A program made the position numbers and the translations under genes. Shown here piece by piece: positions 1 to 64,000 of a stretch of DNA of 64,000 nt. The stretch is from positions 9,126,720 through 9,190,719 of the forward strand of contig OX365950.1 in the NCBI GenBank assembly GCA_947247005.1, in the 5' to 3' direction. Origin of the DNA: Spisula solida (Eukaryota > Mollusca > Bivalvia > Venerida > Mactridae). The first letter of the stretch is position 1, and each line of letters starts with the position of its first letter. The notes beneath the pieces are model-generated. The model saw nothing but the letters and a program-made list of their open reading frames with translations, was not told the DNA's origin and searched no databases.

Positions 1-600
1 ATTTCTTTGCTCAGTGATATTAAAGACTTTATCATTCTTCATTAAAATTCAAAACTTGTTTAACTGTCCGTGAACTGATGGCGCACATAACTTGTTTGTG
101 GGTATCGACCGCGCCTAGATTTTTTATGCGTACTCATAAACCGGTCATTAGAACATATAGGCGGCCATGAAGGTCTACGTGTGTAAATAAATCAAAGAAC
201 GAGCTTAAGTCGTTGGAAAAGCATTGGATTGGAACGGAAATATCAATACTTGTCGTCGCCGGGTATTGTCTGTTCCGTTATATAGCTAAATATGTATTCA
301 TTAGGTATGTGCAAAGAAATAGCTGGTACCGCGTACCCATAATGCACTTTTGCGATTGGTTGGTATTTCATGGTACTGGAAAACGATGACAAGCCCTCAC
401 TGGAAGTAATATTGTACAATTGAAGTTGGCACACTTGGTATTACCGTGGACATGATTAGGTTATCCCTGTTATAAACTCAACGATTGGCATAAATTTACG
501 AGACTTGTATTAGAACTGACTCGGAGATTGTGTGAGCAAAGCTAAAAAAAACAGTCAATAGTTCCGCATGTACTTAACACCACAGCGTATAAACTCAATC

Positions 601-740
601 TAATCACTGTATGACTTATTGTGATACTATACAATTCAACTTGTATGACTTATTGCAAGCAAAAGCATATGTGGTTTCCGATTTCTGTATGACTTATTGG
701 AATACTATATAGTATACAATTCAACGTGTATGACTTATTG
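601..740 (+). repeat. Dispersed repeat with four TGTATGACTTATTG boxes
   Basis: TGTATGACTTATTG or a close form occurs near 608, 641, 686 and 727, in two units joined by TACAATTCAAC. A reverse-complement copy of the first unit, including the adjoining GCAAGCAAAAG side, is at 6444-6514. No coding potential. Family unknown. Confidence 0.7.
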
Positions 741-1224
741 CGATAACCGGAAGTTGACTAGTTGATACGCTGTGAACACTAGTTGATAATGATTTGCGAT
801 TGCCTAATTGACTTGTGTTAATTGTCTATATATTCCACATTATTCGAAAACCAAGCATGTGTGTGAATTAATTAAATACCATCGAATACATCATCATAAT
901 TTTATTCACAAATGTGACACAGTTCTAGTTAAGAACTGGGACACGAATGATTTAAATTATTCGTCTGTAGACCAAGTCATTTAAGGTACAGCCATGTTCT
1001 GAGTACTCACCAAAGCCTCGTCCTTGGTAAAATTCCGATCCCTCTGGTGAGATATCCTAAGCCCACATAGAAGGTGATGATGGATTCTTATAAGCATACG
1101 TTATATGTCTCGGATTAATAATTATTTATATTTACTCCATAGAATTATAGAATTACATCAATTTGTCAGAAAAAAGTCCATGTAACACGTCTATGTGGAT
1201 TGCAAAATGAACACGTTAATGGTA

Positions 1225-1320
1225 AAACAGCCACCTTCCAGGTAACTGCTGACTCATCCAGTGTCAGCGGATAATGTGACTGAGTAGTCACCATATAAAT
1301 GAAATAATGTTGGTCAGCGG
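1225..1320 (+). repeat. SINE body/tail fragment
   Basis: It contains GTCAGCGGATAATGTGACTG and AGTCACCATATAAATGAAAT. The same block is found at 10741-10800 and 30730-30790, where it follows a SINE body. Probably a truncated 5' end copy. Confidence 0.6.
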
Positions 1321-1485
1321 GACTGAATATTTGTAAAAGTGTCAATGTGTGATCGGAGGCACTTGTCTTAATAACAATAGTAAAGATTTCAATGAGTTTA
1401 TCAGCAAACAGTGTTGTTTTGAGAGCTCATACCAATATCTACCTGTTTCATAGTGACATTTTCAGCATACCGATTATATACTAAC

Positions 1486-1665
1486 CGCCTCGATAGCCTA
1501 GTTAAACTAAGTGATAGAGCGTCCGCTTCGAGGGTGGGAGGTCTCGGATTCGATTCCAAACCGCGTCATTCCGAAGAAGACATCAAAATGGTACCAGTAA
1601 CTCCCTTGCTAGACACTCAGCATACTCACGTGGCGACGGATATCAGGAATGACGTGTCGAGAGTG
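1486..1665 (+). repeat. tRNA-derived SINE
   Basis: A-box-like GTGATAGAGCGTCCGCTTCG and B-box-like GGATTCGATTCC are spaced as in a tRNA-derived head, followed by a body with GGTACCAGTAACTCCCTTGC that recurs at 10685 and (reverse) at 8100-8160. Pol III promoter inferred from the boxes. Confidence 0.7.
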
Positions 1666-1958
1666 ATTAATATAATTTTGAAAACTTGTTTCACAATCGA
1701 CCTAAAATAAATTAGTATAAACGATAGCGATTATATGCATGCACGACGCATTATACAATGATAAACTTTTATTGATACTAATGTGACAATTATAACTTTC
1801 ACAACACTACATCGTAGTCTATCATGAGTAATATTAATGTATGACAAACGTATTTATTCGTGAAAATATCCCCCAACCTCGGACAAATACAAATTGCTAT
1901 AAGCAATATGATGTTGACGTTTTACGCCTGACATACGGCCTGCATATTGCAAGCTTTA

Positions 1959-2262
1959 CCAGCCAGTGGATGCGCGTTATTTGTTGAATAACAATAACAT
2001 AAACAGTTACCGTGTTTGGTTGTGTATGCATGCATGCTTGGTCTCAATGATTGCTTTCAAATGCATGTCCAGCCAGTAGATGCGTGGTATTAGACAAGAA
2101 CATAAACAGTTATTTGGTTTCATCTTGTGCATTGATGCACCTAAGTTATGCAAAGCGTAAACAGTGAAGATATTTCGAATTTCAATGTCCTGGATTTTTG
2201 ACGCCTTTCAAAGGATTGACATGCATGCTTGGTCGCTATGATTGATTTCAAATGCATGTGCT
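1959..2262 (+). repeat. Imperfect local duplication
   Basis: CCAGCCAGTGGATGCGCG with AACATAAACAGTTA downstream at 1959-2008 is repeated at 2069-2112, and ATGCATGCTTGGTC with ATTTCAAATGCATGT-type sequence at 2030-2068 is repeated at 2221-2260. No coding content seen. Confidence 0.6.
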
Positions 2263-4536
2263 CTTTTAGTTAAAGTTGTACGATTGAGATCTCCATAGAG
2301 TAGATTCGTGCATCGTATACACAAAAAAGAAATGTTATTATTAAATAATGACTTGTTATTTGTTCGACTGAGTGCATGTTCAGTCGGGTGCACTTATAGA
2401 TGTTTTCAGGTCAGAGGGCTTGAACATTGAAATAATGTATCGCATGAATTGTATTCGCACAATTGGGTTTCTGCTTTTATGACTTCATAAAAAGACGTAA
2501 AAATAAAATATATCCTTTTATGGGGGAGGGGTTAACATTCTACATACAGTATTGTTATTACTGACGTGATCATGGCAAGACTCTGAACACAACTTCGATA
2601 GGTTGTGCACGTTTCTCGAGGGAATATGAGTCTTTGTGATAGCTACTAGAAGTCGTGTTCCCAACAACGTCACCGTTTTGTTGATTTTGCTGCTAGTATA
2701 TACACTGAAGAAGCCTTATAATTTGTATCCAACTATAATGTATGGGGTCGATGTTCTGTCACTAGATCGTTTAGATGGGTGAAGTAATATCAATTCACCA
2801 GCTTATTGTCAAAATGACCATATTTATGATCAAACATTATAAAACTACATTGTAGTGTGAATTATTTCTCCTAAATTATAAGCCGCTTGGCATATTTAGA
2901 ATTATAAGCTGATTATGTAATACTAGTAATACATGTAATAACTCCCTAACGGTAGGTTACAAGCTGTTTAGCATTATAAAAGTGCATGTAATAGTTATAC
3001 ATTTGTATAACTGAAAACGGTACGTTGCAACGTGGCTTTTATTTTAAATAACTCGATAAAATACATATTGAGAAACATGGCGTAAAAAGTATACTGCGGG
3101 TGCCAGACCTTCGTTTACTTTGCATTCTTACCTAGACTTATAAATCATAAATTGTAAATATAATACAGTATATAATGTTTAACATGAACTTGATATTTAT
3201 AAATCACTGTATTATTTGCGTTATGCTCTTGTGAGCACGGTGATTTCAAGAACAGATGCTAAGTACAGATAAGATTGAAAATTATGAAGCATTTCAATAA
3301 TAACAGACGAGGTCATGTTCATATACCGTTGACATAATCGGTATTCATTGTTATATACGTTAAAATGTTTTGAATGATTACCTGTAAATTATAATGACAT
3401 ATACAATGTATAAGGTAGACAATGAGTCATGTGTGCGCATTAATTAAAGTCAATACCAGGGTCATTTAAAATCATTTTGCATACAATTCAAATTTGACAG
3501 TAATGGACTTTCATGCATGGGGGTAAGAGAGCTTTAGGCATTACGTTTGCAATCGTGACGGCACATATATTTCAGTGCATGTTGATCATAGAGGTTTTGT
3601 CATTTAATGCATTCGTGACGACACAAATAACAATTCTGATCACATCGGCCTATATGCATTACAACGGACTTTACCGGAGACGAACGGAAAGGACCGAGCT
3701 TTTACGATTACACAAATTCCATCGCACTATGTAATTTGGTTGCATTTCACGAGAAAATACTCAGTTACAGGCGAAAGAAAACAAGCAAAACATACGGCCA
3801 AGCTTGACTGGGTATGGTTGGCTGCACAGAAACATTGGCTATATCAATCAACTGCCACATAATTGTCTTAAAATATTCTTGACAAACTGCATTTAAACCA
3901 AAGAATCCGAGTATAGTACGTTATTTACTGGATGTGGTGCTCTCTGGGGGATTGTTTATTTCTTATTGTGGCGATGCGACCTGAATGACGTGTGCGACCG
4001 CAGATAAAACACACGCAATAATATAGATTAATTTTGACAACGTTTTAATGTGGCTTCGTACCTATGAAGACAAACATGCTGTCAACATTACCTGTTGAAT
4101 ATCCGGGTTCAGCATGCTACTCATCATACGTCGTAGAATCATGCTCATACGTGATATCAGAGTTTATGTCATAAATTACTCACGATTATTATATTGACTG
4201 ATGGTGATAAAAAATAAAAAAATAAGTTCAATAACTTTTGGAGCGAAATATAGTAATAAACACAAGTGATGTAAACATCTATTTAAATACCCATGAATTG
4301 TGTCATTAAAAATGTATTTGTATGTATTCAACCACGATCCAAGAATTTATCATTTTAACAAGGAGTTCCCATCCTATATGGCTATTTAAATTTTATTGTG
4401 ATGTGTTGATGCGGAATCTTCCCAGGGTCACCCATACAACGGAACGGAGGTATTTATCAAGCTAGGCTTGGTGATGATAAATCAAATCCTAAAATTAAGA
4501 CGATTTTAGAGGCTAGATACTTTAACGCTTTTGTTT

Positions 4537-4613
4537 GCCTCCGTAGCTCTGTGGTTAGCGCGCTTAAATTGCCGTCTAATCTGGAGACCCGGGTTCAAAT
4601 CTGGGTGGAGGCA
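4537..4613 (+). pseudogene. tRNA-like sequence (pseudogene or SINE head)
   Basis: A 7-bp acceptor stem pairs GCCTCCG with TGGAGGC (one G-T), followed by discriminator A. The D-arm region is GCTC-TGTGGTTA-GCGC with one mismatch, and the T-arm is CCGGG-TTCAAAT-CTGGG with one mismatch. The anticodon region is about four nt too long and does not form a clean 5-bp stem, so no anticodon can be named and a functional tRNA is unlikely. Confidence 0.5.
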
Positions 4614-6443
4614 CTGATATGCAGGCCATGTTTCAGCAGATAGCTTACTGGCAAATAAAGGATACGTTTTGCATTTGATACATAAATATATCTATGTGAC
4701 GTATATAATGAGCCATTGATATAATAACGCAAATAATTTTTAAACACGTAGGCGTCACACACTCGTTCGTAAAATTAAAACATCCATGTTCAAATGTCCG
4801 TTCTGTCTGTGGATGTTAAAAGCCGCCCCAAAACCGATATTTAAAGAGCCTGTGTTTACAGATTAAGAAGTAAAAAACACTTCCGGGTTTCAGAGAATTT
4901 ACAAACTAAAAATTGGTTTACATATCATAGAATTACGACACACGTCTTGGCCACAAGTAACTGTTTCATTGATAAAGAGTAAAAAAAAATATTTTATAAA
5001 ATTTATGTTATCTTAGATATTATAAATTTTATAAACAAACATTACTCTTACTCAGTTACCTGTCTTCTTGACATGGTCCTTTCGTACATGGAATCAAAGA
5101 CCTAAATATACATGCATATTTAGGTATTTGATGAAATTTACAACGAGGTGTCGAGTGACTCTTCCTAGTTATAAATAACGTATATTGTATGTCGTAAAAT
5201 TTGGTTATCATGTAAAATATGTTTAAACTAATAAATAATACGGATAGCAGTCATATTAAGTCAGTCACGTCTTCTAACGCTCATCTTCTGACTTGATATT
5301 GTATTTTATACGATCATTATATTATAGAATTATGTATGTTAAATACGAGTCTAACGAGGTTAAACCCGACACACCCATACCAGCACCATAGTCGCCATGT
5401 GTAGTGTTTACAGGAGGTAGTCGCGTTGTGACTGTTGTCCTCCAATGCAAAATTGTCGTCAATGCAACATGGCACATAATAGTCTTTGAATGCATCATTT
5501 ATTTGGCTTTTGCAATAACACCGTGTATAATATCGTGTATGTGTGTCATGTAATTGTGAAGCGCAATAGAATATTTTTTTTTATAATTTATGAGCTATAC
5601 AATTTTGTATTTATATAAAAACAACATTCGAAGTACTGTATGTCACATCCCCTGCAGATTTGTTAGCTTTGATTTACATTCACAAATTTCTCTTTATCAA
5701 TAAATTGTATGTAGCAAAGATTGCAGAAATCTAATTTGATGTTTTAAATAGTTTTCTGTGCTAACATACTGTTGGAATTCTTAATACTATTGATTTGACA
5801 TTATAATTTGGTTGTGCAAATAGTCCAGGGTGGTTCGAAACGAAAATCCAATGTGTACTCTTTATTTCAATCATTGAGAGCTACTTTTTACAATTAACAA
5901 AGATAAAAATATTCAGTAAGTGTAGGCATTCATGTCGACTTTATGAAGCGCAGTATTTAATTCTATAACAACTTACAAAGATTTTGAATAAATCCCGGTT
6001 GACAGAACCGCTTCATTGGTTTTCTTAACTTGAATGCTAACACGCATTGAAATAAGATTATAGCAAAACCGGTTATAGGTAAACTATTGCTAACAGTTTA
6101 ACAATATTGCATTACTTATGGAATAAATATAGTCATATTGTGAAGTATAACTATTTCTGTGTCGTTTTAAGTTCAAACAGTGTGGGGCATACTGTTAATA
6201 CAAAGTCCACCAACTTCCGTGTCTTATAAATTACGTTAAAGTGAAGTACGGGGATATTGGCCTGATCCTAACATTTATGCATGGTTATTTACAAAGTTTT
6301 TGCGTTGAATGAATCAATTTCCTCCAGAAAATCGTGCAATATCGGTCCTCTAGATGTGTGCTTGTTTTACACACCGGACGTCTTCGTCTCCGGCGTGTCC
6401 CCGATTATGAAAGATACATCCTGAGTTATAACTATAGACAACT

Positions 6444-6514
6444 TTTGCTCGCAATTAGTCATACAAGTTGAATCGTGTAGTCTCTCAATAAGTCATACAG
6501 TGATTAGCTTTATA
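6444..6514 (-). repeat. Inverted copy of the 601-665 repeat
   Basis: Reverse complement reads ATCACTGTATGACTTATTGA, then ATTCAACTTGTATGACTAAT and TTGCGAGCAAAAG, matching 602-665 with a few substitutions. Confidence 0.7.
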
Positions 6515-6810
6515 TACGCTATGATTGAAAGAGCATAAGATATGAGAAGGCGGACACACTCAAGCCGGGTCGTAAATACTTCCTCTTGAATACCATTTAA
6601 CACGAGGCCATCAACAAATAAAATAAACACTTGAATATAAATCAACCAAAGAATCAAAATGAATTTGGGTTGTTTTGAAATAAATGAATAGATCTGCAGA
6701 ATTTCGTAACGGTGTTCTTTACGAAAACTTCCCCAAGTGTTTCAAGGGTATCAGCCCGACTGATGTGAGTCAGTCCGTGGTTTACGTGGTTTAATTCAAT
6801 CCCTGAGTCA

Positions 6811-6841
6811 GTTTACAGTTTACAGTTTACAGTTTACAGTT
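6811..6841 (+). repeat. Heptamer microsatellite (GTTTACA)n
   Basis: Four to five tandem copies of GTTTACA. Confidence 0.85.
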
Positions 6842-7559
6842 GTTTATTTATAAGGCTTAAGTCATAACATGCGAAATACCAACCAACCATCGATTGTTAT
6901 GATATGCGAGTCTATCAATTAGAACCGATTTTGTCATAATAACTGCAATAATCATTCTTGAACAACGCAATCATACTCGTAAACAATTTATTAAGAATGA
7001 TTTTCCCAAACCAATGCTCCGAAACGTGTTAATGTCATTGACCTTACTATCAGGAATAATACATCACATTTACTCCAAGCAAACCAATCATGTTCTTGGC
7101 ATATTCTGTTTAAGTATAAGAGTTAAGACTTTTCTGACAATATGACCATATTTCGATCAGTGATCAGTTGCACTATATCATGTTTAGCGATGTATTAGAT
7201 CCATGTCCCATTTCACTGCTTGTTGTCTAGTTAATTTTAGCATACATTGTAATTCAATTTTACGGTCATCCAACCATTAAAGATTCCTTTTCCATTCCCA
7301 TAAATGCTTGGTCTGACATTACATCGACATTGATGTTTAACTGCTGTATATGGGTAACATTTGTAATTCTTTAGACCTTCGTGTTAAGGATGACCCAGAA
7401 AAATGCGAGCACTTATTTTCAATGGGTTCATAAAGTTCCATTTGAAGCGACGGCAAATAAAAGAGACAGTGGTGTGATACAATCGATCCTGGTACGATAC
7501 CCTAGCTATTTGCGAATACTTTTTGATTCTTTAACGTGACCAATAACGTTACTCGCCAG

Positions 7560-7700
7560 ACTTTCTCGGGGTTTCCAGCCAGATCATCTCTAGTTGGGTG
7601 GTAAACAACGAAAAGCGTTTCTTAAAAGCCCAGTCTCCTGGTCGGGATTCGAGTCGGGGACCTCTGGTTCGATAATCGCGAGCGTTTACAACTCATCCAT
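7560..7700 (-). repeat. Degenerate tRNA-derived SINE, minus strand
   Basis: Contains reverse B-box-like GATTCGAGTCGGGGACC and a flank related to the minus-strand element at 49500-49625 (TTTCCAG, AGTTGGGTGG). An open frame across it (7594-7872) is incidental. Confidence 0.45.
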
Positions 7701-8094
7701 CGTATCATCCGTGTGTTTGAAAACATCGACTTATGCCATGGATGCCATTAACTTCAACAAAGGAGTAAAAACGGGTTCATGCTCTTTTATCCGACAGTGT
7801 TTAATTGTATTGCCGATTTCGAAACATATTAAAAACCACTCAAGTGTCTCACTGGTGGGCGATGAAATTTAATTTAAAATAGTTTCTATTGATATGAGGA
7901 CCTGTTCTATAATATAGTATGTAAACTTCCTGTTCATATACACGCTACATTTATTTTTAGCGTATACGTTTTGTAATATTTTGTAATGTTTTTAGATCGA
8001 TTGTGAAACAAGATCTTACAGCTGTGATTAATCATTATCGACACCTCATTCCTATTGGTACCCATTGTCACGGAAGTATGAGAGAAAAGAAGCC

Positions 8095-8215
8095 AGTTTT
8101 CCTTCTTTATGCTTAGCGTCTAGCAAGGGAATTACTGGTGGCATTGGTATGACTCAGCCTGTGAGCGAAGCCAGGGCCTTTCGTACTCGAAGCGGACGCT
8201 ATCGTCCCATTACAA
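8095..8215 (-). repeat. tRNA-derived SINE, minus strand
   Basis: The reverse complement begins GATAGCGTCCGCTTCGAG and ends with ACCAGTAATTCCCTTGCTAG and ACGCTAAGCATAAAGAAGG, matching the family at 1486 and 10595. Confidence 0.65.
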
Positions 8216-9094
8216 CATCGAACAAATAGTCATTTGTTTCACAAATAAATCACAGTCATATTGAACTTTTTATCTTCATCATTGTGAAGTCAAGCACAAA
8301 AATCCGCGGCACATGTAGTCATTTGAAGTAGGTTGAAAATGATAATTGTTTAAGTGTAATTGATGTTACTTTCACTGGCTTTATTGTATCGCATGTCATC
8401 GAGTTTGTCAAACCTGACGATTAAATGTACAAATTACTTGTTATGCCCCCAGGACGACTTTTCACAGTCCTACTTTACATTTACATCTAGAATGAACATC
8501 AGCAATAACTTTCTGAATGTAGTAAACATAGTGTACTACTTTGGCAGGCCCGCCTTGATGGTGTTAGAAATTAAAATAGATGTGTATGAAAGATAGATAT
8601 AGAACACATGTCTTGTGCTTTGTGCATGAAGGAATGTACCGAGGCATGACAATGCAACTGTTCTAAGTAGATACTTTGTACTTGATATCGAATAACTCCG
8701 TGTTTATGGTTCTATTTAAATAGTTAGCCTCCATGACGTTATGAATAATTTTCTTGAAATTTGTCGATAACGGTATACACGTATCAGGCCTTGCATGCAT
8801 ATTCTGGTCATGAAACATAATCACATATAGACAATCAAGCGAGTTTGAGCTCCTTAAAGAAGGAAAGGTCATGGAAAGAATTGGCGTAATTGGTTTACAA
8901 GAAACCTTCTTTCTCCGAAGTTCCTCATCACATTTACTACAGGACTGTCAATTCGCACGCAGTGATTCCCCTTGCCGTTAGGCTGTAGTCGCAACCACCG
9001 TGACGTCAACACTGTGGGGAGTTTGCCGGACTGCTACCCTTTAAAACCAGACACCTGACAGATAGAAACACACAGTAACCTAACTAACGAACAG

Positions 9095-9180
9095 CTTAAC
9101 AACCGGTCATGTCATATTGGATTCGAACCTGCGACATTCAGTTACAAGGAGGCTAATGTATCCAGTTAGCCAAATGTACG
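9095..9180 (-). repeat. tRNA-like SINE head, minus strand
   Basis: Reverse complement shows TGGCTAACTGGATACATTAG and a B-box GGTTCGAATCC. Acceptor stem not preserved. Confidence 0.5.
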
Positions 9181-9315
9181 TTGTTTTAAGCCTAGTCAAC
9201 AGTATTTTAGTCATTAGTAGATTACCCAGTCACATTATCTTGACACATAGGGAACCAAATGTTACCTGGAACTAACTATGCTGAGTGCCAAGTAAGGGAG
9301 ACATACCAGACATAT

Positions 9316-9450
9316 GGGGTGATATTCAATATTGATCTTATTTAATTGGAGAATAAGGATAGCCAATCATATCTCCTGTTACTGACCAAGAGTTTAATAT
9401 GGTGTGATCTGATTGGTTGTCCGAGTAAGATCAATATTGAATACCACCCC
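9316..9450. mobile_element. MITE with 24-bp terminal inverted repeats
   Basis: GGGGTGATATTCAATATTGA at the left end is matched by the inverse of TCAATATTGAATACCACCCC at the right end; the interior is about 85 bp with no coding content. No clear target duplication. Confidence 0.8.
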
Positions 9451-12400
9451 TGGTATCGACTTCAGTGTTTTAAAGGTGGAGTAAGATATGTTGATGTCCA
9501 GATGGCATTGGCTTATGAAAAAGTACATCGAGTTTGTACCAATGAAGTTGTATATTTATCTTAAGTCCGTGTATGCACTCTTATCGCCAGACAGGTATGC
9601 ACGTTTTCGTAACAATGTTATCACCCACACACTACCTGACCTAGGCGTACATGCCTACGCTGTAACATAAATAAACTTAGAAGTAGACAACGAGAGTGAT
9701 TAATAATTATTAAATTAATTGAAATAACGTGTTTTGCGATCAATGAATAATAAAAATAATCTTACAAACAAGCTTGATATCTTTTTTATTTTCCTATTTA
9801 CGTACGACATTTTTTGTAATGTGTATGATACATCACTGAAATTTACCTGACAGCTGTACTTATCGAAGTGCTATTAAAGTTCAATGGAAGTAAACTCATA
9901 AATTAAATGCATTTTGCTTAATTTGTATGCTAACTTTTTGACGCACATGCATCATATTACTTCAAGCGCCTGACCATGGACTGTCGAGTCCCAACTTATT
10001 AGTCCCGAATTATCATCAGTATCATTTGATCAGCGACAAACGAGGGACCTACGCTTGTACCCTTTTAAAGACACAACAATTTTGGTTTGATCCTAGGGCG
10101 GATTGACTACGGCCATGATGCAGCTTTCTTGCTTTTCCTTAACTATAAGTGTATGGTCGGTCTCTTCAGGTGCAAGTAGTCTTCTCGTTATGAAGGCGTG
10201 TGATAATTACACTTATATCATTGCATAGAACGTCACACATGTCAGCTTGACCTTTGGCGATTTACCAAACTGCACAAATACTTACTTATAATAAGCAAGT
10301 AAACATAGTTTAACTGTAACATAGTCACAGAACAAATGGCATTGAAATATAAAAAGTCCGACTGTAGGTTATTTGCGAGTCAATATTTGTTTATAAGTAA
10401 CTTATACTCTATGTTATATTTACTGTTAACAAATATTGTTATGCATTATATTTATATACAGGAAAACGTTTGTGTCGATTCCTGTCGTATATCCATTGTT
10501 GTTAGTACAGATTATGACAATTATGCACTGTTTACTCATCGGCCTTATGCGTACTAAAGTCTTGCCTGGTTTATTTCAAAATCCAGCCATGGTTCCGCAT
10601 CTATAGCCTAGTGCTAGAGCGTCCGCTTCGAGTGCAAGAGGTCGTGTGTTCGTTCCAAGATCGCGAAATACAAAAGCCGTCTAAAGGGGTACTGATATAT
10701 CTCCCTTGTTTGGCGCTCACTATAGTTAGTTCTGGAAACGCTGGTCGCTCGGTGTCAAGATAATGTGATTGGATAGTCTTAATATGACTGAAATACAGTG
10801 TGATTTATAACAATTTAAAACAACAGGGGTCAATACGAAGGTTGGCTCAGCGTTAACCAGTCAATTTGTCAGCCTTGCCCATCACACGACGTATTTGGAG
10901 AAATGTCTTGGAACACAGTTCATTCTTACGTAGGCTAGTTTCTGATATTTATATACTTTATAGCAAAGGACATACATTACGAAGATTCTAAAGACCAGAA
11001 ACTTGATTAATTCTTATCATGAAAATCCTCAACTTTTCCTTCTACGACTTTCTTATACCTAACAACAAAGTCGAAGCCTTGTAATGAATACCAAATCCAT
11101 CAATTTGTTATCTTTGCTAATGTGAACTAGTGCGAGTTGAATAATACATCTTTACTTTTTGTAAATCACAATAACTTGACATCAAACTTATCAGTTGCAT
11201 AATTGTGTGCACTGCCAACAAGGAAAATAAACACATCAAAACGGTATCTTTTGAAATCACTAAAAGTTTACGTAATATATAATGCTCACGTGTCCTGGTT
11301 CGTATCTCTATTGTTGGAGGTGCATGCGGGTAGTAAACAAATATTGATAAAGCCAGTTGCTGTGTCCGATATTTTATTACCTCCGTGCCTTGAGCTCGCA
11401 GGTATATTGGATAGCTCAAAGTGAAAAGTCCACGGAGGGGCACGTGACCTGTTATCGATGGTTTACGATTTCAAAAAAAAAATCAAAAAAAAGAAGCATT
11501 TTGTAAGAATGTCGTGAACCAGACTAATTCCATTATTCCATGCGGATTACATCGGTCTTTGTCGCATTGCAATAGTTTATTTACCGAAGAAATCAGAACT
11601 GTCCGAAATATCACTGTGAGCGCTAGGCAAATGAGACCATGTATCTAAACAGCAGGTGTCTGCAGCTGTACAAGCAAAGCGCTTCCCCTTTCCGGTCAAT
11701 GATAAATATATTGGGCAATGGAGTACATCGTAGAGAACACATTGCTAGATTAACCGAAGCATGGTATATTGATACATGATAATGTTTTTCAAATTATTTG
11801 TTGATCATTCGCTCGGCACATAACAAAACCAAATAATTAGAGGATATATGTTTGTTTAAACTGAATACGATTTATATCCCATCATGACATTTGTTGTAAT
11901 GTTGTGATAAAGTTCAAAATTACTGTTACATATTGTAGTTGGTTATGTTAGATTAATCGGAATTGTCCGATATTACAAGTCATGTATTTGAATTATTTGG
12001 ACATGTATATTTAACAACTGGAATAAATTCGATCAGCATCCAAACTGCAAAAATACATCCTAAACAATACAACTAAATCATCTGCCCGCAGAAAACTATT
12101 CGACTTGTATACCTTTAGATACAAAGAAGGGAATGGGCGTATTCGTTTTAATCTTGTGAGTAACACTTACCAATCTCCGGATCTGTCGCCACGATTTGCT
12201 TACTCGTCCGGGTCTACGACTTTGGTATTTTCCAGGCGACTGATTCCCTTATACCAACAACTGTTTGTCTATATCGTTGTCTATATCGTTGAGCTATTTC
12301 AACCTCCTGTATTAAAGATTGTATTTATTCTTCTGGTATATTGTGGGCGTGACATAATGATGTTAAAACCATGTTATAATAAATCTAAGAAATCGCATAG

Positions 12401-15400
12401 TATATTGTCGATGAGCAAATATGTATGTTTGTGGTATGATAGGCCTGCAGTTCGAGATATTATATCAATTACTTAATTTTTATCATAATGATGTGTTCAT
12501 GTAAGAGTATGTTGCTATGGTTATTAGGGCGTTTAATGTTGCTTCGCCCATATACGTAGGCATACATGCAGGTTTAATATGCAGGAGTTATGATAATAGA
12601 ATAAATCTAACATGTAGGTGCGTACACGCATAATGCAATGAATAACATGTCAATCTCAATTTATTCGATAAAAATACAATAACAAATAGATTGACATTTG
12701 ATTTGCAAAACATTCGTTGTTTTAAAAGAAATGTCATTGGCAGTTACCATGCAAATAGACACATACAAAGTCCATTTTATATTAACGAGGGAATACTTTC
12801 TTGGTTTAATTCTTGTTGAAACTAATTCATTTTACTTTTCGACAGCTTGGACATGGGCGGATCTTTTACTTGTTTAGTTGGGAATTATGCCTTGTATGTT
12901 TTTAATGTGTTCTGTGCTAGGCTGGTTAAGTTGAGTGCTGACTTCCCTGTCTGACTTCTTTTGCACTCAATATGAATGATTGAAATATTAAACTTAATAA
13001 AGCATCTATGAGAACCTTGATAATCTGTCATTGAACGACATGACAATGAGCCGCTTTGCTATGTCGGTTTATAACGCCATATATGCTTGTGCTGCAGAGC
13101 ATGAATTTTATAACAAATATACCATAAAAGTTGACATTTGAAACATCAATCATTATACACATATACAAGCTATTCACGACACCAACATGGTTGACTTCAA
13201 CGGTCGGTAAATTGTGGACACTTTTATCGCCGGCTTTACTATCTTTGATCTTATTTCAGCTTCATTAAACGATTTAAATGTCTGAATATAACTCAATATG
13301 ACTTTGATGAATGTTTGTCGTTCTTGCTTTGAATAAAGAAGGTAACTAACGAATACTGGATATTGAACGGGTATTTTACGTATGTACCAAACTCCTCTAT
13401 CACCGTGGTGATCACATCGTGTATACATTGCGAATGAGGTGTAAAACTACGGCATTTTGAAAACCTATATAACGATGTCAATGCACAGACTGACACGGCA
13501 ACGTAATTCTAGCCGCAATGACTTCACTAAAATGAATAATACAAGTGTATATATGTTTGATGTATTGAATTACGATATGTTTAAAATACGTATTTCTCTT
13601 ATAGATGCCCTTCATACATTTGAACTGCATGCGTATTTAGTATCTACATAATTATCGTAGTTGGTCGACACATGTACAGGTATACAGCAAATTTCAATTG
13701 CGCAATACTTACGGGCTGTGTTGATTTTTATCTTCTGATCGCTTTTGCTAAGTGATAGCCGGGTGTGTATTGTTTGTACAATTCAATACAAAGTTTTTTC
13801 GGGCATAAAATTGCATTCCGCATATTCGTAGCCAGCATATACACATAGACATGAGCATGCATGAGGTGGTCTGCTGTGATCTTTAACCGGTACAACTGCT
13901 AAAACGGAATCGAGTTTCAGTCTCAGAAAAATATCAACAACATCTTTGTAGTGATATGGTGGTCGGGTGGGTCACGCTCTTGAAGACGGAACGAAAGATC
14001 ACTGGTTTCATTTTTGACCGGAGCATTAAGGTCATTTCTTAAAGGCTTTTCTGTATTTTCCACCCAACCTGAGATGAACATTTTGGTAACCCAGGGGGAG
14101 TTTAAGAACGAAGATGTTTATTCTGGGTCTGGACACTTGTGTTATTTCTAAAACTCTTCCTACGCTACTAAAGATAAATTGATTGGTAACCCAGAAGAAC
14201 TCTTGCGTGTAAGTGATTTACGCCGGGAACGCTTAAGTACGGCGTAGTCCAATTGGGAAGAGCTGGAGTAGCGCACGCGGACGAGTCCATGTATCACACA
14301 AATGTCTCTTTTCTCGACGCAAGAGGTCATAGGCCAAATCTTGCAGGGATAAACCGAGTGAAACAAATGTCATGAACCAGGATGTGCACATTGTTTTTGT
14401 TTTCTTTTGCGTTTGATAGATAAACTTGACGTATTAATATATAATTTATATATCAATACATAAAGAGAGATATTTCGAAAATCGTGCAGGTTTGAGAAAT
14501 AATGAGACTGTTTGTGACCTCCGTATTAATATTACCCAATGAAGGGAATGTGCCTTATTGAATGCCGTAGTTCTAAACGGTCGACATACTATCCACGTAT
14601 TGTATTGCAAATGTAAGTCGATTTATCGTACCTTAACTTTGCACATGAGTTGATATGACATACTTTAATTGTACACGGCACACAAAGCTGTAATACTGCC
14701 TACTGATTACTGGTCAAGGTTAGGATACTACGCAGTAAGCAATTTTCGCATGCGATTGATTTTTGCTTTTAAATTTATGCTCGTTAACTTGAACACATGC
14801 AGAAAAACACTTCAAAGACATTTCTTTCAGATGTTTAAAATCGCGAACATTTAACTTGGCAAACAATATCAGAATATTAGTAAAAATCGCTATTTTTTAC
14901 ATGGCGAAAATATTTGATTTTACAGTATTGTGATTTAAATTAGCCACATTTAATGTGCTAAACACAAATAGGCTGACACAATTACTTAACACACAGTACA
15001 ATGCGGGTCAGACTATACAAATCTTGTGTCAATATGTGACATTTTATTGCACATTTTGGTGATTTCTTTGTAAAAACTTTTAAACAGTATTAGCTATTTG
15101 TGGTCAGTGTGAACTTTTCACCGCTTCATGACAGTAATGTTGACGATTATAACAATACCGGCTAACGCTGCTTTGAGGCATGGAAAGCAATAAAAAAGTT
15201 TGTCATTGCAATTGACAAAACATTCTAAATAAGTTCACTGCCGTCTATGTGTTAATACTGTGAATATTAATAACTTTCACTTTTTGTTAGGTTTTCTGAT
15301 TAATGGTAAAGAAACATTATATTCGGTTACCGAACCTGTTTGAATAGAATCATAGATATTTGCGTTTGTATATTGGCGAGTTTTGTAGGTTTACATAAAG

Positions 15401-18400
15401 GATTCTTGAGAAAAGATTTGATCATTTTAAATGACATAATACAAATATGTCTTTATACAAGTGTATGCAGAGCGCGAGTTATGTCAATATAATAAATAAC
15501 TTCGTACAGACTGTGTAGGTTTTCATTGCTCTTTAAAAGATTGAGACGTTAGTTAAGCAACGCCGTATAGAACATCTTTACAATATAAGTATAAACGTAG
15601 TACTATGGCCCAACTATTAAGTACATGTATAAATACATGCCTGTATGTATAGCCCCTCATGGACCCATATCAGTATGTGGATTTTAATGTTTTGGTGAGG
15701 TACCAGGCGTCTGAATCTGAATGGTTATTTGACACTTTTGACTAAATTTTACCATTTTATAGACAAGCTACCCATGATTTTAAGAGAAACTTACCCCTCA
15801 AACCAAAATCTTGAGGGTCAAAATGTGGCTTTTTGGAAACCCTATATACTAACCGTCTTCAGGGTCAAGTGTTATACATGTATCGTAGTCTGAAGTATGG
15901 GAAACAATGGTGGCTATTGAACTCGGATATCTTCTTTAGCCTCCCCTATCCGTACCAAAAACAAACATTTTCCTGAAGGATCGCCCATTATGAGAAGTCG
16001 GTGCCATGTTACGGTTCAAGATAGAGAAACACCTCTCACTCGGTTCAACTCTAGCCAAAACATATATATTATATAAAACGCTTTAATATTGTAATTTATT
16101 TATTTCAATCTATGTATCTTTGCGATAATGGTTAATGACTTCTGGGTCCGACCTGTAGGCAAACTGACTATACATAATAACATTATTAGATCGCAGACTA
16201 TTCAAGCACTTGATACAGCCAAGCTTTGTTAACAAAAATGCAAATTTGATTAATCGATTGGTCGAAAGATTTGAACAAACTCATAGTTCTCTCGCGAATA
16301 TGACAACAAATTGACCCAAAATATATCCCCCATGTATACATATCGATGGGCTATATACTAATAACACCCAGCAATAAATGACTTTGTCACATGATCACAT
16401 TACGCAACAAATCACATCCGTACAATCATGTACGTGGATAATGATGGCACACCTTTGTTAAAAGTTCAAATCTTCCTATTGCTGTGCATTCTCGTACGAA
16501 ATATGCGATTGTTATTTTTACAGAACATGTGGGTCAAATACACAATGAATATAATGACACAGTTCGGCGTGACCTAATGTCAGTGTTCATTTACCTACTA
16601 ACGTATCTGATATTTTATACTCTATAGTACGGACTGGTACGGGCGTGTAAGGAATTGTACATACCAACTCAACGCAGTACAATATGGCTCCATTGGCATA
16701 GTAGCGAAATCCCAACGACAGTACTCGCGACGGAACGTGCAATTCCAACAAACTTTGACAGACCTTTAGCCTAAAATACTCAGTCGTGTTGAAGTTGATA
16801 ATATTTAACGAATGAATACCCCTGCATAAACACCATTCTAATAGAAATACGTAATAAACTACATTGTATACGATTTGTATTTTAATATATCGACAATAGT
16901 TATTCGGTGAGTGACTATAATAAGTGCATGCAGACAAATGTTACCCATGACGACAACGATATACATATAAAGTGACTAGGTATGGACTAAAAAGTTATAG
17001 ATTTTTGTCCTTGAAAAAAATAGACCTATTTTATTGCGAAGTAATTATGCAAAAAGTGTATATAGTCGTCGCCTGATTTTTGACTTGTCACGCATATTAC
17101 ATTGATATGTCTGATCTATTTTGGTAAAGAAATTGAAAATATTTGATACTGGTTTACAAGGTTCTTGTATGGAGCAATGATCCCGAGATACAAGTATACT
17201 TTAGCTTGTGCGAAGTCACAAAACAGACACCGACACTATTATGCAATATGTTATACAAGAAGTTTCTAGTGATTCATTTCGTAAAACTATTGGGTTTCAA
17301 GAAAATCTGAATAAAACATAGACTTTAAGAAATATGTATATGACACTTGGGACGCAATGATTTTGTCCCGTATGTTAAATAACGCACAGTTGCAAGAAAG
17401 TAAATGTTGCGAGTTACCAGTACTCTGGTTAACGGATTTAAAAACGCGACACTCGGGTATGTTGGTATATTTCAGAAAAACAAATGCCAATATAAAATCA
17501 ATTTATATATTTGTAAAGGCTAATTCAATGTCGTCATTTTGATACCAAACTTAATAAAATCAAATGGTTATTGACTAAATTATCGCACGAATAAGACATC
17601 GGTCCAGAAAACAAAAGTAACATGTTTATCGGCTCATTGGTTTTATCGTTGAAGATGACCAGTCTGTATAACAGACCGAATGTTTACGTAAGGCTAGTTT
17701 CACTTCTATATCCAAATTCTAAACTAAATTGAATATAATAAATGACATATCCAACTTTTATTTAAAATGTGTCTATATGGCACGAAAACAGTGTTGCAGG
17801 GAACATACACCGTTGTCTCATAGGCCTACATAATGTTTTTTTGTGGTCAAGGGGAGGTAAGCCTGTAAGAACATTTGGTCAGAATGCGACTTTTGTTTTC
17901 TAGATCGACATATTGATTGTACTATATATTTGTTAATACTCATCTCGTTTTTATCATCTTAGTACCAAAATGAAGCCAATACATTTACCTTTAATCTGCA
18001 CTATTCCAATACCGGCATAAACTTGAATTACCTGCTATAAAACAACATACCCCAGTGTCGCATTTTTAAATCCGTTAAGTATAGTATAGCATTTATTTGA
18101 GGTAAATTTAGTTTTATACGTTCTCTATAACCTTGTTTTCTAACTACATTTGTGTACTTTTAAAATGTATTACAGTAAACCATGGCACTGTTTACATAAG
18201 TTTGTTTACATCCTCGTCAATATCATGCGCCAAATGGAAATACCCTCAAAATTACCTTTTCGGTGTTCCTAAAGTTAAAATACTACGATGCAGTCAAATC
18301 AAAGCAAGGACCGAATAAATTGATCACAAATGAATTCATTTAAACTTAAATACTGTAATTAATGGTATACAGCTCAAATGTTTTATGCATTCCATGTGCC

Positions 18401-18610
18401 TAGTAATTCAAATCAACCTTTTAAGTACTAGCGACGAAGGTGATAGATGGATTATTATTATGCATCATTTAGTTATGGATTAAAATAGAATAAATCTTGA
18501 ACATCGTAACTAAGTACACATCGGTCGCAAAACATGCGCGTTCAGTTATGAGCTGTACTAATAACAGTTGAACGCGAATGAAGAGAACGCTCTCTTAGTT
18601 TGTTTGTCAA
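9451..18610. other. Non-coding stretch upstream of the transporter
   Basis: No recognisable gene. It contains a SINE at 10595-10800, an A-rich tract near 11470-11490 and degenerate SINE-like sequence at about 13960-14060 (GGTCGGGTGGGTCACGCTC). The two longest ORFs here (108 codons at 11117-11443 minus, 123 codons at 12105-12476) look random. Confidence 0.5.
10595..10800 (+). repeat. tRNA-derived SINE, longest copy in the window
   Basis: The head has TAGTGCTAGAGCGTCCGCTT and GGTCGTGTGTTCGTTCC. The body has GGTACTGATATATCTCCCTT, and the tail has GTCAAGATAATGTGATTGGA and ATATGACTGAAAT. It ties together the head copies (1486, 8095, 40300) and the tail copies (1225, 30655) as one family. Confidence 0.75.
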
Positions 18611-18681
18611 AGGTTTTTGTCGGAGGTTTTTGTCGGAGGTTTTTGTCGAAGGTTATTGTCGGAGGTTTTTGTCGGAGGTTA
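18611..18681 (+). repeat. 13-bp minisatellite AGGTTTTTGTCGG, five copies
   Basis: Units start at 18611, 18624, 18637, 18650 and 18663 with two substitutions. A short in-frame peptide repeat over it (VFVGG) is incidental. Confidence 0.9.
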
Positions 18682-18896
18682 TGCAGCGAATCCATTGTTT
18701 TATTCTATCATATGCAATTATTCTATTTTTTTTATAATCAAAATTAAATCTTTCCCGTGGTCAACTTTGTTCTGGATGGAACTACATGTAAACATCTGCT
18801 GATCAATTGAGCTAGACTGGCAAAACAGTGCTTGTAAAATGACACGATGTCTTCTGGAAAGGTCCATGCTACGATTGCCATATAACTATAGTATAA

Positions 18897-19036
18897 CCTT
18901 TGTAGAGCAAATCCTTTAGTAGCTGCAAATATTGGCTGTTGTACAGAGGTTATTGTCTCTCTACATAGGTAAAATATACAGTAAACTTAGGGACATTTTG
19001 AAGGTGTTGCTTTTGTGAGGTTATTGCTCTACAGGG
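18897..19036. mobile_element. Inverted-repeat element (CTGTAGAGCAA ends)
   Basis: Left end CCTTTGTAGAGCAA; right end TTGCTCTACAGGG. About 140 bp. A smaller element with the same end sequence is at 24302-24371. Confidence 0.6.
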
Positions 19037-20189
19037 GGCCGCTCTGGTGAGATACTGTGCGTGTATTGGAACGTTGAACCCGCGGAGTTAAGCTTTAAAG
19101 TACATTTTTGAGGATGACTGTCTATCCCATAAAATATTATATTTCACAGCCTTACCAACTTGCGGCTCTTGTTGCAATATTACACCCGGGTCGGACTATA
19201 AACAAAGTTTATTTCGTGTATAATAAAGTATAATATTACATACGCAGTAGATAAATGAACTTAAACGAAATAAAACGGCTATATGACATAGCAATCCAGG
19301 ACCCAACGTCGCATGTATTGGTTACTGGTGTAAGTATCATCAAATTTCCAGCTTGAATATGATTTGCATATACAGTTCAAGCAAAATTTGGTAGGTCTTT
19401 TTCTAGTATTTGGAGTGAACAAAAATTCAACGACTATGACAATACAAAATTAATCGTTATTGTCAGAAACACGAAGTGGTAGAATATACGGCGTCTTGCT
19501 TGTCAATTGGGCACTCAAATGTTGCACTTTGTATGATGCAGAATGGGCATTTTACAGCAATAAAACTAACAACGATTTTTCTAGGGTATCATGGGTATCA
19601 TAAAATGTGTACTCGAACTTAGTATCTGCCCATCAAACTCTTGCACAGTTGGTTGAGTTCTAATTAACGAAATGCAATTTTAAAGGAAAAAATATTATTT
19701 TACGCTTTTCTGAGTTTCGCCTGACTAAAATACGTGATATTTTTATAGGTACAGTAAGGCTCATGAGTAGCGTTCATTTAGAAGATTTTACTAATTCGCT
19801 TACAATTATCGAAACACAAAACCCCAAAAATCGAAAATATTTACGCTAATCGGGGTATCGTCAGAAGTTTGATGGTCATGTCGACAGTGCTGATTCAAAA
19901 TAATAGTTTCTAAATTTTCTAAAATGTAAATTATGTGCCTGTTTATTTCGAATGTACTGATGGTTTACCCAGGGCAACAATATTTGGTGTACAAATGTAA
20001 TTGTATATTTATATTACATTTGAGACAACCTCATTTGAATAAAAATGTTTTTAATTGCTACTATCTCATGCTGGTTTGCAAAGTACATGGTTATAGTGTT
20101 TCAAATACACTGTAGTTAAATATAATATGTTAACAATTCGCTGTTACTAAACTGTCACATATATTTACAAACGTATAACATATTGTACA

Positions 20190-20250
20190 GCCACGACCGT
20201 GGGTCAGTGGTTAGTGCGCGGCAGGTCATACACTCGCATGAAAAATGTCG
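20190..20250 (+). repeat. tRNA-like fragment
   Basis: GACCGTGGGTCAGTGGTTAG followed by TGCGCGGC resembles a tRNA D-arm/A-box. No B-box or acceptor stem follows in position. Confidence 0.35.
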
Positions 20251-20394
20251 ATTTTCCTTCATGAATATGTCCATATAGACGGGTAAATTGGTAGTGGCTA
20301 GGGTACAGTCCAGTAAAACTTGTTAGGTGAATCGACCGCCGTATATAACTGAACTTGGTTGAAAAACGGCAACATACAAACACACATAATTCAC

Positions 20395-20500
20395 ATATTG
20401 CTGGCTTAGAATAAGAAGGTCGTGAGTACAAAATCAATATTTTGTGAAAACAAGAAAAAACTGTCTTCTCCAACTTCATTTTGGTCAACATGAAAGCTAT
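20395..20500 (+). mobile_element. Partial MITE (GCTGGCTTAGAATAAGAAGG end)
   Basis: Begins with the terminal sequence of the element at 34653-34900 and continues through GTCGTGAGTAC and AAATCAATATTTTGTGA, matching that element's inverse end; the other end is missing. Confidence 0.65.
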
Positions 20501-21378
20501 CATACTAAAGAAAACATGTAATTGCAGAGTATAATTATGTGAAAGTTTTGTTCTGATCTAAAATGGATATTCAACGATAGATTCCTTATCTAAAGCAGAC
20601 GTTCAAAGTGACCACCCATTTTCTCTGAAACGAGTTTCAATTCTGTGCATAACGCTGTTGCATGCAGCTAGGTAACCAGTCTCTTTTCCCAACGAATCGA
20701 AGGTTCTACTTCATTGGACATATCCAACAATATTCCTTTTTGAAGGCACCTGTATATTTGGACACACGTTTTGAGTTTTCTTTTCACTTAAATCGCAGAT
20801 TTTCTCAATTCATAATAAAGTTTTATGAGTCGAGTTTGGAAATACTCAAATTTATGACGTCATCGATTTACTTACCATTTTCCACACGCTGTATATTGTT
20901 ATTGCATAATTAATTTGATTCATTATAGAACTTGTTTGGTCAGAATTAAGTGCAGTTTTATGTATACACCATTACCACGCATTAATTGAACAATAAAAAG
21001 GCCAAAATAGACAAAAGGAGTAACTCGTCGCATAACTTGAACTATATAAACTATCTAAGGTAACAATAGGTTTGCGTGGGTATGCATACAAATGCATAAG
21101 CCTTTGACAGTTGTTCAACGCTATTTAAATTGTAATATAAGACATCTACAAACCTGACATACAAAAATACATACTTGAAGTAAAATATAGTTTAAACCTA
21201 GTGTAAAAAGAAAACCGATTGACCGAATATACTGTAGTGTTATGTTGCTATTTGGTAATGCGCTTTATTTCTATAGCTGATATGTCGCTGACGGAAAGTT
21301 ACCAAAAGAATATTGCATATAGAGCGATGTTGATGGAGTGTATTTAAAAATACCCATTTCACGCTTACTAGACTCATA

Positions 21379-21506
21379 GGCACTGTTTTATCAAAGCACT
21401 TACGAAAGTATTAAACTTACGTTCAAAATTAAATTCTTTAAAATTCTTTAACTGCTACAAATTGTGGTAAAGGCTTGTTCAATATGATTTAGGACTCAGT
21501 TAACAC
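21379..21506. mobile_element. Truncated MITE of the CTGTTTTATCAAAGC family
   Basis: CACTGTTTTATCAAAGCACT and the following TTACGAAAGTATTAAAC match the left half of the complete element at 44952-45184. The sequence diverges or ends before a right inverted repeat. Confidence 0.7.
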
Positions 21507-22247
21507 ACTCCTACAAGCTATGTCTGTCTCGAATATGTAGTTACAAGTAAATACGCTTATTTTTGATTCAATGACTTATCACCAGCAAGTATATACAGGT
21601 AATAAAACCACACTTATAGTATTATATACGGTATAATAATAGAGGTTAATGAACGTCATGAAACGAGTCGGGCAAAGATGTATATAACGAACGTTACAGT
21701 TGTTGGTAGCAATTCAAGGTCATAGACTACTCGGTGTCTTAAATCAACTTTAATTGCAGGTATTTACTGATAGCTCAAATTTCATTATACATTTGTAATA
21801 CCCGTAAAAAGCCTGACACTGCTTACGGCTTTTCTTGAATTGCGTATTGTATCCACTAGGCAATATTGACTTGCAGCAATGGGACAAACTGGCTAAAGCC
21901 GAATAGTTATCGACAGTAGACTAAATACCAGACGGGTAAGGTATAAAGAGCACAAAACATGTAAAATCAAAGTCAGTACAGACACGAAGTTTTATCATTT
22001 TAGTTAACGTGCCTGGTACAGAAACTGATTTTTTAATATTAATGTGTAGTTGAATCATACACACATGTTTTGACTTTCAAAAAGCGAATTCGCTAAATTC
22101 CAAAGTTTATTGCAAATGGAAGCTAGATAATGGAAATACATAATATGGGTATTTATATGAATGTATGATTAAAACGCACTCATGAAATAAATTGTATGAA
22201 GATCACATAAAATCTTGTCATTTTCACAATTGGTTAATTGTATAAAA

Positions 22248-22490
22248 TGGTTCGAGGGGTGATCCAAAATTTGGCAAACTGATTTCATAATTTTAACCGA
22301 AACCTCAACTGTTATCCAAACAAAAAGATAGAAACTGACATAATTTATTATGATCGGACTGAGCTGTAAGGAAATGTGTAGGGTGTCATGTATTGGTTTT
22401 TGAATGATGTATATATCTTAAACTACATATCGCATTAATTACATGAATGGCACCAATAGTCTACGTAATTCTTGATCACCCCTCGTACAT
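22248..22490. mobile_element. MITE with mariner-like ends
   Basis: Left GTTCGAGGGGTGATCCAAAA; right, read inversely, GTACGAGGGGTGATCAAGAA. About 240 bp, no transposase remains. The end sequence resembles mariner termini; that assignment is from memory of the family. Confidence 0.65.
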
Positions 22491-24118
22491 ACATTATTTG
22501 AGCTTTATAACGTTGAGTGCATCTATTGAAATATCTATAGACACTTCAATTATAACTTATGCTTTCAAGTTTAATCTTGTAGATAGTATTAGCAAAATAT
22601 ATTATAAATATTAAAGCTGTAACTTGATACATCGCTGTATTGAAAATTCTTACAATGACTTTCTATTGAAATTCATAATGGTGTGTCAAGTTTGTAAACG
22701 TCTATTTAAACATACGTATTTACTCTATTCATCGAATATAGTCACAAAGACAGGATCGTGAAATATATGGGAACTTTAAATCACAAGGTTGATGAAATAT
22801 TGCAATGTAGTGAACGTGCAGTGTCTTCTTACAATGCCATGTTAAGATCACCAAGTTAATATGAGTATGCATATTTACATTACAAAGTACTCTGAAAGAT
22901 AGTTATATATTTTAATATAAAGCACGTAAATACGCTTTACAATGACACTCTTATATACATGATGGTGTATACCTCTTAAATAAAGCATGCTTGCATGTTA
23001 TACAGCTCCTCGCGGGTTTATGGAGCGTGAGACGACAAACGAGACGAGCTTTAATATTTATTTTTATTATTGCTTTATTTCGTTCGCATTTTAACGACCG
23101 TACATATCAAAGGAAATTGAAATTTTAAAGCAGTCGATTCATTTGAAAAGCACTTTATAAACATAATTATGCCATTACTAGAAATGTTATATAAACCATA
23201 CAGATGTGCAGTGCACCATCTTCCAAAATGGGAATCATGTAGAAAATGCGAACAAAATATTGAAGCAATGTAGTGAATAAGCAATGAGGAAGAACCATAT
23301 TATGCAGTTTTGTTTTACAAGAATTACTCGTGGTTTACACATATCCCTACGCAATCACATTAGCATTTTACTTTGTGACATTTTATTCCATAGCGCTCTC
23401 ATCTATTAATTGATAAAACACCTTAATGCATACATTGAATTTCATTCTAGTCTCCTACTTACTTAGAGGTTAAGAACCACCAAATAGATTTGTTCTTTAG
23501 CTCAATGTAAAGTGACAATGGCTGGCCTCAAATTTCGTTTAACAAGGTTTAGTCTATGGATGGCCACCTGGCACGCATTATATCAGCTTGAAGAAGCATA
23601 TTTAAGCTTCAACATAATACAATAAAAAGGGGGTTCATTTATCTTCTCTACTTTCACTTTCATATTTAGGTCAAAATGTCACAAAATTCAAGATTAAACA
23701 GTTTCAATACATCACATACATGTGCACAATCACTTTAAACTGAATTTCATGATTTCAAAGCGGACATGTCAATCCATACCACCATTTCCAGTCGTCAATC
23801 CAATGTTTCTTTCAGGACTCTTTGAGTATGTCACCATTTGGGCCGCTTATGTATTTAGTGGTTCCTTACCTAGAGATACTTTGGGATGTTTCCCGATACA
23901 GGACCCTGTGGGTCCTCTTCATCAGACTCACTACGCAGTCATATTCCTAGTTTGGTTCCCGATGTTCTCTATAGTAATAGTACGACAAAATCACGTAGTG
24001 TAAGGGGCAGGTAATCCAGACTCTCATATTCCCTTCCCTTAACCAGAGATATAGATAACAAAAATATTCTCTGCAGTAACCTCCAAACTCACGTTTTATA
24101 ACGTTTTTGTCTTTTCAG

Positions 24119-24239
24119 GAGGAGATTGCCCGTGAGACATGGGGTTCCAAGCTGGACTTTATTCTATCAGCTGTGGGTTTCGCCGTGGGCTTGGGTAATA
24201 TCTGGAGATTTCCATACCTATGTTACAGAAATGGAGGAG
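24119..24239 (+). CDS. SLC6 transporter, first visible coding exon (N-terminal gate and TM1)
   Basis: Acceptor CTTTTCAG precedes GAG-GAG-ATT, and the donor is GGAG|GTATGT, so the exon enters at phase 0 and leaves at phase 1. It encodes residues 1-40 and the first base of Gly41: the R-x-x-W cytoplasmic gate followed by TM1 with the unwound GLGN segment and WRFP, ending YRNGG. No in-frame ATG lies inside the exon; the start codon must be on an upstream exon. The following 2255-nt intron holds a small inverted-repeat element at 24302-24371 and otherwise nothing I recognise. Confidence 0.96.
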
Positions 24240-27200
24240 GTATGTGTCTGTGTGTTATGGTGAAGTATACATGTATATACATGTATATATATAATGTACA
24301 TCCTCTGTAGAGCAACACCCTTTTGGAGTTGCATCTATTGGGTGTTGTTTAGAGGTAGTTGTTCTACAGAGATTACAGAAGCACTTCATAAGTCTGCCAC
24401 ATTTCATCCGAAAGATGACCATTCTCGGCATTTTAGGAGAAATTTTGAAGTTTAGCATTGTTGAGATTGAACTCGATCGAGTAAAATCGATCGTTTTGTG
24501 GATTTTGGTAAAATGGAATCTTCGATGGTCCTAACTATGCATCCGTTTAAACCATTTTTAAACGTATTGTAGTTACGTACATGAATTTTGTTCACCGAGA
24601 ATGCGCAGTTCCACTTTTGTCTCAGGAGGGGGGTCCGAATCTGTTTTCTCAATAATGGGTCTGGACGCCGGGTAATTTTGCCCATCAAGTTGCTAATTTT
24701 CTTACAGGGATTCCCTGGCAAACTTTTATAAAATATAGTCCATAAAACTACATTTTTGCAAAGATTCCAAGGAGGTAATCCTCACCCCTGGACCCGCGCG
24801 TGCCTGATTAATCATTTGGAAATTGGTTTCATAATCAAGTTTACCATGAAATAAATGTTGAAAGATTACCACGAATATTTATGATTTTTAAGTGCCCATA
24901 AATTATCATATTGACAGGATTACATCCGTACCTTGTAGTAAATCTAAATATGAACCAGTATTATTTATAGAATGTATACAGGTGAATAAAATAACATAAA
25001 AAGTGACAACAATATGACAAACAACTATATAATGTATTTTGACTGACTTAGCCACATTCCTTAGACTATTGTGTCACATTGTGTGCTTTTGTTCAACGAA
25101 AAGGCCAACGTTGAACACCTAGAGAAAAATGTCAACTGAAAAATGAATTCATTTAAATAATTTATTGTAAGTATTGTATTTTGACATGCTATCATGTATT
25201 GATGAATTGAGTATTAATACTTACACAGAGTGTGATCAAATAAAGCAGAATAGTTTGCCAGTATTACATCGCTAAATAAATATACAGTGTACAGTTGGCC
25301 CGCAACGACAAGCACATTCATGAGTGTTATACTCACCCGCTCCTTACCTATGTTAGGAAGGTTAGACATTATAACAGAAACAGACAACATCATGGTAACC
25401 CGATGTCTTTAACAATGCACTTGAATGTTTATGAAAATCATATACAAATTCCAAGTATTCTTTGGTCTATGATGCAGAAATTATCTTTTATAGAAAATAC
25501 ATGTATATAAAAAATCTGTCTCAGACAGTTTATAGAGTGTCTCAGACAGTTTATATTAGTTATGACCCTAACCGTACACCGTAGGCCAGTGTGTGCTTCT
25601 GTTACATTGACTGCAGGCATTTCCACAACGTGTATAAACAACCTTGCCAATAGCTTTGGTGAGGACTCGGCAAGTTTGCACTGGTTGATCTATTGTTAAT
25701 TCAAGCTGGCTATTTTGTATGACTGAAGAAATAGTTGAAAAGATGGCGTAAGGCTTAAACGTATAATATACCTGAACATTGCATACTACTGATGGAAAAC
25801 AATTCTTTGTTCATAACATGCATTGCTCATCCTGATTTGTGAATATTTAACACATGCTTTATTTCAGCAGCTGAAATCGTGATATGGAATTGTCCATGGT
25901 AGCACTTCTTCTGAAACGACTAATTTATTAATTAATATCTTAATATATTATATAATTATATTTTAATTTATTGTAAACAACTTAATATCTTTATAAAATT
26001 ATATATATCAAGGTTAAGTGACCAAAGTTGTTTCTGCATTGTATTATTTTCACAATGTGTAGCATTTTGATTTATTATAAAGACATTTCGTATTTGTAAC
26101 TTTAGTCCGAGGATATTGGTATGGTGTTCTTCTCAATAGCAATCTGGAACATTTGACTGTCTATTTTAGCCGCGTTGGCTTTCAGTACGCATAAGCGGAA
26201 ATTATTACGATAATGCACGATTTTATTCCCGTAAATCAATGATTATTATTATATTCTACCTACGAACCTTCGGAAATATATTCATGTATTTATAGAATCA
26301 TACTTCGAATAATATATCTGAACTATATACCTCTTAAAATTAACATAATATTATACATAATGTTGAGATATGCACGTATATATGATATTGACTATTTAAG
26401 GGAAAGTTCCATACCCTGAAAGTGAAGAGTGTCACCATTGGCTATATTTCTATTGCCATTTTCAGCCATTTGATATATGCTAACTACATTTCAGGGGCTT
26501 TCCTCATTCCTTACGTCATCATGTTGCTGATTTCCGGAATTCCATTATTCTTTTTCGAGTTGGCACTCGGCCAATTCGGGTCAGAAGGTGCAATCACTAT
26601 TTGGAAATGCAGCCCTCTTTTTTACGGTAAAAACATAAGACACCCTTATATTCATATTATACAAATATTTACTTAATTAATGTTGTTGTTTTTGGTGTTT
26701 CTTTTTCAGGTGCATTTTTGATACCGTACGTCATCATGTTGATCATATCCGGTTTACCACTGTTCTTCTTCGAGCTAGCGCTTGGACAATTTGCCTCAGA
26801 GGGTCCGATAACACTCTGGAAAGTTAATCCAATGTTTTATGGTATGGTAACTACACGTGTCTGTGTGGCTGCTGTGTTGCTTATGTTGTTAGTAACTTAA
26901 CACGCATCTCTTCTGTTAACCATCTTACTTGTATACTGGCCACTGACATGGCTAATTATAACAAGTAATATACTATATTTGTATCACATTCCTTAGCCAC
27001 TGATTGGCTCGAAATAGGAGTTTCTACAGACATGGCCTTTGATTGTTTAAAAAGTGTATACATATCATAGTTCGACTCACTAAATAAACGATCAAGTTTA
27101 GAAGATAAAATTTACATGTTTAAACGCAAATAGAGGCCACTGGCCCAAAATAATGTATCTACATGCAAATAATTTCACATGTAAAATGCTGTATCGACTG

Positions 27201-30200
27201 CCTATTATTGAGAATAAGCATATAATTGGATACTTCTTGAATGCCTCTGAACAAGGGTTGTCGCCCCTTACAATTCTATACGGTACTTGTGGGCATACTA
27301 CTACGTAGGAGTTGATTTCCTATGCTGACAATTCGCGAAAGTCGTCTAGACACAACTCGACTTGATAATCGCGATGCCTTTGGAAGATAAGATCAATTCA
27401 CCAGTGAGTTTGAACCATGATATAGTTTAACAGTTTTTAACAAATTATAGGTAAAGTCTGTAAGCACGGGTTTTTTTATTAAGTCGAGGGCGTTGCCATA
27501 GAGAGAATGATATAGCAGAGTGTCTGTTCTCTATCTGCTTTGCATCACAGTTCATTCGATCAAGTGATTGATTGGTGTCATGGTTATAGGCACGCCCAGT
27601 GCAGTATGACACTTATTGCACTCTTTCCCTGAGTACATTATTGCAGTTATTGCAGTTATTTCAGTCCTTTCAATCGGTATAACTGGAATGCAATCATGTT
27701 GCAATAAAAACCAACTAGTTTTATCAAGTTTATAACATGGCTAACCTCTTGGTACTTCTGCGACTGACACACTGACACATAGAAGGATACTCATCTGTTT
27801 GTTGTGCATGGTGTATGTGATATACATTATTATTTGAGAACAATATACATAACATAACATATTATAACGTAACTAATAACTGACGTAATAAACGTCATGA
27901 TATTCTGGATACATTTACTTCTTTAAAAGTTTTTGTTCCTTTCCCTATAATTGTTCAGTATCATTGAATGGAAAAGGTTTTCTTTTAGATGTTTATTTTT
28001 CTAAACTAGTCACTTCCGGAACTTACTCTATTTACCTCAATGTTTTAAGTAGTCGACCATCTTAAAGGCAAACGGTCTTGGAGTTAGAATATATTTAGAT
28101 TTGATTCGAAAATTCTAAATATAGCAAGGGTATTCATATGTGACAATTTCATTTTCCTCACCCATGCTGTGCTGAACTCATGGTTATGTAACCTTTATAG
28201 TAATCTAGTTGTTTCGTAACTACATATTTGATTTTTCTAGTAACATACGTGTATGCCTATATAAGACACTTGCCTCCAAAGATGGACGACAATATAAAAC
28301 ACAATGGGGTAAATATTGTAATATTGGGAGTTATGTGTTAGTGTGGATGATATATCATCCACTTGTGGAAAGGTTAATTAGCGCTGGTTGATCCACTTGT
28401 GGAAAGTTTTATTAGCACTGGTTTATCCACTTGTGGAAAGGTTAATTAGCACTTGTTGATCCACTTGTGGAAAGGTTAATTAGCACTGGTTTATAGATCT
28501 AGTATTGGTGCAATGGAAACTAGCAATACCAACAGTCTGTTGTAGGCTTTAAGCCTGAACAACTGTTAGAAAATGGCGTTACCTTTGATAAACTAGCAAA
28601 AACAAATTGAGTGATTACTGTAAAATAATTTATTTTCGCGGGAATTAAATTTCGTCGATTTTGGTGAAATGGTAATTTGGTTGTTTCTTAAATGCGTGTA
28701 TTTAAACTCTATTGTTACATATTTTGTAGTCAATTATTCGAGGGGATTTAATTTCGCGATCTAGTTCATCCGCGAACTCAACGAAAGTGAATCCACCGTG
28801 ATTATTAATCATTTTACAGTATAATGTTTACAATCACCAGTACTAAATTCTGATGGATTTTATTTCAGAAATACGATAAGACATATTGAACGTATTAGTA
28901 TAATGTAAGCACGTATAATATAACATATATAGTGTACAAAATTGTGTATGACAATAGCCTGTGTAGAAATCTGGAATTCAAACATTATTCAAAAAGAAAA
29001 GTTATATATTTATTTCAATAGTACTCGAGACGTAATACTTGTCCTAAGCTTGTCCTCAATTCAATCGCTTCATACATTTATACATGTCAATACGGACTTA
29101 ATTCTGTAAAACGCTTATTAATATGCATGCATTATCGTTATGTATATTGTTTTAGTTTTTTTCACATGGTTTAAAGCTTTACAGGTTTTTGAACACCATG
29201 TTTGATGATTGCCCTGGCAAAAAAAATTAGATTTTTTTTTTATTAAACTCCATCACACTAAATATTTATGATATTCTGCTGTCTTATATTCAAGCATCTC
29301 TGTTTGTAATGTAATCAATTTTATATGATACAGTATAACTTCAATAATATGATCGCTCCTGTAACCCTTGACAACTGGTCTCAATAATTAAAGTATATTA
29401 ATTGATCTTGACTTTGAGGTGGTCTTATTAGTGAGATGGTCTTTATGAAGGTTTCATTAACCATATTTTGTCTCAAGACGATATGCACGTGATGTTCATA
29501 TATGTTTCCCTTTTAAATGACACATAGTCTCAAATCAAATGAATTTAGCGCCCGAACCAGGCGCAATTTGGTGACCAATACAGCAAACGTCCGCCAATGA
29601 GACCACTTCAACTATTAATAGATACTTTTGAATATGAAACAGATTTATATGAGCCATTCAGTTTCTTCTTATGTTTCTTTTGCTCATATTTACCATAAAT
29701 TCCTGTAAATTACTGTATAGCTTTCATGCTGATGTGGACCATATTGAAAATTGGTCTAGAACCAAATATGCCATCCACAATAAATAAAGTCGTTATTATT
29801 ACATTTTGTATTATTGTTATTTATTACAGTTTTAAAGACGTTTAGTCTTAATTTGTGAGCAAAAAAGGGCCCCTATTAAGACAGATTCGCTGTTACGACC
29901 ATGCTCCTTTTGTCTGTTGTTAAGGATGCTCGATCGGTCTAGTGCGCATGCGTCATTTGTCATAGTACGTTGTGTGCCTTATAAATGTAAAAACGTGTTT
30001 AAATAATCTAAATTAAATCAAATTGATCAGGTGTGACAAGTATTATGCAATAAAAATAGAAAATTCTAATCGAAATGACGGTTGATAAGGGACCCAAACA
30101 CTCCTACATCCTTAAGGGAACTTCACTACACATGTACAATAGGCCCACGATAAAGAGACATGCAATCTTATGAATCCACCTTGTATTGTAGGTATCGGGT

Positions 30201-33200
30201 GGGGTATGGTGATGGTCAGTGGACTGGTATGCATCTACTATAATGTGATCATCATGTACGCCATCTACTACATGTTTGTATCGTTTGTCAATCTGGATGG
30301 AGAGGTACCTTGGATAGATTGTGACAACCCATGGAATACCAAGAGTTGTAGAGTTGAGCCATATCCAGATTTCCCAAATTTGAATGCTTCAGAAAAAGTA
30401 ACCGAGCTATACAGTAAGTATTATGAGTCCGAAATTATTTATGATAAGTTGATTTTAATGTTGAATCATGACCTCGTGTCAAGTTCCTAATCTTAATGCT
30501 CAACGGTTCCATCTCCAAGATACAGAAGTGTAAATGGTCAACATCTGTATGGTATTTAGGTATTTGATATGTGATTATTTTACTGCTTAACAGAATATTC
30601 ATGTATACGTGAAAATATCAACATTTCTTAGGTCTCGTGTTTGACCCCAGGCTGTGACTCATCAATTTCGTTTAAAATAGTATACCTCTCTTCATTGATG
30701 CTCAGAATAGATAGTTTCATATATAACTGCTGGTCCGACCAATGTCAGGATAATGTGACTGGGTAGTCTCCATGTGACTGAAATATTAAAGTCTCATTAT
30801 GCCTAAATGTCTATTTTCCAAAAGCAATAACTCGGCAACATATCTGCAAAACGATGCATTTTGAGCACTTTAGTTTAAACAATAAATGCATAATTTAAAG
30901 TCTAAGGGGAGCAATTAGTATTTTGTCATCCATACATTTTACTAAATGTGATTTTTTGGCGTACTATTTCGACTGATACAACTGACAGTCTGTCTGAAAA
31001 CTACTCTTTACTTGTGGAAAACAAACTTTGCCAAATTCATGCAAATAGGCTCACAAGAAGCGCATTGAGATGTTGATTTCAAATATCTACCAGTCTTATA
31101 AGGTCGTAAGTAACAGTTGCGACCTTCTCATTCTAAGCCAGCGATAAATTAAGATCATTAATCTTTATTGTATTCATGATTTTACAGAGATGATGGATGA
31201 CACGTGTGTCAACGACACATTGAAGAACATGTCCATGCCTGCAACTATGACAAGTTTGGCTAGTATAGGCTATGACTACATGGACAAAAACATGACTGGA
31301 TGCTTGATGGATCTCAAACTACCAAGTGATGAATACTGGACGTAAGTCTCCCTTGGAGCACTGTATTTAAACGTCCTTGAAACTATTCCGTCCTTAAGTA
31401 TTTTTTATATATTTTAAACAAGTTGGAACAATTTGAGCCGGTTTCACAAAAAAGTACAAATACAATGTCATGTATTTTGAGTTTATTACAATAAAACTTC
31501 AGATTGATCACAAATCTTAAATCTGATTTGAGCAAAATCTCAAGTTGAGCTGAGATTTCTACTTGAGATGCTTCGAGAGATCGGGGCCTGGTCACTTTGT
31601 CATTCTGGTCACTTTCAAATATGCAGATGAATCATGTATTATTAATTAATTTTGCATAATTCAGCATCATCATTTATACATGTTTGATATATATTTCAGA
31701 CGTTTTGTGTTGCGCCTTCACGAATCAGATGGTATTGATGACATCGGAGACATCAGTTTGAAGAACGTCATCTGTTTGTTCCTTGCCTGGGTCCTTATCT
31801 TCTTTTGTTTGATCAAGGGAATCAAATCTTCAGGAAAAGTAAGAAACAAAATGAGTAACCTCCCTTTGGAAACTAAACGTTTGAGCAATTAAGGCTGGGT
31901 TTTTCGCTCTAACTATAGTCTAGTCTGGATCGATGAAATACGGATGTCTGGTGTCTCCGGTCGCCAAAACCCACATTAACGTTTGTTAATAGTTTCTTGT
32001 CTAGACATTGTTATCTTGGGTGCAATGGACTAAACCAATGCTTCTGAATATGTCCATTTACGATAATTATTTAAGCCGGTTTATTCTGTGAGAAGCTGCT
32101 TATATCTAGAAGTATCTGCGTGTTCTTGGTGTCCAGTACATGTATATATAATATTTGTTTCTTAGTATACATCGTATCTTGGATAAAATGTTGAAGACCA
32201 TATTCAAAAAATAATTAAAATCCTTATTAAGAAAAGCCACATTAGGCCTTAAATGGCTATTTTCAAAAAGCAATAACTTGGTAACGTATTTGAAGAGCCA
32301 TGTATTTAGAGCACTTAAGTTGAGTCGCAAAGGTGGAAAACACCATAAGATAGAAGGAAACGAAAAACAGCCTGCAGATGGTTTGTTTACAATGCACAAT
32401 TTATAATCTAAGGGAAGCAACTTGTATTTTGCCATCCATACATTTTATTTAAATGTGATTTCGACAGATACATTTAACATTTTGCGTCAATTATTTGTCT
32501 TATGTGAAAAATATCCCAATTCCTTGTAATTAGTCTATTTACTGGATGATCGGTTAAGATAATGTGGCTTTAAGTAAGACTTCTGAAGAACTCACTTTTA
32601 ATGGAATTTAAATCCATCTTGATACACAACATTGTAGTATTAATCGATTAATCAGATCAGTCAATTGTTTGTGTACATAAACATTAAAATTTATCTTAGT
32701 CTTATTTTAATACATATTATATATTATATATGTGTTAGTATGTTACAGTAGTTAGTGAATAAGGTAATTTTTCTCCAATTAAAATCTTTAAAACAATTTT
32801 TTAAAAATGCAATGTCATGTTATTGGCATATTTATGTACAAGTGAGAGACCGGATCAAACGGTATATACTTTTTTGTATTTGAATGTACATCAATATATT
32901 TTGTCCATTACTCGTATCATTCAGGTCGTCTACTTCACGGCTACATTCCCCTATGTATTGCTCGTTGTATTGTTGGTACGTGGATTGACTCTACCAGGAT
33001 ACGAAGAGGGAATCAAATTCTACATTATCCCGGAATGGGATAGACTAAAAGACCCTAAGGTACGGGTTTGATAGCAATTTATCCGACTACTGTACGGATT
33101 TATTGTCACTGTTTAAACAGGTGACCGTATGTTGACGTAGACCCTTTTATTATACAGAATGTGACTACAATATCTGCAAAAGTATTTAAACTTGTCAGTC

Positions 33201-36200
33201 CGAATGGGTAAAATGAGTTAATGTTACTATTCGTCTAATTGAAAAATACTGGATTTTTTGTCAGTCAGAATAAAAAAGTGTCAGTTTGGCTTGAAGGACT
33301 GACAGTTTTCGCAGAGCATGTGACAACGATGTGATACAATACTGTATACCTCGTGACCACGTTCCAAGTCAAATCAAATCTCGAACAGTCTGGTAACTGG
33401 CACATGTAAACACATCTCTAGATAAACAATTTTGCAGTGAAAACCCGAGAGATCGGATTTTATACTTTGACAGCACTATGTGTGTCACAGATGAAAGCTT
33501 AAATGCGACACTTTCAAAAATACCTAAATAATGTTGTCAAAATTTCGGGTACAAAACAGACAGGTGCGAAAACATAGATATAGCATATCGATTTTGTAAT
33601 ATGCTTTAATATATTCCAGGTATGGTCTGACGCCGCAACCCAGATCTTTTACTCTCTTGGACCAGCTTTTGGTGGTCTCATGTGTATGTCCAGTTTCAAT
33701 CAGTTCAACAATAACTGTTTCAGGTGAGTGCAATACGAGTACTTAGTCTACTGTCTGGTCTATAAAGGACAGCATGGAAACAACAATAAGACAGTTCAGT
33801 TGTCTTGTTTAAGCCTAGGTCCAACTAAGGAATTCCACATCGGTGATGTTCTCCCGTTTCCTCCGTATCGGCCATCCGATTCATTACAATAATAATAATA
33901 ATAATATTATTACATCGGCGATGTTCTCCCGTTTCCTCCGTAACGGCCACCCGATTCATTACAATTCCTTCCGATATCGCACACTGTCTCATGACTTCCC
34001 CTAAGCTTCCGCTAGACAACGAGGCATCTGTTCCCGATATCCTGATAGCTCATTAATTTCCATCAGAAGTACACCACCGAGGCAAAAAAATACCCAGTTG
34101 GACCAAGGCTTTAGTGTTGCGCAATAAATGTAGATTTAAAGTTGTGATCTAAAGGTTCGAGGGTAAATGCTCTGAAATGTTGATTACGTAACCAATATTG
34201 CTGAAACTTGTACTGACTTTTTTGTTCGATGTTGGTGTAGTATGTATTTGTAGATTACGTACAATGCAGTTAAATGCAAACCCACACGCAATTACCAAAC
34301 AACTGTATGAAATATGACTGCTTATTTTACACAAGCGACGCCTTGCAAGACCGTTACACAAGATACTTGATAAGAACAGTACAATCATAATGTTCGTCTT
34401 ATTAAGTTATTATACCCGCTTTTATAATCCTTATAACAGGTTATGCAGTCATTTCAGAAACATGTTTTGCTTTGTTCTTCAGAGATTCGCTGATTGTCGC
34501 GTTTATCAACTGTGGTACCAGTGTATTTGGAGGATTCGCCATATTCTCTCTGCTTGGTTTTATGGCGCACACGACCAACCAAGACGTAGCCGATGTAGCG
34601 GATTCCGGTAAGTTGATGAACTATGTGAACTTGTCTGGGAGTTTCTAACGAATCGCTGGCTTATAATAAGAAGGTTGTAAGTACTACTTACGACCTTATA
34701 AGACTCATGCATATTTGAAATATGCATCACAAGGGGCTTCTTGTGAGCCAATTTTATAAAAATCGGAAGTGGTCATATTGACCAAACTGAAGTTGAAAAA
34801 ACTTGTATTTCCATAAGTAAAGGGTAGTTTTCAGACAGTTTTTCTTGTTCTCTCAAAATATTGATTTTGTACTTACGACCTTCTCATTCTAAGCCAGCGA
34901 AATGTTCATGTAGTTGTTTCTGGAGATGACATACACGTAGATAAAATTGATACCACAGACTTTATTTCTAGAACCAACGCTGTTAAAGCATAGGTCCCAC
35001 TGGGGAATTCATCCCGATTTTTTCCGATAACACCCAATTCATCACTATTATTTCCAGTATCACAAACTCTCTCACGACTTCCCCGAAACTTCCCCTAGAC
35101 CACGCGGAACCTGTTCCCGATATCCTGATGGCTTAAGAAATTGCCTGATCTTCCTCACGAGCCTCTTATGGAATCGAAGACCACATTAAACATACGAATA
35201 CATTTGTTCTTTTGATACACCCACTTAGTGTTATCTTGTTTGTAAAAAAGCTAATAACAATATTTTGAGTTTTAATTTCTGGTAAAGTAGAACAAAATCA
35301 TAGTTTCCCATATAATAACTGCGGTCACACCTTGTTTCGTTGCTGTATTTAAATGCCTCAGTCTTTAGCAAATTCATTGATAAGGAAAACTATTTAATGG
35401 TGTGCTTATCTTATTTATTATTAAAACAAGTCCAATATTGTGTGAATTGTTACTAATATTTGTAATTTGCACTAAAGATATTGTTAATCAATAACACCTT
35501 AATGTCACAAAATAAATGTTTAAAGTTCTACGGTATTTCTATTTTACAGGACCCGGTTTGGCCTTCGTCGCCTACCCAGAAGGTTTGGCTCGACTTCCGG
35601 TCTCATCACTCTGGGCTTTCTTGTTCTTTTTTATGATCCTCACCCTTGGTATGGACAGTCAGGTAGGTGAAATGTTTCACATAGTATTACAAATGTTCAG
35701 TAGCTCTTCGATTGTCACGAAAGCGTCGAATCCAACGAGAATCTGTGGGATTTGTGAACTTTGCGATTCCAAATACAGACAAAACAATCAATAATGAAAC
35801 CATCCAAGGACGCCTTTTTTAAACTGCAAAAAGAAGCAGAAAACGATTTATTTTCATTCAATTTAGCCTTATTTTCCGTAAAAAACGCGTATATAGCATC
35901 ATTAACACCTGTGTGATAAGGGCGGTTTCTACGATTATTGACAAGTAAACAATATGTACCGTGACGTACGTTTTAAACATCGCTTGAAAAAAAGTTAATT
36001 CTGAATGTTTTTCCCCCAACATTTGATTATTTAATAAAATCACATCCTCCCAGAAAATAAAGATTATTTCGTAGTTTAGAAGTAAAGATCTACAATACTC
36101 ACAAAGAAAACATAGGTTATAAGTCGTCGGTTCTCTGGAAATATGTGAAGCTCAATTATTTAACTTACGTCAAAATAATGTTCCCGTAAGATGCTTAGTG

Positions 36201-39200
36201 AATACCAGCCCTTAATGTCAAGCGTCAATAACAATATGTAATAGTTAGAACATATTAAGTCAATTTGAATGATTAAAAATGGCGGAGCGAGCGAAGCGAG
36301 TCCTTTTTAGTCATTAAAATTTACTTAATATGTTCTTTCTAACTTAGAATATAACATTCTGCATTCTGATTGGTCGATAGAAATTAGCACCAACGCATGG
36401 CGTAAAGTCTGTGAAGAGTAAATTTTAATGATTAAATTTTCATTTAACCGCAAAAATTCGGCGCTTTCATTGGATCATAATGTAGGTTGTATTCTACGAT
36501 TATTTGAGCCAGAGCCTGGCGTCTCTTGCTTTTAAGTAATATCGCTCATCGTTATAACAACATTAATGTTGGTGATTTTCAGATGGTAATGATGGAGACT
36601 GTTATCAGTGGTATTACAGATCTGTATCCACATGTTCTACGTAAGAAGAAAGCACTATTTACCTTTGTGGCGTGCATGGTGTTGTTCATTCTCGGTATCC
36701 CTATGACAACAAAGGTAAACATCATACATGTATTAAATTTTGACTACAAAAGTAAATATTATCTTTGTATGGCGTCACAATCTTACATGCTGACAATAAA
36801 GGTAAGCTTCATACTTATATGACGTCACAATCTTACATTTGACAATAAAGGTAAGCTGCGTGCATGAAGTCGCATCTTACATTTAACATCTTATGTATGC
36901 GTGATAAATGTGTGACGTCACAATATTGGAATATTGAGATTAGGTGCAATTTGTATAATGCAAACCCATTCTAATCTTCGTATCTTATTTCCAAAATACT
37001 TGTACATGTTCGCTGTGATTCATATGACCCATTCTTCCGCCCACGGAAACATTTTATTAACAAAATTAATGTAAATGTGTATGGTAAATAAACCATTGTC
37101 CTGCTGATATCATTAATTTTCGATTACATCGCCTTTATATTGAACTTTATACTGGAGCCTCGTATTTCCGCGATGCATGTACTTGGTTATTAACTTAAAC
37201 ATGGGACGTTTAAAATATTCACGCTGGTAGCATATCACTGAATGAAAGGCATATACTTTTGGTTTTAATATTTAGTCTATTTTTAAAATGTTTATTTCTG
37301 GCAAAACTAAACAAAATAGATGTTAGCAAAGGCTTACTCTTGTGTCGCACATAACTGTTGTTATTCGGTAGTGTGTAAATACAAAGCAGTAACTATTATA
37401 CTTTTTACGAGACATCCTCGAAGCTCTAGCCGAGATTAAGTACTTTCCATGTAACTTGATATGTTTCAACAAAAGGTCACAGTTTTTGCCCGAGCCGACT
37501 CAACTACATGTATGCAGTTGAGTCGGTTTCGGACAAACATTGTGACGTATTGCACAAAAATATTAAGTTGCTTCAATAATACTCATTTTCGGCTGGAGCG
37601 ACGAGGGTTTCTCGTTAAAATCAGTCAACAATTATGATACTTACGATTGTTTTTAACTTTTTTGTTGACAGATTTTTACTTGCGTTCGTAGCCAAATATT
37701 ACGTCACATACCACGTGGTATGATCACACTGAATACGCAATAGGTGGTGAATGAGCGTAGCTATATCATCTAACAACACAGTATAACAATGTAAACTTGT
37801 TGATTTGAGCGTATGTTCCTACAGATTAAGGACATGTGTGGATGTATCTCGCTAGTACAAATTTACCAGCCCTTTAAAATAGTGATGACAGTATAGGAAA
37901 TGATCATAGACTTTTTTTATTTCTTGTAGGGCGGTATCCTTGTACTGACTATATTTGATTGGTATTCGGGCTCCTACAATCTGATGATCATTGCACTTTG
38001 TGAACTTGTCGTTATTGTCTATATATATGGTAAGATGTTTGTATATTATGAAAGCTTGATACGATTATATTCGTGGATTAGTGGATTAAGTAAAGAAGTG
38101 ATTTTCACTGCATCGTCCTGAGAGTCGCGTATAATGAATGTTCACTATCAATCGAGTAGACAGAACCCTCCTTCATATCGTTTGTTCCTTATCGTCCAAT
38201 TCAACATGTGCTGTCCCAACATTAATTCACGATACTTTTAATACTTCATCAAATGAGAACCGACAGTCCGTCGAAGTGAAACTGAAGAATTAATGCTGTT
38301 TTACAGAGCTGTGATCATTTGAATAACTTGCAGTGCTTTAATAGATTTAATTTACAATGATAATTTCAATGTGCCATAGTTTCAGTGCTTTGATAACTTT
38401 GATAAATTAAATACACAATGCTTCCAGTGGTTTGATCAATTTAATTTACAATACTTACAGTGCTTTGATCGATTTAATCTAATACTCGTTTCAGGACTGA
38501 GGAAATGGATGAAGGATATCGAAATGATGATAGGGAAGCGTAACATTATCTTCTGGGCTTACTACATCCCCATGTGGTGTGTTATTACTCCTTTGGCTAT
38601 CCTCGTAAGTTGATTACCCGCGGCCTAGAGGCCGAGGGTTATTAGATGCATCAAGCGATTTTGCTATGGAGTAGCACGTGACCACGTGTCAATGCCTGAG
38701 TGGCTAATGTGTCAGTCTAACTTACGAATTCAAATTAAAAGATTTTGTTTGTAAGAATGTCTTGAACCAGACTAATTCAATGTTCGAGTCACGTGATCAA
38801 TTTGGATTTTTTGAATGAATGGTGTAATCGTCTGCTTGGACTGTTACGTAATCATAGCGTTGTACTGGCTTATGGTCTCGCTTATTCGGAATCCCGCAAC
38901 GGGGTCTAAGATTAACCGGTTATAGAGTGTTATTAAATCCTTGTTGCGAAACACTACTGATTGGAAAAGTTATGCATAAAATAATGCTTTCTTAAGTTAT
39001 GATGCCTTTTAATTTGACGGTTTTCCTTCTTATGTGTGGTTGTCCTTTTTTATTCCTTATTGTCTGGTGTCTTTTGCTCTGTCTATATTTGAATTGGGGT
39101 GGTAATCGCAAAGCATTTTAAGGGAAAACGTAGAATTTTCTTAAAATGTTACTGTTTCCTTAATAAGTTTATCAGCTAAACAGGAAAATCTAGATTATCA

Positions 39201-42200
39201 AATATTTACATAGAAACAGTGTGTAAAGAGCGACAATAATCACAAAGAATACATGTATTAGGTTATTCTTTGTTTCTTGGTTAATATATACAGCTCAAAT
39301 GTTTAACTTAAGTCAAAATATTTAAGTTTCCCTTAAGATGGTTTGTGAATACCAGCCCTGACAGATTCAACACGTTTGTTGATTAAAGAATATTTATTAT
39401 TATTAAAAAAAATAGTATTACTGTCATTTTTTTATTCTTATTTCAGTTCATTCTCATAAGTTCTGGTATCAACTATACTCCCGTGTATTACACGGCTGGT
39501 GAAGTTTTCCCTGTATGGGCACAAGGTATTGGTTGGATGTTAGCTATGTTACCAGTGGCATGTATAGTTCTTGGTCTAGTTGTTGGCTGTGTCCGATATC
39601 GTGGAAATGTAAGTATACAGTATCGTTGTTTCTGTTTTTTTTCATTGTTACGTCCCACTGGTTAACTACTCGCCCTGACACCGTGCACGTATAAACATTG
39701 TCCGTTACTAGGGAGGTTGCGAACGGCAACGTGTAACGTGTACGTCTACGTGAATACTACTCGTATGTTGTGGGTATTTCGTTACCCATGTGTGTGTAGT
39801 TTCTACAGGTAATGAACGTGTGACAGACGAAAAAAATGTGTATATTATATCACACAGGTACGTGTATGCACGGGTAACTCGAGATTTTATCGCCCGTGGA
39901 CTCATTGAATTCATATAAATACTCATTAGGCCTTTTCGACTGGGCCGTTTCGTGGAGCAGGTTACAGTCTGGTTTCTGTTCTAATTTTAGTTGTATTACT
40001 GTAGTAGTGCTGTATTTGTGGGGACGGGAACCAGGCTAAAACTTGCTTCACGAAACAGCCCAGTCGAAAAGGCCTATTGATTCGTGTAGAAATCATGTTT
40101 CAACTGTCACGTGATTTTACGCGCACATGTTGTGTTTCGCTAGCCAATTTTAATTACAACGTGTACGTTTAAATGTACGGGTAGCTACATAGATAAGTTG
40201 TCGTACACGTTGACTTCGCAACCTCCCTGTTATTTATACGTGTACGTAATTTTTATATGTGAACGTGTATATATCATGGTTTACCGTATGCGTGCATCCA
40301 AATGGTACGCCATAGCAAGGGAGATACATTACTATATACCAGAGATACATTACCATATACCAGAGATACATTACCATATACCAGAGATACATTACCATAT
40401 ACCAGAGATACATTACCATATACCAGAGATACATTACCATATACCTGTACCATTTTAACCACTTTGGTATGTCGTGGTCTAGGATCGAACCGAATACAGT
40501 TCGTACTCGAGGCGGACGCCCTACCAATGAAATAAGTGTGTCGCTTACTGAAATAGAAAATACTTCAACCAAAGAGCATATAAAAAGTATTCTTTGCCTT
40601 CAACCATGTTACCACAATTAAGACATTTGGTATAACTGGTCATTAAATTGTTAGATTTGTCTAAATTTGGAGTTGAAAGCAATGCAAAATAGAATAAATA
40701 AACTTGTTATTTGCAATCTCATGTCTAAACAAATGTGAAATTTAAAATATTCGATTTTGCTGAACATTATGCCGATTTATAAGATAATTTCGATATCTAC
40801 AAAACCTTTAACAAGATGTATTGTATGCAAAATTGGTCATGTATTGTGTGTTTTATTTCTAGCAAAGTTGATTTTGTTTTTTGTAATAAGTGTAAACATA
40901 AGTATGTGAATTATATACGAGTGATCAAAGGCCCATTGTACAACTATGTGATTATGACCACCAAGTGATGAGCATTGAGAGTGTGTGAAGATTGTGAGAC
41001 AAAATTAATAAATAACCAACGGATGTTGTTAAAGGATTTTTGTTAAAGCCATAGGCAGTCAGCACGTACCCAAATACTACCCCGGCCAAATCGGATTTTA
41101 CCACTGTTTACTATGTTATGACAAGGTGAATCACGAAGAATGGAGTGCCTGTCACATAACTTGTCGTATTCTTTTATTTATTCACTCAAATGCTATCTTA
41201 CAGGTATCATCGTGTAGCCAAGATATTTTACTTTCCAGATATATAAACAGTTTAGTCCTTAAATACACACCCTTAACACAATATAAGTCAAATCGTGAAT
41301 TTTTTTTGGTCATCAATTAAGAAGTTCAGTATATACACCGGACACAAACGGAAATGGCCGAGCTTACACGATTGAACAACTATGAATGACGTGACACACA
41401 CTCTAGCCAATTAAACGATCGCTTCGAAATCTGTTGAGGTCGAAAGGTTATCGGAATACTAAATAAAATTGGAAATTGACGGTGGCGAAGTTCGTACATT
41501 TTTTTTTAATTATCGATCTAGTGAAATATTGCGATGTTTAATTGGCATGTGAGGTAAATTATTTAGTTACACTAACTGAAAGGATGACTAGCTAGGCCCG
41601 TTTGTGAAGCATACATTCTGTTTCAAGGCAAAATTCACGTTTACAAGCGTGAAAATCAGGGTTTTGCTGAACGTCTTAGTTAGCGACCTAATTAAGGAAT
41701 TGTATTCTTGATTCTGACGTTCGGTGTGTAAACGGGTGTGTATCTAAGGACTAAAGTGTTGATATATCCTGAAAGTAAAATATAGTAGCTACACGTTGAT
41801 ACCCGTAATATACAATTTAAATGAATAATAAACCTACACGGCTACAAATGTGACAGGCACTTTTATAATCGGAAATATTGAAAGTAACCTTTCTTATATA
41901 GGTAAACAATGTGAAGGTTGATATGACTTGTGAAGTAGTAGGGTACGTGCAGGCTGCCTATGGTTAAAGCCATAGACATACAATGTAATAACACATCGTA
42001 AAATGTGTGTAGTATATATAGTCCAGTCAGGATAAAAATCCAGTGACGCAGCGGTCGAGTCCACTATAACGGTGAAAACCAATTATAAAGGCTTATACTG
42101 TACCAACTACTTTAATTTCAATGCTAAACTAACATTCTAAACTTCGCTTTACCTGTTTAGACAATGGTTGTGATTTTTTGCGTACACATAAACTGCAACG

Positions 42201-42669
42201 TCACTGTCACAATATCCTAACTGGACAATACATTTGTACAACATATTTATAGGTTAGAAAGTAACAAGTACAGAGAATCTGAAAAATGCTACTAGGCTAA
42301 CATAACCTGTTTACAAAAGTAGCCCCAATTATATATGTTTGGTCTTATCTGGGTTCTAAAAACAGCCAAAATAGACACAAGAAAATTATGAACAATAAAC
42401 TCTAAACTGTATGATTATTGACGCGTCATCGCGATATATATTCAATTAATGCTTTATACTTATTCTGTTTAATATTTCACTTACAGCTATCACAGGCGCT
42501 TAAACCTGTGCCCGGCTGGGGACCACGATTGAAGGTTAACCGAACGGGAGACTACTATGGAGATAACTACGGTTATGATCCCGAAGGTGATGAAATGCCA
42601 ACGGTCTACGTAGTGGACACACAAATGAATGAAAATGGCGTCAAATCTGCAGAATTCCATAAATTGTAA
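24119..42669 (+). CDS. SLC6 family Na+/Cl- dependent amino-acid (glycine/proline-type) transporter gene, 5' end missing
   Basis: Fourteen coding exon positions with AG/GT borders join in phase to 1932 nt, i.e. 643 residues plus TAA. Residue numbers here start at the first visible codon. R5-E-T-W8 is the family's intracellular gate motif, and TM1 reads [10 protein letters not shown] with Gly where monoamine transporters have Asp, so the substrate is expected to be an amino acid with a free carboxylate. TM6 has TQIFYSLG and TM7 has NCGTS, giving the Gln, Ser, Asn and Ser positions known to bind Cl-. TM8 has GMDSQ, matching the Na2-site Asp-Ser. Loop EL2 has a Cys pair nine residues apart around NPWNT and four N-glycosylation sequons. 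The 'SLG' in TM6 and the PGWGP tail motif resemble glycine/proline transporters. Expected role is plasma-membrane reuptake of a small amino acid. The initiator exon was not found upstream. Family is certain; exact substrate is inference. Confidence 0.95.
24302..24371. mobile_element. Short inverted-repeat element in the transporter's first visible intron
   Basis: CTCTGTAGAGCAAC at the left, GTTGTTCTACAGAG at the right, with an inner pair of AACACCC / GGGTGTT. Same end type as 18897-19036. Confidence 0.6.
26495..26626 (+). CDS. SLC6 transporter, alternative TM2 exon 2a
   Basis: Acceptor TACATTTCAG and donor TACG|GTAAAA bound 132 nt that complete the split Gly41 codon and encode through the first base of Gly85. 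The product is TM2 plus the first intracellular loop, with [20 protein letters not shown] and the variant segment [16 protein letters not shown]. It has the same length and phases as exon 2b 83 nt downstream, so either can join exon 1 to exon 3. Compared with 2b it carries Gly for Ala, Ala for Pro and Cys-Ser for Val-Asn in the TM2 end and loop. No stop or frameshift is present, which argues against a dead copy. Confidence 0.93.
26627..26709 (+). other. 83-nt intron between the two alternative TM2 exons
   Basis: This is by far the shortest intron of the gene; the others visible run from about 360 to 3350 nt. It contains an AT-rich stretch and a T-rich tract before the 2b acceptor. In other genes a very short distance between duplicated exons can hinder splicing of one to the other and enforce exclusive choice. 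That this applies here is inference. Confidence 0.8.
26710..26841 (+). CDS. SLC6 transporter, alternative TM2 exon 2b
   Basis: Acceptor TTTTTCAG and donor TATG|GTATGG bound 132 nt. It encodes residues 41-85 in the alternative form, with [18 protein letters not shown]. The F-A-S-x-G-P order is the form familiar from glycine transporters, so this is probably the ancestral or default version. Of 45 residues shared with exon 2a, 37 are identical, while 20 of those identical residues use different codons. Skipping both copies would remove TM2; using both would keep the frame but give two TM2 segments. Confidence 0.93.
28357..28492 (+). repeat. 34-bp minisatellite, four copies, in an intron
   Basis: Units start with ATCCACTTGTGGAAAGGTTA at 28357, 28391, 28425 and 28459 and continue with ATTAGCACTGGTT. 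Each unit contains the palindrome CCACTTGTGG. Confidence 0.9.
28616..28822. mobile_element. MITE with TACTGTAAAAT ends
   Basis: Left TTACTGTAAAATAATTTA and TTTTCGCGGG; right ATCATTTTACAGTA. Inside are TTTCGCGAT and CCGCGAA-type words. Similar elements are common in mollusc genomes (established knowledge, not checked here). Confidence 0.7.
29328..29420. mobile_element. Possible relative of the TACAGTAAAA MITE
   Basis: TACAGTATAACTTCAATAAT and then CCCTTGACAACTGGTCTCAA resemble the left end and interior of 43109-43380. I did not find the right end. Confidence 0.4.
30192..30413 (+). CDS. SLC6 transporter exon 3 (TM3 and start of large extracellular loop)
   Basis: Acceptor TATTGTAG and donor TACA|GTAAGT. 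It encodes the end of Gly85, residues 86-158 and one base of 159. TM3 carries GIYYN-type sequence as [10 protein letters not shown], the segment whose Tyr contacts substrate carboxylate in this family. EL2 begins with [13 protein letters not shown], giving the conserved disulfide pair, and LNAS is the first glycosylation sequon. The preceding 3350-nt intron contains a 34-bp tandem repeat (28357-28492) and a MITE (28616-28822). Confidence 0.96.
30655..30790 (+). repeat. SINE body/tail fragment in intron 3
   Basis: GTCAGGATAATGTGACTGGG and TCTCCATGTGACTGAAATAT match the tail at 10750-10800. Confidence 0.65.
30805..30965 (+). repeat. Dispersed repeat family R1, copy 1
   Basis: GTCTATTTTCCAAAAGCAAT, then ATGCATTTTGAGCACTT and TCTAAGGGGAGCAA and CCATCCATACATTT-type sequence, are shared in order with 32240-32460. 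Confidence 0.75.
30985..31144. mobile_element. Partial MITE, same family as 34653-34900
   Basis: Ends GACCTTCTCATTCTAAGCCA-GCGA; the interior has an inverse match to the 34800-34840 part (CAGTCTGTCTGAAAACTA). Confidence 0.65.
31188..31341 (+). CDS. SLC6 transporter exon 4 (glycosylated EL2)
   Basis: Acceptor GATTTTACAG and donor GGAC|GTAAGT. It completes Lys159 and encodes residues 160-209 plus two bases of 210. The exon is the hydrophilic part of extracellular loop 2, with sequons NDT, NMS and NMT and two further Cys. This is the least conserved part of SLC6 proteins, so its assignment rests on phase continuity and the sequons. The preceding 774-nt intron contains a dispersed repeat (30805-30965) and a partial MITE (30985-31144). 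Confidence 0.92.
31700..31838 (+). CDS. SLC6 transporter exon 5 (end of EL2 and TM4)
   Basis: Acceptor ATATTTCAG and donor GAAAA|GTAAGA. It completes Thr210 and encodes residues 211-256. [16 protein letters not shown] leads into TM4 ([17 protein letters not shown]), ending KSSGK, the typical cytoplasmic loop before TM5. It leaves at phase 0. The 358-nt intron before it includes sequence at 31431-31590 that looks like a degenerate inverted-repeat element. Confidence 0.96.
32240..32460 (+). repeat. Dispersed repeat family R1, copy 2
   Basis: GGCTATTTTCAAAAAGCAAT, ATGTATTTAGAGCACTTAAG, TCTAAGGGAAGCAA and GCCATCCATACATTTTAT match copy 1; this copy has about 60 bp extra in the middle. Confidence 0.75.
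32925..33059 (+). CDS. SLC6 transporter exon 6 (TM5)
   Basis: Acceptor ATCATTCAG and donor CTAAG|GTACGG; 45 whole codons, residues 257-301. [20 protein letters not shown] is TM5, followed by [20 protein letters not shown], the family's extracellular loop 3. The 1086-nt intron before it contains the second copy of the intronic repeat family shared with 30805-30965. Confidence 0.97.
33620..33723 (+). CDS. SLC6 transporter exon 7 (TM6, substrate and chloride site)
   Basis: Acceptor ATATTCCAG and donor TTTCAG|GTGAGT. It encodes residues 302-335 and two bases of Arg336. [14 protein letters not shown] supplies the Gln and Ser of the chloride site; the Gly after Ser-Leu sits where the literature places the glycine-transporter selectivity position (Gly in GlyT1, Ser in GlyT2). 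PAFGG replaces the AWGG usual in vertebrate glycine transporters, a Trp-to-Phe difference near the pocket. [11 protein letters not shown] ends the exon. Confidence 0.97.
33815..34050 (+). repeat. Dispersed repeat family R2, copy 1, with internal duplication
   Basis: ACATCGGTGATGTTCTCCCG and CCATCCGATTCATTACAA occur twice (33837 and 33914), split by an (AAT)n tract. The end ATCTGTTCCCGATATCCTGA-type sequence matches 35110-35130. Confidence 0.75.
34483..34607 (+). CDS. SLC6 transporter exon 8 (TM7)
   Basis: Acceptor GTTCTTCAG and donor TCCG|GTAAGT. It completes Arg336 and encodes residues 337-377 plus one base of Gly378. [19 protein letters not shown] is TM7; Asn and the Ser four residues later match the chloride-site pair. 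The hydrophilic end is extracellular loop 4. The preceding intron (759 nt) holds one copy of a dispersed repeat at 33815-34050. Confidence 0.96.
34653..34900. mobile_element. MITE with ~32-bp terminal inverted repeats
   Basis: Left TCGCTGGCTTATAATAAGAA then GGTTGTAAGTAC; right, inverse, TCGCTGGCTTAGAATGAGAA then GGTCGTAAGTAC. 248 bp, complete. Other copies at 20395 and 30985. Confidence 0.85.
34985..35140 (+). repeat. Dispersed repeat family R2, copy 2
   Basis: Shares AGGTCC-ACTGGGGAATTC, CTCTCACGACTTCCCC, CTTCCCCTAGAC and CTGTTCCCGATATCCTGATG with copy 1 in the preceding intron. Confidence 0.7.
35550..35662 (+). CDS. SLC6 transporter exon 9 (EL4 and TM8)
   Basis: Acceptor ATTTTACAG and donor CAG|GTAGGT. 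It completes Gly378 and encodes residues 379-415. [13 protein letters not shown] is the EL4 signature and LTLGMDSQ is the Na2-site segment in TM8. The 942-nt intron before it contains a full MITE (34653-34900) and the second copy of the repeat also seen at 33815. Confidence 0.97.
36149..36213. mobile_element. Right-end fragment of the GCTGGTATTCAC element
   Basis: TAACTTACGTCAAAATAATG and GTGAATACCAGCCCTTA match the right end of 39096-39359. Confidence 0.6.
36244..36343. mobile_element. Hairpin (fully palindromic) MITE
   Basis: The left arm GTTAGAACATATTAAGTCAA continues through GATTAAAAA, and the right arm is its near-exact inverse; the loop is about 23 bases with GCGAGCGAAGCGAG. The transcript strand would fold into a single long stem. 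Confidence 0.8.
36583..36714 (+). CDS. SLC6 transporter exon 10 (end TM8, TM9)
   Basis: Acceptor GATTTTCAG and donor ACAAAG|GTAAAC; 44 codons, residues 416-459. [16 protein letters not shown] continues TM8 and keeps the conserved Glu; TM9 is [19 protein letters not shown]. The 920-nt intron before it contains a near-perfect hairpin element at 36244-36343. Confidence 0.97.
37399..37621. mobile_element. Long palindromic MITE in intron 10
   Basis: Centre CCGACTCAACT-ACATGTATGC-AGTTGAGTCGG is perfect at the stem, and the arms keep matching outward (ACAGTTTTTGCCCGAG with TTTCGGACAAACATTGT; ACGAGACATCCTCG with CGAGGGTTTCTCGT). Confidence 0.75.
37930..38029 (+). CDS. SLC6 transporter exon 11 (TM10)
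   Basis: Acceptor TTTCTTGTAG and donor TATATG|GTAAGA. It encodes residues 460-492 and one base of Gly493. [17 protein letters not shown] is the conserved TM10 start with the Asp of the extracellular gate. The 1215-nt intron before it contains a long palindromic element at 37399-37621. Confidence 0.97.
38495..38604 (+). CDS. SLC6 transporter exon 12 (IL5 and TM11)
   Basis: Acceptor CTCGTTTCAG and donor ATCCTC|GTAAGT. It completes Gly493 and encodes residues 494-529. [13 protein letters not shown] is the conserved intracellular loop after TM10, followed by [18 protein letters not shown] (TM11). Exit phase 0. The 465-nt intron before it shows only short direct repeats. Confidence 0.97.
39096..39359. 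mobile_element. MITE with GGGGTGGTAATCGC / GCGATTACCAGCCC-type ends
   Basis: Left GGTGGTAATCGCAAAGCATT-TTAAGGGAAA; right, inverse, GGCTGGTATTCACAAACCAT-CTTAAGGGAAA. About 264 bp. Confidence 0.65.
39447..39608 (+). CDS. SLC6 transporter exon 13 (end TM11 and TM12)
   Basis: Acceptor CTTATTTCAG and donor GGAAAT|GTAAGT; 54 codons, residues 530-583. [15 protein letters not shown] ends TM11 and its outer loop; [20 protein letters not shown] is TM12, followed by basic cytoplasmic residues. The 842-nt intron before it holds an inverted-repeat element at 39096-39359. Confidence 0.97.
39683..40255. mobile_element. Inverted-repeat element interrupted by a second MITE
   Basis: Left GTTACTAGGGAGGTTGCGAA followed by CAACGTGTAACGTGTACG; right, inverse, TAACAGGGAGGTTGCGAAGT followed by CAACGTGTACG. 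The 148-bp element 39928-40075 sits inside. Confidence 0.7.
39928..40075. mobile_element. Nested MITE with ~34-bp ends and TA flanks
   Basis: Left AGGCCTTTTCGACTGGGCCG and TTTCGTGGAGCA; right, inverse, AGGCCTTTTCGACTGGGCTG and TTTCGTGAAGCA. Read as TA-GGCC...GGCC-TA it shows a TA target duplication, as for Tc1/mariner-type elements. Confidence 0.85.
40300..40535 (-). repeat. tRNA-derived SINE, minus strand, carrying an internal tandem repeat
   Basis: Reverse complement: head TCATTGGTAGGGCGTCCGCC and TCGAGTACGAACTG, B-box GGTTCGATCC, then body ending TGTATCTCCCTTGCTATGG. The body end matches GATATATCTCCCTTGTTTGG at 10690. The 21-bp array 40321-40446 lies between head and body end. Confidence 0.7.
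40321..40446 (+). repeat. 21-bp minisatellite, six copies, inside a SINE
   Basis: Unit GAGATACATTACCATATACC+A starts at 40321, 40342, 40363, 40384, 40405 and 40426. Because 21 is a multiple of three, repeated peptides appear in several frames on both strands (DTLPYTR, MVMYLWY); these are not genes. Confidence 0.95.
42487..42669 (+). CDS. SLC6 transporter last exon (cytoplasmic C-terminus)
   Basis: Acceptor TTCACTTACAG, then 60 codons and TAA at 42667-42669 (residues 584-643). It begins [16 protein letters not shown]-x-W-G-P is a familiar C-terminal motif of glycine/proline transporters. The rest is acidic and Tyr/Asp-rich ([15 protein letters not shown]). It has no obvious PDZ ligand at the end. 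The 2878-nt intron before it is the second largest and contains nested MITEs and a SINE. Confidence 0.95.
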   Translation, partial: LSQALKPVPGWGPRLKVNRTGDYYGDNYGYDPEGDEMPTVYVVDTQMNENGVKSAEFHKL

Positions 42670-43108
42670 ACTTATAGAGTGAAACATTGGGATGAGAAAA
42701 AAACAATGAAATTATCTATTTGTCTACTGAGCAATAATGTACCATGTCACATGTTTCTCTCGTCATGGTAACATTTAAAGTGCATAATAACTCTTCAAAT
42801 CTAAAAAGGAATAATATGAATATGAAAATAACAACAACAACTACGTATACAACTTCGGATATTATTTCAAATTATTTTTTATCAAGTTCTCTTATGACAA
42901 TTACGGCACCGAAGTCAAATTGTTTTGGCACTACATGTTTTAATGTAGTTATTTTTATATTTTTAGAATTTTCGTACTAGTATAAATGGCTAGGCTGGGC
43001 ATGAACTTTTACAACCTAGTACAGCGTGGCCTGTCCACCATCTCAGACGTTTTATGCGTGCTCAGTAATATCATTCCTTATTTACTTTATTTTGTCATTA
43101 AATGCAAG

Positions 43109-43380
43109 TACAGTAAAATCTCAAATATGCGACCACCCATAATTGGGACCGTAAAACTGGCCTCATTATTGAGTATTTAGATAGATGGGGACCCTTGAAA
43201 ACAGGTCTCATTGTTGAGTCTGGGGTTAAATGGGTCCCTAGATAACTGGTCTCTTTATTGAGTCGGTCTTAATATCGAGGTTAGATAAAAGAATGCAGAA
43301 CATGAAAATGACTGAAAAGTTTTATCTGTCTTCTAATGTGTTCCTAACATAATGTGGTCTTTGTTTGAGGTTTTACTGTA
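43109..43380. mobile_element. MITE with TACAGTAAAA ends and TA target site
   Basis: Left TACAGTAAAATCTCAAATAT and GCGACCAC; right, inverse, TACAGTAAAACCTCAAACAA and AGACCAC. About 272 bp. Interior has three GGTCTCATTNTTGAGT-like repeats. Confidence 0.85.
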
Positions 43381-44951
43381 TACTACACTAGTGAAACACT
43401 TTGCTCAGGCTTGTATGTCATTTTGTAGATAGATCGCATCGATATTAGAGTGAAACATATCATGTTTGTTGTACAAATCTTTGGAATACCTCAACCGATT
43501 TTGAAGAAAAGCTCTGATTTTGCCTTTTTTCAAAATTATTCCTACGCATAATCTATCGAATTTATGACAACCAAAAAGTCCATCACTTGGCTGTAAAGTT
43601 AATTAAATTTTGAATAAGATCGTTATTTTGACAGTGGGTAGTACAAATTAAATTACGAAACAATTTACCCTAATTATCTACAATGTTGAAGTGTACACTT
43701 CTACAATGTAGTTGGCGTTTCAAACGTCTGGATTTTAATGCTTTACTGTTCGTTTTTAGTAAGCCGTATTTTACGAAATATGATGTTTATGATTTTAAGT
43801 TACTCTATCAATGACATAATTATCTGTTAATGTTTTATCATTTTCATGTAGATATTCACATACACATTATTTGCTCAGTTATGTAATACGTAAGCACTTC
43901 TAAAAGTGTATATTAATCATTCAAAAAATGTTAAACGTACATGATTGTTTTCTGTTCGCATATTATGTTTACGTCATCACAAACTAGACTGATTCCTTAC
44001 ACCTTCGATCAAAATATTGTAGACGGAGTCACAAAATTAGACAGTTGGTACCAGTCTATCCAACATTCGGAACATCTCTGCAATAATAACGTGATTCAAC
44101 AGAATTATGCGAATTGTTCCGATTGAACAAAACCCACATTCTTCCATTTCTGTCATACTGGGCATTGTTTCGTTTAGATTATTTTTTTTAAGTATTTTAA
44201 GTTTGATGTACACATAACTCTAAAAAGCAAGACGATATCAGGCTTATTAGCAAGCCAACTGTATAGTTGAAATGACGCACACAACTAAATATTTTGGCTG
44301 ACTTTATGCTTCAGACAGTGGCCCTTAAAATACCCAACCATCTTAGAAATCCAATGATATACACCCGACACAAAATGGCCTCTTAGAAATAAAGAATACG
44401 ATATACACACACAAAGGCCGATGATAAATCTGCGGAACCAATTCGTGAAACAATACATGTTTGCATCCTTGTACATTGTTTATAAAATCACCCCGTTTTC
44501 TGAACAAATGTCAGTAATGCCTTGGGGAAAATATTTTCAAAATTAACCTATTTGGTCGGCATAAAAGTTTAATTAGTTACGATTTGAGATATTATGAGGG
44601 ATGACCAGAAATTAAGCGGTCACTGGCTTCTATAGGGTAATCACCAATGAACTGCACTCATATATTGTCTTATTCTTTTTAGTGTATTTTACTGTCTATG
44701 TTGTTATCATGTTTCTTTTTTGGGTTCTCGTGCAGGCTGCAATACTCTTAAAATATTGTATGTGTGTTACTTAACAACTCGACATAGTTTACTAATGTTT
44801 TTATATTGAAATTTTATATTTTTAGACTTAAATGTATATACACCAAAATTAAATAAATGTATTCTTAACCAGATAATTGAAGTATCTTTATAACTTTCAT
44901 AGATACATGCGTACGAACTTCCACTGGTCAACACTATTTTAGTCAAGTAGG

Positions 44952-45184
44952 TACTGTTTTATCAAAGCACTTACGGAAATATTAAACGTAGGTTCAAATT
45001 TAAATTTGTAATTATTCTTTAAACCCTACACATTAGGGACAGATATTGGTTTTAGGACTTCGTTAACTGAATAATGCTTAATATTGAACAACCCTTTGCC
45101 ACACTTTGTAGCTGTAAAAGAGTCGCAAAGTTAAAATTTGAACGTTAGTTTACGATTACTGTAAGGGCTTTGATAAAACAGTAA
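44952..45184. mobile_element. Complete MITE of the CTGTTTTATCAAAGC family, TA flanks
   Basis: Left TACTGTTTTATCAAAGCACT and TACG; right, inverse, TACTGTTTTATCAAAGCCCT and TACA. A second inner match is ACGTAGGTTCAAATT / AACTAACGTTCAAATT. Truncated copy at 21379. Confidence 0.85.
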
Positions 45185-45394
45185 CGTGGGGACTACGCAG
45201 TCCAATGAATTGTTGAGTGACAACGGACAAACAGCTTTAAGTCAGTTACATGGAAGGGGTATAGTTCATTACCATATTATCGACTTTGGCACATCACAGC
45301 CTGGGATAGAACACGAGACATCTAGCACTCGAACGGACCACCCGATACGTTTGGTGTTACACGCTTGAAGAGGGTCTTAAGTTGTCGGGTTACG

Positions 45395-45535
45395 CGGCTC
45401 GAAAAGAGACATGGTAATACCATGTTACCATATGGTATGAGGTTACTCGCTTGATATTTACCATGTAACCTCATGGTATGGGGTTACTCGCTTCGTAAGG
45501 ACAACATGATACCATGATAGGCTACGAGCCAGAAT
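45395..45535. repeat. Palindromic direct repeat (ATGGTATGAGGTTACTCGCTT)
   Basis: ATGGTATGAGGTTACTCGCT at about 45431 recurs as ATGGTATGGGGTTACTCGCT at about 45473, with ACCATGTAACCTCATGGTAT able to pair with them. Confidence 0.6.
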
Positions 45536-46730
45536 ACATGCTGTGCTGACTACGGGAATAGGTACGGAATGTGCCTGGAGGAAAGTGTGCTCCATAATGA
45601 ATGGAATCCCGCCATATTGTTTTGAGGTAAGTAAAGAAATATGTATTTGTAATGCGGATTTGTATCACTCTTTGTGAATATGAATAGTCACCAACGGTGC
45701 GTATTGATTAAACATTTCGACTTGCCTACATCTAGAATGTTTTTTTATTCAGAAATGTGTCTAAATACTGTTTGTCGACCCTGATAAGTGAGTCGATTTG
45801 CCGTGATTGTGAAAGTTTCGAGGAGGCACATTTTAAATGTTAATTATATCTGGCCTTTATTTTTACAATCATTCTTTAAGTTTATATCGTTCAGTGATGC
45901 AATTAAAACAGCGATGATTACCCGTACATTTAAGCTCCTAGATATGCCTGAAATAGTCAAACTTTCGTTTTTAGAAGGAGGCGTTTTTCGTCATCAAAAC
46001 GTTTCGACCCAGGCATATTTTCTGAAATTCAGTGTATATATCTATGTATTCGACTGTATAACGATATGCAACACTGATGACACATGGTACAATATACCAA
46101 AAGCATTTAAACAGGCTGGTAACATTGCCCGATCGGGCAAGCTTAGATTGATGAATGGAAACAGTAAATTTCATCTCCTGTACTGTAGTGGTGCATTGCA
46201 TGCATTCTATATCATTTTGCTGTACGGTTAAATGTTTGTCTTCTAATTAATCAATGTTTGTCATAATTTTGTACTGTGTACTGTAGTGGGTTTATGTGTC
46301 AAAGTAAACTAAGGGAAAAGGACAAAAGGTGTCTCTGGTATGGGTCTTGAACCTATCACTCCTTTACACAAGAATGGCGCTCTACTGACAGCTAGCTGGG
46401 TTGCTGTCTAACCCTGCATCTCTACTCCCATCCCCTTCTGACATTATAGGCTGCTGCCTAACACCCGACATTGAAATATTAAACTATTGCAAAAAAGGAA
46501 ACAAGTATGTGTGCAGTGGGAGGCTTGAACCCACAACCAACTAAACAGTAAACTCTATTATGGCACTTTAACATTGACTGACAGTGACTTGACCATGCAG
46601 CCAAGTCTTATCTCACATCGCTTCATTCCTCCCATCTTTGAGGCTCAAGAATATTGGCCTGCTGTCAACAATTTAGTAACTGACGGAAAAGTGTAATCCA
46701 TGTGCAGCTCAAAATGATGGACCCCTTAAA

Positions 46731-47217
46731 ACTAATACAGCTTTACCAACTGAGCTGACCATGCAGCCGGGCTTAACACTAATACAGCTTTACCAACTGA
46801 GCTGACCATGCAGATGGGTTTAAAACTAATACAGCTTTACCAACTGAGCTGACCATGCAGCCGGGCTTAACACTAATACAGCTTTACCAACTGAGCTGAC
46901 CATGCAACCGGGCTTAACACTAATACAGCTTTACCAACTTAGCTGACCATGCAGCCAGGCTTAACACTTATACAGCTTTACCAACTGAGCTGACCATGCA
47001 GCCAGGCTTAACACTAATACAGCTTTACCAACTGAGCTGACCATGCAGACGGGCTTAACACTAATACAGCTTTACCAACTGAGCTGACCGTGCAGACAGA
47101 CATAACACTAATACAACTTTACCAACTGAGCTGACCATGCAGACGGGCTTAACACTAATACAGCTTTACCAACTGAGCTGACCATGCAGACAGGCTTAAC
47201 ACTAATACAGCTTTACC
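46731..47217 (-). repeat. 47-bp tandem array of a tRNA 5'-half/A-box segment, ~10 copies
   Basis: Units recur every 47 bp (GAGCTGACC at 46752, 46799, 46846, 46893 and on). The reverse complement of each unit contains GGTCAGCTCAGTTGGTAAAG, a tRNA D-arm with a Pol III A-box. The flanks carry other minus-strand tRNA-like material, so the array probably grew from a SINE head. Confidence 0.9.
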
Positions 47218-47654
47218 GGTCTTGTCTCATATCACCTCACTCCTGTGACTTAAGGCTCAAACACAGTTGCTGCTGCCACCATTCAGGGGTGTAGAAATTA
47301 GCTGGTAGGCAACAAAATTCACTGAAGTGTTTGAGACACCACATCCATTACATTTTCCTTGATTTAGGGAAATAATTACAATCTTGTTTGACACAACATA
47401 GTGGATGAGCCTAAATTTGTTAAGAGGGTGGGGTGGATGGATATCCAGTTAGCTGAATCGGTAGAGCACGATTGGGACTAGTTTCAATGTGATTTAGTGC
47501 TGTAGCCAACTTCAGGAACACCTTTTCTCTGATTTAATTCATGTCAGTACAATCCCAGACCATTTATCCACAATCCGAGACCATTTATCCTGTATTATGT
47601 ATATGTAGTAGTCTGTATAGGATTTAATTACTAATAGGGGAGAAACTTGTGTAG

Positions 47655-47727
47655 GCAGCCGGCTAGCTCAGTCGGTAGAGCATTCGCCCTATAAGCGAAG
47701 GGTCCCGGGTTCGAGCCTGGTTGCACA
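47655..47727 (+). pseudogene. tRNA-like SINE head (Ile-UAU-like)
   Basis: D-arm GCTC-AGTCGGTA-GAGC and anticodon stem TTCGC-CCTATAA-GCGAA are perfect, and GGTTCGAGCC is a B-box. The loop would read anticodon TAT but has C instead of T at position 33, and neither the T-arm nor the acceptor stem pairs well. So it is a tRNA-derived element, not a tRNA gene. Confidence 0.55.
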
Positions 47728-47944
47728 TTTTTCTCACCTGGTTACATATAACTAGTCTTCAAATCGTTTAACCCCTCAATCATTCTGCCAAATGAGCAAA
47801 CCAAGAAGCCATGTAAATCCACATGTCTCTTGCTACACGCCTCCACTTACAGGATTTGAAGCTCGAGATCATAATGGCATTAAATCATGTAAATGTACTT
47901 TACAGAATGGTTTGTGTTATTGTTTTATAATTATTCTTTTTCAG

Positions 47945-48096
47945 TTTTGCATTCATCATTAATGTGACTGAGGTTATGATTGTAAAGGTTCTGTAAATCA
48001 CAGCAAGGCATGTTTGTACCTAATCTGATCAATAATTAGCCAATTTAAGATGGATGAAGTTTATACTAAGACCCACTCGTGCATTGACAATCCAAG
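47945..48096 (+). other. Exon-like module, copy A
   Basis: Bounded by CTTTTTCAG and CCAAG|GTAAGA. Related to copies B and C: GTTCTGTAAATCACA then GCATGTTTGTACCTA, and later AATAATTAGCC...GATGGATGAAGT resembling copy B. In the shared frame it reads CKGSVNHSKACLYL but also has stops, so it is non-coding or decayed. Confidence 0.4.
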
Positions 48097-48231
48097 GTAA
48101 GAGAAAATAATAAAATTAAATTGATATCTAATTAACATCCTGGCACTAGCTATCTTAATTTACATGCACTGACTTTTGTCTAAGTCGTAAATCAAATTGA
48201 AGTGCCAACTGTTGTTTGTCTGGCATATTTT

Positions 48232-48330
48232 TAGCTCACCTGTCAGAAGGTAAGTTTTGTGATCACTATTTGACCCCATCTATCGTTGTTGCTTGTGTAT
48301 CCACTTGAGGTCACAATTTAATCCTAATGT
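48232..48330 (+). repeat. Fragment of a mollusc-type AGCTCACCTG repeat
   Basis: TTTAGCTCACCTGTCAGAAG followed by GTGATCAC resembles the start of a repeat widespread in bivalve genomes (from memory). Confidence 0.4.
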
Positions 48331-49499
48331 TTGTGAAACTTGGTCACAATGATCAACTCAACACCAAACAATTACATGGACATAATTATATACTGAGTAC
48401 ATCTAGAAACGCAACACTGGGTCTACTGTCAATATTTTTTTCAACCTGATGATAGGCAATCAAACTACTTTTAATTGATGTTGTTGTATTCCATTATCAA
48501 TACACCTGTAACATTTTATCACAAAGAGCTATAGTTAAGTGCAGAGCAGTGTTCTGGTATATAGTGCGGCCGAAAAATAACGGATCAAAAATTTATAAAA
48601 TCGCTATTTTTTCGGAATCGTTGTTTTTAAGTGAATAGGACAATTATCGATCAAATATTGATTGAATACTTATTCATGATGTCTAACAAGTTGTCTAGCA
48701 GTGTCAGCAGCAGTTGTGAACCTGGTTCACGCGGAGTTACTGTTCCTTTGGAGAGTTGTTACGCATGGATGACCTGAACTTGGGTGGTCGCAAATGGTGC
48801 AAGTGTGTTGGTAGCGTGTCTCCAGACGAGACATGTTCGGTGCAAGACAATTTAACCATCATGTAAACTCCCGTTTGATATCTCTGACATAAGCATCCAA
48901 ATGGCCTGATTTCGCTCATATTCGGACAATCATGGCATTTTCATTCCGGAAGTTATGCCATTTCTTCTGTGATTTTCTTTTTATTAGCAAACTTTACAAA
49001 AAGTTCGATGCAATTTATACCAAAATTGATCATGCGTAAACGGTGAACGTTGAAGTCATGGTTTTTGTGATTATATTGGTGCACGGGATTTACGTAACAC
49101 GATCGATAAAATTTGGATGATGGCTAAGTTTCTACAAGATTATACAACACTACTACACAAACTTCAAATATACATGTACAATGCCAGTAAGAAAAAATTG
49201 GCGATAAAAACGTTGCATTTCTAGATGTACTAAGTATAGTAGCATGGCAATTTCAGATTTTTTTGCATTCGACTGAGACATAAGAATTGCATGGTAAATC
49301 GGTTTTATCACTGCCTTATTGGCCTATGACCTGTGGTTTCAAGGGGAGAGAAGGATGGTTTGTATGATACAAAGAATCCGGCGCATTGCCATGGATCTTC
49401 CTGTATTGACTCCTTGGTTCTTTAACGTGCTCAGAATATAGCACCTATACGTGCGAAACTTAGTAACCTCTGGGTTACAAACCAGTTTCTAACTAGTTG

Positions 49500-49630
49500 G
49501 GTGGGAAACACTGAAAAGCATTTCTGTAATTTCCAGTGCAGCCAACTGAGATTCGAACCTGGGACCTAGGCTCCAGATTGATAGTTGAGAGCACTAACCA
49601 CTAGGCCATTGTTCCACCCATCAGAGGTTT
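49500..49630 (-). repeat. tRNA-derived SINE, minus strand
   Basis: Reverse complement has AATGGCCTAGTGGTTAGTGC (A-box), GGTCCCAGGTTCGAATCTCA (B-box) and then GTTTCCCACCCAACTAGTT. Related to 7560-7700. Confidence 0.65.
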
Positions 49631-49916
49631 TAATGGGGGAAAGCATGTATGGTATAGTTTGTTGTTACAACAGGTAACTTCAATTCAACATGATCAGAAG
49701 CTGAGATAGTGTTGATAAAATACGATATTTTACTGGTATCAGACCGCGGGAAAACGATACCACATATGCCTGTAATACCGCACAGCTCTACCCAAAACAC
49801 ATGACCTGTAACATACCATATTGCAATAACTACACACCTCCCCTGTCAGCATTTCATTTGAATCTCTTAAAAACCATGCATTTTACAGAATTTTATGGGA
49901 TATGCATTTTTTTCAG

Positions 49917-50063
49917 GTTTGCAGTAACATGGCTGAAGATATGTATATGTTCTGGTAATGACATCAGCGTATGTGCCTACTTCCTGCTTTGTTCAACAAT
50001 TAGTGAGACGAAAAGGAGGAAGTCGACACACCATGCATGTATATTAGTACTTTGTAATTTTAG
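49917..50063 (+). other. Exon-like module, copy B
   Basis: Bounded by TTTTTTCAG and TTTTAG|GTAAGA. It is open in one frame throughout: FAVTWLKICICSGNDISVC, then AYFLLCSTISETKRRK. Shares TATGTATATGTTCTG and TGCCTACTT with copy C. The Cys-x-Cys-Ser-x-Asn...Cys-x-Tyr-Phe pattern is common to B and C. No known domain recognised. Confidence 0.4.
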
Positions 50064-50473
50064 GTAAGAGAAAAATGATTGACTGGCTCACTGATATATT
50101 TTTAACACTCAATGATTGGTCACTGACTAAATGCATTGGCCAATAAATCTTAATAAAAACATACTTAAGCATAGATCTATAGGTGCAAACTAGAAGCCTT
50201 GTAAGTCCATCAGAGACTATAATCTCTGAGTCTATATCCCTTGAAATATTGTCAAGACAACATGTCAGGGCTCAATAGTTTGGTAAGACACCCTGACTCC
50301 TTGTATTCTATCAAATGTTACTCATTTCTTAAATCAGTTAAGTAGCCATTCAGTATTAATATCGATATACCCGGTATATATATTCCTTATCAACAAATCA
50401 CAACTCTTATTCAGAATTTATGGCATTTTGCATCTTGGTAAATATTAATTACATATTATATTGATTTTTTTAG

Positions 50474-50597
50474 TTTTGAAACATGAAGAGAACTGTATAT
50501 GTTCTGTAAATGAAAAGCCATGTTCCTACTTTGAGGGTATAACTTTGGCAATGAAGTTGGTACATGTGAAACAGTAAATCTACCATGATAATTGGAG
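50474..50597 (+). other. Exon-like module, copy C
   Basis: Bounded by TTTTTTTAG and TTGGAG|GTAAGT. In the frame homologous to copy B it reads ENCICSVNEKPCSYFEGITL and runs on to a TAA at the exon end. It sits just before the 20-bp minisatellite. Confidence 0.4.
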
Positions 50598-50689
50598 GTA
50601 AGTAGTTAATTGCACTAAGTGACACTAGCTAAAAGATGGCTGGGTGGGCTGGAAGAACTAACCGACACACATGAATTGACTGATTGACA

Positions 50690-51480
50690 AAACCACTCAC
50701 TGGATGTCTGAATCACTTACTGGCTATCTGAAGCCCTTACTTGCTTGTCGGAATCACATACTGACTGTCTGAAACACATACTGACTGTCAGAAACACATA
50801 CTGACTGTCTGAAACACATATTGACTGTCTGAAACACATATTGACTGTCTGAAACACATACTGACTGTCTGAAATACATTGACTGTCTGAAACACATACT
50901 GACTGTCAGAAACACATATTGACTGTCAGAAACACATATTGACTGTCAGAAACACATACTGACTGTCTGAAACACATATTGACTGTCTGAAACACATATT
51001 GACTGTCTGAAACACATTGACTGTCTGAAACACATACTGACTGTCTGAAACACATACCGACTTCATGAAACACATACTGACTTCACAAACACATATTGAC
51101 CGTCTGAAACAGATACTGACTTCATGAAACACGTACTGACTTCATGGAACACATATTGACTTCACGAAACACATACTGACTTCATGAAACACATACTGAC
51201 TTCGTGAAACACATACTGACTTCACGAAACACATACTGACTTCATGAAACACATACTGATTGTCTAATACACATACTGACTTCATGAAACACATACTTCA
51301 TGAAACACATACTGACTTCACGAAACACATACTGACTTCGTGAAACACCTACTGACTTCATGAAACACATACTGACTTCACGAAACACATACTGACTTCA
51401 TGAAACACATACTGATTGTCTAATACACATACTGACTTCATGAAACACATACTTCATGAAACACATACTGACCATACTGA
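50690..51480 (+). repeat. 20-bp minisatellite, about 39 copies
   Basis: Unit CTGACTGTCTGAAACACATA is exact from 50761 and degenerate at 50690-50760. From about 51060 a second version, CTGACTTCATGAAACACATA, takes over, with a few 17-bp and mixed units. The two versions form blocks, pointing to separate expansions. Confidence 0.95.
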
Positions 51481-51574
51481 AACTCTTTGAGTTTCAAGTT
51501 CGTTTTACAAGACTCTGAATGGTGCTTACATAAATGTGTCAGGCTATAAGTCTGGATGTATTCATCATCTTTAG

Positions 51575-53700
51575 TGATAGCTCACATGCTCATACTGCTC
51601 ACATGCTCATATTGCTCACATGCTCATACTGCTCACTTGCTCATATTGCTCACATGCTCATACTGTTCACTTGCTCATATTGCTCACATGCTCATACTGC
51701 TCACATGCTCATATTGCTCATACTGCTCACTTGCTCATATTACTCACATGCTCATATTGCTCACATGCTCATACTGTTCACATGCTCATATTGCTCACAT
51801 GCTCATACTGTTCACATGCTCATATTGCTCATACTGCTCATACTGCTCATATTGCTCATATTGCTCACATGCTCATACTGTTCACATGCTCACATGCTCA
51901 TACTGTTCACATGCTCATATTGCTCACATGCTCATACTGCTCACATGCTCATATTGCTCATACTGCTCACATGCTCATTGCTCACATGCTCATATTGCTC
52001 ACATGCTCATACTGTTCACATGCTCATATTGCTCACATGCTCATACTGTTCACATGCTCATATTGCTCACATGCTCATACTGCTCATACTGCTCATATTG
52101 CTCACATGCTCATACTGCCCACATGCTCATATTGCTCACATGCTCATATTGCTCACATGCTCATACTGCCCACATGCTCATATTGCTTACATGCTCATAT
52201 TGCTCACATGCTCATATTGCTCACATGCTCATACTGCCCACATGCTCATATTGCTCACATGCTCATACTGCTCACCTACTCATATTGCTCACATGCTCAT
52301 ACTGCCCACATGCTCACATGCTCATACTGCTCACATGCTCATATTGCTCACCTTCTCATATTGCTCATATTGCTCACATGCTCATACTGCTCACCTACTC
52401 ATATTGCTCACATGCTCATACTGCCCACATGCTCATATTGCTCACATGCTCATATTGCTCACCTTCTCATATTGCTCACTTGCTCATATTGCTCACATGC
52501 TCATATTGCTCATACTGCTCACCTACTCATATTGCTCACATGCTCATACTGCCCACATGCTCATATTGCTCATACTGCTCACATGCTCATATTGCTCACC
52601 TTCTCATATTGCTCACTTGCTCATATTGCTCATATTGCTCATACTGCTCACTTACTCACATTGCTCACATGCTCATATTGCTCACCTGCTCATATCGCTC
52701 ACACTGCTCACGAGCTCAAATTGCTCACATGTTCATATTGCTCACATGCTCATATCGCTCACATGCTCATATCACTCATATGCTCATATTGCTCATACTA
52801 CTCACTTAATCATATTGCTCATTTGCTCATATTGCTCACCTGCTTATATTGCTCACCTGCTCATATTGCCCGCATGCTCATATCGCTCACACTTCTCACA
52901 TGCTAATATTGCTCACATGCTCATATTGCTCACATTGCTCACACTTCTCACATGCTCATATCGCTCACACTTCTCACATGCTCATATTGCCCACATGCTC
53001 ATATTGCTCATACTGCTCACATGCTCATATTGCTCACATCGCTCACACTTCTCACATGCTCATATCGCTCACACTTCTCACATGCTCATATTGCCCACAT
53101 GCTCACATTGCAAACACTTCTCACATGCTCATATTGCTCACATGCTCATATTGCTCACCTGCTCATATTGCTCACCTGCTCATATTGCTCATACTGCTCA
53201 CTTACTCATATTGCTCACATGCTCATATTGCCCACATGCTCATATTGCTCACATGCTCATATTGCTTACATGCTCATATTGCTCACATACTCATACTGCT
53301 CACTTGCTCATATTGCTCACCTGCTCATATTGCTCATTCTACTCACATGCTCATACAGATCACATACACATGCTGTTCCCATACTCATATTGCTCAAATT
53401 GCTCACATGCTCATACTGCTAAAATTGCTCCCATACACGTACTGCTCACATGCTCATACTGCTCATATGCTCATTCTACTCACATGCTCATACAGATCAC
53501 ATACACATGCTGCTCACTTGCTCATACTGCTCACATGTTCATATTGCTCACATTCACATACTGCTCACCTACCCATGCTGCTTACATGCTCATACTTCTG
53601 ACATGCTCATACTACTGACATGCTCATACTTCTGACATGCTCATACTGCATGTATGCGGATGCTGCTGACATTTTCATACCACTGCCATACACATACTGC
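51575..53700 (+). repeat. 17-bp minisatellite (8+9), over 110 copies
   Basis: The unit is CTCACATG + CTCATATTG (or CTCATACTG); some stretches repeat only the 9-mer. The unit contains no TAA, TAG or TGA, so all three plus-strand frames stay open for hundreds of codons (51534-53618 is 694 codons) and each encodes the same 17-residue repeat HMLILLTCSYCSHAHIA in shifted register. This is repeat DNA, not a gene. Confidence 0.97.
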
Positions 53701-53709
53701 TGTAAATGA

Positions 53710-54850
53710 GTTCCACTGTATGTTTAATGAAATGGTTCAGTATGCCATGCCTTAATCAATGCTACTTCAAAAAATGATTCACACTTCAACATCTTTGCAT
53801 ATTGCAGGTTTCAGGATCCTTCTGGTGTTACTTGAGTGCAGTGCCTGAGATCCTTGATTTAAGTGTTTGGTCCATTCATATGCAACCAAGGAGCAGAAAT
53901 TATGTACTGTTGTGTGTATGGAACAATCTGATGGAAGTATAAGCAGGCATGCCAAATTGCTGAAACGTAAAGGTACAACCTTCAAACGAACAATTTTATC
54001 TGTTTAGCACAGTTGAAACTTTTATATATCAATATTTTTGTGATGACAAAACCAAGTTTCAACTGTAGTAACAAATACATCAGGAATGACTGAGATACTG
54101 ATTTATTACTAATTACAGAGTGGTGCTGTGTAGTACTAATTATTTTTGACAAACTAAAATAAACCATGGTTTTCAAATACAGTACAACCTGTTGACATGC
54201 CCATACATTATTGTCATATAATGATTAGCCATACATTTAAAACTGATAAAGTAAATATAGATTATTTTGTGACTGAAAGTTTAGTTACATAGGTTGTAAC
54301 TAATTTATTACAAGCTAGAATAAATGGTGTTTTCAAACACAATACGATCTCTTTGGAGAAACACCCTCTGGGAAACATAAAGTTTGGCTTGTGTTCAAAT
54401 TCTATTGTTTGTCAGGAAAGGTGGGGCTGGTGCTCTGGACTCATGTGAACTTGACAGTTAAAGGTTACAATATGTATCAAAATGATGATGTGGCTAAAGA
54501 GAGGTTGTTGCTCTCAGGAGGTCTGCCCAGGAGAAGCTCCACTACTCTGTCAAATGTGTACTTTACTCATATATATCTGTCTGCACAATAATTTTATTCC
54601 ATTAATAAAAATGATTGTGTCAAAAATGGTGGATTGTTATGCCCCCATCTTTGATGAGGTGGTATATTGCTTTGTGGTCGGTCGGTCGATTAGCTGTTTC
54701 AAACGAGGAGACCTATGGCCCCTGTATGTTATGATAGTTGCCTTATTGAATGTGTTTGAAATACTGCTAGTACATAATATGACCAATGAAAATAACCAAA
54801 ACACTTTCATTAACACTATTTTTTTCTTGTCAAATCAAGGAGGAGAAATT
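53710..54850. other. Region with possible exon-like segments but no recognised gene
   Basis: 53809-53972 lies between CATATTGCAG and AAAG|GTACAA and starts in an open frame (SGSFWCYLSAVPEILDLS); 54415-54591 follows TTGTTTGTCAG, is open to TAA (GKVGLVLWTHVNLTVKGYN) and is followed by AATAAA at 54604-54609. These could be ends of a transcript including the modules at 48-50.6 kb. Inference only. Confidence 0.25.
54637..54760 (+). repeat. Mollusc-type TGTTATGCCCCCA repeat fragment
   Basis: TTGTTATGCCCCCATCTTTG followed by GGTGGTATATTGCTTTGTGG and (GGTC)n resembles a repeat common in bivalves (from memory). Confidence 0.45.
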
Positions 54851-55330
54851 AGATGTAGCCCAATCTGACCTCGGACCAAATTCTACAAAGAAAGATGAAA
54901 CAACACCCCTTTTACAGATATTGATCTTGTCATGTGATAGTGATGATTGATGAAAACAAGTGTTTTAGCATATCTTGTGACCCAGTTTCTTCTATAGATC
55001 CTGGACCTTCCTATGAATCATTGTGTGATATTTTTGGTGATATATTGCAACAACTGTTGAAGAATCACCAAAGGTTGACATAACAGAAAAGGAGCTGACT
55101 GCCTATGACATGGAGCTTGCCATAGTGAAAGGAGATCATTCAAATTGGTGGCTTGACTGGGAGAAGAAAAGTTTAAAACATTTATCACTTGGCAGTATCT
55201 AATTGATCACGCAACATTGGTAGCTACAGGGAGAGATCATGTTCTACTCCTGGAGATATTGTTATGCTGCTGAAAGGCCCGTCTTGCACCAGTGATAACG
55301 TGAAAAACAATTCTTCTTGAAGACAAATCT
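54850..55330 (+). pseudogene. Decayed hAT-family transposase C-terminus
   Basis: One frame reads DITEKELTAYDMELAI, then NWWLDWEKKSLKHLSL, matching the hAT dimerisation segment (Glu-Leu-x-x-Tyr...Trp-Trp). After a frame change it reads RERSCSTPGDIV and SCTSDNVKNN, the counterpart of the conserved S-E-R-x-F-S-x-x-G-D-I-V and x-L-x-x-(D/E)-N-V motifs. Stops and a shift show it is dead. Upstream acidic sequence (DLGPNSTKKDETTPL) would be the linker. Confidence 0.6.
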
Positions 55331-55407
55331 TCAGTAACTGTTCTGTTCATAAATTTCAAGTATACGTTGAAGAACATACTTTTTGTTTTCAATGTATTAA
55401 TAACTTA

Positions 55408-55545
55408 ACAGGCCTCAATGAATCCACTCGTCCTGCACAATATCTTTCTTTATTTATATAGCAGGACAAGTAAGATTTTGGGGTTTTCTTCTTTGTCTAT
55501 ATTGCAGGACGAGTGCTTTGAAAAAAGATTGTTGAGGCCTGCTTA
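55408..55545. mobile_element. Small inverted-repeat element (AGCAGGCCTCAA ends)
   Basis: Left ACAGGCCTCAATGAATCCAC-TCGTCCTGCA; right, inverse, GCAGGCCTCAACAATC and CACTCGTCCTGCAATAT. About 138 bp, AT-rich centre. Confidence 0.7.
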
Positions 55546-55549
55546 ATAC

Positions 55550-57520
55550 CTTGCTGTTTTTGAGCATAACACTTGTAACAAATATGTATTAGTAGCTCTG
55601 GGCTTCTTATATTTTGAGGTTTTATCCATGATTTAAAATGTTTGTACCAAAGATTTATAACACTTGGTTACAACGTTTGTCTTTGTCTTATTCACAACTG
55701 GCTAATACGTGGTCAATAACTAGGTCACATGTTCATATCAAATTTTAATATCCACATATTTTGTTTTCCATTGTGTAAAAGCATTAAAAGTTAGTTCATA
55801 CATTGCATCTTATTACACATTGACCCCTGAATATGTGTGCATTTATTAAGTCAATGAGTGTATTACCTTGAATCTCAAGGCATGTTTTATGGTTATTACC
55901 CTGACTTAGTGTATTGTCAAGTACAATAAAGTCGAGCATCCAACACACATAGGCTGTGCTCTTGTTGGTCGGTGCACAATTATTCACTACTTTCTGACCA
56001 GATTTCAGTGAAATTTCCCAAGGTTCAGTGTGCAGAGGTTCAGATTTTTTTCTGAAACCGTCTATTAAATTTCCCAAAAATTTGGCATGACTTACCAGTA
56101 CCAAGCCTAGTTGTACATATCATTGACACACAATGGATCGGCTTTGCTTATGATTGCCTTTAAACAAAAATTTGAAGGATTCATCGGTACCAAACCAAGA
56201 CAAAGGTGTGCAAAACAGCATAATTTAGACCTTTGTGCGTTGGTAACTTTTTCAAGCAGTATCTGGGAGTATTCATCACACCCAGTGATATTTCTTGTTG
56301 CCTTTTCACTTTTATTGTAACTGTTATTTCATCACATGAATAAATTTGTGAACCATCAAGTTGATTTGTTGTACATGTACATCATTATCTGTATATATAT
56401 TGAATGCATCTGAGCATACCAAGAACTGAAATTCAACCATAAAGTAGATTTTACATTCACAAGTGCAAGATGCCACAAGACAAATACACAAGAAGAAGAG
56501 GTGGATACAGAGGTTTTACAATCTGCATCCACAGAATATCCTAAGGTATATGACCAAGTGCAATTTTGGAACCCCCTGTGTCAACAATTTACCTCTTCGT
56601 GTTCACAGTTGGTGGTTGCATGTCTGATTCTATTTTGAGCAAGCTTAAAAATAATGTGTTGGTTTGTTTGCAGAATCGACTAACGAACGGTCGAAGTGCT
56701 GGTCACCAGGGCCCTGAATTACAAACAATACTTGCACTAAACACTCAAATATTGAATTCCATCTTTTTAAGTCCATAGCGACATTTTTTGGACCAATAAG
56801 TTGTATTAATGTTAAGTTGGTACTCAATATTATTAATGGCTGACTTCCTAGTGCAATTTTAGTGTATTTGTTAGCTATAACTAGTTTATCAGTCCGAGTG
56901 TGCAACTCAGATTCAATAATGACATGTTTACCTCATAAGTAGTACAAAATAACAAAGAAAATGTGTGAAATGTGATTTTCAACACTTATGTAACAATTTT
57001 AAACATTTTCATCATCTAGATAGGTAGCTCATTATATTACGTTTTCAATATGTCAGTGCTGGGTGTAAGTATTGGTTGTAATTCCATGCCCTGATTTCCC
57101 CTGCATACCTGGCTGGTGACCTCCGGTTTTGAGTGAACATCTTGAATAATGCGGCATCAGCAGACCTGTGATTCTTCCTCCGTTAGGCTGATATCAGCCT
57201 TTTTGTTTTAGAATCTTTTAAACAAAAGAGTCCAGATTCAGTCTGACTGGCATATTTAGAAATAATGTTTTTGCAAGGGTAAGGGGCGGGTAGAATATTT
57301 AATCCGTTTTGCTCTTCGAGCAATCACAATACATGCATATGTGTAAATTGACGATCTGTGCAACCATATGGATGATTATTGGTTATGGATGCAGACCGCA
57401 GGTAAAAAGTAGGAAACAGCAGTTGTAACGTCTCTGAACCTCTTCTTTAACGATACATACACCAATCATCCAAATTGCTGTTACAGAAGAATGACGTAAT
57501 CATTATCCAAGCAGCAATTA
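55550..57520. other. Non-coding stretch, nothing recognised
   Basis: Several ORFs under about 100 codons, none with recognisable family features. No tandem repeat seen. Confidence 0.5.
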
Positions 57521-57589
57521 TTCATGGTATTTTCTGGTTAGCAACAGATAGAATGAATCTATCATACAAGAGGATGTTCTACTTCGTAA

Positions 57590-57760
57590 TAGACTGTCTA
57601 ATTACCAAAATAACGAAATAATACAAGTTCGAACACTGACAGTGTACCTTTAAATGACTGCAGATATGTCTGTTTCAAGGCCATACATCTGATTATGGGT
57701 GCGTTCTGTAGCTATATAATATATCGTATATAAGAATCACAGCTAAGGGTCCATAAATGG
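57590..57760 (+). repeat. Outlying copy of the ~200-bp satellite-like repeat
   Basis: CCAAAATAACG, ATACAAGTTCGAACACTGAC, AGTGTACCTTTAAATGACTG and GGGTGCGTTCTGTAGCTA are all shared with the array at 59790-60950. Confidence 0.8.
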
Positions 57761-57924
57761 TCATATGAATCGCTGTTACCGAAGAATGAAATAATCATTA
57801 TCGAAGCAGCATTTTTTCATGGTATTTTCTGGTTAGCAACAAATAGAATGAACCTTTTATACACGACATAAAAGGATGTTAATTCTACTTCGTAATAGAA
57901 TGCGAACGAAGTAAAAAAACTCAC

Positions 57925-58230
57925 TGTTTCCAGACGTCACTGCGACCACCGGAAGGGATTTAATAAGCTCTTTCAGGAGGTCAAGTGTAAGCATGTTATT
58001 ATACCCTACCATTCCCCTTCATTTGCTCGGCCAATTCCGAAGACTCGTCAACCTAGCACAGAAGCAGATTAGAATATGACTATTGGTCGCATAACAAGTT
58101 CCGTCATTTTCAGCACACGAACAACACTTCGACCCCGGGAAAGGACTTAATGGCCCCTTAAGGAGGTTAAGTGTATGCGCGTTCGAATCCACTACCAATT
58201 CCCTCCCATTTGTCACAGAGTTCACCCGGC
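57925..58230 (+). repeat. Repeat family R3, two adjacent copies
   Basis: AGGAGGTCAAGTGTAAGCAT at 57976 and AGGAGGTTAAGTGTATGCGC about 186 bp later, each preceded by a CCGGGAAAGGACTTAAT-like block and followed by ATTCCC(T/C)..CATTTG. Confidence 0.7.
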
Positions 58231-58784
58231 AGTACTAGGTACTACAGGAGAAAACGAGGAATAAGTTGTTTAAAACAGCAGTAGCTTTTATTCTGAATGC
58301 AAACAATTTCGTTTTAGATCTATATTTTAAAAATTAAAACATATTAATTCTAAACAATGATACTATTTTGAACAGTTTATGTCAAAAATTCAACCAATGG
58401 TGTAATTATGAAACATGTGTTACAGTTACGTCTAATAACGTTAGAATGACGTTTGCGACGTCACACAAAAAACTCTGAATAGGGACTCGACAAAAAAACA
58501 GCTGAAACTTCCTTAAAACTCATGATATCAACAAAATTCTTTTGCATTTTGCTTCATTAACATTATTTTTTAAAACTATGGAAAACCTCAAAATCAATAT
58601 TTGTCAAATTAGCAGGTTTTCCTGGAGAGAGCGGCTCATATGTTATATGAAAGGTTGTACATTTTGAATTCGTATGCAGTATCGTAATTTATGGCGGGGC
58701 TTAACATGCTGGATGCCTGTGATTCAACAGTCTCATCAACTTACAGTAGTGGGGCAGGACATCTGTTGATCTCGTCAAATTTCC

Positions 58785-58990
58785 TTCGTTTTCACACAAA
58801 CAACACTTCTATTGAATCAGTCCTTAAAGTTGTTCAAGCGTATGCACTTTAGAATGCGATCACTATCCTCTTTCATTTGCTCCCTGACTCTGGTCTAAAT
58901 TCACGTTTTCTTCACGCGAATGACACTCCGACCAAGGAGGAAACTTAATAGGCCCATTGCATAGGCCAGGTTAAAGCATGTCCGAATGCC
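58785..58990 (+). repeat. Repeat family R3, two further copies
   Basis: CACACAAACAACACTTCTAT with AAGCGTATGCACTTTAGAAT, then CACGCGAATGACACTCCGAC with TTAAAGCATGTCCGAATGCC about 139 bp later, follow the same order of blocks as 57925-58230. Confidence 0.65.
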
Positions 58991-59789
58991 GTACCAATCC
59001 ACTGTCATGTTTTTGGCAATCTGAATACTTTTCAGAAACTTGCCACCATATAGTAACTTACTAGTAGTTATTGCACGATGATGCATGATATATTTTAATA
59101 TTGTACATGCACTACTAAAGTACATACATGTAGATACCTTAACATTTGACAAATACGTATGCCAAGTTCTTCTTATTTTAGACCTATTTCGAAACCTTAT
59201 AGTATAAATTTCAATTTAAATAAGCATTTACATGTATATAATGTAAAAATAGCTAGTTTTCCTGGAGGCTGAATCATATTTTATTTTATGTATCCTAATA
59301 AATGTTACTACATTTCATGTACATGTGGTACATCCAGGGGTGTACTTTAATCGTACATGTACTAATATTATGTGTGTTTTGTACCAAACATACATTTTTA
59401 CGATACAAAACATATTTATTTCGGGTTGAAGCGGAGTTACGGGTCGGTGCTGCAACATCATTGAAGCTGATCCGTTCTAGGTTGGCGAATATTAGCGGAT
59501 TAACGCCACTTCAATACCCGTGACAACGGAATATACTGCCCTGACTCAGACATACCGAATCGTTTACTTGACATTTGGTTCTGTTTTTATTTTGACGTGT
59601 ATTAGTATATACCATTACGCTGAATCCGTTTTGGTGGTCTACTATAAGTCTACCGGTATTCGTGTGTAGGATGGGTAAATTACAAGTTACGTGCATGTAA
59701 ACCGTATAATACAAGTTATAGAAGAGATGAATTGAGTATACATGTATAACAGTAACTGTTTGAAAACCCTTCAGCAGTAATGATGTATA

Positions 59790-60950
59790 AACCCACAAAA
59801 TACAAGTTCGAGCCCTGATTGGACAACGTTAACGTCTGCCGAGATGCCTGTTACCAAGTCATACACCTGGAAATAGGCTCATTCTGTAACTAAGAACTAC
59901 ACCTGAACTTCTTTGTAGACAATCATGTATATGTATACGCTGTGGTTCTAACCGAGTTGAAACCCCATTAGTTATGTCCCAAATAACACAAACCTACAAG
60001 TTTGAACACTAACTGTCACGCGGCACCTTTAAATTACTGCTGATATGCCTGCATCAAAGGCAGATACCTGCCAATGTGTGCATAACGTCGCTTAGAACCA
60101 TAGCTAAACGACCACATATGACAATAATGTATATGTCTACGTTAGGGCTCGAACTTGTTTGAAAACACGCCAGTAATGGCCAAAATAACGAACTCAACAA
60201 GTTCTAACACTAACTGTGCACCTTTAAATGACTGCTACGATGCCTGTATTAAAGCTAGACACCTGATAGTCTATGATAATTGGTGCGTTCTATAGGTAAG
60301 AACCATAGCTAAACGACTATGTATGACAATGATATACATATATATGTATATACGTTGGAGGCTCGAACCGGGTTGAAAACCCATTAGTAAATACCAAACT
60401 AACAAATAACCAAACATAATACAAGATCGAACACTGACTGTGTAGCTTTAAATGACTGCCGAGATGCTTTTATCAAAGCCAGACACCTGATAATGGATGC
60501 GTTCTGTAGCTAAGAACCATAGCTAAAGGTCCATGTGTGACAATGATATATATGTATATAGTTTATACGTTGGGGGCTCGAACCGGGTTTAAAACACATA
60601 AGTAATTTCCAAAATAACTATATAATACAAGTTCGAACATCGTGAACAAATGCCTGCTACGATGCCTGTATCAAAGCCAGATATCTGATAATGGGTGCGT
60701 CTTGTAGCCAAGAACCATAGCTAAACGACTATGTATGAAAATGATATACATGTATACGTTGGGGCTCGAATCGGGTTGAAAGCCCATTAGTAATGACCAA
60801 AATGACGACGTAATACAAGTTCGAACACTGACAGTGTACCTTTAAATGACTGCCGAGATGCCTGTATCAAAGCCAGACACCAGATAATGGGTGCGTTTTG
60901 TAGCTAAGAATCATAGCTAAACGATCATTTAAGACAATACGTGTCTCTTG
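59790..60950 (+). repeat. Satellite-like tandem array, ~190-224 bp unit, six copies
   Basis: The CTTTAAAT(G/T)ACTGC block recurs near 60027, 60222, 60446 and 60840 with degenerate copies at about 59840 and 60650. Each unit runs through GATGCCTGTATCAAAGCCAG, ACACCTGATAATGGGTGCGT, AAGAACCATAGCTAAACGAC, a TA-rich tract, GGGGCTCGAACCGGGTTGAA and CCATTAGTAATGACCAAAAT. Confidence 0.9.
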
Positions 60951-61239
60951 TGTATCTACAAGTGTACCATGGTACGACCTTACTTTGGTTTTAAAACCTG
61001 TTTATGTTCCACATGTGTTTGCAATTATCATACTATACACTGTAATAATGTTTTATTGCGTTATATCATGCATTAATCTATGTCCCGATTCGTGAATAAA
61101 ACATATCTTTTAAAAACTGAATGTTTGAAGCTTCTCATCCAGGTCACATGTACACACAAGTAATTTATGAAGAACACAATTGCCTACAATGTTAGGAGAA
61201 GCCTACTGCCTGGACAATATCTTTTATGCCATTTTTAGC

Positions 61240-61690
61240 TCATCTGAATTTAAAAATAAAAGATGAGTTATTGTCATCACTTGATCGTCGTCGGCGTTGC
61301 ATGGTTAAGTTTTGTGTTTAGGTAAACTTTTTTCATAAACTATCAAAGCTATTGTTTTGAAAGTTGCAGCACTTGTTCACCATCAATACCTGAGCCTGTA
61401 AAGCAAGACCTATAACTCTGATCTGCATTTTGTAAAATGCCTTGGTTTAAGTTTTGTGTTTAGGTCCACTTTTCTCATACACTATGTGGGCTATTGCTTT
61501 GAAACTTTCAACACTTATTTACCATCAATACCTGACCATGTCAAGCAAGACCCATAACTCTGATCAGCATTTTGCATGAGTTATTGCCTCTTTTCACCAC
61601 CAATACCTCACTTTTTAAGCAAGATTCATAACACTGCCCTAGTTTATGCAAGGGCAATGGACCTTTTTTGCAGTGACGATGATCAGATTA
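61240..61690 (+). repeat. Mollusc-type TTTTAGCTCATCTGA repeat with internal duplication
   Basis: GTTAAGTTTTGTGTTTAGGT at 61303 and TTTAAGTTTTGTGTTTAGGT at 61444 start two ~141-bp halves sharing ACCATCAATACCTGA and CATAACTCTGATC. The ends (TTTTTAGCTCATCTGAATTT; AAGGCGGTGCTCTTGTT) are of a kind common in bivalves. Confidence 0.65.
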
Positions 61691-61929
61691 GCGTCTCCAT
61701 CGGCAAGGCGGTGCTCTTGTTAAAATAATGTCAGTCAATGATCATAGCTTTAAGCTAGGAGCTTGTGTGATGCCTCAAATGTGTGTTGTTTGCAGCTTAG
61801 CTTCTAGTATTTGCTCTTTGAAGTAGATGGGTCTGTATTTTTACCAATATTAAAAGTGTGATTTAATCTTACAGTAATTGCTAGTTTATATGTTTATTTA
61901 TATAACTATATACATACAAACCCGAATAA

Positions 61930-62490
61930 ACCGAACTGAGCGTTTAATGTTAGAAATATTTTACAAAAAATGGGATTTAACGAAGTATGGATTATGCAAG
62001 GCGTCGGGAGTATACCGAAATTTTTATCTCTGTTTAACAAAGAATACATGACTGTTTTATACAGATTTGGTATGAAGAAATTAACAATATTTCAAAAGCA
62101 ACAAGTTCTAAATTATTTTCAAATTTTGGTTTTAAAGAATATCTCGATTTTATAACAGTTAAGAAATTAGACACTGGCGTTAACAAAAATAAGACTTTCT
62201 TCACATAGACTTGAAATAGAATTAGGTAGATGGCACAGACCAGAAAAAATACCAAGATCAGAACGCAAATGTAAAATGTGTCAATCATTAGAAGACGAAT
62301 TTCATTTCTTGCTAGAATGCCCCTTTTACAACGACCTAAAAAAAATATATTAATAAGAAATTTTGGACACACCCAAATATTTCAAAATTCATCAGTCTCA
62401 TGTCGTCAGAACAATTAACCCACAGTCTGTAGACAATTATCTATCTTTATTTTTAAAGCCTTAGAAAAAAGAGACGAAGTACTTTATAAA
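61930..62490 (+). pseudogene. LINE ORF2 3'-end remnant (frameshifted)
   Basis: 61970-62155 reads MGFNEVWIMQGVGS and SLFNKEYMTVLYRFGM, resembling the linker after the reverse transcriptase domain of LINEs. After frame changes, 62205-62350 reads LEIELGRWHRPEKIPRSERK followed by CKMCQSLEDEFHFLLECPFY, the C-x2-C...H-x4/5-C zinc-knuckle tail, then NDLKKIY and a stop. Later blocks (KFISLMSSEQ, LFLKAL) continue the element in other frames. The reverse transcriptase and endonuclease are absent. Confidence 0.75.
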
Positions 62491-62654
62491 TAATTACCAT
62501 TCTTCTCCAAATTATATTCTTTACTTGTTATTATCATATGAAATATTCAACTCAAATATACACTCAATGTTAATTATGAAATGTGTTTATATACCAAATA
62601 CTATATACCTGATTCTCTGAAGATTTTCAGTGAACATCTGTACATCTACATAGC

Positions 62655-62820
62655 TATGTGTAGTGTGTGTGTCTGCGTGCGTGTGTGGTTGTTGTGCGTG
62701 CATGTGTGAGCGGGTATGCATGCGTATGGGTATGCGGAAAGATAGTAAAAAAACCTGTGTGTTCGTGCGTGTGTGTGCCTATGTGTGTGTGTGTGTGTGT
62801 GTGTACGCATGCGTGGGAAT
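62655..62820 (+). repeat. TG-rich microsatellite
   Basis: (TG)n with interruptions, purest around 62781-62803 (GTGTGTGTGTGTGTGTGT). An ORF over it is Cys/Val-rich and spurious. Confidence 0.9.
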
Positions 62821-62829
62821 GATATATGT

Positions 62830-64000
62830 CTGTATTTGTGTGAGTGAGTTAGAATGTAAACTGGAGCGTGTACAGGAGTGAGTGTAATTTTGTTGAATAT
62901 ATTACATGATGAAGATGTATTTTATTAATATCATTGCTGTAACGGAACATATATTATAATATTTTTGTTATATGCATGTAAACTGATGGACAAAAATGTC
63001 TAATGTTTCATATAAACTTATACTATAAAACAGAAGAGCCTGTCCTAAAAATGTATGGGTCATTTATTACACATGCTTTTTAAGAAAAACATAAATGTGT
63101 TATGATTCAATTCATTTGTATTAAATGATTTTAGCTAATTGTTCTTCTGCATTGTGGAATAACAACTAGTAACTACTGTTTTTAAATCGCCATTTTAGAC
63201 AAGATATAGGTATAACTTCAACGCGAAAAATTGCAATACAAAAACAAACACAAAATCCGCTATATTTATCGTTTCTGGCTATTTAGGAGCAAGCAAACTT
63301 TATATGTTACGCCAAATGTTTGAATGCTTTCATAGGCAAATGTTACGGTCCTTGATTTTAAACCATAACAAAAATATAGGCAATTTCGTGTTTGTTTTTG
63401 TACAACAATTAATCGCGTTAGAGTTATACATCCTTTTAACCTGACAATATACAATAAAATTAATTATTTTCATATAATTACAACAAATCTGTACAGTTCA
63501 CTGATTCATTGATACAACATAATAGTTATGTTTACAACATGAAAAACAATAAAATGTTCTATATAACCACATGAAACAGCTTGTTAAATGTTAGCAACTG
63601 GGAGATAAAATTGTACATATCAAAGAAAAAATAAATGACTTTGATTTTGGCAAATTGAACGCAAATTATTAGTACATGTATCTTCGTATTGCGGTTTATG
63701 TAGTATCTTGAATCCAGTATCTTCACAATTGTAAGGATGTGACATCTAAATCTGTAAATAACAAATACAAACATAATGACTTAACACAATACTACCTCGT
63801 CATAGAATATTCATATTTTTTTACACAAAAATTGATCAATATCTGATTAAATCAGTGAGCGAAGAATGAACCAGGAAGAGGATCAAGCAGCAAGTATGAA
63901 CAGGTCAATTAGTATGTGAGCAAGTTAATCATCCAAAATGAACTAGTTATACCATTAGTTAATGAGGACAAAGATCAATTAGTAAGTGAGCAAGTCCACC
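62830..64000. other. AT-rich non-coding end of window
   Basis: No gene seen. From about 63895 GTCAATTAGTATGTGAGCAA and GATCAATTAGTAAGTGAGCA recur about 70 bp apart, possibly the start of a tandem repeat that continues past the window. Confidence 0.5.

Follow-up and report, generated by a model that had tools for sequence, protein, structure and literature searches.

The closest described system is that of NKCC2 (SLC12A1) in the vertebrate kidney. NKCC2 possesses three homologous exons, 4B, 4A, and 4F, each of which encodes a 32-residue segment of TM2 and loop. The variants are reported to differ in their Na+, Rb+, and Cl− affinities, with conservative changes and with determinants in TM2 and the loop (PMC7818487, PMC4301019). 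Some transcripts carry 4A and 4F in tandem and in frame; they are reported to account for roughly 3% of the variants in rabbit and roughly 30% of those in Squalus and to be dominant-negative in oocytes (PMC7818487). On a genomic scale, the tandem duplicated exon substitutions of human, fly, and nematode are described as old, conservatively different, and enriched in ion-transport genes (PMC9741552), and a human survey regarded mutually exclusive exon pairs coding membrane helices as unlikely cassettes (PMC5740500). In the main text of these two surveys, the term “SLC6” has 0 occurrences. A literature search, conducted mostly by title and abstract and largely outside the subscription literature, found no report of mutually exclusive exons in SLC6 or neurotransmitter transporters, in molluscs, or in bivalves. 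The glycine transporters SLC6A5 and SLC6A9 are not known to have an alternative TM2 exon. Within the literature covered, a tandem alternative exon pair at TM2 would be of a kind known from vertebrate kidney NKCC2 and, as far as found, new for SLC6, a family that includes targets of antidepressants and stimulants.

Here, we analyzed a 64,000-nt stretch of clam DNA (the window), which was placed on contig C8 of a 932-Mb, 36-contig assembly. Two adjacent exons in the window, A and B, belong to an SLC6 symporter gene of a mactrid-like bivalve and are likely to be tandem duplicates that are spliced in a mutually exclusive manner. Like the NKCC2 exons, A and B are homologous tandem exons coding TM2 and a loop of a Na+/Cl−-coupled symporter, and joint inclusion is in frame in both systems. 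They also resemble the tandem duplicated exon substitutions in being old, tandem, homologous, and conservatively different. Unlike in NKCC2, the gene belongs to SLC6 rather than SLC12 and the exons number two, of 44 codons, rather than three, of 32 residues; by descent, the pair is at most an analogue. Whereas the expression and function of the NKCC2 variants are reported as demonstrated experimentally, the clam exons are known from sequence, from which their function is predicted.

The exon pair and its gene

An SLC6 (Na+/Cl− symporter) gene, complete apart from its first coding exon, occupies positions 24119-42669 on the + strand of the window. Its features are as follows.

24119-24239, + strand: constitutive exon for TM1 (phase 0 to 1), 5′ neighbor shared by A and B, PF00209
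26495-26626, + strand: alternative exon A (TM2 and intracellular loop 1 [IL1]), 132 nt, phase 1-1, borders tttcag/GGGCTT and TTTACG/gtaaaa
26627-26709, + strand: 83-nt intron separating A and B, with candidate branch-point A's at 26671, 26676, and 26680
26710-26841, + strand: alternative exon B (TM2 and IL1), 132 nt, phase 1-1, borders tttcag/GTGCAT and TTTATG/gtatgg, nearer the closest orthologues
30192-30413, + strand: constitutive exon for TM3 and the beginning of EL2 (phase 1 to 1), 3′ neighbor shared by A and B
31188-42669, + strand: remaining 11 coding exons to the stop, open joined frame, protein P0121 85% identical over 100%
31188-31341, 31700-31838, 32925-33059, 33620-33723, 34483-34607, and 35550-35662, + strand: first six of these coding exons
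36583-36714, 37930-38029, 38495-38604, 39447-39608, and 42487-42669 (to the stop), + strand: last five of these coding exons

When the exons were joined by hand, both the A and the B version comprised 643 codons with no internal stop, and the stop codon is at 42669. No convincing candidate for the first coding exon was found among the phase-0 ATG exons in 10001-24050, and the MGK start of the orthologues had no match in 1-24118. The N-terminal 157 amino acids match PF00209 (2.6e-62 for the A form and 6.1e-62 for the B form), which was the sole Pfam domain reported; the protein thus belongs to SLC6, the SNF neurotransmitter:sodium symporters, and not by descent to SLC12. The relatives of the window protein, among the matches listed, also carry PF00209, and the nearest full protein among them is a symporter of Mactra antiquata (P0121), its 85% identity extending over the whole query, which agrees with the bivalve origin assumed at first and makes a mactrid source probable. 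In a preliminary description, the gene had been compared with glycine transporters. The best solved-structure matches of the N-terminal 157 amino acids are SLC6A5/SLC6A9, with GlyT2 chains at the top (1.5e-52). Because the annotations of the relatives range over glycine-, proline-, and GABA-transporter-like, “glycine transporter” is used as a nearest-relative label only.

Continuing the frame of exon 24119-24239, A and B each supply residues 41-85 of the reconstructed protein, and as homologous tandem exons of the same phase they are interchangeable between the same neighbors. The coordinates, phases, and AG/GT borders first given for the two 132-nt exons proved exact, and a recount returned the same 37 matching residues of 45 and 20 synonymous codons. 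When the 45 codons are paired, 17 do not differ, 20 differ synonymously, and 8 specify another residue; A and B share the base at 92 of 132 positions, and the mismatches number 9, 3, and 28 at codon positions 1, 2, and 3. The copies differ at 9/15 shared four-fold sites, and their dN is 0.12 (NG86). In-register similarity between 26489-26629 and 26704-26844 is 72% and ends at the splice borders, which indicates that the duplication is old. The likeness of A and B is not due to chance, since the best other ungapped matches in the window, both strands considered, reach only 58/132 for A and 57/132 for B.

Bivalve genomes are highly heterozygous, a property that would favor the pair being an assembly or allele artefact in which two haplotype versions of one exon were set in tandem. 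Such an origin is very improbable given that the 30% nucleotide divergence of A and B, mostly silent, is far beyond allelic difference, that their in-register similarity stops where the exons are spliced, and that the pair, used as a DNA query, has one match in the 932-Mb assembly.

Constraint on the two copies

Simulated drift differed sharply from the observed pattern. Starting from either copy, 40 random substitutions replaced a mean of 24 residues and never as few as ≤8 in 20,000 trials, and 20 random changes on B yielded ≤8 replacements in 0.3% of trials. In an alignment of 67 relatives, chosen from 274 proteins returned by searches, both A and B keep the family residue in all conserved columns, whether these are invariant (11/11), conserved at ≥90% (19/19), or conserved at ≥80% (22/22). 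All 8 differences between A and B fall outside the 22 columns conserved at ≥80% (P = 0.002 for 8 random positions). Coding constraint is thus found on both copies, and the earlier suggestion that they are old and both under purifying selection is supported, given heavy silent divergence with 8 replacements, far below neutral drift. A further suggestion, that the replacements are clustered, received modest support: the final 17 codons contain 6/8 of them (Fisher p = 0.04, with the split chosen post hoc).

The position of the replacements was read from an AlphaFold2 model of the Mactra orthologue P0121 (67 sequences, mean pLDDT of 89, pTM of 0.88). In this model, TM2 is helix 43-71, made up of exon positions 1-29. 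The loop, which includes short helices, spans positions 30-44, and position 45 is the first of TM3; the alternative exons thus cover TM2 and intracellular loop 1, as does an NKCC2 exon-4-type cassette. The helix list of this orthologue's model, by reading, is consistent with 12 TM and a TM2-IL1-TM3 arrangement. Written as A/B, two replacements are predicted in mid-helix (L/I12 and I/L16), one at the helix end (G/A29), and five in loop 1 (A/P33, I/L36, C/V39, S/N40, and L/M42). Tyr7, invariant in both exons, presumably corresponds to the chloride-binding tyrosine of dDAT. In that transporter, a TM2 tyrosine is reported to coordinate chloride, and an IL1 arginine to contact the C-terminal latch and the N-terminus (PMC6742698).

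The 274 proteins include the best 120 of 1,508 matches, the best 120 of 7,836, and all 43 of a third search. A TM2 match with ≥20 identical residues was present in 263/274 proteins, of which 85 are nearer A, 52 tied, and 126 nearer B (62, 44, and 123, respectively, in a smaller earlier set of 229), and the largest lead is 4 residues for A and 5 for B; none of the proteins that lean most strongly toward A is a close orthologue. In the matches listed, the nine closest proteins in which TM2 is complete (P0121-P0128 and P0130) are all more similar to B, with margins of 1 to 5 residues. These include P0122 and P0123, which are on short contigs and probably represent transcripts, and the Mactra antiquata protein, which is nearer B by one residue (41 versus 40 matches). 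A search in which only residues 41-90 of the A form contributed to the score again placed Mactra antiquata first among its 43 hits. Ser14, common to A and B, occurs in 3/67 relatives, two of which, P0121 and P0122, are the nearest orthologues. The Leu36 of B occurs among the 67 relatives only in the Mactra protein. Because the nearest relatives are closer to B, and from the distribution of Ser14 and Leu36, we infer, on few residues, a duplication within the mactrid lineage, with B orthologous to the exon annotated in Mactra.

The same comparisons bear on the possibility that B is the sole working exon and A an ageing duplicate that is skipped or constitutes splicing noise. The lean of the nine nearest relatives toward B is in keeping with this possibility, as are the unusual residues of A, namely, G29, A33, and C39, which occur in 3, 4, and 1 of the 67 relatives. 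No A-like protein was found among the matches listed: the SEGA of A in TM2 occurs in 0/274 of these proteins and its WKCSP in 1/274, the distant hemichordate paralogue P0240, in protein sets clustered at 90%, where a second isoform could be hidden. The donor of A is, in addition, the weakest in the gene on an approximate matrix (see below). B carries rare residues as well (L36 in 1/67 and M42 in 4/67 relatives). Where the two exons differ, the commoner family residue is that of B at four positions (16, 29, 33, and 39), that of A at three (36, 40, and 42), with a tie at position 12, and the three positions at which A has the commoner residue argue against an ageing duplicate. So do the intact frame of A, its AG/GT borders, its retention of 22/22 highly conserved columns, and replacements far below the drift expectation. 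Decay is exemplified in a different SLC6 gene of this genome, where an incomplete copy of an exon has lost its AG and meets a stop codon, and A is unlike this copy. An ageing A is accordingly improbable, and we regard A and B as very probably a functional alternative exon pair, through which one gene probably makes two transporters.

Splicing of the pair and predicted function

Joining A to B and skipping both exons each keep the reading frame. Frame loss was considered as the mechanism of exclusion and ruled out, as all A/B combinations are in frame; nonsense-mediated decay would therefore not remove transcripts with both exons or neither, whereas a retained 83-nt intron leads to a stop. Inclusion of both exons or neither adds or removes one membrane helix, and mainly either/or splicing is therefore expected. 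Each mRNA would then take 24239-A-30192 or 24239-B-30192, and the outcome would be two 12-TM transporters that differ at only 8 residues, all within TM2 and intracellular loop 1.

It is conceivable, since every combination is in frame, that A and B are not strictly exclusive and that double or null transcripts are abundant and have a role, for example as a dominant-negative form. NKCC2 provides a precedent in its 4A+4F transcripts, reported to reach about 30% in shark and to be dominant-negative in oocytes, and some double inclusion may therefore occur for A and B; in rabbit, the double transcripts are given as only about 3% (PMC7818487). The altered helix number of such products, the short 83-nt intron, and the borderline branch-point spacing stand against frequent double inclusion, making an abundant double or null form unlikely.

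For mutually exclusive use of A and B, we propose steric exclusion, with B as the default and A as the regulated exon, because of the short intron, the branch-point spacing, and the donor scores. In exon pairs of the alpha-tropomyosin type, exclusion is steric and the inter-exon intron short. The clam pair resembles these in a donor-to-branch-point distance near 50 nt, here 45 to 54 nt with branch points predicted by motif (the three candidates are 45, 50, and 54 nt from the donor of A). The human survey takes a donor-to-branch-point distance below 50 bp as its steric criterion (PMC5740500), and by this measure the predicted spacing of A would be borderline. The 83-nt intron compares with 358 to 2,878 nt for the gene's 11 constitutive downstream introns; the introns flanking the pair measure 2,255 nt before A and 3,565 nt from A to 30192. 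On an approximate donor matrix, the 5′ splice site of A scores 5.1, the lowest in the gene, and that of B 6.3, with the others at 5.9 to 12.4, such that A and B are among the three lowest. Inverted repeats are present in the introns. The either/or choice would thus be helped by a branch point near the donor of A within a short intron and by weak donors; B would be the default isoform and A the regulated one. The preliminary reading, a tandem TM2 pair with probably either/or splicing, is backed by the splice sites, the equal phase and length of the exons, the constraint found on each copy, and membrane topology, and the either/or part keeps its “probably.”

By analogy, the A and B forms may differ in function. 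The loop 1 differences could tune transport kinetics, ion dependence, or contacts of the termini and loops, as do the NKCC2 exon 4 variants. It is possible, albeit tentative, that SLC6 independently evolved an NKCC2-type switch, in which alternative TM2-loop 1 exons set ion or substrate affinity, possibly for tissue- or salinity-dependent amino acid uptake in a marine bivalve. If both exons are used, the two proteins would constitute a natural transporter pair differing in 8 TM2-IL1 residues, a ready-made experiment on the role of this region, and the second case after NKCC2 in which TM2-IL1 is an exchangeable part of a Na+/Cl− symporter. Were the NKCC2-type switch also true, the same exon would have become the tunable part by convergence in two distinct families of Na+/Cl− symporters.

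TM2 exons elsewhere in the genome and local repeats

A genome search with exon B returned at least 62 TM2 sites at E ≤ 0.01, among which A and B are the only close pair: their starts are 215 bp apart, and the next nearest TM2 pair on the same contig is 11 kb apart. A is 82% identical to B, compared to 71% for the best other TM2 site, which fits local duplication. For 20 of the 59 other SLC6 loci, 8-kb stretches were compared with five TM2 peptides, and one TM2 exon was found in each; an extra weak match at L044 (E = 0.004) was rejected, as it does not resemble TM2. At these 20 sites, a phase-1 donor follows the exon in 19/20 and AG is present at the phase-1 acceptor position in 15/20, one of which (L053) resembles continuous coding sequence. 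The TM2 exon is thus usually a symmetric 1-1 unit and, therefore, can be duplicated without breaking the frame.

Other SLC6 genes showed separate peculiarities. Within L049 (3615-4024; contig C11, near 46251812), the 3′ splice site and the opening ∼8 codons of the TM2 exon are contained in an 82-bp tandem repeat; its final unit continues into the real TM2 exon, and the adjacent copy has lost the AG and meets a stop codon. Three SLC6 paralogues on contig C15 (L002, L003, and L005; 45 to 47% identity to the query) match it from TM1 to EL2 in a single unbroken frame, which suggests intron loss or retrogenes.

Tandem repeats also occur in and around the transporter gene. The intron downstream of exon B contains four 34-bp copies (ATCCACTTGTGGAAAGG...) at 28357-28491, and the last intron of the gene contains six near-perfect copies of a 21-bp repeat at 40321-40445. 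Downstream of the gene, a 47-bp unit is repeated 10.5 times with 93% match at 46725-47217. At 51580-53649, about 124 copies of a 17-bp repeat are stop-free in several + frames (694, 441, and 419 residues), and these open frames are very probably not genes.
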